Below, one piece after another: positions 1-64,000 of a DNA stretch of 64,000 bases. Both the position numbers and the translations under genes were made by a program. This DNA comes from Ecdyonurus torrentis. Its lineage: Eukaryota; Arthropoda; Insecta; Ephemeroptera; Heptageniidae. The stretch lies in the NCBI GenBank assembly GCA_949318235.1, contig OX439133.1, positions 12,607,646 to 12,671,645 on the forward strand. Direction: 5' to 3'. The stretch's first letter is position 1. Each line of letters opens with the position of its first letter. The notes under the pieces are model-generated. The model did not search any database, had not been told where the DNA came from, and saw nothing but the letters and a program-made list of their open reading frames with translations.

Positions 1-1172
1 ATATGTCAACACAATTGATTTTTCTTGATTAATAGTAATTAAATGCAAATATAGCAAAGTGTGACATATAAACAAAACAAAAATTATTATTTATTTTCCC
101 CAATTTCTATAAGTAACACAATTATTAATTTATTTTTGCTTAAAAAACAATACCATCAACCACCACCAACTTAAAATACTAATAAAAAAAAATGATAATA
201 ATAAAAAAAACATTGATTTTAGAATAACATTCAGCATATTGATTATAATTAAGTAGTTTTTTATGATTAAAAAAAATTGGTTTTAGAACATAAAGCATAG
301 ATTGAAAAAAAAAAATAGTTTTTTTTTATAATAATAAATCAAGCATAAAAAAGAAAAATAACGACAATATTAGTTGAAAACTTATTTGCATTACAATGTT
401 TTCCGCATAATATGCTTACATCCCAATATTGTTAACATACTGTATACACTATAATGACATTGAGTCGCATATACAAAAGATGCTAAAATAAATGCAATGA
501 AACTTTCCAATATTTAGTTATACAAATTTTAATCACATACAAAAATTTCAAATTATTATAAAAAAAAAAAAAAAAAAAAAAAAATATTAGTTCATTCAAA
601 GATATAAAAAATGCAACAAAACTTTATTTAATGCATAATTATAATGCTTTGTCATAAGATTTTAAGAAGCTGTTCCTAGTACTAAAACTTAATAATAAAG
701 CTAAAATTAAGTTCAATTATTCACAAAAACAGAAACAAATGAAACCACAAAATTTGCAATTTCACAATATTGTAAACAGCAAGTAAGTTTCATTATTATT
801 GCATGTTAAAAAAAGAAAAAAAATTCTATTACTAATAGGACTATAATTTTTTAATGTTTACAAATTCTTCTCGAACAGAAATTTCAAATATACAAAAAAA
901 AAAAAAAAAAAAAAAAAAATCAGGAAATACAATACATCATTTAATCAACAAAAATTTACTGCACCTAAATTCTTTTTCTTTTTCTTTTTTTTTTTTTTTT
1001 AATGCATTTCATGCTGCAACATCATTACATTTTGAGCACTTCTTTTCATAATACTACTAATTAATAATACGTAATTAACTAAAAATCTAATTCAATAATT
1101 CACACATAGAAATAAATCAAAACATAAAATTCACGATGTTCCATTATTACAATATTACAAAATACAGATTGA
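1..1172. other. AT-rich flank downstream of the first MYND gene
   Basis: No gene is visible. The stretch is AT-rich with A- and T-homopolymer runs (for example 560-583, 894-919 and 985-1000). On the minus strand this is the 3' flank of the MYND gene that ends at 1173; an AATAAA (TTTATT on the plus strand) at 623-628 could be its poly(A) signal, about 545 bp past the stop, but such hexamers are common at this composition. Confidence 0.5.
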
Positions 1173-4100
1173 TTAAGGAATACCTAACATATGATCTACA
1201 TGCTGAGCCTTATGTTTTTTCTTCCAATAACCATCTTCACATTTCTTACTACAATAATAATGAACCTCAGGGTACTTATCTTCAATACATTTCAGGCATG
1301 TTCTATAAGAACCTTTCTTAATCTCCATCTGTGTACAATTATTACAACGTCTAATACCTTCAATACATTCTTTACCCAATTCTCCTTTCACCTTTGTACC
1401 TTCATAAGTATATTCCAGATTAGGATATAATGGTGTTTCAGGATTAACTAATAAAGGTAATAATTTATCTAATGATTTGATTTTACCTTCTTCACAAAAT
1501 GTTAATGCAATAGGAATCTGAGATGGTTTTAATGGATATAAATGAATGAATCTCATATTAATTGTACCTTTCTTTTTTACATATTCTCGTATTGATTCAT
1601 ACATAGACGAGAGGATTACTCTTTGAAATAAGCATTCTGTAGCAACTTCAGTACCATCGTCACTATCATTTGTGATATATTCCATGAATTTGCATCTCCA
1701 TTCATATAATGAAGATCGTTTTGCAGCATGATTCATTTTAACTAGATCTGCTTGTACAGATTCATCACTAATAGCACTTGCATGAATAGCATTGATCAAT
1801 ACGAGTACTATAGCTTCTTCTAGATATATTTGAGATAAATCTGGTACACAGATTGGACCATCAGGTAATGGTACTTCCCAAGATTTGATACTTGTATCAT
1901 AGAAGTTTTTAATGAAGTTATATGTTTTGATATTCCATTTCATTAAGAAAAAGAATACTTCTGTTGAATTATTGTCATATTTACACCATTCAGTTATGGT
2001 ATTAATAATTTCATAACAGTAACTCTTTTCTAATTCAGGTTTGATAAAAGCATATGAATATGCTTTGAACATTTCTTTATAATAATCAATACATGCTTTA
2101 AGTTCATTTAATTCATTCATATTTAATATATATTCATCAATGGGAAGTAGTTCACAATTTTTACTACTAGATATCCAATTTGTATACTTCATTTCATAAG
2201 ATTTGAGTAATCCATCAATGAATTTTAATGAATTGATTGCACTATCCGTAGCCATTGGATGTTGTTTCATTACTTTTTGTAACATTTTATTTTGAGTTCC
2301 ATATGGCATTTTAGTTACAGATTCAGTGTTTAATTTTTCAGCATAAGGATTAGATGTTTCTTGAACAAATTCAGCAACAATGGAAGGAAGGATATATTGT
2401 ACTGTTTGCCAGTAAGGGAACTTGTCACCTAATTTTTCCAAACCTTTTTCTGCTGAGTTGAGTACAATTCTTCCTATTCTGTTCTCACATGTCTGAACTA
2501 TGGATTCAATACCAGATTTAAAATCTAGTTCTTCTTCATTAGGATTCACAGGTTTTTTCCATTCTTCGGGAAATTGAGACCATAACCATTTCTTATCTCT
2601 TTTATTTCCTTCAACTTCTTCTAACAATTTCATCATGTTATGAATTTCCATTGGTGTTGATTTATCTAATTTGATTGCGACTGGATTTCTACTATCTGCA
2701 CGATTAATATAGAATGCTAACGATATCAGAAGTTCACGTTCGGAGATTTCTAAACCAAGTCTTATGATTCTTGCCATAACGCTATCTTCATTTTCACTTG
2801 CAAATAAAGATGCCTGTCGTCTTCTTAATGCAATAGCAAGCTTGATTTCAATGCATGGTTTATTAACCCAATCAAAATCATCTATGAGATCACTAGATAA
2901 ATCATCCCACTCTAAATTAGGTGCTCTACCTGTATCAATGATAACTTCTTTGATTGTTGAGATTCCAGTTTCTAAAATATGATCTGGAGTGTAAGTTACG
3001 TCTCTACATTCTATTTCAAATCTTTTAACTAAAATCTTAGAACTTAAGCTCAAATTTTTATTTTGTTCATAACTATTTTGAGATTGAGATTTATTCTGTT
3101 TTTTATGCAAGTTGTTAATGATAGAACCAGTTTTAAGTTTTTCAGGTGTACCTACTAAGAAGTATAGTATAGGGTTTACAGAATCCCAGAAGATATCACT
3201 ATAAGGAAAATTAGTTGAGTATTTAAGTAAATCAGGATCACTAATGGTATACACATGATCTGCAATGTATAACCAATCTTTTTGAAAGTCTTGAGGTTTG
3301 GACCATGCTAATTTCTTGATGCTACGTAATATACTGTAAGCTTTACCTGTTATTAAGAATTGTAATATTTCTAACGATGGAAGTACAACTTCTTCCAAGA
3401 TCCACTTTTCATATGTCGTTTCTTTCTGGCGACCCATAACTAACTGGAAGAGTATTGTAAATCCAAGTATGATATTTTCTTTTAATTTTCTTACCATTTC
3501 TAGAAGTTTAGCTGCAGGCTTGATGAGATCTGATGGCAATGGCCAAAAATGTAACTCCATTGAATTTTTTTCAAAGAGGAGTACTTCTACGTAAGCAGCA
3601 GCTAACCATTGATGAAGTAATGATAAATTGGATGGTAGTTGAATTAATATGGTAGGTTCTAAGAGAAAGTCTAATGCTTTTTTAGCATTATCCTCGTACT
3701 TGGGTGAAGAATCCATTTCTGTTACTGATGCTACTGCTTTGACGATACTATCCATTTTCTTCTTCCACTCTTCTTTCCCTTGCAATGACATTTCTTCTGG
3801 ATTCCTAGCTGAAGGTGCAAGGATATGAATGACAGTCAATAGATTTGGTCCGAACGTTTCATTAACCCAAGTAGACCAAGTAGAAACACCATGTCGAGCA
3901 TTTGACGTTACTAAATCTTGTATGTTTATTGAATGGTATTTAGGCTCTAGAAGTGGAGTCAAAGCTATTTCAAATACTTTCCAGAAATAACTTGATAGAT
4001 TTGAAGAATCTCTTAAGATTTCAAACACCCCTCGAACGTTTAGATTTTGACGTAAACGTGGTGGTATGGATGCAGTAGATAACCATAACAATGTAGTTTT

Positions 4101-4832
4101 CTTGTAGTTTGTTATGATTTCTATTTCTTCTTTTTCTTCTTGACGTTCTTTTGGTTTTTGTGATACGTCCATTTTAGCTACATTTTTTGCCTTACGAAAT
4201 TTTCCAGCTGGAACTTTGCGTTTTAGCATTGCCTTATCTTCTTTCTTGATTGCTGATTTTGCTTTTAGACCTTCTAACCAGAATATTTTGGCATTTTTAT
4301 TACTCAAGGTTTTGAATAATTCCTCTAATTGTTTAATAGTATAGAAACTACTTAAACATTTCTCAAATTGCCCAGCTGTATGAAGAGAATAATCTGGTAT
4401 TTCCCATTCAATTTTATTGGTTTCAGATCCGAGTTTCCATAATTTGAGCATTCTAATGAATCCAGCTGATATCTTAACAGCACATTTGATTTGCTTGATT
4501 TCAAGATCAGTGAATTTTGGTGGTTTAGAACCAAGTGAAGATTTATAATCTAAGTATTGTTCATGATATGATTCAATAAAAGCTTCAATAGATTCATACT
4601 TATTTGTTATAGCAGTAAGAAATTCAATAAATACAATATCAACATTGATACTATATTTTTTTAACAGTATTTCTCTACTACTAATAGCATATTTTGTCCA
4701 AAATTCATTACCTTGATCTTGATACATTTTTTTATATTCATCATTATTAGTAAATAGATCAACTTCTTGTTTAAATACATTTTGTTCTATTAATCTAGAA
4801 ATGAAATCTAATTTTAAAGATATACACCTCAT
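1173..4832 (-). CDS. Large intronless protein with C-terminal variant MYND zinc finger (paralog 1)
   Basis: A single 1,219-residue open frame without introns. The ATG is the first after an in-frame stop at 4845-4847 and has A at -3. Most of the protein is helical-looking, Leu/Ile/Lys/Glu-rich sequence that I do not recognise; residues about 190-240 form a Lys/Glu-rich linker. The C-terminus has a MYND-type zinc-binding pattern with ligands C1163, C1166, C1179, C1182, C1194, C1198, H1207 and H1211. MYND fingers normally end H-x3-C; here the last ligand is His. MYND domains usually bind short proline-rich partner motifs, so a protein-interaction role is likely, but no catalytic domain (for example SET) is visible. 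It is a tandem paralog of the gene at 9679-12891, sharing blocks such as WLWSxFPExWK, ENRIGRIV and QYILPSI. The N-terminal 270 residues or so have no counterpart there. The function is unknown; the intact frame argues for a live gene. Confidence 0.85.
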   Translation of the reverse strand: MRCISLKLDFISRLIEQNVFKQEVDLFTNNDEYKKMYQDQGNEFWTKYAISSREILLKKYSINVDIVFIEFLTAITNKYESIEAFIESYHEQYLDYKSSLGSKPPKFTDLEIKQIKCAVKISAGFIRMLKLWKLGSETNKIEWEIPDYSLHTAGQFEKCLSSFYTIKQLEELFKTLSNKNAKIFWLEGLKAKSAIKKEDKAMLKRKVPAGKFRKAKNVAKMDVSQKPKERQEEKEEIEIITNYKKTTLLWLSTASIPPRLRQNLNVRGVFEILRDSSNLSSYFWKVFEIALTPLLEPKYHSINIQDLVTSNARHGVSTWSTWVNETFGPNLLTVIHILAPSARNPEEMSLQGKEEWKKKMDSIVKAVASVTEMDSSPKYEDNAKKALDFLLEPTILIQLPSNLSLLHQWLAAAYVEVLLFEKNSMELHFWPLPSDLIKPAAKLLEMVRKLKENIILGFTILFQLVMGRQKETTYEKWILEEVVLPSLEILQFLITGKAYSILRSIKKLAWSKPQDFQKDWLYIADHVYTISDPDLLKYSTNFPYSDIFWDSVNPILYFLVGTPEKLKTGSIINNLHKKQNKSQSQNSYEQNKNLSLSSKILVKRFEIECRDVTYTPDHILETGISTIKEVIIDTGRAPNLEWDDLSSDLIDDFDWVNKPCIEIKLAIALRRRQASLFASENEDSVMARIIRLGLEISERELLISLAFYINRADSRNPVAIKLDKSTPMEIHNMMKLLEEVEGNKRDKKWLWSQFPEEWKKPVNPNEEELDFKSGIESIVQTCENRIGRIVLNSAEKGLEKLGDKFPYWQTVQYILPSIVAEFVQETSNPYAEKLNTESVTKMPYGTQNKMLQKVMKQHPMATDSAINSLKFIDGLLKSYEMKYTNWISSSKNCELLPIDEYILNMNELNELKACIDYYKEMFKAYSYAFIKPELEKSYCYEIINTITEWCKYDNNSTEVFFFLMKWNIKTYNFIKNFYDTSIKSWEVPLPDGPICVPDLSQIYLEEAIVLVLINAIHASAISDESVQADLVKMNHAAKRSSLYEWRCKFMEYITNDSDDGTEVATECLFQRVILSSMYESIREYVKKKGTINMRFIHLYPLKPSQIPIALTFCEEGKIKSLDKLLPLLVNPETPLYPNLEYTYEGTKVKGELGKECIEGIRRCNNCTQMEIKKGSYRTCLKCIEDKYPEVHYYCSKKCEDGYWKKKHKAQHVDHMLGIP

Positions 4833-4968
4833 TTTGGATACGTATTAATAGTCTCTCTCTTTTTTTTTTTACACTTACAATTAGATAGCTTACATTTGAT
4901 TTTTACTTCGGAGGTGCATGAAGATGAGTGGGAGGACAAACGTTAGTCTGGAGGGCTGATATGGTTAC
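4833..4968 (-). other. Probable 5' leader of paralog 1, with possible 3' splice site
   Basis: On the minus strand a T-rich tract followed by CAG ends at 4969, a good 3' splice site, so the leader exon would begin at 4968 and run into the ATG at 4832. It contains one short upstream reading frame (ATG to TAA, nine codons). The matching upstream exon is not identified. Confidence 0.35.
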
Positions 4969-5051
4969 CTGAGAACAAAATAAAAAAATAATAGTGATTA
5001 GCATTTTAATTAATAATTGTTGTAACTATAGTAATTATATAATGGGAGAAA

Positions 5052-5470
5052 TGATAAATTTAATTTAAAGAAAAGGATAGGAGAAAACCAGCAAGAGCCT
5101 TACCATAGTGAAGAGAGTCCCATAGTTCGGTGAAAATCTTGCTAGCACAGATATAAAATAACTAACACATTGGAAATATTTTGGCAATTGACTCCAAGAG
5201 AGATATGGAGCGTGTTATGCCTTCATCAGTCCTTACAGACTCAGAGAGAAACTATGAATGAAATTCATTCATAGTTTCTCTCTGAGTCTGTAAGGACTGA
5301 TGAAGGCATAACACGCTCCATATCTCTCTTGGAGTCAATTGCCGAAATATTTCCAATGTGTTAGTTATTTTATATCTGTGCTAGCAAGATTTTCACCGAA
5401 CTATGGGACTCTCTTCACTATGGTAAGGCCCTTACTGGTTTTCTCCTATCCTTTTCTTTAAATTTATCAT
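5052..5470. mobile_element. Fold-back element, family V copy 1 (about 419-bp palindrome)
   Basis: Two arms of about 205 bp meet almost without a loop near 5262 (ATGAATGAAATTCATT at the centre). They match closely over their full length, with only a few differences such as GGCAATTG against GCCGAAAT. The arms contain GTCCTTACAGACTCAGAGAG and GATAGGAGAAAACCAG. Related, more degraded copies lie at 8225-8640, 8981-9590 and 16300-16540. No coding capacity; probably a non-autonomous DNA transposon. Confidence 0.8.
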
Positions 5471-5752
5471 ACCTAACCGCGATGGTTTATTTTCCTTAAT
5501 ATACATATTATAATGGGAGAAAGATTGAAAATACAAATAGGTTCTGCCGTACAGGTTTAAACACAATGTGTAATTAAATATAAATGAAATACAATGTAGC
5601 TTCTAAGTTTAAGTCCTATTTATATTGCAGTGATAGTATTTTTGAATTATGGGGCAAGAGCCACACCATTGACAGATTTTATTATTTTTTTTTCCGGATT
5701 TTAATCAAGTTATAGAACTAAAATTTAACACATATTAACGTTGATATTACAT

Positions 5753-5856
5753 TAATGCTGTTCATAAACCCTGTTTTCTGCACCAAAAATGACTATCGCC
5801 TATGGTTATTCAAATGTAATGTGCATTTTTTGGTGCAGAACAGGGTACAGCATTAC
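5753..5856. mobile_element. Short palindromic MITE, family A copy 1
   Basis: About 104 bp with terminal inverted repeats reading AATGCTGTTCATAAACCCTG and CAGGGTACAGCATT, plus an inner inverted pair GCACCAAAAA / TTTTTGGTGC. The same element recurs at 20155-20264 and 62132-62241, with fragments at 20803-20896 and 28055-28096. Confidence 0.75.
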
Positions 5857-5886
5857 TGATAAACTGTAAAATATTGGTGTTAATCC

Positions 5887-5928
<42 letters not shown>

Positions 5929-6887
5929 TCTTAGCTTTTGTTGTGAGCAGTGTAAGGTGTAAGTTCTATTCAACATGCATGGTTACAAAAAAATAAATAA
6001 ATAAATAAAAAAAAAAAAAAAAGCAAATAAATGATAAATTATTATTTACAACCTTCACCAATACTCTTGTTTTAAGTACAGTAATATCAAATGAAAATTT
6101 TTTTTTTATCAGCATTCAAGTATCTAAATAAAAATAATAATAAAAAAAAAAGTAAAACTTTTTCGATCAATACCAGTTACAGAACATAAAATCAACACAG
6201 TAAATTATAATTTTCTTCTTATCATTGCTAATTAAATTAAAACAACAATAATACATTTGTCAATGGTAATTCTTAATAATAGGTGTAGTATTAAAAATAC
6301 AATAGGCTATTTTTAAAAATCTAAAAAAATAATAAATAAAAAATGATAATAATAATAAATTAATTTCATTTAAAAAAAAAGCAATATAATTGGATTGGAT
6401 TAAAAAAAAAATCAAGTATTGTAGAAAGGATTAACCTGTATGTCTAAATCCAGGAATCAAGTTTAAAAAATAAAAACTGCAGCAGCCTTAATGTTTCAAT
6501 TCAAACTTTTATTTGTTGATTTTTATATCATGAAATATTAATTAATTATACGAGAACAAAAATTATTTTTGTATATTTCCAAAAATTATAAACACAAAAT
6601 ATAGTTCATTTGATTTGAATATCGGGCACAAATATAAGTAAGTATTTTGAGGTTTCTTTCCTTCCCCCCCCCCCCCCTCCCATTACATCATTTATTATTC
6701 ATACAATATGTCCTATCCTATAATACAGTCTGGAGAATCAAAGAATGCTTCAGTCATTTGTAAATTAAACAATCGATTATTTGTATAATACAAACTAGTA
6801 CAGCTTTTTGAGCGATTGTTTGAAAAGTCGCCCTATATCGCCCACATTGTTAGAATCTCGGGACTTTACCTTTATCCAAAAAATAGG

Positions 6888-6890
<3 letters not shown>
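5857..6890. other. Intergenic AT-rich DNA with homopolymer runs
   Basis: No gene seen. Contains a T run at 5889-5925, an A run near 6008-6022 and a C run at 6665-6677. Confidence 0.5.
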
Positions 6891-6978
<88 letters not shown>

Positions 6979-7006
6979 CCTATATATATATATATATATA
7001 TATATA
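6891..7006. repeat. (TA)n microsatellite
   Basis: About 116 bp of TA dinucleotides, interrupted once by GGCC near 6977. Apparent open frames here (Tyr/Ile repeats) are artefacts of the repeat. Confidence 0.95.
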
Positions 7007-7879
7007 GGTTATAATGTGGGAGGGATGGGTGTATACAATAATATATAATACTACCCACTACCTCTACTCAATCATTATTACAAGCAGAAAAATATAGGCC
7101 TAATTATCTTTTTATTTTTTTTCTCCCCTCAGAATAAACATTGTTCATGGCTGCATGAATGTATGATTGCCAATATAAAATATGAATAAAAAAAATTTAA
7201 ATATGAAAATTAAATAATAATAATGAGGCTAAGTACAGAAGATCACTTATTTCTTCTAGTTATGACAAAAAATAAATTGCCAATAATTTCCAATACAATT
7301 TGTAGCATGGTAACTACATTTTCAATGGTACCTTTTTCATAAATTTGAAATAATAATAGCACATAGGCATAAACACAGTTGAGGCTACTTGGCCCTTTTT
7401 GTAAAATAAAATAATAAAAATCTTGCAATTTAAAAATGCAACTATAGTAGCATCCCCCCCCCCCCCCCATCTTTCAAGAAGCATATTTTATGACGATCAG
7501 TGGTTTAAACTTTAAGTAAAAATACTCCCCCCCCCCCCCCCTTACAAATAGACAAATCAGATCTTTATATCATACAAAGAAACAAAATTAATTATGTCCA
7601 AATTCAGACAATAAGAATTAAAATAATAATAACATATTCTGCATTGTTTAATTATTACAACACTTTCTGTTTAACTCTTGACAAGAAAATTATTGTAAAA
7701 TTTTTTTATCTTTTTCATATTTATTTTTACTTTTTTTTTTATATTTACATTTTTACTTTTATTGTCAGAGAGCACAATGCATATTCTACAATTATGAACT
7801 TCAGTTTTGTTTCTCAATCATATTATTACTTTATAATTATTACTGTAAAATTTTTAAATTTAATTGTAAAAATATAAAT

Positions 7880-7930
<51 letters not shown>

Positions 7931-8224
7931 TAAGGAATATGCTCTATACATCCCAATAAATTGTTAAATGCCATAGAAGTTCAGCCACAACACAAATTGA
8001 TTCTTAATTGATCACTGATTAAGTTATATTTATACACATAATTATAGTTTTTCCCATACAAACATTTTTTTTTTTTTTTTTTTTATACCTATATTTTTGG
8101 TATTTTTGTATTTTTTTTGTATTTTTTTGTATTTTTTTTTTCTTCAGCATATTAGTTCCAAATATTCCATGAAAAAGATTTTGAGGAAAATAAACCATAT
8201 CTTGTAGATGTGATAAAATTAAAA
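7007..8224. other. Intergenic AT-rich DNA with poly-C runs and (TTTA)n
   Basis: No gene seen. Poly-C runs occur near 7454-7468 and 7527-7540, and a (TTTA)n microsatellite occupies about 7877-7932. Confidence 0.5.
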
Positions 8225-8640
8225 TAAGAGACAACCAGCAAGTGCTTTACCTTAATTATATCCTATAGTTTGGTGAAAATCTTGCTAGCACGGAGATTAT
8301 AAGGAAAACATTATTTTAATAATTATTTCTATGCCTTTAGCAAGATTTTTGCCTAGATATAGGATTCTGTAATTAATTAGGAAAGGTTCAAACCATTTTG
8401 GTTTGAATTGATAATCAAAGAAAAGGGTAGGAGAAATTAACAAGTGCCTTACCATGATGAGGTCCTTAGCTTGGTGAAAATTTTGATGGCACAAATTTTC
8501 ACCAAGCTACGGACCTCATCGTGGGGAGGCGCTTGTTGGTTTCTCCTATCCTTTTCTTTGATTATAGATATAGGATTCTCTTCACTATGGTAAAAGGCCC
8601 TTACTGGTTTCCCCATTATCATTTTCTTAATTTTATCAAA
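8225..8640. mobile_element. Fold-back element, family V copy 2 (nested, degraded)
   Basis: Shares with the copy at 5052-5470 the terminal text about CCAGCAAG..CTTTACC and GGTGAAAATCTTGCTAGCAC. Nested inside is a tighter hairpin at about 8420-8565, whose arms (GGGTAGGAGAAA, GATGAGGTCC and AGCTTGGTGAAAATTT) fold around 8493. Confidence 0.7.
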
Positions 8641-8980
8641 CTCTAAGGATATTGTTAACAAGTATTTTACACAGCTTTTTAAAACTTTTCTTATTTTAAA
8701 TATTTTTTTAATATAATTTAAAACTGAATAATTTGTATTATCCTGTAGTTAATATGATAGAAAATGGTGGTAAATTGCCCAGCAAATATTTATCTATACA
8801 ACTTTACAAAATAAAACTAAATACTGCCAGAAGTTCTAGCAAAATATGAAAATATAATAAGGATTCCTCAGTATTAAACTATAGCACAAAATTTTATGCA
8901 AGGAATTGTAACGTTTACTACGATACGTAAAATTAAAATTATTAAGTAAAATAAACAATATATTGGTTAAGTTGATGACA
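8641..8980. other. AT-rich spacer
   Basis: No gene, palindrome or tandem repeat seen between the two fold-back copies. Confidence 0.4.
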
Positions 8981-9450
8981 TAAAAGGAAAGGATAGAGGA
9001 CACCAGCAAGGGCATTACCATAGTGAAAAGAGTCCCATAGTTGCATTGATAAAAATCTTGCTAGCACAAAAAAAAAATAATAATAATAATAAAAAAAAAA
9101 AAAAAAAAAGTTTTAGGCACATAACTCCCAGAGAAAATGGAGTGTGCGTTAGCCTTCTTTAGTCCTTACAAACTCAAAGATATATGAAAATTAGTATTTT
9201 CTCTCAGAATCTGTCAGAACTGAAGAATGTACACACACATTCTCCATTTTCTCTTGGAGTTAAGTGCCAAAAAATATCAATTTGGAAAGGGTTTGGCTTT
9301 CATGTTACATTGTGTTATAAGCAGTAAACTGACACTGAAAAGGAATTCAGCTCGACTATGACTGAATTCCTTTTTCAATGTCAGTTTACTGCTTATAAAA
9401 CACAATGTAACATGAAAGCCAAAACCTTTCATTAAAACTCCCCGTCTAAA

Positions 9451-9499
<49 letters not shown>

Positions 9500-9590
9500 C
9501 TCTGCATATGCCATTAATATTTTTTTGAACAATGAGACTCTCTTCACTATCACAAAAAGGGCTTCACTGATTACCTCTTTCCCATTTTTC
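8981..9590. mobile_element. Fold-back element, family V copy 3, with a nested hairpin
   Basis: The outer arms match family V (AAGGATAGAGGACACCAGCA at the left, ACTCTCTTCACTAT at the right), and the central part repeats CTCTTGGAGT / ACTCCCAGAG. A separate near-perfect hairpin at 9284-9430 (arms with GGCTTTCATGTTACATTGTG and AGCAGTAAACTGACA) sits in the right half, followed by a T run of about 42 bases at 9455-9496. Confidence 0.65.
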
Positions 9591-9678
9591 ATATCAGTAA
9601 CTTTGATATGGCACAGAAAAATCTAATTCAGAGTGTAAATTATATGAATGGTAAAGGAATGCTACAACAATAGACAAG

Positions 9679-12600
9679 TTATTTGTCATTTGATTTTTTC
9701 AAACCCAACAACTGATTAACATGTTCTTCCTTATGTTGTTTTGCCCACCATTCCTTTTGACACTTTACACTACAAAAATAATTCACATCTTCAAATTTTT
9801 CTTCCAAGCATTTCTCACAAACTAAAAATAATCCCAACATTTTCTCTACTTTTGGACAATTACGACATTTATTATTAGTTCCAGTAGCTTGTGATTGTAT
9901 GGCAAATTTAGAACCTGGGATTTCAACTTTTGATTCTACCTCCTTTACAGATAGCGTTGTTTTTGCATCATCTCTATCTTGACGTTGTTGTGCTACTCCA
10001 CGAGTTGGTAATGTCAATAATGGTAATTTAATCTCTAAATTTTTAAAATCACGATTAAAGAACATTAGTACAAGTTCTTTAATTTCAAGTGGTAATCCAT
10101 GTAACGATGGCATTTGATTAGGTCCCATATTTTCTCTCATACTTTTAAAGAATTTGTAATCTTTACTGAGTAATGTCTTACCATTATCAATGATTTTAGT
10201 AATAATTTTCTTTGATTTACTACCAGAATGTGCTTTAGCAATTGCAAAATAGAATTTATATCTCCAACGTAATACTTCGATTGTATTTTGATCTAGATTG
10301 CTAGCTAATGGTGCTACTCTAAGAAGTTGTAAAGTATTAGTAGCACCTTCTGGTAATTTTTCAAAATATAGAAGAAATCTAGTAAATACGATTTCACAGA
10401 ATGATAAGAGTAAGCTAATATGATGCATTGATTTTATTTCAGGATGTATTTTGAAACTTTCTTGTATAACAGGTGCCCATATTTGACATACAACTCTATT
10501 TATGGTATTTATAATACCAAGTGATTTCATATTCCAGGTATATAAGAATTGTAATACTGGTATTTGTTCTTCAGTATTATCTTCTAATTCTGAATACCAA
10601 GCCAATGATGCATGTTTTAACATTTCAAATTTATGCATTGATAAATTATCAGTTGTATTAGGTACCTCTGTGTTTAAGAATGAATTTAATAATATATTTG
10701 AATGTGCCAATAGACTTTTCATTTCATTATATACAGCATAAGTTTCAATTTGTAATATATCATCGAGCAGACGTGTATCTTTTGGTTTTCCTATATTATT
10801 TGAGGACCAATTTTGATATGATATTTCATAGTATTGAATGAGATGATGTAAGAATTTGATATAATGTGATTTAATATTTTTATGTTCATTTTTACAAGGA
10901 TTTAATGTATTGGTATCACTTATAAATGAAGCAAGAATAGATGGAAGAATATACTGTACTGTATTCAAATGTGGAAATATTTTACCATCATTTTCAAAAA
11001 TTTCATGATACTTAAATGCTGTATTATATACAATTCTACCAATTCTATTTTCAAATTCTTGGATTATATTTGAAATATTATATTCAAATTTCATTTCTTT
11101 TTCATCAATATTTACAGCTTCTTTCCATGATTCTGGGAACTTGGACCACAACCACTCTCTATCTCTTTTTTCAGTTTGTATTTCTCCCAGAATTTCCATC
11201 ATTTTTGCAATTTCTAACGTAGGCAATTTATATTTTTTTACATTAATATCTACAGGAGTAAGTTTCATTTTCTCACTCAACAACTCTGTTAATTTTAATA
11301 TCAATTCTCTATCTACAAGCTCTTGTTCCAGAGCAATTGTTCGTGGTAACATGCCATCTTCTCTCTCAGTACCACTTAATGTCTGATGTATCTGTTTATA
11401 CATCAGACTAAAAATGATACACTTTTCTTCAGTGCTCATTTCTGTTAATTCTTTTTGCATCAAAGAATCAATATCTACAATTTTACATTTTTGAATACTT
11501 TCTTTTGCTTTATCCCAACCTTTTTTCTGTAATCTATTTTTATTGAAAATATTCTCTTCAATAGTTTTAATAGTGTTATTTTTTAAATCTTGGATATTTA
11601 AGGTAGGTAAATTTGATTTCTTTTTATATTCCATAAATTTCTCAATCAATTGTGATTCTATTTTTGATATTTGGAAGATTTTTTCTGTTGATGGAGTCAT
11701 ATCTCTAGTGATATTAATTTCATTAATTAATTCTTGTAAATCAATACTAGAGTAATCAGTATTTACATCTAATGGTCCTAATGGAAAGTCATACCAAAAT
11801 GAGAAGCTACAGAACATACTGTTGAAGACAGTTTCTAATTTTTCATTTACCTTAAATGCATTCTCAGAGATATAAACACCATCTGAAGTACGAGTAACAC
11901 TTTGACCCCAAGATAATTTCTTGATGGATTTTAATAATGCATGTCCCTTGTTAGGATTATTAATCATTTCTAACGGTACTAATGATGGCAGTACCACATT
12001 ATCTAAGATCCATTTTGGATGTTGTACGTCAATCTGTGGGTACTTCACAATTTGAATACATAGAATCGTGTAACCTAAATATATTCTTTCTTTAAGTTCA
12101 CGTACCATAGATACTAACTCTCTTGCTATGGGTTCTATTTGAGGATTCAATGCCCACGTACGTAACTCCAAGGTGAATTTTTCAAATTTGTTGACTTCTC
12201 CGAGAGCAGTTAATAACCACTGTTGATACATAACAGAATTCCATGGTAATTGAACTAGTACACGTGGTTCTAATATAAATTCTATTGCTTCAGTAGCACA
12301 ATCTTTTGTCTCTAGTGGTAGAATAGAACTGATTTTTGTACATTTACCAATACTTTCTAGAGTACCAGATATGTTAGTTAGGAAATCACAAGACGGTTTC
12401 ACTTTTTTAACATATTCTTTGATTGCTATCACTTTATTAAGATTTTCTTGTTGGGTATGTAGATGATTCAAGTATTTTAATCCAAATGTTTCACAGTATA
12501 GTGTGAACCAAGTAGAAGTAGCAAGATAATGAAAATTTAATGGAAAACTTGAATCCTTATCATCATGTATCAATTTTGTAAGGTTCATAGTATGAAACTT

Positions 12601-12891
12601 ATTAGCTAAAATTGATGTAATTGATAATTCAAGTAAATTAAATACAATACCAGGTGCACCAGTATTACTTTTTAACAATTCAAATAACCCTAAATGTTGT
12701 TTACTTTCATATTTTGAACTATCAGGTTGTGGTAACCAATTACCAACTGGGGCATTATACACTGAACTAATGCAATTTGTGCTTGTGTCTGCAACACCCT
12801 CACCCATTGACAGCAATGCCAGTTCTACCATTCTTTGTATTATATCTGACCTACTTGCACCTACATCTAAACCTAAATCTTGTGGATTCAT
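9679..12891 (-). CDS. Large intronless protein with C-terminal variant MYND zinc finger (paralog 2)
   Basis: An intronless frame of 1,070 residues starting MNPQDLGLDV; I chose the ATG at 12891 because the two codons upstream are TTG and AAG. It is paralogous to the gene at 1173-4832: WLWSKFPESWKEAVN, ENRIGRIV, QYILPSI, the FELL/LxPxxLVQLP region and the C-terminal finger all align. The finger ligands are C1009, C1012, C1025, C1028, C1040, C1044, H1053 and H1057, with the same spacing as paralog 1 and again H-x3-H at the end. The protein lacks the long N-terminal extension of paralog 1. Known MYND domains recruit partners through proline-containing motifs; what the large helical body does is unknown. 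Same strand and about 4.8 kb upstream of paralog 1, consistent with tandem duplication. No truncation or internal stop. Confidence 0.85.
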   Translation of the reverse strand: MNPQDLGLDVGASRSDIIQRMVELALLSMGEGVADTSTNCISSVYNAPVGNWLPQPDSSKYESKQHLGLFELLKSNTGAPGIVFNLLELSITSILANKFHTMNLTKLIHDDKDSSFPLNFHYLATSTWFTLYCETFGLKYLNHLHTQQENLNKVIAIKEYVKKVKPSCDFLTNISGTLESIGKCTKISSILPLETKDCATEAIEFILEPRVLVQLPWNSVMYQQWLLTALGEVNKFEKFTLELRTWALNPQIEPIARELVSMVRELKERIYLGYTILCIQIVKYPQIDVQHPKWILDNVVLPSLVPLEMINNPNKGHALLKSIKKLSWGQSVTRTSDGVYISENAFKVNEKLETVFNSMFCSFSFWYDFPLGPLDVNTDYSSIDLQELINEINITRDMTPSTEKIFQISKIESQLIEKFMEYKKKSNLPTLNIQDLKNNTIKTIEENIFNKNRLQKKGWDKAKESIQKCKIVDIDSLMQKELTEMSTEEKCIIFSLMYKQIHQTLSGTEREDGMLPRTIALEQELVDRELILKLTELLSEKMKLTPVDINVKKYKLPTLEIAKMMEILGEIQTEKRDREWLWSKFPESWKEAVNIDEKEMKFEYNISNIIQEFENRIGRIVYNTAFKYHEIFENDGKIFPHLNTVQYILPSILASFISDTNTLNPCKNEHKNIKSHYIKFLHHLIQYYEISYQNWSSNNIGKPKDTRLLDDILQIETYAVYNEMKSLLAHSNILLNSFLNTEVPNTTDNLSMHKFEMLKHASLAWYSELEDNTEEQIPVLQFLYTWNMKSLGIINTINRVVCQIWAPVIQESFKIHPEIKSMHHISLLLSFCEIVFTRFLLYFEKLPEGATNTLQLLRVAPLASNLDQNTIEVLRWRYKFYFAIAKAHSGSKSKKIITKIIDNGKTLLSKDYKFFKSMRENMGPNQMPSLHGLPLEIKELVLMFFNRDFKNLEIKLPLLTLPTRGVAQQRQDRDDAKTTLSVKEVESKVEIPGSKFAIQSQATGTNNKCRNCPKVEKMLGLFLVCEKCLEEKFEDVNYFCSVKCQKEWWAKQHKEEHVNQLLGLKKSNDK

Positions 12892-12897
12892 CTTCAA

Positions 12898-12930
<33 letters not shown>

Positions 12931-13029
12931 TACAGAATTATCAGATTTGAATATTCTATATTCCCATTTCTTATAACATTATCTATTATTTAATTAATAG
13001 CTACATTATAATTAAGAATTTAATTACCT

Positions 13030-13082
13030 AATATTCTCAGACTATACTGTAATGATGCTGAAATCCATCTTGCTAGTTGATT
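13030..13082 (-). other. Possible 5' untranslated exon upstream of paralog 2
   Basis: On the minus strand a strong pyrimidine tract (CTTCTTTTTTTTCTGTTCAC) and AG end at 13083, giving a good 3' splice site. The following sequence carries a short upstream frame (ATG to TAG, eight codons), and an ATTAG/GTAATT candidate donor lies near 13030. It fits a spliced leader exon of paralog 2 but is unproven. Confidence 0.3.
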
Positions 13083-13256
13083 CTGTGAACAGAAAAAAAA
13101 GAAGGAAATAAAATATTAGTTTGCATATAACTCAGTACAGAATTTTTGTTTTACCAAGAGGTTTCAATGCATCCTTTCAGGAAAGGAGGGGGAGTACACA
13201 GATGTTTTTAGCTTGACCTAGTAATATAGATACCTCCACAAATTTGTATCCTGACC

Positions 13257-13666
13257 AGTCTTGGGTTCAATATCCAAAATTTATATAACGATACTATATT
13301 CTAGTATCACACAATAACGATGTCATTACTTTTAAAAATCTCACCCACAATAATGATAAATCATACTGCAATTTTTTATTGAAATAAAATATTTTAAATA
13401 CTTGCTTCATAACTGTACTATACCTACAATGATAAACCGATTCATTTTATACTTTTAAACTTTTTGGTAATATTTTCTTATTTTCTGCGCACTTTTCTTA
13501 CATTTGTGTATTTTTTTATTTTTTGAGCCAAAAGTATCGTTATAGATGGGACGATAGTATCGTCAATTTTTATTACTCTATAACGATAACTGTTATAAAA
13601 CTGTTAATATATACGTTTCGATAATCAAATATCGTTATCGTATTTACGATAATCAAACCCAAGACT
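13257..13666. mobile_element. Inverted-repeat element, family U copy 1
   Basis: Ends AGTCTTGGGTTC and GAA(C/A)CCAAGACT are inverted. The interior is rich in ACGATA / TATCGT motifs, including GATAGTATCGTC. A partial second copy with the same right half is at 15196-15309. No coding capacity. Confidence 0.6.
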
Positions 13667-13900
13667 ACCAGACATATTTCTCTTGCTTCCTTCAGACTCA
13701 TATCACTCATACCTTGTTTCATATATTATCTTTTGAAACTCATACTGCGTAACAATGTATATTAATATTTGTGTAAACTGCGGTGATATCCAGATCTTCA
13801 CCTATACGCTACATACATTCACCACTGCCCAACATCTGGTTACCTGGTACTCAGGTAAGGATCTACCTTTTAAAATGTTAAGATAAGAGTCATGGGCATC

Positions 13901-14456
13901 TTAAAGGAATAGACCAGAAGAAAACATAAGCATTTATATCACAAAACACTTGATAATAACTTTAGTTTGCCTCAAAACCCAACTTTAGCTCCGTAGCAGT
14001 GATCAGAAAATTTTAATTTATGCAACCCACTAAACACTTTTTACTAATTTTTGCATATTTCTGACGTCAGAAACATGAAGTCACGCATAATTTTCATTGA
14101 TAAAATTTGAACTATATAATAGTTATATGTGTACGTATAATAGTTTGGCACTGATGACTTTTTTTTTTTTGTAACGTCCAACTGATTATTGGTTACAGTA
14201 AAGTACAAAGTGGAGATGTGGGACAATAGAGGGTTGGGGGGAGGGGGGGGGGGGGGGGGTTGTGACGTCACAAGTGAATCGAGGTGTGAGAGAGAGACAC
14301 ACACGTAGATCAATAAAAACAACTCCCTCTCTCTCATATACACTCTCTCATAGGGCTACATTAACATTCTGGTAAAAATTGTTATCAGTTTTGAAGATCC
14401 CATTTCGTGTTTATTCATTAAAAAGCACATGTTATTTTATAAGTCTGTGGCTTTAA
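13901..14456 (-). mobile_element. Family E element copy 1, enlarged by about 215 bp
   Basis: Flanked by TTAA (13901-13904 and 14453-14456). It matches the other four family E copies (47810, 52383, 59049, 61549) at both ends (GGAATAGACCAGA..., GGTAAAAATTGTTATCAG), but its middle carries extra sequence with a poly-G run, GA-rich tracts and a second TGACGTCA at 14263-14270. Confidence 0.7.
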
Positions 14457-14766
14457 ATAAATACTGCTATAGCTATCTAGACTTCAATATCCCTCACATG
14501 TCTTTCAACTCCCTAATTAAGCTAGCACGCATGGTCCAATCTAAAAGACAATGCGCCAATATGAGTGACACCTGGAACTAGAAAGCTTTGTAAGCTTAAT
14601 ATTGTAGTTCAGGTGTCACATGTGGTGGCGCTAGTGTTGTGTGGACTACAAATAGTGCCCCGAGTTTTGGAAGACAGGTGAGGGACATATATATCGTATG
14701 GTTTTTATCTTGGTTCACTTAAAAATAATAATAATAATAAATAAACTAAACAAATGCTCACCCCCC

Positions 14767-14798
<32 letters not shown>

Positions 14799-14917
14799 TT
14801 CAACCACGCAGAAGAGGAATGAACCATGCAGCAAATGTTGAATGTCTCCTTTTGCATCTGACACATTCATACCCTCCCCCACCCCCCCCCTCCCAAAAAA
14901 GTGCAGAGTAATGAGTA
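14457..14917. other. Intergenic DNA with poly-C/poly-T tract
   Basis: No gene seen. A C14 run is followed directly by a long T run at 14760-14800. A short imperfect hairpin lies near 14570-14612 (CACCTGGAACTA ... TAGTTCAGGTGTC). Confidence 0.4.
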
Positions 14918-15193
14918 GTGGCTAAGGGTCACACCTATAGCCGTGATAAAAATTTCAAGATGTTTGACCATCCCAAAAAAAAAATTTGAAATTGACATTA
15001 GGCCTTATGTGCTTAAAATTTAAAAAAAAAAATAATAATAATAAAAAAAAATCATATAAAATTAATTTGCACTGTGGCCCCCCAAAATTTTTATATATTT
15101 GAAATTGTCTCAAACTGAAGTATCATTGTGCAAAATTTCCGATTTTTTTCACAATAAAAGTTTGAGTCCATGGCCAACCTCCCTACTCCCTAC
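14918..15193. mobile_element. Family H element, partial copy
   Basis: Matches most of the element at 63140-63471, sharing AGCCGTGATAAAAATTTCAA, GATGTTTGACC, TTTATATATTTGAAATTGTC and the terminal CTACTCCCT. The left end is missing. Confidence 0.7.
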
Positions 15194-15195
15194 AA

Positions 15196-15309
15196 CGATA
15201 ATATCGTCAACTTTTGTTAAACGATAATGATAACTTTTATAAAACTGTTAATCTACGTTTCGATAATCAAACATCGTTTTAGTATTTACGATAATCGAAC
15301 CCAAGACTG
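15196..15309. mobile_element. Family U element, partial copy
   Basis: Repeats the right half of 13257-13666: ATATCGTCAA, AAAACTGTTAAT, ACGTTTCGATAATCAAA and ACCCAAGACT. Confidence 0.65.
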
Positions 15310-15438
15310 CGAGATAGACACTTTGTCCACAACAATATGTCGAAGTATATTCGCTCCATCTCTTCTTCCATTAATATGTAGATAAAAAGGTACAATTTAT
15401 AAACAAATACTTATACCAGAAGAAAAAAAAATACAAAC

Positions 15439-15573
15439 CTAAATAAAATCAGATGACTAGCCAGTCATATGTAGGCAAACAAATGAAGACACGAAGAACA
15501 CAGAAACAAAACAGCTGTCAGTTTGAGCGTTCATCAATGGCTCAGAAGGCAAAATCTCAGAATGAGAACCAAC
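15439..15573 (-). other. Candidate untranslated exon
   Basis: On the minus strand a T-rich tract and TAG end at 15574, and AG/GTTTGT follows at 15439, bounding 135 bp that are less AT-rich than their surroundings. No long open frame. It could be a leader exon of the MYND paralog 2 transcript or of a non-coding RNA that starts near 18.25 kb. Confidence 0.22.
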
Positions 15574-15815
15574 CTAAAACAGAAAACATTGAATATTAAA
15601 TTTACAGTACGAAACTGAAATGCACTTAGATTTGAAAAGTATTGCTACAAGTGTTTTTATTCACTATATCAAAATGAGTCAATAATGACTCATTATTTAT
15701 GAAGCCCCCAACAAAATACCAAGGACTCTTAGTTCATTGCTTTTATTTTTTTATTTTTTTTTTTATATATAGTTGAGGTACAACATGGTATGGTGATTCT
15801 TATTTATAACTACAT

Positions 15816-16001
15816 ATCGATCTTGTTGCGAACAAAATTTCTATCTCGTATTTTATTACGCGAAGCAAAATGTCTATCTTTTTTTGTCAGCGTAAGCAAA
15901 ATGTCTATATTGTTCCCAATAAACGTTATGGAGATGGCATTTGAGATTTTGCTTTGCATGATAAAATAAGATAGACATTTTGTTTGCAACAAGATCAATA
16001 T
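15816..16001. mobile_element. Family D palindromic element, copy 1
   Basis: Ends GATCTTGTTGCGAACAAAAT and ATTTTGTTTGCAACAAGATC are inverted. The interior carries repeated AGCAAAATGTCTAT motifs. Confidence 0.75.
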
Positions 16002-16090
16002 TTATGTTAATTGAGAAAGGTTTTTGAAAGAGTACAGTACTGTATCTGGAACTTTTTATGGATCATTAGCTATTAAGCATGCTCACATAA

Positions 16091-16276
16091 AGATGTTGTT
16101 GCAAGCAAAATATGTATCTCATTTTGTTGCACGCAGAGCAATGTGTGAGCCGAGCGCCATCTACATAACTTTCAGAGAAGACTTTACACATTTTGCTTAG
16201 CTTGACCAAAAACGAGATACACATGACATTCGCGTGACAAATAACAACTTACACATATATTGCTCACAACATCAAT
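16091..16276. mobile_element. Family D palindromic element, diverged copy 2
   Basis: GATGTTGTTGCAAGCAAAAT at the left and ATTGCTCACAACATC at the right. Same layout as copies 1 and 3 but more diverged. Confidence 0.65.
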
Positions 16277-16299
16277 ATATGGCTTTGTATGAATATGAA

Positions 16300-16540
16300 A
16301 TCAAACAAAGTATATGAGAAACCAACAAGCACCTTCCCACAATGAGGTCCATGATGACTATACAACTAAATGAAGTAAATGAAGAAGAGGGCTGTTGCCC
16401 TCGAAACGTCTTCTTGTAAATATTTGTGTAACCTGCGCCATCAAGACTTTCACTAAGCTAGGGACCTCATCGTGGTAAGGATTCTTCCATCCATTCTTTG
16501 ATTACATATTCAAACCAAAATGGTTTAACCTTTCCTAATT
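16300..16540. mobile_element. Family V fragment
   Basis: Carries GAGAAACCAACAAGC, GGACCTCATCGTGG and CAAACCAAAATGGTTTAACC in the arrangement of the fold-back element at 8340-8560, split by unrelated sequence (16350-16450). Confidence 0.55.
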
Positions 16541-16615
16541 AATTATTCTTTATATGAATACAACCAGCAACCACCCTAAACCATCAGGCATAAAGTAGAA
16601 AAAAAAAGTTTGCAT

Positions 16616-16774
16616 GTCGATCTTGTTGCGAACAAAATGTCTGTCTCGTATGTTATCTCGCAAAGCAAAATGTCTATCTCGGTTTTTGTCAGCGTAAGCA
16701 AAATGTCTATCTCGTTTCCGAACGTTATGGAGATGGCGCTCCAGATAGACATTTTGTTCGCAACAAGATCGATG
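16616..16774. mobile_element. Family D palindromic element, copy 3
   Basis: The cleanest member: ends CGATCTTGTTGCGAACAAAA and TTTTGTTCGCAACAAGATCG are exact inverted repeats. The three D copies lie within 1 kb. Confidence 0.8.
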
Positions 16775-17482
16775 TAAAATATATAATTACCTATTGAAAT
16801 TCTAATTCTTATAATTTAATTTTTGTATAAACTATATTAATGATCGGGAAAACTTACACATTTAATAACAAAATAAATTAAATGTAGATGTATACATGGT
16901 TTGCTTTTGAAGTTCCAGGTGTTGGAAGTTTCAATAAGCAGTACATGTACCGTACTATAGAAGGGGGGGGGGGGGGGGGGGGGAGGAATTGTAGTATAAT
17001 ATAATCCACCATCACAGAGGATATAGGTGCATACAAAATATAATTAAATTACATAATATTATATTATGTACTGGTATATCTTCTTAAAATCATCAGTGTA
17101 TGCTCAAAATTGTCATAAAATGGTATTGGTTTACCCTTTCGGGTGGGACGCTATTTTGTTCTGGGGTGCCTCAACGTGAGCTGTCTAATCGTGTGGTTCT
17201 AAAATGTTGTGACCAAGGTCATATGACATACATACATACAAGTTTGTTTGATAGACCTATAAGGAGCAGAGCAATGAGCCATGAAAAAGAGCTCAGAAGT
17301 GCCATATTTAAAATACATTAAACCATACCGTGCTCGTAATGTTAAAAAGCTCTTCGAAATGATAGGCGACGCAATAAACCACACGTCCCTTGTTAATGTC
17401 TTCCAACTCTCGGCTTTTTATTATATAAGACACGAGTTAAATTTCCCTATTTTAATCAGATAAACCTCTCCATTATGTAACA
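16775..17482. other. Unassigned DNA with a poly-G run and a less AT-rich patch
   Basis: A G run of about 21 occupies 16962-16983. From 17100 to 17463 the sequence is less AT-rich and open in two plus-strand frames (73 and 60 codons) that overlap without joining. It may be a decayed mobile-element coding fragment, but I recognise no motif. Confidence 0.3.
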
Positions 17483-17576
17483 TATATTTATGTACCGCAA
17501 GGAAATGAATAACCTGCAATATAGCTTTTCAGTCTATAGTTGTGCAGGTTTTTCAATTCCTTGCGGTACATATATA
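17483..17576. mobile_element. Short palindromic MITE (family P)
   Basis: About 94 bp with inverted ends TATGTACCGCAAGGAA and TTCCTTGCGGTACATA, then AACCTGCA / TGCAGGTT. Single copy in this window. Confidence 0.65.
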
Positions 17577-17751
17577 CTACATCCTACCAATATGATCCTA
17601 CCAAACGACAAAATTTAAAATGCAGATACATATTTATGGCAATCCTGGGCCGATAATTATGACCATATACCAGTTCTACAAATTACAATTACCATACATG
17701 TTATGTACATAATAATGTTACACTATGTAATTCCATGTAATGGAACATTCA

Positions 17752-18015
17752 TTACATGTGTGGACTGCGGCCATATAAATAAAATGGATGGTGTGCGTAC
17801 CGGTAACCAAAAAATGCATACTGTGCTAGTTTACTGGTAGCAACTGGAGAAAATATATTGAGTCCAAGCTTCGTAAACGTTGTCGATTCAGCCGATGCGT
17901 TCAAATTGGATCTGATATGGAGTCCTTTTATAGACTTATACTCCGACTTCGGACCCCAAAAGGTTCTTGAGCCACCACGACCACGTGGACGAAACACTTC
18001 CAAATCGAATATTAC
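17752..18015 (-). other. Candidate exon with an 88-codon open frame, no start codon
   Basis: On the minus strand TTTAG/GT at 18016 is a fair 3' splice site, and the frame stays open to a TAA at 17752-17754. It encodes a basic, Gly/Arg-rich start (VFRPRGRGGSRTFWGP) and an aromatic C-terminal part. There is no ATG except the last codon. Joined to the upstream exon ending at 18141, the frame hits a stop with no ATG, so translation would need another exon. It may be non-coding. No family recognised. Confidence 0.28.
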
Positions 18016-18140
18016 CTAAACCAACGAAAAATTATGTAAAAATTTTACACTTAAATATAAACTAACGATCATTGTAATTTATAATGTACAATAATCTTAC
18101 ATTAACACACTAGTGATAGAAATTTGACATTAAACTTACA

Positions 18141-18260
18141 TTAGATTGAAGACGACGCTACCACCACGATCCACAGCACGGTCAACGGTAATATTCCACC
18201 GTTTCAGTTTCACCGGTTCTATTCTTCTCTTTCTGGTTCAGTTCATGGTTGTGACGTCAT
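18141..18260 (-). promoter_or_regulatory. Possible minus-strand promoter and first exon with CRE-like sites
   Basis: Reading the minus strand, two TGACGTCA sites (18281-18288 and 18252-18259) flank a TTTATAT box, followed by about 110 bp of less AT-rich sequence ending at a textbook donor, AAT/GTAAGT, at 18141. The layout suits a promoter plus untranslated first exon for a minus-strand transcript that might run to the exons at 17752, 15439, 13030 and the MYND gene, though no transcript evidence is visible. TGACGTCA is also frequent in repeats here. Confidence 0.35.
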
Positions 18261-18288
18261 ATAAATGGTCATGTGACTGATGACGTCA

Positions 18289-18909
18289 TTAACTACCAAC
18301 GGTGCAAAGTTTGCATTGAAATCAGTGTTTGAAATTAAATTATTATTATATACTTTCCTGAAATAAATGAAAATATTAATAATTATAACTATTATAAGAA
18401 TAAGGATTTAATTTACTGGTCCCTGGTCCCCCTTTTAGTTAATTTTTCTTTCACGCCAACAGAGAGAGCGGTTGCAGATTAAACAAAAAACACTTGGATG
18501 TACAACAAACTTTTTTTTTTTTTTTTTCATTTTCAAAAAAAATAATAAATAATTAATTAATTAATTTGTATATGAGATCAAACGTTTTTTTTTTTATAAG
18601 AATAAAAATATTTTTGCACCCAATCTAGAAAATAAAGTTCATATTTTATTCCATTACATCATTTTACGAGATTTTTTTTTTTTTTTTTTTTTAATTATAT
18701 ATAGTCAGAGAGTTTTTTTTACAAATAATTGTATGACAAAAATTGCACTAAAAATTCTAAACAATTAATACGCATAATCGGCATATATATAATGCATAAT
18801 TAAAATTATATTTATGCATTATAAACTTTGATTTTTTAGCTTATGCATTTATATTTTATAATATTATATATGGTCGGTAATCGGTATATTAAATGACTAT
18901 GACATTGAA
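18289..18909. other. AT-rich intergenic DNA
   Basis: No gene seen; T runs at 18510-18528 and 18670-18692. Confidence 0.4.
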
Positions 18910-19354
18910 GAAGGTGAATTGAACTTTTTTTGTTGAGTTTATGATATTTTTGGAAAGAGCTTTAAAAAATTTTGAGGCGCTATTTTTTCTTAGGACGATT
19001 GGAGCATGCGAAGTATTTTTAATTAATTTTTGAAAATCGACCTAAAAAGACTCTGACGTCATCATTCCACTTTTTTCTCGGCAAATGCTAATCGTTCGAG
19101 GTTCAGTAACCAGTTTAATGAAATCAGCTCGTTCTCAGGATTTCAAAAAACTGGCTACTGAACCTTCTACGGTCAATACTTTCCGAAATAAATGCCCGAT
19201 TGATGACGTCACAGTCTTTTTAGGACGATTTTCAAAAATTAATTAAAAATACTTCCCATGCTCCAATCGTTTTAAGAAAAATTAGCGCCTCAAAATTTTT
19301 TAACGCTCTTTTCAAAAATGTCATAAAAAGCGGGGGTTAAAAAAATTCACCTTC
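18910..19354. mobile_element. Palindromic element, family C
   Basis: Inverted ends GAAGGTGAATT and AATTCACCTTC with arms of about 200 bp that share TTTTGAGGCGCTA, GACGATTGGAGCATG, TTTTTAATTAATTTTTGAAA and GACGTCATC. Each arm has one TGACGTCA (19054 and 19204). Arms are diverged by scattered substitutions, so the insertion is older than the palindrome at 53574-55545. Confidence 0.75.
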
Positions 19355-19963
19355 CTGATCATTTGACAATGTGACAGTATAGACCGCTTGCACTCATATT
19401 TAAGAGCCGCCATTTTGTTGGTCAGGAATACATAGGCCAGCATAGGAAAAACATCATTTTTATTTTTTTAATAGCAAAAGAAGCTTCAAACCAGGGTCGG
19501 CCTGGCCAGGTCCGCTAGTCCGCGATTGCGGACCGGGCCCCCCCGGGCGCGGGCCCTTGCCGTGCCCACAACACTCCAATTAAAAAAAAAAAAAAAACGA
19601 AGAAAAAAAAAAAAAAAAGGAGAAGAAGAAAATTAAAAGGACAATTTCAGACTGATAAATTTTCTTTTTCTTTCAAAAGACGATAAGAAATTACATCCAA
19701 TCTTAAAATTCTATCCGCTTTTAATTTTTAAAAAAATTGCACTCCTAGTGAACTCTAGTCTAGTGGTCAATTAGCAATTGTTTTGTTATTGTTCACCTCC
19801 TTCATATAATTTGTCCCCCTATATATTGGTAAAAATAATAAAAAAAAAAAATGTGATTTTTTGATTGAACGGAGGGGAAGAAATGTGACTTGGTGCGGCA
19901 AATGTGTCGGTGTAACAATACTAATTAGTAAAAATAAATTTATAATTAAATTATCGCTCCTAA

Positions 19964-20098
19964 ATGTTTTCTAAACCAGAATATAAACACAATACTGGTG
20001 CACTGAAACTGAAACGTACTCAGTCCGCTAGAAAAGAATTGGATAAGTGTGGAGATGATCCTAAACAAAGAAAGCTGTCGTTCTCCGAGTTTAAATAA
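19964..20098 (+). pseudogene. Remnant of a hAT transposase N-terminus
   Basis: A 44-codon frame from ATG to TAA inside the hAT element. It is Lys/Arg-rich and reads NTGALKLKRTQ early and PKQRKLSFSEF at the end, the layout of the leader that precedes the zinc finger of ZMYM1-like hAT transposases (basic SGAxKRK-type motif, then a short K-L-x-x-F patch). No zinc finger, DDE residues or dimerisation domain remain. The assignment rests on resemblance remembered from that family and would be strengthened by a related full-length element. Confidence 0.45.
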
Positions 20099-20154
20099 AA
20101 TATTTGATTTTATTCAATTTTATTTTTTAATTTAAGCTTTTTTCTCAACACCAT

Positions 20155-20264
20155 AATGCTGTTCGTAAACCCTGTTCTCTTGCACCAAAAAATGCGCATA
20201 CCATTTGAATAACCATAGGCGATCGTCATTTTTGGTGCAGAGAACAGGGTTTACGAACAGCATT
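20155..20264. mobile_element. Short palindromic MITE, family A copy 2
   Basis: Inverted ends AATGCTGTTCGTAAACCCTG and CAGGGTTTACGAACAGCATT are exact. It lies inside the hAT element, so it inserted later. Confidence 0.82.
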
Positions 20265-20802
20265 CATATTTTTCTCCATTATCTTAGCTCATTTGAAAAC
20301 ATTATAATGATTTTATTTGTAGTGTGCATGTCATAAAAATCTCATACAAAAGTGAAGTATTTTAAGTAAATTCCTAATTAAAAGGGGGCGTGGCCTCAAA
20401 AATTTTTCGCCTGCGGCGCATTTTTTGGGGGCTTCGCCCCCAAACCCCCCTTATTTTGTTCGCGGGCCCTTTTGTAATCTCGCGGACCGGGCCATTTCCT
20501 CCCAGGCCGACCCTGCTTCAAACCTCAATCAAAGCCTTATTTCTAGCTCCTAATAAGCTCGAAGGATATGAGAAAAATTTGTTGAGTTGAAATAAACAAT
20601 TTTTTATGTGAAAAATTAGGAAAAACGAAGTTTCCCCTATGCTGGACAATGCATTAGTCACCACAAACATGGCGACAAAGCGCAAGGATGTGCAAGGGGT
20701 CTATACTGTATGTTTGTTTTTTTTCCCCTATAACTTTTTGGTCAAATTAACACATGTTAATTTCAATAATTGTTTTTATCTCTTTTTTAAGTGTGCACAC
20801 TT

Positions 20803-20896
20803 AACCCTGTTTTATAGCTTATAGCACCAAAAATAACCATATCTGTTAATTCATAATTGTCATTTTATATAAGCAAGGGTTACGAATCGGGCTTTT
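20803..20896. mobile_element. Family A element, diverged fragment
   Basis: TAACCCTGTTTTATAGC, AGCACCAAAAATAACCA and GGGTTACGAA match family A loosely. Confidence 0.45.
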
Positions 20897-21281
20897 ATGG
20901 AATAAAAACTTCTTTTTTTTTTTTTCTTTTTTTTTTTTTTTGACCCCTCCACTCTGTATTAGCCTAATGTCTAATACATATACAGAAAATACATCTACTT
21001 GTACAGATTTTTTTTTTTTTTTTTTTTTTTTCCCTATAACTTTTTGGTCAAATCAAGCAGTCTGATTTCCCGTCATGCTGTTATACTGCACTGGAATAAT
21101 TATCAAAGAAAAAACGTGTAGATTGAATCAAATGATTATTTAAATTTACATTGACAAAATCTTGCTGTACATTTGCATAAATTTATAATAAAACTCTACA
21201 TATTTTATAGTGTTATAGATTCTTAATTATCACAAAATTAACCTTGTTTACTATTTATAATTTATATTACGGGCGGGTATA
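20897..21281. other. AT-rich intergenic DNA
   Basis: No gene seen; T-rich runs at 20910-20941 and 21008-21030. Confidence 0.4.
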
Positions 21282-21289
21282 CTGGCATA

Positions 21290-21468
21290 CAGGGTCGGAC
21301 TGGCAATGAAGGGGCCTGGTCCGCAAAAGGGGTGTAACATTCTCTTTAGGGGCCACAAAGGGGGCGTAACACCCTATAGTTACGCCCCTTTTTGGGCCTT
21401 AGGGGCCTCCAAACAAGGGGGGCCACGTCCGCAATTGCGGACTTGCTCTTATGGCCAGTCCGAGCCTG
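21290..21468. mobile_element. hAT MITE, 179 bp, with perfect 8-bp target duplication
   Basis: Inverted ends CAGGGTCGGACTGGC and GCCAGTCCGAGCCTG are flanked by CTGGCATA on both sides (21282-21289 and 21469-21476). The interior is GC-rich with inverted GGGGTGTAAC / GTTACGCCCC. A truncated relative is at 24187-24311, and the ends resemble the 1,024-bp hAT element, so all three probably used related transposases. Confidence 0.85.
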
Positions 21469-21476
21469 CTGGCATA

Positions 21477-22051
21477 CTATTTTAACTGGTGACCCGCAGA
21501 GCTCAATGAGCAATATATAGTTTAAGGCTGAAATTATTTAAATTAATTTGAATTGGATAATTTGGACAGCAATTTAACATAATATTATTTGGCAGAGAGT
21601 ATATACATTACATTATTCACAACGAATAATAGACATGAATAAATTATTATACTGAATAAAAAATAAAATTTCTTTATACTCTTTTAACATAAAGATAATT
21701 ACTAATTACTTTTATCAATAATTTATATTCATATATATTATAACAAAAAAAAAGTAAAAGTAAAATATCATTCTAATATATGTATAGCTTAAATTTCTTA
21801 AAATGCATGTAAGGCCATATTTTTAAGATATTTTGCATTTTTTTTTTTTATTTATATATTTATTTTTTAGTTTATTTTATAAATTTACATTATTTTCTAA
21901 AGTTAACTGAAAATGATGCATATAAAGAAAAAAAAGTCTTCTCTGTAAATCATTTATTATTTTTTGCTCTTCTCATATTGATATATAATATATATTTGTA
22001 ATAACATCTTTGTATTGCAGCTTCAATTACTTTTAAGTATTGTGCACTGAT
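21477..22051. other. AT-rich intergenic DNA
   Basis: No gene, palindrome or tandem repeat noticed. Confidence 0.4.
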
Positions 22052-22053
22052 AT

Positions 22054-22140
<87 letters not shown>
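22052..22140. repeat. (TA)n microsatellite
   Basis: About 88 bp of uninterrupted AT/TA dinucleotides. Confidence 0.95.
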
Positions 22141-22145
<5 letters not shown>

Positions 22146-22712
22146 GTATTGTTTTACAAGCTTAATTTTTATTTATTTTAATTTAACTCAAATGTACTGT
22201 ACTGTACATATTTATCAGACAGCAAAAGTTATATAAAAATTGAAGACTTTTTGCTCTGAAATCTAAAAGATGATTCCTTTAAATACTTTTACAATTTTGT
22301 TTTTTTGGAAATATGCAATGGGAGCTGTGATATAACTGCAACATTGCCTAATATGATAAAAATTTGGCATTCCTTAAAATTTTATTCTACCGACGTATCT
22401 CAAAAAAGGGATTTTTTTTAACATGCCATATTGAAATTTACTGTAAGTATCAAATTTAAATACGGGGGAAATATTTTTTTTAGAGAAAAATTTAGCATTT
22501 TTTTTATTATTTTTTTATATTGATTATAGTGATTAGATTAACCTTTTTTTTTTTTTTTTTTAACATTGCAATAATTATAAGGTATACTTTAATTCAAAAT
22601 TATGTCTACATATTATTTCAGACACCAGTAGTTTCTAGAAAATATTCCATAATAAACTTAAATCCAAAAAGTAGGCGGTACTTATGTTTTTGTAAACAAA
22701 GTATATCATTAT

Positions 22713-22720
22713 TATAAATA
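22713..22720 (+). promoter_or_regulatory. TATA box of the two-helix membrane protein gene
   Basis: TATAAATA followed at once by a GC-rich patch (GCGGGTCGGGCGCTCCGCTC), unusual in this AT-rich DNA. It would place transcription start near 22744, just upstream of the untranslated exon ending at 22908. Confidence 0.5.
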
Positions 22721-22743
22721 TGCGGGTCGGGCGCTCCGCTCAC

Positions 22744-22908
22744 CATAGGAGAGAAGTGGGGCGCGATACAAGTCAGTTAACAATAAACAGCGCTAGAGAA
22801 AGGACGTAAATATTTGACAACCGCAGCTGGCTATATTAATTAAAAACACTACTTGCCAGACAGTAACTGCTAATTAATTTTCTCTTCAAGATTAACATTT
22901 AATTAAAG
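22744..22908 (+). other. Probable untranslated exon 1 of the two-helix membrane protein gene
   Basis: About 165 bp with no ATG, ending at a consensus donor AAAG/GTAAGC at 22908. The next good acceptor with a coding exon on this strand is at 27727, giving a 4.8-kb intron. The pairing is inferred from position and strand, not proven. Confidence 0.45.
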
Positions 22909-23429
22909 GTAAGCTTTTATTTTATATCTTGACTTTGAGGCCACAAAATATTTTTTTAAGATATGTTTTATTTTTCCCGATCGTATTTACATTTTGTATT
23001 ATTTCCTAGCTCTTTTTTTATGTCTTTATTTTGCGAGTTTATAGACATTTAGAAGGGCTTGGCTTGGCTTCCTAAAAATTCATAAAAGTTTAAGAGGCTA
23101 AATATATTTTAAGACAATATAAGGAATAATTAAAAATTGCTTTCTCACTAAAAAAAAAAAAAAAAAAAAAACAGTAGACTAGTGAGGAGGCTAGGTGAAA
23201 TTATAGATTTGTTAAAAAGCTTTTAGGCTTGATTTTTTTTCCGCAAGATGAATTAAATTATGTTCAAGGTGAAAATAATAATTATAAAAAAAAAATAAAA
23301 AAAAAATATATTGATCAAAATATATTATAACTTCATCTTTAGATAAAGAATTTTATGATAAATTTTGCTGTCTTAATTAAATCTTATATTTAATTTCTAA
23401 CGTTTTATAAATTTTTATTTCTTTTTTTT

Positions 23430-23481
<52 letters not shown>

Positions 23482-23900
23482 CTTTTTTTTTAATTTTTTT
23501 TTGCAATGAGTAAATTAAATTTTTACTTATTTTAAATAGAATGATACTAAAAATATTTTAATTGATATTAAACGTATGAATCATTTATGTCATTATATTA
23601 TTTATATTATAATGTCTAACATTTACTTTTTCATTTTCACTAATGCGTAATATTCGAAGAATAATTTTACTTGGTAAATCATTATGTTTTGGTATAAAAT
23701 GAAACAAATAAGATAAAATATCATATACACACTACAATTTTAAAAACAAAATTATTTGTATTCTGTACTATAATAATATTAAAATGTGTACACACAAAAA
23801 TTATTTGTCAACATATAATATACACAGTATCTATGTGCCCGTCTAATAATAATATTTACTTTTTTAAGTTATACGGTATAACAAGATTTCATCAAAACCT

Positions 23901-23951
<51 letters not shown>

Positions 23952-24186
23952 ATAGCTATACATTGTATTAGCAACAATTTAAAGTTGTGTGTCTAAATAC
24001 ATATTATTATAGTCCTATATGGTATCTTGCAAGAGAGTATGTGAATGTATTTATATAGTATATTATAGTATGTATGGATGGCGATGAGCTTCAATGAAGG
24101 TTATCGGGTACAGGATGGAAGAAATGCTTTAGGGTCCCCTCATTAGCATTGCGCAATTTTTATTTTTTTATTATTATTATACTATT

Positions 24187-24311
24187 AGGGTCGGACTGAC
24201 ACTCAAGGGGCCTCGTCCGCGAAAGGGGTGCAACACACCCTCTAGGGATGTAACCCTCTGGTTACGCACCTTTTTAGGGCCTTAGGGGCCTCCAAACAGG
24301 GGGGGGGGGCA
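24187..24311. mobile_element. Truncated hAT MITE
   Basis: Starts TAGGGTCGGACTGACA and shares GGGGCCT(C/G)GTCCGC, AAAGGGGTG and CCTTAGGGGCCTCCAAACA with the 179-bp element at 21290. It breaks off in a G run, and no right end or target duplication is seen. Confidence 0.7.
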
Positions 24312-24811
24312 CTAGAAACAATTTTACGTATTTTAAATTAATATAACATTTAAAAGAAATTCACACCTCCGTTATATAATTATGTAATTATGTGAATATA
24401 ATTCAATTTACGTCACTATAGCGTGCATGTACGTATAGGTACATTAAAGATATTAATTACACTATACCTTATATGTATTCAATTACTTGTATGGTATAAA
24501 ATATCGATATAATTTGCATTTCTCGTTTGCAAAATATTTTTATTAAGAAATAATGAGATAAGTTATAATGAGATCGTATTATATTTTTGTTGTTGTATAA
24601 CGATCTGTCGCGATGCTCAAATATAGATATATAATTAATTAAACATAGTTTTAAAGGTCAATTATAGTAATATGAGTTAGAGAGTTTTTTTTTTCCCCGG
24701 GCCACCTGTAAATCTTTATTACAGTTAAATTGAATTGTGCATATAAAATAAAATAATTCTTTATTTATATATCTATAAGATACATATAAGATATTAACAT
24801 ACATCATACTA

Positions 24812-25079
24812 TATAGGGTGGGTGCGCATGACGTCATTCTGATTGATTTTCGATGCTCTTCTTGAGCAATGAATAACATAGCACATCAGCATACGACAAA
24901 CGTAGTTTTAGGACTTGAAAAACTTGAAAAACTAATTCAACCTGTTAATTAACAGCAACAATGCTCTCAAAAATATTACAAAGTATTTTTAAACTGGCAA
25001 AATGAATAATTTTCCTATACTAGCTTATGTTATTTAGCGCTCACTTATGGCGTCAACTTTAACATGAAACCACCCTATA
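24812..25079 (-). mobile_element. Family F element copy 1
   Basis: Inverted ends TATAGGGTGG and CCACCCTATA. It contains CATGACGTCATTCTGA, TTGAGCAATGAATAACAT, AGCAACAATGCTCTC and AACTGGCAAAATGA, all shared with the other family F copies. Confidence 0.75.
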
Positions 25080-27214
25080 TATTAAATAGATATTTTTTTT
25101 AACTCGATTTAAAATAAAAAGCATTAAAGTATCAAGAAATATTTTACATTTTTTCACCACATTGTACATTCACTTATTTAGCTATAGAATTTTTTATTAA
25201 TATGTAATTTTTGATCAAATTTTATACATTCGAGATCTAATACTTTTTGGTAATGAATTAAATAATGTATTGTATTGTAAATACTACACTTGCTGGAGGC
25301 TATAGAGTTTGTTATGACTGATGAGAAGGCATGTGATTTATAAGATTCAAAATTTGTTATTTCAAGACAATGGTCACATGTATAAGGTTTACTCTCTCAC
25401 ATGGTGGTCACAAGATAGAAAAAGAAGAAAAAAACTTAATTTTAGTGGAGGGTAAAATATTATACAAGAAGCTTTTCGGGAGTAAAATTCATAGTTACAA
25501 ATTTTACATGGAAATAGCACCCATTTTTGTTTTTTAATGTGCGTATTTTAATTAATAATCAGTGTTTATATTACTGTAAAAATTATTTAGATATTTGTTT
25601 TTACAACTCAAATCAAGTCAAATCAGAGCAGTTTCTTATTTTCAGCCTGAATAAATAAATTAATATAATTGAGATATGAGATATAATTATTGAAAATTAT
25701 TATTTTATACTTTTCCACATTATATAACGTACAATATTGAATGTAATGTATTATTCGTTATTATCAAAATTTAAATAATTTAAAATAAAAACTATGTATT
25801 TATATTTTATAAGCATGCATAATTAGATTTTGTATAGTGCTTACAAATGTGTTTTGTTGCATCTTTGCTTTATTTCTAATTATAGAAATTAATTTAATTT
25901 TTATTTATTTATTTTTTAATGAATATTCTTTTATACATTTTATATATATGCAATAGCGCTACAAATTTATAACAATTTTATTGACATTAATGCTATTTTA
26001 ATATTACAATTTACTAATTAAAGAAAATTATGTAAAAAAAACACTTTTCTGAAAGAAAAAAAAATGCAAAAAATAACAAAGAAAAAATCAAAATCTTTCA
26101 GTAAAAAAAAAAAAAAAAAAAAAAAAAAACTGATCCTTATTACATGATAAATCGTTAATAAGTAATTATATTTTTTGAGAGTGCTTTATTTGTTATTATT
26201 ATTTATTCCGCATAAAATTTAAATATATAGGTCATTCCTTTTTCATACAACAAATAAATAAATTTACTATATTACATAATTTATATAATACAAATAATTG
26301 AAGCTAAAATTTTATATACAGTATTTCAGTATGAAATAATATAAAAATGAACTTTATTGTTGCAGTGGAAATTTCTATTACAGATTTCAAAGAAACATTA
26401 GTAGGTTCATAAGGTCAACTTATATTTTAATTCTTTATATACTATAACGTCATTGTTTACTTATTGCCATGGCAACTGCTTTAAACTGACTTGATATATT
26501 ATTGAAAAAAGAAAAATACTTCCATTGTTTGATTAACTATTCACGAGACGTGAAATATAGCACGGATATTTCTCAGTATTATACTGACTCATTTTATTTT
26601 TAAGACGTATATTTATGTATGTATGGTTATAAATGATAATTTTATTTGTTAATAAACAATAAGTGAAATTGAAAAATACTCTGTAAATTTAAAACTAATG
26701 TTTGTTTGAATTTTAGTTAAATTATGTTTACATTACAAATATCAATAAACTTTGGCACAGTTTCAAATATATATAAAAAAACAAGTGCAGAAGTGGCATG
26801 TTTTTTTTTTTTTTTTTTTTTTTTTTCCCTGTTGTTATTTATAGCATTTTTGTCTCATTTAAATTTTTTTTAAATATTAATAATAATATTAAGAATCGAA
26901 AATATGTCATATAACATAAATATATGAATGGAAAATTGATTCTTGCATTTCATAAAATGTTTACATATTTTTAAAATTTATTTATTATTTTTTTTTTGTA
27001 TTAGTTATATTTTATTAAAACTATAAAAAAAAGTGTAACAAAACAAAAACCAACTACAGTAGTGTAGTCAACTCTAGGCTACACTTTTTTTTTTTTTTTT
27101 TTTTGCTCTATTTGTTTTTTCTTTAGCGTTTTGACTGTAAATGAATATTCAATGTTTCTATAATCGATTATGATGACGTACCAAGCAAAGGCGCACACGG
27201 AGAAAAATAGCTAC

Positions 27215-27412
27215 GTTAATAATTATGCTAGTTCATTTTCAGCATTATTTGTTCAATACAGCATAATTTATGCTATTTTGCATAATAATTATGTTACAAA
27301 TAATAATTATTATGTTGTACAGGATAAATATTTATGTTGTTCTAAATTAAGCATTATTTATGCTATAATAACATAAATGCAGCATAAATAATGTTATTTA
27401 TTCTTTCCGTGC
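27215..27412. repeat. Family J repeat copy 1, built of GCATAA/TTATGC units
   Basis: Dense with CAGCATAATTTATGCTAT-like units. A second copy with the same order of units is at 58175-58385 (shared TTGTTCAATACAGCATAA and AATGCAGCATAAATAATG). Confidence 0.6.
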
Positions 27413-27736
27413 ACTAGAATTTTTTTCAACGTTATTTAACCTTACGCTCTTTATTACGTAATATTATTATTTATATTATATTACGCTTAATGGGAAGCAT
27501 TTTTTTTTTTTTTTTTTTTTTTTTGAGATTTTTAAGAAAACTACAATTAATATTAATTCTGAAAATTTTTAAATGAGAGATACTGTGCATGTATATGTTT
27601 TAACGTGTTTTTTTTATTCATTTTATTTTTTAAAAAACCACCGGTAAGGAGCATTGACAACAATTATTTCATCAATATGCACACATAATTCCACCTCAAT
27701 ATTAAAATAAACTCTATTCTGTTCCAGAACATAAAG

Positions 27737-29825
27737 ATGTACGAGGATTCTCCGGTACAATGGGGCTCCAGCATGGATTGGTTAGTCACGATATTAGCTG
27801 TTCCCTGCCTGGTGCTACTGTCTATATTGTTGTTGTCTGAAGCTGTAGAGGACCCTACACCAGAGGAGAGAACACAGATTTTGATCGCAGCTATCATGCT
27901 ACTTATCATATCTGTGTTTGTTTGTTGTTATGTCACAAGACGTTTAGGACTTACCTGTTGCATTGCTTGGAGTACAAACTCGGTAATTATATTTTTTATA
28001 TTCTAACACAAATTATTTAATTTTTTATATAATTAATTTTTATGTCACTGTTGATGATATTCGTAACCCTGTTCCCTTGCTTCAAAAAATGCGCAATAGT
28101 GTTTAGTTTATCGGTTTAGCGCGCGGGGAGACGTGGGGAAAGCTAAGTTCCCTTAATTTAACATTACGCTTATGGGGAAAAAACACTTTTTTTTTTTTTT
28201 TTTTTTTGAGAAAACTACTCCACCGATTACGGAGAAATTTAAATTAGAAATACTAGACATACTTTTACGTGTTTTTAGCCACAGAAATGTTTTACGGATT
28301 TTTTTAAACCGATAACCTCCAATCCATTTAACAAAGCATTGGGTGATCGGCATTTTTACGTGTTTTAGAGGAAAAAAAGTGTTTACAAACCATTATTAAC
28401 ATCAATGTAAACTTAAGTTATCATGATTTAATTATCATGATTTAATTATCATGATTTAATTATCAAATTTAGTTATCAAATTTAAATTATTATTCTTTAA
28501 ATGTAGCAGAAAAGGTCATTTATATATAAAGCTGCGTTTAAACGTCATTTTATTATATAATTATTCTTTAGGCAATGGAGTTTATTAGTGAGGTACACGT
28601 GACAAAATAAGGATTACCTTATTTTCAATCCTTTATAGCATATGTGTGAATTTTTATTTCTTCTTCTTTTTTTGAGAAAACTACTGCACTGTAAATATAA
28701 AATAATGCTATCAAAGGCTTTTACATATTTTAAACGAGTAAAAAAATATTAAGAATTTTCATCATCATCGATAACCTAATAATTCACATCATTAAATTTT
28801 AATTTCATTTTTCAACAATTTCCCCTTTAGACCTTTTTTTTTTTTTTTTTTTTTTTTTCATTAATATTATTTTGAAATGATTACCATATTATTTTGTTCA
28901 GTATTTGCATTATGCAAGTAGGCATAGGTAGGAAAAAGTTGCAGCCTGTGCTGTTATTTTGCGAGTTTTAAAAATTATTTAAAAATACTTAAAGACGTAG
29001 AACACCTTGAACAAAAAAGTTGCCTAATATCCTAACATACCCAAATATCAACATTATTTTGGTCGGAGTCATTGATTTCTAATTTATTTTCCATTTACAA
29101 AGTGTCAGTTGCGGGTTTACTACGTCACAGCTCGCCTGTTTCCGCGCGCGTGGACCAGGCGAGCTGTGACGTAGTAAACCCGCAACTGACATTTTGTAAG
29201 TGGAAAATAAATTAGAAATCAATGACTCCGGCCAAAATAATGTTGATATTTGGGTATGTTAGGATATTAGGCAAGTTTTTTGTTCAAGGTGTTCTACGCC
29301 TTTAATAAACTCAAAAATTAAAAATTCGCAGTACAATGTTCTCTTTTAGAATATGCAATAAAATTACATCCTAATTTTTTTATTGTCTTCCTCATTTTTA
29401 AATTGTATTGATTTAAATAGGAATTATGTTGCTATGCAAGGTTATAAGAAATAAATGAATGTCAATGCCCCTTTACACATTTAAATAAACAGTACATACA
29501 TCTATAAATTCCTAATGAAACTGAAGTCCACAATTCAATGAAAAAAATTATTAAAAAAATAAATAAATAAAATCATTAATCAACAAATAAATAATAAAAA
29601 TTCCTTTTTTTCTTCTGTTTACAGCCTCAAAGACAATTACTTTTAACACCTGCAATAAGTTACGATACTTTTGTCAATATGGATAACCTTGAGACACCAA
29701 TCAAGGTCAAAGTTCATTCATTAAAAATTAAACCAGAAATACATATGAGTACCAGTTCAGGACAAAGAGCTTCAATGGAACAACAATGTTATCAAAATTT
29801 AAGACCACAAGAAGATAACGGTTGA
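27737..29825 (+). CDS. Two-helix membrane hairpin protein, 148 residues (two coding exons)
   Basis: Coding exons are 27737-27982 (82 codons) and 29625-29825 (66 codons plus TGA). The exon containing the ATG begins at 27728 after TTCTGTTCCAG; the intron donor is TCG/GTAATT and the acceptor TTCTGTTTACAG/CCT, with the frame unbroken (phase 0). The protein has a short N-terminus (MYEDSPVQWG), a hydrophobic helix at about 15-34, a short acidic loop (VEDPTPEERTQ, 37-47), a second helix at about 48-66, then TRR and a hydrophilic tail. By the positive-inside rule both ends should face the cytosol. Cysteine pairs C63-C64 and C74-C75 beside helix 2 could be lipidated. There is no signal peptide or enzymatic motif, and I recognise no family; small vertebrate TMEM hairpin proteins have a similar shape only. 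The exons have coding-like composition amid AT-rich introns, supporting a real gene. Confidence 0.8.
28103..28370 (+). mobile_element. Family K repeat copy 1 (in intron 2)
   Basis: GGTTTAGCGCGCGGGGAGAC, CGTGGGGAAAGCTAAG, ATTACGCTTATGGGG, a T run, TTTGAGAAAACTACT, TTTTACGTGTTTT and CGATAACCTCC. The same text in reverse is at 53255-53515, with broken copies at 30700-30870 and 61512-62395. Confidence 0.65.
28989..29305. mobile_element. Family B palindromic MITE copy 1 (TTAA-flanked)
   Basis: Two arms of about 150 bp around the GC-rich centre CCGCGCGCGTGG (about 29148). Ends TTAAAGACGTAGAACACCTT and AAGGTGTTCTACGCCTTTAA share the flanking TTAA. Arms share GTCAGTTGCGGGTTTACTAC and CAGCTCGCCTG. 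Lies inside intron 2 of the membrane protein gene. Confidence 0.85.
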
Positions 29826-30099
29826 AAGATTTTTTTAAAATTTTATTTTGTGTATTCCTATATAACTATAACAACAATTATATAACCAAATATATAATGA
29901 TCCATATCATTTTGGGAAAAAATCTCTTTGAAACGAGATTTTTTTCTTATTTCCTATACTATGTATTTTGAGTTGTATCATATTGCTATATAATTAGCAT
30001 TATGTTAATTTTTAATTTAAGAATTAATTATAATGTTTTTTATATAGCAATTTTACTTTAATAAAAAAAATTATATATATAAATATATAAATTCCTTGT

Positions 30100-30105
30100 A
30101 ATAAA
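30100..30105 (+). terminator. Poly(A) signal of the membrane protein gene
   Basis: AATAAA followed by a GT/T-rich stretch (TGTGTTTGTTTTTTTATG), the usual downstream element, 275 bp after the stop codon. Another AATAAA lies about 40 bp upstream. Confidence 0.55.
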
Positions 30106-30229
30106 TGTGTTTGTTTTTTTATGTATCTATCCTTTGTAGTATTCCTTTCAATTATTATATAACTAGAAAAATATCACAATAGAATAAATTATTTTAAAAA
30201 TATCACATTCTTGTGTGAAAAAAATAGCA

Positions 30230-30543
30230 TTAAAGGCGTAGAACACCTTGGACAACAAACTTGCCTAATATCCTAACATACCTAAATATCATCTTTAATT
30301 TGGGCGGAGTCATTGATTTATAATTTATTTTCAATTCAAATGTCAGTTGCGGGTTTACTACGTCACAGCTCGCCTGGTTCACGCGCGCGGAAACAGGCGA
30401 GCTGTGACGTAATAAACCCGCAACTGACATTTTGTGAATTGAAAATAAATTAGAAATCAATGACTCCGCCCAAATTAAAGATGATATTTAGGTTTGTTAG
30501 GATATTAGGCAAGTTTGTTATTCAAGGTGTTCTACGCCTTTAA
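30230..30543. mobile_element. Family B palindromic MITE copy 2 (TTAA-flanked)
   Basis: TTAAAGGCGTAGAACACCTT at the left and AAGGTGTTCTACGCCTTTAA at the right are exact inverses. GC-rich centre CACGCGCGCGG. It lies 125 bp past the poly(A) signal. Confidence 0.88.
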
Positions 30544-30699
30544 GGATAAAAATGAGCCAGAGCTCATGCAAAATAATGCTTTTTACGTAAAATTCATTTA
30601 AAAAAATAGAAATGATCTGCATTAAAAATTGCACCTCTTCTTATGTATAATAATATAAAAAAGTTTTAATGCTTCTTGCTGGCGATTACGTAGCACCAA

Positions 30700-30860
30700 T
30701 TAGAGACACGCTAGAAAAATGTGGGGGAAACCTTAATTTAACATTGCTTTCATAACAAAGAAAAAGAGTTGTTGGTTCTTTTTAATTTTTGAGAAAAAAA
30801 AATATTGAAAAAATCTAAAAGAGGGATACAAGACATTCTCTAACGTGTTTTCAACCAGTA

Positions 30861-30870
<10 letters not shown>
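30700..30870 (+). mobile_element. Family K repeat, partial copy
   Basis: GTGGGGGAAACCTTAATTTA, a TTTTGAGAAAA patch and TTCTCTAACGTGTTTT match family K loosely; it ends in an A run (30861-30891). Confidence 0.45.
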
Positions 30871-30893
<23 letters not shown>

Positions 30894-31120
30894 ATCGTCG
30901 CGTCCAATAAAATGTACTTCACATTTAAATAGCTTTGCACCGCACGAACAAAACAGGCCATGCCATGTAGGACGTTTCTATAAATGAGATTGTTTGTTAT
31001 TCAATCAGATTTTAAAGACCACACATAGCTGAAGATAATATTTGTCCAGTCAACAAATATTAGTAAAGCAATATAATACAAATATATAGTAGTATGTACA
31101 ATGAATATTACTGAAAAATT

Positions 31121-31132
31121 AGAGAGAGAGAA

Positions 31133-31183
<51 letters not shown>
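31121..31183. repeat. (AG)n microsatellite
   Basis: AG dinucleotides with two AAAG interruptions near the left end. Confidence 0.95.
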
Positions 31184-31186
<3 letters not shown>

Positions 31187-34100
31187 TGATGCATTGTACA
31201 CAAATTAATACACATTTCAAGTATCCTACAGTATATGCAACCAACGGTGCACATAAGAACGAAAAGTTGCCTATATTTCAAGGGGCTAAATAGTAAAATT
31301 ATTAGAATTCACGACTTACTTTAGAATTTTTTGCATTATTGCAAAATCTGTGATCATCAAGTTCTTTTTTCCATAAGAAAAGCATTCAGAAAACAATTTA
31401 ATCACTAAATCAGATTGCCAATTTTGATCAATTTGTGTGTTTGAAAAATAATCGTGCATTTTTTTTTTTTTTTTTTTTTACATTTTACAAAAAAAAAATT
31501 AAAAAAAAAATATTTTACCAGTGAAAGCACGTTAGATAAAATGACAAATCACAGATGACAAGGGAAAAGAAGAGAGCTTAGATCCCAAGTTAACTATTTA
31601 TTAGCATTTAACTCTGCAATTTTTTTTTTATTTAAAGTACAATTCTTTGCCAAAGTCAAAGAGTTTAAAGTAAAGTATGAAGTGTGAAGTTTTTATGTAT
31701 GCTTTTTAAAAAAAGATACGAACCTAATTTTTGTTATAAATAGCACCCATGGCCTGAAACATCAATTATAAATTCTATAAGCATAATGTGTAAAAAAATA
31801 AAAAATAATAATAGTGACTATTTTTTTTATCTCACCTACCTTCTCGAATATGTTTTGGAAGTATAAAGTTTTAACTTTCACCGCTAGATGTAGACTCTTG
31901 TAATGTTATAAGGCTAAAAAAATATTATATACAATAATAAGGGTAGTTCAGTTTATTTGAAGACTTTAACGTGTGTATACTCATCACTTTGTGGAAACAC
32001 GTGACTTTTGTTTACATTGTTGTGATGTGACACGTCACACGTGTCACTCTATTCCTAAATACGTTCCATACTATGAGTTACAAAAAAGTCACAATTATAT
32101 AAGAGCTTAAACATTTTAATTTAATATAGTTTTACGTTGGTGAATTTTTTAAATATAATAAATAATTTATGCATCTTTTTGAGTTTTTTTTTTTTTTTTT
32201 TTTTTTTTAGGTACGAAAATGAATTAAATTAAAAATTTTTTAAGCTGTATTTGAAACTGATTGTGAATGTGACCGTGCTTTTCTTGCTTCTTGCTTCTGT
32301 TAATAATGCAAAAATAGGTAAGTTTTTTTTACTTAAATATTATACTTCAGTCTTCTAGTCTTTATTTAAATCTATTGACTAATAAAGGAACAACTGTTTT
32401 GAGGCCGACTTCATACGATTTCAGCCACAACTGATTCCGTTTCTACCTACTACGCAATGCGCAGTACATTAAAACGGAAGCGGATGTGAGCAAAATTGCT
32501 TATCAAAACAGTTGTTCCCAGTCATTTGTCTGGCCTTAACTTTGCCTTTACAAAATTATTTTTCTTCAATATTTTAGCATAAAGATGATATTTATTTATT
32601 ATACGAGTTTTTGAACAAATTAAATTACTTTATTGTAAAACAAATAATGTCTAGAATAATTATAATTGCAAAATTACACCGTGTCTTTTTTTTTTTTTTT
32701 TTTTTTTTTTTATTATTATTTTTTTTTTTTAGGAAATATTCTTATTCTTATAATATACCTTAAAGGGTCTTAACTAGACTCAAGTTTGTTTAAAAATTGT
32801 CCACAATTTTTTTTATACTAACATTTAATTATGTAAATAATTATAAATTATTAAGTTTTAATTTTAAATTAATAATTAAGGCATTATGATGGCCTTGAAA
32901 CCCCCAAAACATTAACCAGAAATAAACATGTAAAAGATACACAATATAAGCAAAATATTTTGATAATTTAATAAACATTTTGTTATAAGATATTGAAAAA
33001 AATAATGCAACTAAATAAATCTAAAGTTAGACATATTTATTTATCCCTATATTTTATATTGTAATAAAATCAAGGAATTCTCTACAGAAAAAAAAAAAGA
33101 AGAAGCTATACATATACAGGAGGCTGTATAAATTTTCATCCACTGAATAAATACGGAATCCGTATATATTAGAAATAAATTGTGTTTACAAAAAAAAAAA
33201 AAAAAAAAAAAAAGGAACTTTGTAAAACTTAAAATATAAAATACCATTATACAATATAAATTTCCCTTGTATACAGTATATTGTATAATACAGTATGATA
33301 CTAAAATCTACATTTTGATATTATAAATTTTCATAAACATGATAGCATCGTTAAAAATACATAAAACATAATTAAAATTTAAACTAAACAACATTCTAAT
33401 TTACGATGTCTACTGTAATATAAATATACTCAATTATTTTATTATTATGTGACAATTTTTTTAGCTTTACAGTATAATAATTTTTTGGTCTTAATCAAAG
33501 GTATTAAAATTAAAGATATTTTATACTACGTCATTTATTTATAAAGATTTTAAGAGAAAGATAAATAAATATCACGCTATATATAAGTTGACGTGTGTTT
33601 ACAAATTAACTCTAGTTTTTGTTTGTAAAAATCATGATAAAAAAAAAACTTTAAAGTTTGAACTTTTTTTTTTCACAATCATCAATCATATTAGCTGAAA
33701 ATATTTCAAATATTTGATATACATATTTTATTTTTATAAAATTTCATTTTTTTTTTTTTTTTTTTTTTTTTTTTGTGATATATGAATATTTTAAATTTTA
33801 TTAAAAATATCTGCTCTGCGGTATATTTTATATTATATTATTATAAAACACATTTTCTTGTTTTGGTTTTATTGAACATATTGTAAATAAAACACATATC
33901 CATTATTAAATTTATTATATTATATAAATTTATACATATATAGGGAAAGCATAACATAAACATTTAATTTTACAATATAATATATTATTATTGATTTATT
34001 GTTTGTATTTGTGTTTGTTTATTTATATTTGTTGATTTGTATACAATTCATTTGTTTACTTTCTAAAGTTATTATGATCTTTTATTTCTATATCTACATT

Positions 34101-34953
34101 TCACTTTAATAAGCGCTATACTAAAATACTTGCGTGATAATTTTTTATTTTTTTTAAATAACAACGAAAAACCCTTTCCGTGACAAAAAAACATTAAAAC
34201 GTATGTTTGAAAATACTTTTTTTTTTTATTAAAATCTTTGCAAGAAAGGAAGGAATTTTAAACTTAATTAACATGATTTTTTTTTCGTTGCTTTAATTTA
34301 TATATATAACAAAGGATATTTTATTGTTTAAATGAAAATAACTTGCAGGCATAATATAATATACAGTATATAACAGAGAGAGTGTGAGATTAAAGCAATC
34401 TTTTGTAACTGAGTATAAAAGCTAACTTTCAACTATATATATATTTACATAAAAGAACCGACAGTTCATTTTTAATTGAATTAAATATTATATTATAAAG
34501 TATATATGTGTGTATATGTTTAATTAATTTACTTTTCTCATGGTGTGAATTACAATTAAATTTAATATTTATTTAAAAGAATACCTACTCATGTATAAGT
34601 ACTTTACAATATAATATAAATATTATGTATGTTAAGGTAAGGTTAAGAAGAGGTAATTCATAATATAATATTGTGTGATGTTTACGTACGTAAAATATTT
34701 GTGCAGTAGACAAAGCGCTGTTCTTGCTGTATAAACTAAATGCTTTGAAGTTAAAATATAACGAACTTACATTGTTTGTACATGTTTTAATTAGTAAGCT
34801 TTGTTGTGTGTATGAGAGAAATATAAGTTTTAGCAAACTTCATATAGGAAAATTTACATATTAAATGAATAAATAAAAATGTTAAAGGGTATAAGGTAAG
34901 AATATAATTAGTGACCCAGAATATGTAAACATTAAAGAAGTATACTTTTAAAG
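31184..34953. other. AT-rich intergenic DNA, 3.8 kb
   Basis: No convincing gene. It holds A/T homopolymers (31462-31479, 32186-32208, 32686-32711, 33190-33212, 33747-33774) and a cluster of CACGTG/ACGTCA motifs near 31997-32045 (ACACGTGAC, GACACGTCACACGTGTCAC). It also holds an inverted repeat of family O at 32380-32520 (AACAACTGTTTTGA / TCAAAACAGTTGTT). Confidence 0.4.
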
Positions 34954-35400
34954 TATAGGGTCTATGCATTTATGTTAAAGTCAACGTCATGTTGGATAAC
35001 TCAATAACATGGGTGGCATAGGAAAATAACTCATTTTGACAGTTTAAAAATGCTAAGCAATATTTTTAAGAGCATTGATGCTGCTAACAGATTGAATTAG
35101 TATCTCAAGTATGTGAGAAAAATAACAGTAACAAAAACTTAAGCGATTTTCCCAAGAAAATTGCCAAAAAAACGAAGTTTGTCCAATGCTGAGCAATGTT
35201 ATTCACTACTCCAGTATGGTCTCCAAGTGCATTAAATATGACGTCATCCGCATACATCCTATCAGATGTTGGAACACAACAAAGCTATAAAAAACAAAAC
35301 TTTAAATATAACATCATATTTAATGCGCTTGGACGCCATACTGGAGTAATGAAGAACATTGCTCAACATAGGACAAAATTCGTTTTATGGTTATATTCTT
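34954..35400 (+). mobile_element. Family F element copy 2 plus an inverted partial copy
   Basis: TATAGGGTCTATGCATTTAT at the left, then TCATTTTGACAGTTTAAAAA, CTGAGCAATGTTATTCA and TATGACGTCATCCGCATACA ending near 35270. A partial copy in reverse follows to about 35400 (CGCCATACTGGAGTAATGAA, ATTGCTCAACATAGGACAAA). Confidence 0.7.
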
Positions 35401-35462
35401 TGGGGTTATCTTTAAAGAAATTTAAAAATTTGTTGCTTCTAGCTGACCTTATTATAATAAAG

Positions 35463-35465
<3 letters not shown>

Positions 35466-35542
<77 letters not shown>
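35466..35542. repeat. (TA)n microsatellite
   Basis: About 77 bp of uninterrupted TA. Confidence 0.95.
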
Positions 35543-35545
<3 letters not shown>

Positions 35546-35989
35546 TGAAATAGGAAAAGAAAAGACTAATTTAAATTCCACACGTAATATTTTTTATCTG
35601 TGCAGACATACATATATAAAACCACGTGACAACAAGATATGACGACGTTTTTTAAAACTAAATTATTGCCTTCAGTAACATAAATTTAAAATATAATATA
35701 TCATGTTTTAAAATTAAACAGAATTATATATTATATTAAATTATTCAATGATATATTATGTATATTGCCAGTGTAGGATGATGCGACAATTGTAATTCAA
35801 TATAAAATATTGTGATTTTCATCTTTATTTAACGTGAACACGAAATCATATTTAAGCAAGTATGACAACAATATATTATTTTTTAATGAAATATGAAGAT
35901 TTTGTTGTCTCGAAATGAAAATACTTTGAATATAAAATAACGTGAAAGTTGAGTTGTTGTTTTTTTTTTTTTTTTTGTTTGTTTGTTTG

Positions 35990-36021
<32 letters not shown>

Positions 36022-36183
36022 TTTACAGTAAAAAGTTTTAATCACAGACTGCATTAACACTTATTCGTCAATTAACCTGTTCGTTTTAAGGGTGGGGGTG
36101 GGGGGGCTTACATATCATTAATTACGATTGTTCAGGGAACAGATTTTTAGACTCCCAAATTTAATACAGTAAATAACAACAAT
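35543..36183. other. AT-rich intergenic DNA
   Basis: No gene seen. T/(GTTT) tract at 35960-36016 and a G-rich patch at 36090-36107. Confidence 0.4.
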
Positions 36184-36495
36184 TTAAAGGTATAGAACAC
36201 GACGAATAAAAAACTTGTCTTATATATCCTAACATAACTAAATAAATATTGGCGTTGATTTGGCCGGAGTTATTGATTTCTAATTTATTTTTCATTCAAG
36301 AAATGGCAGATGCGGTGTCACAGCTTGCATGTTAGAACCAGTGAGCTGTGACGTCATAAAATCGCATCTATACCATTTCGTGAATGGAAAATAAATTAGA
36401 AATCAATGACTCTGGCCAAATTAACGTTGATATCTAGGTATGCTAGGACATTAGGCATGTTTTTTGTTCAACGTGTTCTATGCCTTTACCTTTAA
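36184..36495. mobile_element. Family B palindromic MITE copy 3 (diverged)
   Basis: TTAAAGGTATAGAACACG at the left and CGTGTTCTATGCCTTTA at the right. Arms share GGAAAATAAATTAGAAATCA and GTGAGCTGTGACGTCA. Its centre has lost the CG-rich core. Confidence 0.75.
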
Positions 36496-37202
36496 GTGGT
36501 TTCATTCATGTTAAAGTCGACGTCATAAGTGAGTACTAAATAACATTGGCCGGTATAGGAAAATGGCACATTTTGCCAGTTTAAAAATACTTCGCAATTT
36601 TTTTGAGAGAATTGATGCTGTTAACAGGTTGAATTAGTACCTCAAGTATGCAAGAAAAATAATCATGACCAAAAAATACCTAATTTTCCAAAGAAAATAG
36701 CCAAAAACTACGTTTGTCCTATGCTGAACAATGTTATTCATTGCTCAAGAAGAGCATCGAAGAGCACTCAGAATGACGTCATGCGTACACACCCTATAGG
36801 GTGTATCCGCATGACTTCATAATAAATGCTCTTTGACGCCATACTTGATCAATGAAAATCACACAGCATACAAACATCGTTTTTGTCTATTTTCTTTGGA
36901 ACATCAGCATTATTTTTTTCATCATGTTATTATTATTATTATGTATTGTAGAAATATAATAATATGTAATATAACTATTGTAATTATATTTATATTTGTA
37001 AGAAAAATGTTCACATGGAATGTGTTTAATAAATAAATAAATATATTATTTTTCCCACATACTTGACATACAGCATCAATGCTCTTAACAATATTGCTTG
37101 ATATTTTAAAACTTGCAAAATGAGTTATTTTACTATACCAGCCAATGTTATTGAGTGATTCAACATGGCGTCAACATTAACATGATTGCATACACCCTAT
37201 AT
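36496..37202. mobile_element. Head-to-head pair of family F elements
   Basis: One copy (36496-36798, plus sense) ends ACACCCTATA, and a second in reverse (36795-37202) begins TATAGGGTGT, sharing the central TATA. The pair makes a 700-bp imperfect palindrome abutting the family B element. Both carry TTTTAAACTGGCAAAATGA-like and GAGCAATGAA motifs. The second is about 100 bp longer owing to A/T-rich expansions. Confidence 0.72.
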
Positions 37203-37439
37203 TAAACTTCTGGCTGACTATCAAGTTATCCTATTGTGTCAAAAACCACTCGTATGATTTTGGCTGCAAAAACTTTTACTTTTGTTAAAGCTATATCCAG
37301 AAACGACGTTGCATTATAAAGATTAATTATTTTTTGGTATAAAAAGCAAATGTAAGTTCGCATGTCTTTAGTGCTTGAGTTTTCATCTAGACATAAATTT
37401 TCACATAGACTGCCTGCATGGCATCAAGCCATTTTCTAC

Positions 37440-37476
<37 letters not shown>

Positions 37477-38126
37477 TCTCTATTTCTCTCCCTATATATA
37501 GCTTATATAGCGAATAAATTAAAATCGATCAATTTTTTTTCACTAAATGTTAAAAGAGTGAAAATAAAACACATGTCTAGAAACGTGTTTAAAAATATTT
37601 TTCATGGATTCACGCTGGAATAAATTTTTACATTGGATAATCGGAATTTTTTATGTAATACTTTTTATTTTTTTTTTTTTGACGTTGATAAGAATATCTG
37701 AATATTTATTTACATTTTTGTCATGCACGATATTGCGGAGGATTATATCTAGTGTAAAATATTATAAACTTTTCACTCTGTTGGGAGATTTTGGATCTTT
37801 TTTTTGTCGTAAAATACATTTTAAACATAAAGAGTGAGAGAGGGAGAGGGAGAGAGAGAGAGTCTAATTGAAATGAACAGTCACATCCCCTCTCTCACTC
37901 TCTCGTATAATTAATTCCTAAATCTCGCAGCAAAATGAGCTTCATTTAAATATAAAAATCCTGCTCAAAAATCCCTCACAAAAGCTGTTTGTTTTGTTTT
38001 GTCATTTAATTAGTGACGTCATCATTGTTAACTGCACCCTCGAGATGTTTTTGTATTAAACAAGAAGTAAATGCAGTCAAGTCATGATGGTCGAGATATC
38101 TGATTGTTTGTAGAGGCGTTGTTACA
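37203..38126. other. Intergenic DNA with CT and AG tracts
   Basis: No gene seen. (CT)n at 37441-37472 and (AG)n-like sequence at 37836-37862. A single TGACGTCA is at 38014-38021. Confidence 0.4.
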
Positions 38127-38558
<432 letters not shown>

Positions 38559-38746
38559 CATTAACTTGCAACGGGTCATATAAATATTATTAAAATTAAA
38601 ATCTCGACTGTTTTACATCATTTTATGTTCCCCTATGTTTTTTTCACACTATGTTCTCTCTCCCCCCCCCCCCCCCCCCCCCCGCTCTCTTTCTCTCTCA
38701 CTTAATCTCGCTGATGATGATGATGAATGATTATTTTTATGTGCAG

Positions 38747-38857
38747 TGAACTGTGTTGCATACAAACATCACGACCAGAGAACATTTTTAATTTACATTT
38801 CTCACAAAACTGATGAATTACATGCGTGCTTGCCTCGGAAATATTTTAATATACTGG
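38747..38857 (+). CDS. Orphan exon candidate (37 codons, phase 1-1)
   Basis: A 111-bp open block with TTTTTATGTGCAG in front and GG/GTAAAA behind. Both borders are phase 1, the symmetrical arrangement common in shuffled extracellular modules. It encodes NCVAYKHHDQRTFLIYISH followed by KTDELHACLPRKYFNIL, with coding-like composition unlike its surroundings. I see no partner exons in this window and no domain I can name. It could be one exon of a gene with very long introns, or a chance open block. Confidence 0.33.
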
Positions 38858-39101
38858 GTAAAAATTTTTTCAATCTCTCAGCTTTAAGTTTTTTATTGTT
38901 ATTATTATTATTTATTATTTTAAACCTGTTCCTGATGTAAAGAGTTGTATTTAGATGATGTGATCCACACTGGCTAATATATCAAACTCAGAAAATAAAT
39001 AAATATAAATTTTATATAAATTAATAAATTAATGAATAAAAAGTTAATAAATTATGCAATAAATAATTTAAAAAAAATAAAATCTCAAAAATAACAAATC
39101 T
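38858..39101. other. AT-rich intergenic DNA
   Basis: Nothing recognised. Confidence 0.4.
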
Positions 39102-39360
39102 TATGATGACACTTGAAAGTTAATAGTAACAGTTATTATAACTAGGATAAAGTTTTCAGAACGCGTGACCATCAGATAAGAAAGAAAATAATAAAATAAT
39201 TATTTAAAATAACATGGACTCTTATGGAACTAAAACTTAAAAAAATATATATATTATATAACTTAAAATCTAGCATGGTGTCCCCCAACTTTTTTAGTTT
39301 TTATTTTTATTTTTCATTTTTAAGATATCTCATTTTAACGTATCACTGTGCATTTTTTTT

Positions 39361-39399
<39 letters not shown>

Positions 39400-39430
39400 C
39401 TTTAAAACTTTAAGTCAAATTCCATAGTGG
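39102..39430 (+). mobile_element. Family Z repeat copy 1
   Basis: Shares GTGACCATCA(G/A)AT, AACATGG(A/G)CTCTTATGG, ACTAAAACTT and AAAATCTAGCATGGTGTCCC with 59475-59770. A reversed partial copy is near 49700-49800. Ends in a long T run. Confidence 0.6.
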
Positions 39431-39533
39431 CTGATTTCCCTACAAAATAAATAGATAAATATAAATATAAAACAAGACAGAAAAAAAGGAGTAATATTTG
39501 AGGATATTGATTGTGAAAATATTAGTTAAATAA

Positions 39534-39790
39534 CCAAGCTGGTATGGCTGAGTAGTGAAGGTAGCTGATACGTAATTTTGTACTCGATCCTCAACGAATA
39601 CAGGTTCGAGCCGTTCGAGCCACTACTGGGTTCATTTATTCATGTATACCATGGCAGAGTTTAAATTTCATGACGACTCACAGCATTCTGTCCGCATTAC
39701 TTATGTTTGCACCCTCCGCAGCCTACGTTCTACGGACTGATCTCTAAGCTGGCAAGGCGAATAACGGGCTGTTTATTTTCTTGCTTAATA
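39534..39790 (+). mobile_element. tRNA-derived SINE, copy 1 (degraded)
   Basis: Begins AAGCTGGTATGGCTGAGTAG (polymerase III A-box) and has a B-box GGTTCGAGCC at 39603-39612, in tRNA spacing. The body runs on to about 39790 without a clean poly-A tail. Shares its head with the fuller copy at 46573-46991. Confidence 0.72.
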
Positions 39791-40861
<1,071 letters not shown>

Positions 40862-41100
40862 TCTGTAGGGTCTATTCATTCATGTTAAAGTCGACGCAAT
40901 GTTGGATCACTCAATGACATGGGCCGCATAGGAAAATGTATCATTTTGCCCGATTAAAAGATATAAGATATAAGATTTTATTACTTTCTATGTCTTTACA
41001 GAGAGTAGAACAAGTCAAATAACACACAATACATCAACACAATAACAACATGAAGAATCACTATTATATGTTTGTTATACAAGATATTAAAAAATTTAGA
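40862..41100. mobile_element. Family F fragment joined to a LINE-like tail
   Basis: 40862-40960 is a family F left end (TTCATTCATGTTAAAGTCGA, CACTCAATGACATGGGC). It runs directly into AGATATAAGATATAAGATTT and a text (TCTTTACAGAGAGTAGAACA, TCAAATAACACA) that recurs in reverse at 58935-59032. Ending in short ATATAAG repeats is typical of the 3' tails of CR1/L2-type LINEs, so this may be a truncated retrotransposon end in minus sense. Confidence 0.5.
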
Positions 41101-42191
<1,091 letters not shown>

Positions 42192-42347
42192 TTAAGGGGG
42201 TAGGTGACCGACTGATATCTCGCAAACTAGACTGTCGTGAATTATAATATTAACACAAAATAAAGAAGAAATGGTTTAAAAGTTTAGTTACGTCAAACAT
42301 GTGAAAACACGATCAAATATTTAAGTTATTCCACTTTAAAGATAACA
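42192..42347 (+). mobile_element. Family G repeat copy 1
   Basis: TTAAGGGGGTAGGTGACCGA, ATATCTCGCAAACTAGAC, AAACATGTGAAAACA and GATCAAATATTTAAG, repeated at 49497-49645. Confidence 0.65.
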
Positions 42348-43377
42348 TGTAAATGTGGAAATTCAAATTTAAGCGGCAAATTTTAGTCAAGCTACGTTGA
42401 ATATTTTTTTTAAAATTAAAAATAATATAAAACTTTTTTCAGAACAAAAAATATATTTTTTAAATTTACTTGATTTTATTTGAAAATTATAGTGTTTGTT
42501 TTGTTGGAAGTAAATAATGTACAAAAATTTATTGTGAAATATAGTTCTTCTTTTAGCGATTTTTGTTCCAAGTCGATCACGTTCTACGTTAATAAAACAA
42601 GTACACAATTTTTTTTTGTATGAAAACATTTTTTTTTCTTGTTATTTTAAATTCTGCATGTAAATTAATAGACAGCAACGAAATAATATACAGATATTAG
42701 CATGGGATACAAAAATTTATTATATTTTGTTTCAAATTCAAAACGTTACTTTGGATTTTCAATTGTTAACACTATAACAAAAGTTACAATAATCAACATA
42801 TTGTTAAATTTAATATTAAGAGTATTATGCTATAGTATAGTTACGAATTGTACGCGATCTATTAATATCTTTTGTACGTTTAAAGTAAAGTATACTATAA
42901 ATATACAGTATAGATATTAGTTTTTAAATATGGCACTTTATTTTAGATACCAAATTATTATCAGTGTTTATTAAATAATTTAAAAATAATTAATAAATAA
43001 TATTTTTATTAAAAATATAAAAAATAACAAAGTTTAAAAAGTATTGTTAACAAATAATTTAACTTTAAAAAAATTAACTTTAGTTAATTTTATTATTAAT
43101 TTTATTTATATTAATTAATTTGTGATGCTTTACCCATATTATAATAGAAGTTTAAATTTTTTTCATAAATAGTATTAAAATGTTATGATCTTATGATATG
43201 AACTATAAGATTATAGATGTAGATGACGATGCGCAAAGAGAAAGGATCAGTGATCAAGGTAGCTATGTAAATTTAAAATATAAACTACAAATATGGGCCT
43301 TATGGTCGTTATAATATATTATGCCTAAAATCCCTTATTTAAATATTACAGGATTCGAGATATAGTTTTCTTAATAA

Positions 43378-43419
<42 letters not shown>

Positions 43420-44154
43420 TTCTCCGCAATAAAGTTCTTTTTACCCTTTTAAGCATGTGAAGCGTGTCTCTGATTGTTGTTACGTCACCAACTGTAAGAC
43501 TAAGAAGCATTTGAATCCATATATAAAAACATATATAAGAATAGAAAAAAGATACTATTCGTAAAAAATTATTCTGAAAATAAAGCTATAAATAAGAATG
43601 ATGTATTCAATAACGAAGAAAAAAAAATCTATTTAGGCTCTCAAAATTTTAAAATTTCAGCTAAAATAAACTGACGTGAGACATTTGTTGAAATAAAGTT
43701 GTCAGTAAAAACTAGTAAACAAAGCAAGAGAGACAGAGCTAGCGCTGCAGTTGATAACAAAAGAACAGAGTAATAAATCTGACGTCACATAAAATTTGGT
43801 GTTGCTTTGTTGTAAGTAGAAAAACTGATTGAAATTCTTTTGTTGGCGTAATCTCATCAATGTACAGTACAACAATGTCTGTATACAACAATACTACACG
43901 CTGTAACAATATATAACATCAGACTTTAATTTACGCAATTTTTTATACGTTTTTTTTTTTTTTTATTTTTTTTTTTTTACAGATTTATATAGAAAGTTTT
44001 TATTTCAATCGGGCAATTTGTAATATGAAATGATATTTGTTTTTTATTAGCTATGTTTAAATAAAAATATATTTTTATTTTTAAGTGATATTTTGCACAT
44101 GGTATTTAATGAGAGCACTACTGATAAGAATACTTTTAATTCTTACCGGCGATT
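42348..44154. other. AT-rich intergenic DNA, 1.8 kb
   Basis: No gene seen. An A run of about 35 is at 43381-43415, a T tract at 43951-43979, and a lone TGACGTCA at 43780-43787. Confidence 0.4.
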
Positions 44155-44714
<560 letters not shown>

Positions 44715-44826
44715 TATTCTATTCTATAGAGTAATATTAAATTAAGGGCCCTTCACCTTTTTTCTAGCTCGTCTCATATTGGTGCACTGCAAACACGTCA
44801 CCGCCCGTAAGAAGTATTGGAGGGTG

Positions 44827-45078
44827 ATTTGTATCAACGAAGCTAAAGATAACGTAAGGCATCGACTGCGCATTTCGTGCGTCTGCTGCAAGATTTAAAT
44901 CTTTATTTCCGGTATTTTTCACGTTTTAATGGCGGGAAAATATTATCGTGTGTAATTTTTTTTTTGAAAAAATGAAATTTTACCGGAAATAGATCTCGTC
45001 GATCGGGCAAATTCGGAAAAGACGAACGAAATTCGCAGTCGTTGCCTTACGTTACCTTTCAGCTTCGTTGATTTGTAT
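44827..45078. mobile_element. Palindromic MITE, family T
   Basis: Inverted ends TCAACGAAGCTAAAGATAAC and GTTACCTTTCAGCTTCGTTG, then GTAAGGCA(T/A)CGACTGCG / CGCAGTCGTTGCCTTAC. The interior has TTTCCGGT / ACCGGAAAT. Single copy in the window; the end proper is not certain. Confidence 0.7.
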
Positions 45079-45911
45079 AGCATTTCTTCGTCAATAGTTA
45101 TAAATACTTCAAGTGTTACAAAAGTATCAACAATAAATCAAGCTATTTTAATAAATACATTATTTTCATCATTTGGCCTTATCAGATCAGTAAAAAGAAA
45201 TAATTAAAAATACATGATTTTATAAAAAATATATAGTAATGATTATTATATTCGCAAGTTTTTATTTATTATAAAAATGTACTCTCGTCCGCTAAAAAGT
45301 AACGCGCAAACTAAACCAACTCTACTGTGATATAAGATTTCGTACTCTCGACTCCACCTTACTTAATTCTCTGCTCATTAGAAGCAGATTGCCCGACATT
45401 ATTACAAGACGTGTCGAAGTTTTTCATTTAGTTAAAAGCACTTTGGATTATCTACGTGAAGTAAGTCTCGTGACTAAATAGTGACGTCATCACTGACTAT
45501 TATTTTAATCATCTGACAAAAGCTTTTCAATTATTGACACTTCAACGTCTTAAGTCACGAGTAATAAAATTATTATTGATCTGCAATAATTGAGAAATAA
45601 TGAACAAAATTTATCGAGATGAAAATTTATATTCTAATGAGAATTTAATTGAATTAATTTCATATTTTATAAATTATTTTGTTGAAATGTTAAGGTTTTT
45701 TATTTCGATGTAATATTTTAGAATGCAAAAAGCATCAGTGTCATTTTTTATAAAGATGATAATTTGAGTTTGAAAACTTTTTTTTTTGTCCTCCAATATT
45801 TTTTATATTACAGGCTTTAAAATATACTTCTAACTTTATTTAACTTTTTCTTATAACAAAACTTTTGTTGTAACTTGGAATTGCGAAATAAAACTTTACA
45901 AAACAAAGGTT
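45079..45911. other. Intergenic DNA
   Basis: No accepted gene. A 60-codon stretch open from 45294 to a GAA/GTAAGT donor-like site at 45471 lacks an ATG and an acceptor. TGACGTCA at 45482-45489. Confidence 0.35.
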
Positions 45912-46052
45912 TTCATTCATTCATTCATTCATTCATTCATTCATTCATTCATTCATTCATTCATTCATTCATTCATTCATTCATTCATTCATTCATTCAT
46001 TCATTCATTCATTCATTCATTCATTCATTCATTCATTCATTCATTCATTCAT
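45912..46052. repeat. (ATTC)n microsatellite
   Basis: About 141 bp of perfect TTCA/ATTC tetramers. Confidence 0.97.
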
Positions 46053-46572
46053 AATTCACATCTCAATACACACAAAGTTCAATTTTGTTCCTGCTTGTTC
46101 CTAATATTGAAAACATGCAAAGTGCACAATATTGTGTCCCATGTCAATAACAACTTCTGGAGGTCAATTTCGCACACCCACCTCCTGTTTATGACATTAC
46201 TTAGGTCAAAGTTCAGTCCCTGGTGAGACTCCCGCAATCTTAGAAAATATTACCAGAATACATGAATAAAATCAGTAAACTCTATTATACTTTTTTTTTT
46301 TTTTTTTGTAGTCTGAAGGGAAAATAAAATCTCAGCAAGTCAATTTCTTATCCTATCACAGACTATACATACTTTTTTATTTTAATATCAAAACACGATA
46401 GAACATTGAAACCCCTCAGGAGCTAGCTCGACTTTTGTTGCTGAGATGAAGTTCTAGTGACGTCACAATTTTATATAAGAGGTGGTTTAGGTTTAAGTGA
46501 CATGCACCCTCTTTTTTTTTTTTTTTTTTTTTTTTTCCTTCATAATATTGCATCGTATCTTTTTGTTTTTAG
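46053..46572. other. AT-rich intergenic DNA
   Basis: No gene seen. Single TGACGTCA at 46458-46465 and a T run at 46512-46536. Confidence 0.4.
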
Positions 46573-46958
46573 ATGTACCAAGCTGGTATGGCTGAGTGGT
46601 GAAAGTAGCTGACTCGCAACTCTATACTCCTCACCGAGTATAAAGTTCGAGCCACTGCTGGGTGCGTGCGTGAAGTGTGAGAGCACAACACGTTGCACGA
46701 TGTATGTTTACATGCATTCCATGACGGCGCACGGCATTCGAGAGGTGCATGATCGATGTGATTGCACCGACCAGCCTGCCTAGATGTTTCCACGGTTTCT
46801 CTAGGTTGTCATGGCGAATGCCCGGGCTGTGTACTTAGGCCGTGGCCGGCCCGTGTGTGCTTTTTCATTAATTGGAAAGTCCTTACCTGTCGATAAGACA
46901 ATGTCTTGACTGGGACTTGGATGGGTGTAGCACGATTATACAATATGGCAAGCAAGCA

Positions 46959-46991
<33 letters not shown>
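46573..46991 (+). mobile_element. tRNA-derived SINE, copy 2 (near full length)
   Basis: Starts GTACCAAGCTGGTATGGCTG with A-box TATGGCTGAGTGGT (46587-46600) and B-box GTTCGAGCC (46645-46653), the spacing of a tRNA with a long variable arm such as Ser or Leu. A GC-richer tRNA-unrelated body follows (GCCCGGGCTGTG, GGCCGTGGCCGGCCCG). It ends in GGCAAGCAAGCAAGC and an A run to 46989, a poly-A tail as in LINE-mobilised SINEs. It is not a functional tRNA: the anticodon stem does not pair cleanly and the element is far too long. Confidence 0.82.
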
Positions 46992-46992
<1 letters not shown>

Positions 46993-47428
46993 TTCGCTAT
47001 AGTTGAGCTGAGGTAGATTTGATCACTTCATAATACATAATTTGAAATTTGTAAGTAAATATATAATGCGGTCATTTATTGATTTGATTTATGGTTTATT
47101 TGTTTTAATCAAAAGCGGGCTTGAAAACCAATTTTCTTATTCTTCAAGAATTCCTAAAACATTTTTTTTAACCTAATATTACGAAACAAGAAAAGTAATA
47201 TTATTAATCTCTGGATTTTATTTTTATCGAATATTTTTGTTTTTTATTATTAAAAGTAAAAGTTTATTTTTATAAACCTAAAATTTACAAATTGTGTGTG
47301 TCAGATACAAAAAACAAGAATAAAAAAAACTCGACAGAAATTAATGAATTTTTTATAAATGTAAAACTATTTTATGTAATTACGTATTTTTGCTCGTCTG
47401 TAGACATGTTTTCAATTCTAGTGACACG

Positions 47429-47433
<5 letters not shown>
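46992..47433. other. AT-rich intergenic DNA
   Basis: Nothing recognised. Confidence 0.4.
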
Positions 47434-47491
<58 letters not shown>

Positions 47492-47690
47492 ATTAAGCAC
47501 ACGGTCAAAACATTCCTAAAAAAAAAAAAAAAAAAAAAAAAAAACTTCATTTTGAAGGCTGAAATTTAAACAATGTGTCAACTTAAACAGACCTATGAGA
47601 TGAGAGCTAATAATGTAAACTGTATAATTAACAAAATTACCTGAAATACATCAAATAAACTACTTACTTTTCGTCATTCATCAAAGTCAT
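47434..47690 (+). repeat. Family R repeat copy 1 with (CT)n
   Basis: (CT)n at 47434-47489, then AAGCACACGGTCAA, an A run, GAAATTTAAACAATGTGTCA, AGCTAATAATGTA and TACATCAAATA. The same order recurs at 60232-60430. Confidence 0.65.
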
Positions 47691-47809
47691 TTCCTTCAAA
47701 ATACCTTCCTGTTTCAAATGTTTCTGTTTACCTTACAACTAGCTAATTAGCTTTATACAATTTAAATATTAATATTTAAAAAAAATATTTAGAAGTTATA
47801 AAATTTGAT

Positions 47810-48149
47810 TAAAGCCATAGAACATATAAAACAACATGTGCTTTTTAATGAATAAACACGAAAAAGTATCTTCAAAACTGTTGACAATTTTTACCAGAAT
47901 GTTAATGTAGCCCCACGAGAGAGCGTAAAATTACTGTAAAGTTTGCACTTTAGGTGACTATTCATGTTTGTGACGTCAGAAACATGTAAAAATTAGTATG
48001 AAAATGTTGTGCGGGTTGCATAAATCGACATTTTTGTTCACTGCTACGGAGCTACAGTTGGGTTTTGAGACTAAAGTTATTTATGTAAGTCCCACCAAGT
48101 GTTTTGTGATAAAAATACTTACATGTTTTTCTCTGGTCTATTCCTTTAA
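47810..48149 (+). mobile_element. Family E element copy 2 (TTAA-flanked)
   Basis: TTAAAGCCATAGAACATATA at the left, TCTGGTCTATTCCTTTAA at the right. Contains ACCAGAATGTTAATGTAGCC, CACGAGAGAGCGT, TGACGTCA (47971) and CACTGCTACGGAGCTACAGT. Confidence 0.78.
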
Positions 48150-48363
48150 AAAAATATATTATATTGAAGTGGTTGACCTTTACATTTCCTGTTAATTTAA
48201 TATAGCTTAGCTAACAATAAAAAATATTAAATATGTATATGCAAAAAAAAGTGATGAGTAATGGTTACTTTCAATGAGTATTATTTATCTATGTATAAAT
48301 ATATATTTATTTATATAATTAAGACTTATTTTTATCTTTTTAAGAGTTAAAGAAATTCGTAAA

Positions 48364-49436
48364 GCCTCTTCAGTCCCAGTATAGACAGTTCGCACTCATA
48401 TTTAAGAGACGCCATTTTGCTGGTCAGGAATACATAAGACAGCATAGGAAAAACAATTTTTTTTAATAGCAAAAGAGGCTTCAATGAAAGCCTTATTTCT
48501 AGCTTCTAATAAGCTCGAAGAATATGAGAAAAATTCGTTCAGTTGAAATAAACTTTTTTTTTATGTGAAAAATTAGGAGAAATGATGTTTCCCCTATGCT
48601 GAACAATGCATTAGGTACCACAAACATGGCGACAAAGCGCAAGGATGTGCAAGGGGTATCAGAATAGAATAACAATCTTTATTGACCCAGGCATTTCATA
48701 GTAACAATCAAAGTTACAACGAGCATTGGTCTTGTTAAATAAAACTTTAAAAAAAATAACAACAACAAGAATACAACATAAAAAAATGAATCACACAACC
48801 ATAAGAACTCTATTAAACAATGTATAAACATTAAAATGAAGTTTGAGAAAAATGTATTATTATCTGTATAATATTCCAATATGTTATATATGGTTATGTA
48901 ATACATCAATGTCATCTATTTTTTAATCTTTATCACAAAAAAGGATCCTAAAGTATAAGCAAAATTTATAAAGCAAAATTTTTTTAAGCAAAAATTTAAA
49001 AAGATTATAGTTATTTACATTTCTTAAGATAGGGGATGGCAAAATGACATAAATTTTAGCAGTTACAAAATATGGAGTTCTTTCAAATAATTTAGATGAA
49101 TGTTTTAGTCTACTTTGGAATTATCAATTATTATGAGTGTTGTATTTATGTTTGGTGTTATTTGTTTTATATGATCCAGATATCAGAGTATTCAATAAAA
49201 ATTGGGGGAAAATAGCACAAATTGAGATAAAATTATGCAAATTGAACCAGAAAACACCCTTGAATTAAAGCTTTATTTTGAGCATTCTTATAGAGTCGGT
49301 AAGGGGTCCGCAAAGTAAGAAAATCTTTTTGATTTGACAAAACAAACATATTTTTTTCATTCTGAGAGCCGCATAAAAACGTGGTTTAAATTTATACGAA
49401 AATGAAATATTTTTTTAAAAAGTTGGGGACTGAAGA
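48364..49436. mobile_element. Element with CCTCTTCAGTCCC ends enclosing family L copy 2
   Basis: CCTCTTCAGTCCC at 48366 and GGGACTGAAGAGG near 49434 are inverted and about 1.07 kb apart. Family L copy 2 (48376-48659) begins 10 bp inside the left end. From 48657 on follows a text ATCTTTATTGACCCAGGCAT that looks like another inserted repeat. The right part (TCTGAGAGCCGCATAAAAAC, GTCCGCAAAGTAAGAAAA) recurs in reverse at about 52240-52360. Confidence 0.55.
48376..48659. mobile_element. Family L element copy 2 (uninterrupted)
   Basis: Uninterrupted counterpart of 19374-20709. It reads GGCTTCAATGAAAGCC across the point where the hAT element sits in copy 1, so it serves as an empty-site comparison. 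Confidence 0.75.
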
Positions 49437-49496
49437 GGATATAGTTGTTTTTGATTCCAATCATATTGCTATTTTCATACTTGTTAAATTATTTAA

Positions 49497-49645
49497 GGGA
49501 GTAGGTGATCGACTAATATCTCGCAAACTAGACGGTCGTGAATCAAAACATTAACACAAAGTAAAGATGAAATGGTACTTAAAAGTTTAGCCATGCCAAA
49601 CATGTGAAAACATGATCAAATATTTAAGCTATTCCACTTTAAAGA
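49497..49645 (+). mobile_element. Family G repeat copy 2
   Basis: AAGGGAGTAGGTGATCGACT, ATATCTCGCAAACTAGACGG and CATGTGAAAACATGATCAAA; second copy of 42192-42347. Confidence 0.65.
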
Positions 49646-50282
49646 TTGCTAGATTTTAAATTATCCTATGAGGGTCTATGTTAAATTCAATAATTATTTT
49701 CTCTCTTATCTGATGTCAGCAAGTTCTGAAAATTTTATAATAGGTAGCAGTTACTATTAACATTCAAATAGTATCATAAAATATAGAAGTTTTCTTATTA
49801 TATTTTGATAAAAGTCATTTGAATACAACCCTTAATATACATGTTTATTTTAAAAATGCAAAAAACATAAAACCAATTTGTTTACTTCGTTTTATTACAT
49901 AATGAAAATAAAATTTATAAAATTAAATATTATACTGTAAGTATTTAAATTAACAAAACAAAAGCTTTGTGATGTTTTTATGAGCGACGTATAATGAATA
50001 CATTTTGCTTCTTTGTATACGTATAATGGTAAACTATAATGTGATATGTATGCAAATAAGCTTACTCTATGTAATGCATGGTCTTTGTTTTCAGTAAATA
50101 ATGCTAATGTAAGATAAGTATACAAGAGAGAAGGTATTCCATGATGCTAATTTTTATCACCTTCCTATCAACCTCTTAAAGAACCTTTTTTTTTTATTTT
50201 TATTTTTTTTTTTTTTTAATGAACATATTATTTTAATGTAAGTTAAATCTCATGATGCTTGAAAATTTAAGGTGTTTTCAAA
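49646..50282. other. AT-rich intergenic DNA
   Basis: No gene; a reversed fragment of family Z lies at about 49700-49800. Confidence 0.4.
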
Positions 50283-50345
50283 AATTGTTTTAAGGTGGTT
50301 GCTTTCATATAAAATTCAACGCTGTATCAGTAACATAAGCCGGTA

Positions 50346-50383
<38 letters not shown>

Positions 50384-50610
50384 AAAAAATAAAAAATACG
50401 TTTTTTTTTTAGAGTATTGATGCTATTTCAGACTTATTTGGGGACTTCAAATATAGAATGCAAGAAAATAATAAAATTTCCCGATTTCTCAAAGAAATAG
50501 CCATTAATAATCATGTTTGTCCTATGCTATAAGCAATGTTATTTATTGCTCCAGTATGGTGTGGAAGCACTTTCACAGTATGACGTCATGTACAGTACAT
50601 GTACGTACAG
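50283..50610 (+). mobile_element. Family F element, diverged copy
   Basis: TTTCATATAAAATTCAACGC, AGTATTGATGCT, GCTATAAGCAATGTTATTTA and GTATGACGTCATG. Split by a T run at 50349-50381. Confidence 0.6.
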
Positions 50611-50639
50611 TCTACAGCACTGGAAAAAAGTTTTCAACG

Positions 50640-50870
50640 GAGTCTAATTTATTTTCCATTCACGAAATGGCAGCTGAGGTTTTATGACGTCACAGCTCGC
50701 TAATTTCCGTGAGTTTGGACGAGTGAGCTGTGACGTCATAAAACCGCATCTGCAATTTCGTGAATAGAAAAATAATTAAAAATCAATGACTCTGGCCAAA
50801 TTAACATTGATATCTAGGTATGTTATAGGTTATTAGACAAGGTTTTTGTTAAGATATTCTACTTCTTTAA
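50640..50870. mobile_element. Family B MITE, left-truncated copy 4
   Basis: Starts within the left arm (GAGTCTAATTTATTTTCCAT). It has two TGACGTCA sites in the arms (50685 and 50731), CACAGCTCGC at the core and TTCTACTTCTTTAA at the right end. Confidence 0.7.
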
Positions 50871-51378
50871 ACATTACTAGTAATATGTACAAAGATTATT
50901 AAAATAAAAAGTAAAAGTATAATGACAGTATCAAAAGAATAGTAATTTTGAAAGTCTTGCTAGTCTCAAAAAGTACTTATCATTATTAATCTTTATTCAT
51001 TACTAATTTTGTGAAACAGTAAAAAATACTGTATACAGTACTATTCAAAAATAATGTCAAGTTTATTTTCTTTCATAAGTTTACCTTATTTAACTATTAC
51101 GTGTATATATTACTTTGAGTTATATTAATTATGCATGCAACATGTAATAAAAAATATTTACCTTAATATGTTTTCTTATACAGTTCAGTAATAAAGCCTA
51201 TATTTATACTGCTCCTCACCCTGACTTCACCTTTTGCTTAATTAATTTATATTATATAATTTATTTTATTTATTTATTTTATTATTATTAAAGGAATATA
51301 TGCCACAAAACCCAATGTATATGATGCGTGCCAACGCCAACGGGTGCAGCAGCACGCAACTCCTTGTTCATCACTTAA
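50871..51378. other. AT-rich intergenic DNA
   Basis: Nothing recognised. Confidence 0.4.
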
Positions 51379-51587
51379 GCATTATTCGCATGCCGCGTAA
51401 ATTTGACGCGCGTCAACGTGCGTCAACGCGCGTAACAAAGTTGGAACAATGTAAACAAATGGAGCCGTTCACATGGTTTTTGAAAATTACATGTGAACGG
51501 CTCCATTTGTTTACATTGTTCCAGCTTTGTTACGCGCGTTGACGCACGTTGACGCGCGTCAAATTAACGCATCATGTGAATAATGCT
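51379..51587. mobile_element. CpG-rich palindromic MITE, family S
   Basis: Arms fold around 51481: GGAACAATGTAAACAAATGG and AGCCGTTCACATG pair with CATGTGAACGGCT and CCATTTGTTTACATTGTTCC exactly. The outer arms are runs of GACGCGCGTCAACG. Ends GCATTATTC and GAATAATGC are inverted. Single copy here. The two open frames covering it are artefacts of the palindrome. Confidence 0.82.
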
Positions 51588-51599
51588 TTATAACTACAC

Positions 51600-52111
51600 T
51601 TTATCCTATTCAGTCCCTGGCTTTTTTAAAAATTATTTCATATAGGTTGTTCTATAAACTACACACAACTCTTGAGACAGCTTCGAAATGTTAAAAACAT
51701 ATCAGCTCGTTCTGTAAACTACACACAAAAATTGAGCCGGCTTCGAAAAATGTTCCTTTGTAAGGTATTTCTATAGATAAGTAATCCAAAGAGAATATAA
51801 TTTTTCAATTTTCTGATGCCTTTAATTTTATTTTATCCTGGAAGTTATATTTTGTTGCCCATTTGATCAATTTAATTTTGACACGCAATACACGTCTCCA
51901 GCTGACCAGTACTTTTCAGCGGGAATCCTCTCTGGATTACATAGGTTATCTACTTACATTATTCCTTTGTTATAAACAGCTGGATATGACGTCGTTACCT
52001 GTTTACTACGTTTATACATATGGTCGATCATTTTTATTTCTTCGTTTAGAACTTTGAACTTGATAAGAATGAAAGAAACTCCATAAAAAAAAGTTCCATG
52101 CTCTTCATGCG
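51600..52111 (+). repeat. Family I repeat copy 1 (with a 205-bp insert relative to copy 2)
   Basis: AGCTCGTTCTGTAAACTACA, GAGCCGGCTTCGAAAA, then (from 51975) AACAGCTGGATATGACGTCG, TTTACTACGTTTATACATAT and GAACTTTGAACTTGATAAGA match 63803-64000. Copy 2 lacks 51767-51971, which is bounded by direct repeats TTCCTTTGT. Confidence 0.7.
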
Positions 52112-52382
52112 ACTCAATTTTGTTGGCTCAAAAAACAAGATCAACCAATGAATGTGTCTTATTTTGTTGGCCAGCTAATCACTGTAAATGAGATTCATTT
52201 TACTTTACAGAACAAGCTACAGTCGTAAATTTTAACTGCGTTTTTGTGTGGCTCTTAGATAAAGCAAAAATATGTATCTTTTATCATAAAAGTTTTCTTA
52301 CTTTTGCGGGCCCCTTATATTGACTCTAAAAATGCTCAGATTAGCTTCATTTTTTTTTTTTAATTTTTTTATACGCGTATAT
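52112..52382. other. Repeat-like DNA
   Basis: 52240-52360 resembles 49260-49400 in reverse. No gene. Confidence 0.4.
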
Positions 52383-52716
52383 TTAAAGGCATAGACAACA
52401 TGAAAACATTATCATTTACATAACAAAACACTTGATGGGACTTACATAAATAATATTAATTGGTCTCAAACCCCAACTGTAGCGCAGTAGCAGTGATCAG
52501 AAAATTTCGATTTATGCAACCCGTACAACATTTTTATACTAGTTTTTGCCTGTTTATGACGTCATAAACATGAATATTCACGCAAATTGCATACTTTACA
52601 GTATTTTCAAGCTCTCTTGTGGGGCCACATTTACATTCTGGTAAAAAATATCATCAGTTTTGTAGATCCCATTTTGTGTTTAGAACATGTTGTTTCAATG
52701 TTTTCTATGCCTTTAA
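52383..52716 (-). mobile_element. Family E element copy 3 (TTAA-flanked)
   Basis: TTAA at both ends. AACACTTGATGGGACTTACA, GTAGCAGTGATCAGAAAATT, TGACGTCA (52557) and ACATTCTGGTAAAAAA match the other copies in reverse. Confidence 0.75.
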
Positions 52717-53084
52717 GGGTGTTTTCTGGTCCAATTGTCATATTTTTATCTCAAAGTATTCCATATTTTCGTTTTTTTTTTTTATTGAATTATCAGATAT
52801 CCTTTGTATTGTATACTGGGACTAATGAGAAAATACCTATGCTTAGTATTTTAAAACGGAAACAGATATAAACAATAACTTACATTCAACAGCTCATCTT
52901 AAATAGCTTCCTTCTTTACGCTTTATTAATATTTGTTTATATAAATTATATAATTTGTTTATATATAATAATATCGGCATAATTTTTAAAAATATTTGCT
53001 CTCTTGTGGAGTCTGTGTGGATGTTCTTTGTCAAATATTTATAAATTTACGTATATAGGAAGTGTTTGTATTAGAATAAACTAT
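52717..53084. other. AT-rich DNA upstream of the cationic peptide gene
   Basis: No gene or repeat recognised. Confidence 0.4.
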
Positions 53085-53205
53085 GTAATTAGCATCTCGT
53101 TAAGGTCAAGTTTATAAAGTCTAGTCAGTATGAGTGGCATGATTATATATATAAATACCATCATCTTGAGAGACAAACGTTTATATTCACTTTCACCTTA
53201 TATCT
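53085..53205 (+). promoter_or_regulatory. Promoter and leader of cationic peptide gene copy 1
   Basis: GTAATTAGCATCT at 53085-53097, a TATA box TATAAATACC at 53150, and TTATATTCACTTTC at 53181-53194. The same three blocks, with similar spacing, precede the second copy's first exon (62602, 62672, 62703). From TATA to the last block is exactly 31 bp in both, where transcription should start. The leader to the ATG is about 25 bp. Confidence 0.7.
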
Positions 53206-53383
53206 ATGAACATGCGCTTCTTTCTCGTAAGTATTTTTTTACAATGTTTTTTATACATTTTTTTTTAAATTGAGGTTATCGGTTTAAAAATTTCTTTGGT
53301 TTAAAACACGTAAAAGTATGTGTAGTATTTCTGATTTATATTTCTCCGAAATCAGTGAAATACTGTAGTTTTCTCAAAACATG

Positions 53384-53430
<47 letters not shown>

Positions 53431-53538
53431 GGTTTTTCCTCATAAACGTAATGTTAAACTATAGGGGACCTTTAGCTTTCCCCACGTTTCCCGGCACGCT
53501 AAACCAATAAGTTCCATTAGTGATAAATGTATATTATA

Positions 53539-53575
<37 letters not shown>

Positions 53576-55543
53576 TGTTCTTCATTTCGTATGGAAAGGT
53601 TGTCTGCCAACACATTCTCTGATTTCGTTCAAATTTGGTACAAATATCAAGTTTAGGGTTTAGAGAAAAGTACTTTTTCAAATTTTGAAAATTTTGAAAA
53701 TTCCCGGAAAAATCCCGCATTTTGTAATTTTTGTAACTACCGACTTTGCTTGGGAAAATTTTTAATTTCTCTTAAATGAATTGGAATCAGTAAATAAAAA
53801 TAGTTGGATGGTATGACCATTAACCAAACCTTTTTTTGTGACAGGTGACCCATGACCTTGAACTCGTGTCAAGGTCAATGAACTGCGTTCAAAGTGGAAA
53901 ATTGCAAAAATGGCCAATTGACGTAACTTTTTTTGGGCATTTTTTTTGCATCATTTTGTAGCCTATAATGTCCTTAAGATATGTGCAAAAATTTGGAATG
54001 GACAAATTGTAACTTTAAACGTGGCGCCACGTCAAGCAGTGGCACCTCGGGTTGGTTGCGGAGTACCGACCAACTAAAAAATTCAAAATAAAAATAAGTT
54101 ACAAAGATATTCAAACCAAACTTGGTGCACATACACATATACACATGGAACATATATTTACAAAGTTATAAACTTATGGCGCGAAAATTCAAAATTTGGC
54201 AGTTACGAAACTTAAGAAAAAATCGAATTTTTCTGTATTTTCTCTGTATGCATGATATTGGTTGATCGTGAAAGTTAATTTAGGATATAAAAATACAGAA
54301 TCGGTATGGTTTACACCTAAAATCCATAAAATGGCAAAAAAGAGAAAAAAAATGACTGGCTGAATTTTATAATATTGTAAACAGCAATACTTTGATACGA
54401 TTCAGCATTGTTCACAATTAGCTTAATTATTGTTACTTTAACTAATTATGATTTCTTTAAATAATTTACATTAAATTAATTAATTAAAATATATGATTAT
54501 CTTACTAGCCTTGAAAAAAAAAGTGGTCTGAAAATTTATAATTCATAAATAGTACGGAATACTCTGATACTATGTAAGCCCCGATCCGATCACAATCTGT
54601 TTTTCTAATGATATAGATTGAATTATTATTTATTATTATAATTTGCAAGACATGGAATAATGTAATTTATTTGAAGCCTAATGTAACAATAATTAAGCTA
54701 ATTGTGAACAATGCTGAATCGTATCAAAGTATTGCTGTTTACAATATTATAAAATTCAGCCAGTCATTTTTTTTCTCTTTTTTGCCATTTTATGGATTTT
54801 AGGTGTAAACCATACCGATTCTGTATTTTTATATCCTAAATTAACTTTCACGATCAACCAATATCATGCATACAGAGAAAATACAGAAAAATTCGATTTT
54901 TTCTTAAGTTTCGTAACTGCCAAATTTTGAATTTTCGCGCCATAAGTTTATAACTTTGTAAATATATGTTCCATGTGTATATGTGTATGTGCACCAAGTT
55001 TGGTTTGAATATCTTTGTAACTTATTTTTATTTTGAATTTTTTAGTTGGTCGGTACTCCGCAACCAACCCGAGGTGCCACTGCTTGACGTGGCGCCACGT
55101 TTAAAGTTACAATTTGTCCATTCCAAATTTTTGCACATATCTTAAGGACATTATAGGCTACAAAATGATGCAAAAAAAATGCCCAAAAAAAGTTACGTCA
55201 ATTGGCCATTTTTGCAATTTTCCACTTTGAACGCAGTTCATTGACCTTGACACGAGTTCAAGGTCATGGGTCACCTGTCACAAAAAAAGGTTTGGTTAAT
55301 GGTCATACCATCCAACTATTTTTATTTACTGATTCCAATTCATTTAAGAGAAATTAAAAATTTTCCCAAGCAAAGTCGGTAGTTACAAAAATTACAAAAT
55401 GCGGGATTTTTCCGGGAATTTTCAAAATTTTCAAAATTTGAAAAAGTACTTTTCTCTAAACCCTAAACTTGATATTTGTACCAAATTTGAACGAAATCAG
55501 AGAATGTGTTGGCAGACAACCTTTCCATACGAAATGAAGAACA

Positions 55544-55628
<85 letters not shown>

Positions 55629-56149
55629 ATATATAACTGTTCAATAATTTAATTGATAAAATTCAATAATGATAAAAATAAATAGTAAATTTGGTAATTT
55701 TAAACTTGTAAATATAAAATATTCTACGCTAATACGAGTTCTTTGGATATTCTATTGAAAGATATCCATTGCCGTCGAAACGGAAGCGGATGTGAGCGAA
55801 ACCCCTTATAGTCAGCCTCAAAACAGTTGTTTCTTTATAAGTCAATAGTTGGCCTCAAAACAGTTGTACCTTATTAGTCAATGAATCAATATTCCCATAA
55901 TGTTTTATGTTTCAGATATTTATGCTTCTGATGCTTTTGCTCGCCTGTACTACAGAAGGAGCACCATGTATTAAAAAAAAGATAAAGAAGTTTATAAAGA
56001 AACAGGCTATTATTAACGCAGTTCCATTGGTTAAAGGTGCAATTGCAGGAGGTGTGATTGGTAAAAAAGCACTAAAAGCAGGTGCATTAGCCGGAGGTGC
56101 AGGTGCATTGGCTGCAGAGGCGATTGCTGCAGCAGTTTTAATTGGCTAA
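53206..56149 (+). CDS. Secreted cationic Gly/Ala-rich peptide precursor, antimicrobial-like (copy 1)
   Basis: Two exons: 53206-53226 (MNMRFFL) and 55916-56149, joined by CTC/GTAAGT and TTTATGTTTCAG/ATA in phase 0. The product has 84 residues. Residues 3-22 or so form a signal peptide split by the intron (MRFFL + IFMLLMLLLACTTEGA). The predicted mature peptide starts near PCIKKKIKKFIKK and continues with repeated GG, GKK and AGAL motifs (for example GAIAGGVIGKKALKAGALAG). By my count it has eleven Lys and a single Glu, one Cys, and a final Gly that could be converted to a C-terminal amide. A cationic amphipathic head plus a glycine-zipper-like hydrophobic tail suggests membrane activity, as in antimicrobial peptides; no known family is recognised. 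The ATG at 53212 may be the true start, since copy 2 begins MRFVL. The 2.7-kb intron contains a family K repeat and a huge palindrome. Confidence 0.75.
53255..53515 (-). mobile_element. Family K repeat copy 2 (in the peptide gene intron)
   Basis: Reverse-sense match to 28103-28370: GAGGTTATCGGTTTAAAAA, CTCCGAAATCAGTGAAA, GTAGTTTTCTCAAAA, an A run of about 44, CATAAACGTAATG and CTTTCCCCACGT. Confidence 0.65.
53536..55635. mobile_element. Giant palindromic element, 863-bp arms, inside the peptide gene intron
   Basis: Left arm 53574-54436 and right arm 54683-55545 are inverted copies of equal length (863 bp); I found no mismatch in the stretches I compared. The spacer is 246 bp. The ends CGTGTTCTTCATTTCGTATG and CATACGAAATGAAGAACACG abut (TA)n on both sides (53540-53573 and 55546-55635), so it probably inserted into, or expanded at, a TA target. 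Both arms contain the same small frame in opposite directions. No transposase is visible. Its transcript in either direction would fold into a very long hairpin RNA. Confidence 0.9.
55775..55880 (+). repeat. Family O fragment
   Basis: AAACGGAAGCGGATGTGAGC and CCTCAAAACAGTTGT (twice) match 32380-32520. Confidence 0.5.
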
Positions 56150-56207
56150 GACAATTAATGTTTATTTAGTTGATTTTTATCCCTACGTGTGTGCATATAC
56201 TATATTT

Positions 56208-56486
56208 AGAGTAGTTGCATTTAATGTAACCGCCGACGCAATATGTGAAAAATAACATAGCCCAGTTTAAAAATACTTAGCAGAAATATTTTTATAAGAG
56301 CATTGATACTGTTAATAGTTTCAATTAGGTTTTTATGTATGTGAGAAAAATAATAGTACAACAACAACAACAATAATAAATTTCCAAAGAAAATAGCTAA
56401 AAAAGCCACGTTTGTCCTATGCTGAGCAATGTTCTTTATTGTTTCCAGTATGGCGTCGAAGCGCATTCATGAGTCATTGCATTTTT
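56208..56486 (+). mobile_element. Family F element, diverged copy downstream of the peptide gene
   Basis: TTAAAAATACTTAGCA, AGAGCATTGATACTGTTAA, TCCTATGCTGAGCAATG and CAGTATGGCGTCGAAGCGCA. An AATAAA at 56375-56380 within it is a possible, weak poly(A) signal for the peptide gene. Confidence 0.65.
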
Positions 56487-56707
56487 TTACGCTATAAAAA
56501 AAGTGTTACTTAATAATAATATGTATGTATATTTACTTTTTAGATAGTTGAATTACAAATTGGTAATCATCATTAAAATTATATAATATAAAAAAAAGTT
56601 TAATAATATTTTATATATTATATATTTTAAATATTAATACATTTTTATTTTCACGAATACAGACCGAAAATGTCCTTACATTAAAAAAAAAGAAAAGAAA
56701 GAAAGAA

Positions 56708-56760
56708 GAGAGAGAGAGAGACAGAGAGAGAGAGACAGAGAGAGAGACAGAGAGAGAGAG

Positions 56761-56818
<58 letters not shown>
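56708..56818. repeat. (AG)n-rich microsatellite
   Basis: AG repeats with regularly spaced AC interruptions in the left half. Confidence 0.95.
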
Positions 56819-56822
<4 letters not shown>

Positions 56823-56921
56823 GGTACAAAACAGTACTTTCTTCTGCAAAGTATATCAAAGAATTTTAATAATGATTGGCTGCTCTCAAAAAAATATGTA
56901 CAGTATACACTCTCATTACTC

Positions 56922-56953
<32 letters not shown>

Positions 56954-57752
56954 CGTTTGCTCAGAACTGATAAAAAATCATTTGCAACTTGAGGCATGTA
57001 ATTTTTTCCACGACCTTCCGTCCACTTTCAGGTCTTTACGAAGAAAAAATTAAATATTAACCATAATATGTACTGCATAAACCATAGAGTTTTTATAGAT
57101 ATTATATATTATAATCTCTTTGATATAAACATGTAAACAGAAGTGATGTAATGATCAGGCGTTTTTAACAAAAGGAAAATTAAATCATCACATCATTTTA
57201 AAACTCAAACTTTGTATGTATAATTTTTTTTTTTTACAAATGTAAATATAATATCATTGTGTATCGCAAGCATGCTGTCTGTTCCTTTTTCTATATATAA
57301 AAACTACCTTAAATATGTTATTATTATAAAATGAAATGTATTTTCTTTATTTTTATTCTATTATTATACAGTAAAATATATACAAAAAAATATCTATTGT
57401 TTTATTTAGTTATGTACTTATGTAGTTAACAAATGAGATAAATAAATAAATAAACGAGATTTTTTTTAGAAGAAATTTTGCATTAATTTTATTAAGCTAT
57501 ATTGTATTTATGAGACTCTAAAACTATATAGCAAGAAAAATAAAACTCCTCAAGATAAATTTATTTTCTGCAAATAAATACAATCAAAACTACATGGTCA
57601 AAAATGAGAGAATAAAATAAAATATATTACTTGTAATTGCCTGTGAGTATTAAAATTAGTAACACTAATTTAATTTACAAAGAAAATATTAAAAATAATG
57701 ATGGAAATAAGTGAAGTATATAAAGTCATTGAAATAATATCACTAACACTGG
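56819..57752. other. AT-rich intergenic DNA
   Basis: No gene seen; T run at 56928-56953. Confidence 0.4.
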
Positions 57753-58057
57753 TATAGGGTGGTTTCATTCATGTTAAAGTTGACACCATAAGTGAGCTCT
57801 AAATAACATGGGCCAGTGTATAGGAAAATGACTCATTTTGCCAGTTTAAAAATACTTTATAATAGTTTTAGAGCATTGATGCTGTTAACAGGTTGAATTA
57901 GTACCTCAAGTATTCAAGAAAAATAATAATGACAAAAAAATAGCTACTAAAGAAAATAGCCAAAAACTATGTTTGTCCTATGCTGAGCAATCTTATTCAT
58001 TACTCAAGAAGAGCATCAAAAAACATTCAGAATGACGTCATGCGCACACACCCTATA
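57753..58057 (+). mobile_element. Family F element, complete copy (TA-flanked)
   Basis: 305 bp from TATAGGGTGGTTTCATTCAT to GCGCACACACCCTATA. It contains CATTTTGCCAGTTTAAAAAT, GATGCTGTTAACAGGTTGAA and TGACGTCA (58033). The best reference copy of the family. Confidence 0.82.
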
Positions 58058-58111
58058 AGCTTGCATATTATGCATTACGAGACTAGAAATAGTGGTGGTT
58101 ATTATGTTGGG

Positions 58112-58142
<31 letters not shown>

Positions 58143-58174
58143 CTTAGTCTTAGTCAAAAGCACTCAAAAAATAA

Positions 58175-58385
58175 ATACGTAATAATTATACAAGCTCATT
58201 TTCAGTATAATTTGTTCAATACAGCATAATTTATGCTATACGTCATAATAGATATGTTACAGAGCATAAATATTATGTTGTACAGCATAATTATTTGTGT
58301 TGTTCTAATAACTTAGCATCATTTATGCTATAATGACATTAATGCAGCATAAATAATGTATAATTTATTCTATTCGTGAGGTTCC
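58175..58385. repeat. Family J repeat copy 2
   Basis: Second copy of 27215-27412: TTGTTCAATACAGCATAATT and AATGCAGCATAAATAATG in the same order. Confidence 0.6.
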
Positions 58386-58547
58386 TGAATATTGTACTGT
58401 ATTCCTTTTTTATATAATGCGCTCCCTACCTAATAATATAAAAGATTGCGAATTCTTTCTTATATGAATCTTTTAAGAAAATGGTCCAAAGATATTTACT
58501 TAAAAACATGTTTTATAGTGTTGCAGATTTTCTTGAAGGTAATAACA

Positions 58548-58868
58548 TTAAAGACGTAGAACACCTTGAACAAAAAAGACTTGCCTATAATATCCTAACA
58601 TACCCAAATATCAGCATTATTTTGGCCGGAGTCATTGATTTCTAATTTATTTTCCATTTACAAAATGTCAGTTGCGGGTTTACTACGTCACAGCTCGCCT
58701 GGTCCACGCACGCGGAAACAGGCGAGTGGTGACGTATTAAACCCGCAACTGACATTTTGTAAATTGAAAATTAATTAGAAATCATCGACTCCGGCCAAAA
58801 TAATGATGATATTTGGGTATGTTAGGATATTAGGCAAGTCTTTTGTTCAAGGTGTTCTACGCCTTTAA
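58548..58868. mobile_element. Family B palindromic MITE copy 5 (TTAA-flanked)
   Basis: TTAAAGACGTAGAACACCTT and AAGGTGTTCTACGCCTTTAA at the ends. Core CCACGCACGCGG between arms with CAGTTGCGGGTTTACTACGT. Confidence 0.88.
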
Positions 58869-58934
58869 GTATAACTAGCCTAATTTTTTTCTATATCTTC
58901 ATTATCAGTGTATAATGAACACAGTAACAACCAC

Positions 58935-59032
58935 AAGCTACTATTGTATTTGTTGATGTATTTGTGTTATATATTTGACTTGTTCTACTCTGTAAAGACA
59001 GAGAACGTAATAAAATCTTATATCTTATATAA
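58935..59032 (+). mobile_element. LINE-like 3' tail fragment
   Basis: TGACTTGTTCTACTCTGTAA, AGACAGAGAACGTAATAAAA and TCTTATATCTTATAT match 40961-41065 in reverse. An ATATCTT-type tail is typical of CR1/L2-like LINEs. Confidence 0.45.
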
Positions 59033-59048
59033 ATATTTATAAAAATAT

Positions 59049-59392
59049 TTAAAGCCATAGACCACATAAAACAACATTGTGCTTTTTAATGAATAAACAC
59101 AAAATGGGATCTTAAAAACTGATAACAATTTTTACCAGAATGTTAATGTAGCCCCACGAGAGAGTGTAAAAATACTGTAAAGTATGCAAAGTGCGTGAAA
59201 ATTCATGTTTATGACGTCATAAACATGCAAAAATCAGTATGAAAATGTTGTGCGGGTTGCATAAATTGAATGTTCTGATCACTGCTACGGGGCTACTGTT
59301 GGGTTTTGAGACAAACTAATGTTATTTACGTAAATCCCATCAAGTGTTTTGTGATATAAATGCTTATGTTTTTCTCTGGTCTATTCCTTTAA
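59049..59392 (+). mobile_element. Family E element copy 4 (complete, TTAA-flanked)
   Basis: 344 bp between TTAA sites. AAAGCCATAGACCACATAAA at the left, TTTCTCTGGTCTATTCCTTT at the right, TGACGTCA at 59212. Confidence 0.82.
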
Positions 59393-59474
59393 CTGGTTTG
59401 TAAAAAGTTGCAAATAATGTGGTTCTTTAAATTTTAATAAAATATTAGTTGGATTATATTTCAAAATCTAAAAA

Positions 59475-59770
59475 GAAAACTTCAACACTTTATGATGCCA
59501 TTTGAAAGTTAATATTATAAACAGCTATCTTTGATAAAATTTTAAGAACCCGTGACCATCAAATATAAGAGAGAAAAAAATTATTGAAATTAACATGGGC
59601 TCTTATGGGACTAAAACTTCAAAAAAATAATAATTCAAAATCTAGCATGGTGTCCCCTCCAATTTTTTTTTACATTTTTGAAGATAACTTATGCTAATAT
59701 ATCACTGGGCAAAATTTCAGATTTTTATTTGTTTGCAATTTTTTGTCACACCGCGCAGTACCTGATTTTA
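59475..59770 (+). mobile_element. Family Z repeat copy 2
   Basis: CGTGACCATCAAATATAAGA, AACATGGGCTCTTATGGGAC and AAAATCTAGCATGGTGTCCC match 39102-39430. Confidence 0.6.
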
Positions 59771-59929
59771 TCCCGCCTTAATTATAAATTGGTTGATTAT
59801 TATTTGGAACTATTTACAGTCCAATAAAAAAAGAAAATAATAAAAAAAAAAAAAAAAAAAAAAAAATGAAGGCCATAAGTTTTATTTGCAATGTAATGTT
59901 TCTTACAAATTTTGATACTGAGGTTAGGT

Positions 59930-60095
59930 TTTCAAGTATGGGAGAAAAATAATAGTAACATAAAATTAACAAATTTTTCAAAGAAAATGATTAAAAACAA
60001 CACGTTTATCCTATGCTGAGCAATGCTATTTATTGCTTCAGTATGGTGTAGAAGCACATTCAGTATGACGTCATGTGCATACACCGTATAGTATA
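59930..60095 (+). mobile_element. Family F element, right half
   Basis: GGTTTTCAAGTATGGGAGAA, TATCCTATGCTGAGCAATGC and CATTCAGTATGACGTCATGT, ending ACACCGTATA. Confidence 0.65.
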
Positions 60096-60231
60096 CTGTA
60101 CAGTACCTAAGTATACATAAAGTATAATTAAACTTATATTTGTGGAGTTAAAGAGAATATTTGGATATGTACAAAAGTATTTCTGACTCATGTTTAGCAA
60201 TTAAATTTTTGCCTTGAGTGACAAGGGTTGG

Positions 60232-60430
60232 TCTCTCTCTCTCTCTCTCTCTCTTTTAATCAAGCACACGGTCAACATTCCCCAGAAAAAAAAAGAAGTT
60301 TTTGAAGGATGAAATTTAAACAATGTGTCAACTTTGGTAGCTCGGAAAGCTAATAATGTATAAACTTTAAATTTACTAAATTACCTGATGTAATACATCA
60401 AATATAAACAAATATTTTAGTCTTCATCAT
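60232..60430 (+). repeat. Family R repeat copy 2
   Basis: (CT)n, AAGCACACGGTCAACATTCC and GAAATTTAAACAATGTGTCA; second copy of 47434-47690. Confidence 0.62.
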
Positions 60431-60450
60431 TACGTTAATGTTGAAAGTGA

Positions 60451-60607
60451 CTGTACAGTCATTCCAATAAAAAATGAAATTCTATTGGCATATGGGAATA
60501 ACATGTATATTTAGATAGGGTTTTGCGTCAAATGAAATCTCCATCTGATTGCATTGAATGGCCATAAGCCAATACAATTTCATTTTTATTGGAATCATTG
60601 TACAGTA
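60451..60607. mobile_element. Palindromic MITE, family Q
   Basis: Inverted ends TGTACAGTCATTCCAATAAA and ATTGGAATCATTGTACAG, then AAATGAAATTCTATTGGC / GCCAATACAATTTCATTT. About 157 bp, single copy. Confidence 0.75.
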
Positions 60608-60708
60608 AAATGAAGTACTTTTGTTGATTGCAATAATTAGAACATCATAGTTTGGAGAGCACCATTTCAAAACCACATGAAAGTTACTATCGTAAATCTG
60701 CCTATATA

Positions 60709-60713
<5 letters not shown>

Positions 60714-60789
<76 letters not shown>
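60714..60789. repeat. (TA)n microsatellite
   Basis: About 76 bp of uninterrupted TA. Confidence 0.95.
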
Positions 60790-60792
<3 letters not shown>

Positions 60793-60811
60793 TGTCTATT
60801 ATAGATTAAAG

Positions 60812-61075
60812 TATGGTTGCATTTATATAAAAGTTGACGCCATATGTAAGCACTAAATAACTTAGACTTGTATGGAAAAATTACTCATTTTGCCAGTTTA
60901 AAAAAATACTTGGCAATATTTTTTAGATTGAATTAGGTTTTCAAGTATATATGCAAGAAAAATATTATTTATGAATAAATTAATTAAATTTCCAAACCAA
61001 AAACGCAAAAACGTTTATCCTATGCTGAGAGCAAAGTTTCATTGCTCTAGCGTCGAAACAAATTCAGTAAAAGAA
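60812..61075 (+). mobile_element. Family F element, diverged copy
   Basis: TATGGTTGCATTTATATAAA, AGTTGACGCCATATGTAAGC, CTCATTTTGCCAGTTTAAAA and TATCCTATGCTGAGAGCAA. Confidence 0.6.
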
Positions 61076-61511
61076 TAAAAAAAAACTACCCCTGAGTTTA
61101 ATGAACTACAATTATTAGATTAAGACCATTGTAAATTATTTTCAATTATAATAATTGTATATTATTATTAATATTATTTAAAATAATGATCATACTTGTA
61201 ACGATAGAGCCATAGGGTCAAAAAAAAAAAACAAAAAAAAAAAAAAACATATTAGTGTGTTATCAAGCTACATCGTCTCCGCATAGTCATATCAAGACAT
61301 TGACTTAAATGAAAACCATACACATACACGAGTCGTACCGGCCTTATGTATAAGAAATCAATACATATTATAATAAATAGTATTTTATCTATATCTAAAT
61401 TTAATGTTTATAGGTCATATTTTACGTTTCTCTTAAAGTTAGTAAAAAAATTCAGCCAACTTTTTAATTATTTATTATTATTATTTTGTTACTATATTGA
61501 TTGGAGCTTAT
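61076..61511. other. AT-rich intergenic DNA
   Basis: Nothing recognised beyond an A run near 61220-61246. Confidence 0.4.
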
Positions 61512-61548
61512 CAGTATAGTGCGCGGGAAAAGCTAAGGATCCCCTAAA

Positions 61549-61897
61549 TTAAAATAATAGAACAGAGAAAAACATTAGCATTTATATCACAAAACAATTC
61601 ATGGGACTTACAGTACATAAATAACGTACGTTTGTATCAAAACTCAACTGTAGCTCCATAGCAGTGATCAGAAATTTCGAATTATGCAACCCGCACAACA
61701 GTTTTTACTATAATTTTTGCATGTTTCTGACGTCATAAACATATGAATAGTCACTTAAAGTGCATACTTTACAGTATTTTCACGCTCTCTCGTGGGGTTA
61801 CATTAACATTCTGGTAAAAATAATTTAACAGTTTTGAAGATTCCATTTCGTGTTTATTCATTACAAAGCACATGTTATTTTATGTGGTCTATGGCTT
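61549..61897 (-). mobile_element. Family E element copy 5 (inserted in family K)
   Basis: AGAGAAAAACATTAGCATTT, CAGTGATCAGAAATTTCG, TGACGTCA (61728) and CTCTCTCGTGGGGTTACATT. It splits the family K text TTAA...ATTACGCTTATGGGG, so it came later. Confidence 0.72.
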
Positions 61898-62131
61898 ATA
61901 TTACGCTTATGGGGAGAACAACACTTTTTTTTTCTTTTCTCCTTCAATTTTGAGAAAACTACTGCACTCGGAAAACATAAATTGTTCAGTTACATAGATG
62001 TAACATGCTGTAACTCTTCATTACAAACCAATAACTGAATTGAACAGTAACTTGTTAGAAAAAAAGAGTTATTTTTCCAGTGGAAAACAGATAGCTCTTC
62101 ACATCTTAAAAAACTATATACACATTATTAT

Positions 62132-62241
62132 AATGCTGTTCGTAATCCCTGTTCTCTTGCACCAAAAAATGTGCATTCCATTTAAATAACCAAAGGCAAT
62201 TGTCATTTTAGAGGAAGAGAAAAGGGTTTACGAATAGCATT
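62132..62241. mobile_element. Short palindromic MITE, family A copy 3
   Basis: AATGCTGTTCGTAATCCCTG at the left and AAAGGGTTTACGAATAGCAT at the right. The inner GGTGCAGAGA block is mutated on the right side. Confidence 0.75.
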
Positions 62242-62601
62242 TATGTAACAAGTTTATTTTAAAAAAACGTCGGTAATTCTTTGGTTACTTTTTTTCCGTT
62301 CACCGATTCCGGAGATATTTAAATGAAGAATACTTTTATGTGTTTTAAAACTTAAAATTATTTGAATTTTTTTTTTACACTAATAACCTCCATGGAAGAT
62401 AATAATAAAAGAAAAAGAGACAGTATAATATATTTATTATACCATACAACAAATACACATAATATATTATAAAATACTAGTATATAATTTTTTTCAATGA
62501 CGAAAAGTAACAAAACTAAATAGCTATTTAATAAACAGATAATTACTTTACAATCTTTTTTATGTAACTGTACATATTTGAGAGACTAATTGAAGACCCA
62601 A

Positions 62602-62749
62602 GTAATTAGCATCTTGTTCAAGACAAAGTTATATACTTATCTCATCAGGAACGGTAGTCAAGACAACTTCATATAAATACCACAAACTTGAGTATCAAAC
62701 AGTTATATTCACTTTCTACTCACATCAATCAACATATCTACATATCAAC
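62602..62749 (+). promoter_or_regulatory. Promoter and leader of cationic peptide gene copy 2
   Basis: GTAATTAGCATCT (62602-62614), TATAAATACC (62672) and TTATATTCACTTTC (62703-62716) repeat the blocks upstream of copy 1. Spacing is within about 5 bp for the first pair and identical (31 bp) for the second, while sequence between them has diverged, pointing to selection on these blocks. Confidence 0.7.
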
Positions 62750-62764
62750 ATGCGCTTCGTTCTC
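62750..62764 (+). CDS. First coding exon of a second cationic peptide gene (partial)
   Basis: ATGCGCTTCGTTCTC/GTAAGT encodes MRFVL, against MRFFL in copy 1, with the donor at the same codon and phase. No matching second exon is found between 62765 and 64000; since the copy 1 intron is 2.7 kb, it should lie beyond the right edge. Same strand, 9.5 kb downstream of copy 1: a tandem duplicate. Confidence 0.65.
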
Positions 62765-62959
62765 GTAAGTAAAATATAACTAATTCAACCTATCAAACCT
62801 ATATTCTATGTATGCTCTCAAAAATATTTCTTGACGTAAACTTATGTTAACTATAACGTTAACAGGCTTTTCAAATAATATCTATTTTTTTATAATCTTT
62901 TTAAAATTAGTATTTCATACAAATAAATAGTTTTAAAAAAAATGTTTGTCTCACCTAAG

Positions 62960-62991
<32 letters not shown>

Positions 62992-63139
62992 CCTTCCTTG
63001 CTTCTTTTGCAGTCGTAGATTATTGTTTGTAGATGTTGTTATGTTAACTTTAATTTTTGTTATCAATAACTATAATAACATTACTTTTTGCAATGTTGTT
63101 ATTATTAATGTCAATCTATTATAGAATATTAAGAAAAGA

Positions 63140-63471
63140 TTAAGGGAGTAGGGTACCATCCTTATATCTCAAAAACTAGAAGTGTTTTGGGTCTAAATTT
63201 GGTGTCATTGTAAAGGTAAGGATCACACATAGCCGTGATAAAAATTTCAAGATGTTTGACCGTCCCGAGAAATTATGGAAATTAACACAGGGTCCTATGG
63301 GCTTAAAAATAAAAAAATCACATAAAATTAATTTGCACGGTACCCCCCCCCCCCCAAATTTTTTATATATTTGAAATTGTCTCAAGCTGAAGTATCATTA
63401 TGAAAATTTCAAATTTTTTTGACGATAAAAGTTTGAGTCTAATGGCCGAAGTCGGTACCCTACTCCCTTAA
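63140..63471. mobile_element. Family H element (TTAA-flanked)
   Basis: Inverted ends TTAAGGGAGTAGGGTACC and GGTACCCTACTCCCTTAA, exact over 18 bp. The interior carries a poly-C run and TTTATATATTTGAAATTGTC. A partial copy is at 14918-15193. Confidence 0.82.
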
Positions 63472-63802
63472 GCAAAAAATTTATGGAGCAATTTAGTTTC
63501 ATATTCTAAAATATAACATTTTCATGAATATATATTAGTACCTATGTTAATTTCTAATTTTTTATTTTAATAAATATTTTTAATTAATTATTAAATATCA
63601 AAAAATGACTTCAAGGGTTGTAACTTATGCATGTGGTCATTAGTTAAAAGTTGCCATTCCATGAAAAAATTAATTAAAAATACTTAATTACCTAAAAAAT
63701 TAGAAATTCGCATACATATAAATTCAAGACAATGTCCCTTTTTAAAATCTACAAAAAAAAAAAAAAAAAAACGTCAGCTTTCTTCTTTATAGTTATCCTC
63801 TT

Positions 63803-64000
63803 TAGCTCGTTCTATAAACTACACACAAATATTGAGCCAGCTTCGAAAATGTTCCTTTGTTAAAAACAGCTGTATATGACGTCGTTACCTGTTTACTACG
63901 TTTATACATATGGTCGATCATTGTTATTTCTTCTTTTAGAACTTTGAACTTGATAAGAATGAAAGAAACTTCCCAAAAAAAGTTCCAGTCTCAATATGCG
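63803..64000 (+). repeat. Family I repeat copy 2 (shorter form, cut by window end)
   Basis: AGCTCGTTCTATAAACTACA joins GTTCCTTTGTTAAAAACAGC directly, without the 205 bp present in copy 1 at 51767-51971. Confidence 0.7.

Follow-up and report, generated by a model that had tools for sequence, protein, structure and literature searches.

Our preferred interpretation, which we hold with about even confidence, is that the window (the whole 64,000-nucleotide stretch of DNA analyzed here) carries a small two-exon gene, probably one of two or more diverged paralogues, whose product is a secreted linear cationic peptide and most likely a membrane-active antimicrobial effector. Several features favor this explanation. 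First, two blocks that each hold a promoter and a first exon resemble one another far more than shuffled sequences do, and they preserve an identical spacing between the TATA element and TTCACTTTC. Second, the interval from start codon to splice donor is better kept than the rest of the block. Third, a single frame in the window, and none in the null sequences, combines the expected coding attributes. Fourth, exon 2 is richer in GC than its flanks. Fifth, the predicted mature peptide has a net charge of +10 with clustered Lys residues, a likeness to known peptides through KKFIKK, a low-confidence helix and a cecropin-like layout.

The same explanation is weakened because amphipathicity over residues 25-43 and Gly spacing are ordinary against shuffles, because signal-peptide-like cationic ORFs and long frames are common by chance, because the codon score cannot tell sense from antisense, and because the searches made found neither homologues, nor a second mature peptide, nor an NF-kB-like site. 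An antimicrobial peptide of the ordinary kind is plausible but unproven, and an immune-effector role is probable and inferred.

Paired promoters and first exons

Two similar blocks of about 150-170 bp each, at 53085-53233 and 62602-62771 on the plus strand, align with a score of 64, whereas the highest score among 1000 dinucleotide shuffles is 25. Common to both are a proximal promoter, a 5'UTR, a five-codon coding start and a donor. These elements and the remainder of the predicted gene are as follows.

53085..53205, plus strand: proximal promoter and 5'UTR of copy 1, aligned to copy 2, with TATA at 53150 and a presumed start site within TTCACTTTC at 53186
53206..53226, plus strand: coding part of copy 1 exon 1 (MNMRFFL), with donor GTAAGT from 53227 and the common start ATG at 53212
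53227..55915, plus strand: predicted intron 1, containing a long inverted repeat and ending at 55915 in acceptor TTTCAG
55907..56149, plus strand: alternative ORF read without splicing, 80 residues long, whose ATG overlaps the acceptor
55916..56149, plus strand: predicted exon 2, with the signal-peptide remainder, the mature cationic Ala/Gly-rich part and the stop at 56147-56149, based on translation, null test and codon score
56375..56380, plus strand: AATAAA, a candidate polyadenylation signal that lies within a dispersed repeat
62602..62749, plus strand: proximal promoter and 5'UTR of copy 2, from the block alignment, with TATA at 62672 and TTCACTTTC at 62708
62750..62764, plus strand: coding part of copy 2 exon 1 (MRFVL), with an intact donor GTAAGT from 62765

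In both copies the TATA sequence TATAAATACCA and TTCACTTTC are 36 bp apart. When both strands of the window are scanned, TTCACTTTC and GTAATTAGCATCT are confined to the two blocks, TATAAATACCA has one extra occurrence on the minus strand at 10503, and the pattern running from ATG 53212 to the donor, with up to five mismatches allowed, matches at 53212 and 62750 only. Copies 1 and 2 are identical at 20 of the 21 bases of this interval, compared with 96 of 127 ungapped columns elsewhere in the aligned block (a post hoc P of about 0.02). The second first exon and the common promoter blocks reported by the first-pass annotation are present as described, but the claim of an identical five-codon start requires amendment: position and donor are kept, whereas one base differs and replaces Phe with Val. 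ATG 53206 has no counterpart in copy 2, and therefore the ancestral precursor likely had 82 residues, beginning at ATG 53212.

The sequence supports a second promoter and first exon of the same family at 62602-62764. No second exon 2 was detected after copy 2 by tblastn within the window, and of the phase-0 continuations that follow AG dinucleotides from 62831 onward, none of the 16 with 20 codons or more appeared exon-2-like by eye. As no second exon 2 was recognized in the window, the duplication is shown for the promoter and exon 1, and it is to those elements that the term 'tandem family' applies. No NF-kB-like site, as defined by the one consensus tried, lies on either strand within 1 kb upstream of either start. 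GATAA occurs five and three times in the 1 kb upstream of the two starts, as raw counts free of a chance expectation.

The predicted mature peptide

The proposed junction of 53206-53226 with 55916-56149 fits the sequence: a GTAAGT donor and a TTTCAG acceptor adjoining exon 2 would join the exons in phase 0 to yield an 84-residue precursor, with the intron inside the coding part of the signal peptide. We read the signal peptide from its hydrophobic N-terminal core and placed the cleavage site by hand after Gly22, which predicts a mature part of 62 residues, or 60 if an Ala-Pro dipeptide is trimmed. These 62 residues comprise 11 Lys, 1 Glu, 17 Ala, 9 Gly and one Cys among others, end in Gly, and hold seven of the 11 Lys within residues 27-36. 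The earlier description of a secreted cationic Ala/Gly-rich peptide with a signal-peptide-like start, a lysine cluster, a single cysteine and a terminal Gly is borne out in each of these respects. The peptide also has the general hallmark of secreted cationic antimicrobial peptides, namely a predicted secretion signal joined to a strongly cationic mature part.

Two finer features were dropped as evidence. The amphipathic helix proposed for residues 25-43 fails against shuffled sequences, 39% of which equal or exceed it; the moment of 18-residue stretches is 0.39 from residue 22 and 0.33 from residue 25, and its highest value of 0.55 belongs to the stretch from residue 19, four residues of which are signal peptide. 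The glycine zipper does exist as one GxxxGxxxG at residues 48-52-56, but at least one such motif appears in 22% of tail shuffles, which is to say that it is no commoner than the composition of the tail gives, and the Gly spacing is likewise ordinary (20% and 22% of shuffles do as well). AlphaFold2, run without an alignment, predicts a single long helix for the mature part, with low confidence (pLDDT 71.0, pTM 0.27), and this tentative helix is unbroken at Pro44. Among four peptide fragments, KKFIKK, six residues of the Lys segment, was matched most frequently, in 7 of the 11 papers listed against 1, 2 and 1 for the other three, and several papers that bear it concern antimicrobial peptides by title or abstract, including the snake cathelicidin crotalicidin and designed peptides. 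This recurrence is a likeness of composition, not homology.

If the peptide is an antimicrobial effector, its action might proceed as follows. Once the signal peptide is removed, trimming of Ala-Pro may make Cys25 the first residue. Residues 26-36, rich in Lys, would bind the anionic membranes of microbes, which the hydrophobic Ala/Gly-rich stretch running from roughly residue 45 to the C-terminus would enter and permeabilize. Two chains could be joined by a disulfide through the single Cys, and C-terminal amidation could make use of the terminal Gly. A bolder version, which we consider improbable, is an undescribed lineage-restricted family of membrane-permeabilizing, disulfide-linked, C-terminally amidated dimers, in which a conserved cassette of promoter and signal-peptide start would drive mature parts that diverge because each copy has a second exon of its own.

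A secreted Ala/Gly-rich peptide could instead have a non-immune role in gland secretion, mucus, cuticle, venom or reproductive fluid, with the Lys cluster providing binding or solubility. A signal peptide and paired TATA promoters would suit any abundant secretion, and the marks specific to killing, Lys-segment amphipathicity and the Gly zipper, do no better than composition. However, an excess of 11 Lys over 1 Glu, mostly clustered before the hydrophobic tail, would be odd for a bulk structural peptide, and we regard such a role as unlikely, if deserving of serious weight.

Splicing, coding signal and processing

The frame of exon 2 is open upstream to an in-frame ATG at 55907, giving a complete signal-peptide-like ORF of 80 residues. 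It speaks for a single-exon gene that starts at either 55907 or 55922, or for transcripts unrelated to each other, the 53206 first exon and its promoter then serving another product. The predicted intron points the same way, as it spans 2.7 kb and holds an inverted repeat with arms of 906 bp each (53535-54440 and 54679-55584). Against this arrangement, exon 1 ends in a conserved phase-0 donor, and the TTTCAG acceptor at 55915 opens a frame of 77 codons, the second longest phase-0 continuation when every AG from 53300 to 56200 is scanned; the longest, with 98 codons from 55351, lies inside the inverted repeat. Furthermore, the only TATAAATACCA/TTCACTTTC pair upstream of 55907 is that of copy 1. 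We find this alternative rather improbable.

The ORF might also be a chance product or a decayed pseudogene next to a duplicated promoter fragment. The DNA is AT-rich and probably of animal origin, and the region around the gene is full of repeats. Signal-peptide-like cationic ORFs arise 0.375 and 0.49 times per null sequence (two runs) if the codon criterion is omitted, and frames of at least 77 codons number 77 in the window against a null mean of 40. The codon score of exon 2 is 19.16 in sense and 19.54 in antisense, values that do not tell the strands apart, and the sense frame ranks eighth among the 313 ORFs that reach 50 codons. Its score falls just below 19.2, a threshold that five frames exceed in the null test: three belong to a single AAGA microsatellite, and the other two are a putative ORF at 29598-29822 and the antisense frame of exon 2. 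Since the codon score alone is reached by other frames, we placed weight on a combined test, in which a signal-peptide-like, cationic frame with a codon score of at least 15 occurs once in the window and in 0 of 100 Markov nulls, at thresholds chosen after the sequence was seen. This joint result, the intact frame and splice sites, and the better conservation of coding start and donor relative to the block remainder argue against a non-functional locus, which we judge distinctly improbable. The GC content of exon 2 is 0.406, compared with 0.292 and 0.268 in the flanking 250-base stretches.

Processing of the precursor into amidated neuropeptide-like fragments, by cuts at the Gly-Lys-Lys of residues 56-58 and at further dibasic sites, is very improbable, since beyond that one site the precursor lacks a set of repeated Gly-dibasic units, and the products would be hydrophobic Ala/Gly-rich stubs with the Lys cluster shredded.

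Database searches and known peptide families

The peptide was first annotated as unrecognized, and this remains accurate as far as the libraries reach: nothing was accepted from Pfam, NCBIfam, PADLOC, PDB sequences, the protein collection, or the genome and viral contigs. The protein collection, whose animal share is not stated, gave 32 candidates, of which none reached an E value of 10 or lower. PADLOC gave no match at all, and none of the 590 pattern matches in bacterial and archaeal genome contigs, or of the 68 in viral contigs, was confirmed. Matches that were rejected comprise two Tim22 chains in PDB (E 0.21 and 2), limited to residues 45-73; DUF6861 (E 0.17, 0.13) and DUF2706 (E 0.37), the only Pfam families with E up to 1 and all below cut-off; and three weak NCBIfam matches (best E 0.0041), all far below cut-offs. 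Among the matches listed, no literature on glycine zippers and antimicrobial activity, or on restricted alanine-rich families, was recognized as concerning this peptide. Relatives could exist in sister animals, beyond the collections searched. Elsewhere in the window, ARAGORN in its bacterial setting found no tRNA, no Rfam match reached its gathering score, and one long ORF had no match at E up to 0.001 among 7991 candidates scored.

The best reading of the peptide is as a further example of secreted cationic effectors. If real, it would add one candidate family of use for studying family origins and for peptide discovery, and the conservation of promoter and coding start next to an unseen second mature part would allow effector diversification to be tested. 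The finding is of modest general value, as lineage-restricted families of this sort have already been described in mussels and Hydra (PMC5577615, PMC10945409).

The periculins and arminins of Hydra are described as genus-restricted, clustered and secreted, most having bipartite positive and negative charge and a complex Cys pattern (PMC10945409); in contrast, the present mature part has one Glu and one Cys. Mussel myticalins are reported as a multigene, taxonomically restricted group of linear cationic peptides with a conserved signal peptide and a variable mature part; their genes have three exons and a first intron that precedes the ATG, and a dibasic site in the precursor is followed by an acidic propeptide at the C-terminus (PMC5577615). 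Our peptide is likewise linear and cationic with a signal peptide, and resembles them in probable multigene character, but it has no acidic C-terminal propeptide, holds one Glu in its mature part, and places its intron inside the signal peptide. Ascidian dicynthaurin is described as an alpha-helical homodimer of 30-residue monomers with one Cys per chain (PMC2866484). Set beside that description, our peptide shares the single Cys per chain, differs in length, and may dimerize.

Abaecin-like and hymenoptaecin peptides of Hymenoptera are Pro-rich or Gly-rich. The present peptide differs from them in composition, in a comparison of sequences made by Pfam only, and is alike in being a predicted small secreted effector with a phase-0 intron, which is reported as conserved in those genes and amino-terminal in hymenoptaecins (PMC2853521). 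Cecropins and stomoxyn, which we compared by Pfam profile and published description only, have a basic amphipathic N-terminal domain, a Pro/Gly-rich hinge and a hydrophobic C-terminal segment in a mature peptide of 34-55 residues, with C-terminal amidation in several cases (PMC6929098). Unlike these insect peptides, ours has a mature part of about 60-62 residues, no Pfam match above cut-off, a Cys, and an intron inside the signal peptide; amphipathicity over 25-43 is of the ordinary degree noted above, and the helix is a low-confidence model. The likeness lies in the signal peptide, the basic N-terminal part, the mid Pro/Gly and the hydrophobic C-terminal part, a layout that its charge distribution and Pro44 fit.

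Paired promoter and first-exon blocks

The window is AT-rich (28.1% GC), with numerous dispersed repeats and microsatellites. Its repeats, together with the intron and the TATA/start-site arrangement described below, suggest an animal genome. Near its right end we noted two plus-strand blocks of roughly 150-170 bp each, in which the same elements appear in identical order:

53085-53233 (+), copy 1: promoter, 5'UTR and exon 1, with coding bases 53206-53226
62602-62771 (+), copy 2: the corresponding block, with coding bases 62750-62764
Element order read from the sequence, both blocks (+): GTAATTAGCATCT; TATAAATACCA, a TATA element (53150 and 62672); TTCACTTTC, a presumed start-site element (53186 and 62708); a short 5'UTR; ATG CGC TTC [T/G]TT CTC; donor GTAAGT
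55916-56149 (+), exon 2: candidate second exon of copy 1

Local alignment of the two blocks yields a score of 64, compared with a maximum of 25 among 1000 dinucleotide shuffles of one block, and TTCACTTTC follows TATAAATACCA at a distance of 36 bp in each. When both strands of the window are scanned, GTAATTAGCATCT and TTCACTTTC are confined to the two blocks, and TATAAATACCA has one further occurrence, at 10503 on the minus strand. From ATG to donor the copies agree at 20 of 21 bases; in the remainder of the block, 96 of the 127 ungapped columns match, and at that background rate so close an agreement would arise by chance with a probability of about 0.02 (calculated post hoc). The blastn alignment stops 1 base beyond the donor hexamer, as expected if constraint is limited to the promoter and exon. 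The first-pass annotation had described a shared five-codon start and donor; GTAAGT is indeed present in both, and the codons differ by one base ([T/G]TT). Copy 2 is credible as the promoter and first exon of a paralogue.

That annotation further proposed a tandem family of secreted peptides. A tblastn search of the window with exon 2 recovered only exon 2 itself plus a 14-residue match (E 1.1), and none of the 16 phase-0 frames of at least 20 codons following AGs from 62831 to the window end, inspected by eye, resembles exon 2; two copy 2 continuations (62960 and 63729) hold homopolymer-derived Phe or Lys runs. Because no second exon 2 is recognised in the window, the tandem family is shown at the level of promoter and first exon alone, and the mature part of copy 2 lies beyond 64000, has diverged past recognition, or does not exist.

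Gene model and coding status of exon 2

The donor at 53227 and an acceptor (TTTCAG) ending at 55915 join in phase 0 to encode an 84-residue precursor, in agreement with the two-exon gene originally proposed. Of the two ATGs in copy 1, copy 2 shares just the second; 53212 is therefore the probable conserved start, giving a precursor of 82 residues. The exon 2 frame also stays open upstream across the acceptor as far as an ATG at 55907, so that an ORF of 80 residues, again beginning like a signal peptide, can be read without splicing; conservation of exon 1 and its donor favours the predicted splicing over this unspliced reading. We consider a two-exon peptide gene credible.

The length of the exon 2 frame is weak evidence, because frames of at least 77 codons are common both in the window (77) and in the null (mean 40). 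Signal-peptide-like cationic ORFs are in themselves not unusual: they number one in the window and 0.375 or 0.49 per sequence in Markov nulls (40 and 100 replicates, respectively). Requiring in addition a codon score of at least 15 bits leaves one in the window and none in 100 Markov nulls, where the score was trained on the window's two long ORFs and the combined thresholds were chosen after sequence inspection. Among 313 ORFs with 50 codons or more, the sense frame of exon 2 (19.16) ranks eighth by codon score; ahead of it are the two training ORFs, three frames from a single microsatellite, ORF 29598-29822 and the antisense of exon 2. Since the antisense scores 19.54, codon score does not decide the strand; the predicted strand is set by the splice sites, signal peptide and promoter. 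The GC content of exon 2 is 40.6%, versus 29.2% and 26.8% in the flanking 250-base stretches, and this level is reached by 3.8% of 6377 sampled same-size windows. An 11-base repeat, GCAGGTGCATT, occurs in frame within the Ala/Gly tail at 56078 and 56099, and thus local duplication may have contributed to the tail.

Repeats and other features of the window

29598-29822 (+): 75-codon ORF near dispersed repeats, with no match in Pfam; its codon score (20.49) is exceeded only by the two long ORFs and by frames of the AAGA microsatellite
1173-4844 and 9679-12978 (-): pair of long uninterrupted ORFs of 1223 and 1099 codons, counted from stop to stop
5062-5464: palindrome, 201-bp arms, 99% complementary, 1 bp spacer
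44155-44712: AAGA microsatellite, 139.5 copies, 100% matches
41562-41778 and 45912-46052: further long pure arrays beside it, of GT and TTCA
53535-55584: inverted repeat in intron 1, 906-bp arms (3 mismatches), 238-bp loop
56262-56440, 57841-58001, 59924-60080, 35040-35233 and 36576-36770: dispersed repeat family, also the source of the candidate polyadenylation signal that follows exon 2

The long minus-strand ORFs are paralogous to each other, with 27% identity (277 of 1038 aligned columns), and carry weak MYND-like fingers at their C-termini, below cut-off in both cases (E 0.34 and 0.0023); the search found no relative of the second. The outer ends of the intron 1 inverted repeat merge into TA microsatellites. 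Its likely origin is a recent foldback or MITE-like insertion, or else an artefact of the assembly, and the intron transcript could fold into double-stranded RNA of about 900 bp.

The predicted peptide and known systems

Signal peptides are cleaved after small residues at -3 and -1, a rule that places the putative cut after Gly22. The resulting mature part has 62 residues, including 11 Lys (seven within residues 27-36), 1 Glu, 17 Ala, 9 Gly and one Cys. For 18-residue stretches, the helical moment peaks at 0.55 from residue 19, a stretch that includes four signal-peptide residues, and is 0.39 from residue 22 and 0.33 from residue 25; amphipathicity of residues 25-43 is not above chance (moment 0.29, equalled or exceeded by 39% of shuffles). 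The 'glycine-zipper-like tail' noted at first reading reflects composition, since 20% of shuffles match its three Gly pairs four apart and 22% match its single GxxxGxxxG. Single-sequence AlphaFold2 models, both of low confidence, place helices at 2-14 and 17-76 for exon 2 (pLDDT 61.5, pTM 0.22) and one helix at 3-61 for the mature part (pLDDT 71.0, pTM 0.27).

A secretion signal followed by a head rich in Lys and a hydrophobic Ala/Gly tail is the usual plan of linear membrane-active peptides, and the candidate most likely works as one of them; an immune role for the predicted peptide is moderately likely. Trimming of an N-terminal dipeptide, here possibly Ala-Pro, is a maturation step. By analogy, the candidate would act on membranes as a linear secreted cationic peptide of cecropin-like layout, might form a homodimer through its single Cys, with dicynthaurin as the model, and could be amidated at its C-terminus. 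The candidate gene is ordinary in kind.

We found no accepted relatives in Pfam, NCBIfam, PADLOC, PDB sequences, a large protein collection, a prokaryote genome collection or viral contigs, an absence that is weakly informative because the genome and viral collections contain no animal sequences and it is not specified how far the protein collection covers animals. Cecropins, as described in PMC6929098, are the closest functional analogue by layout; the candidate falls outside their family on both profile and length (the latter relative to the same review). Dicynthaurin is helical, carries one Cys and forms a homodimer (PMC2866484). According to PMC2853521, hymenopteran effector genes have phase-0 introns, near the amino terminus in hymenoptaecins, and a phase-0 intron is common to these genes and the candidate.
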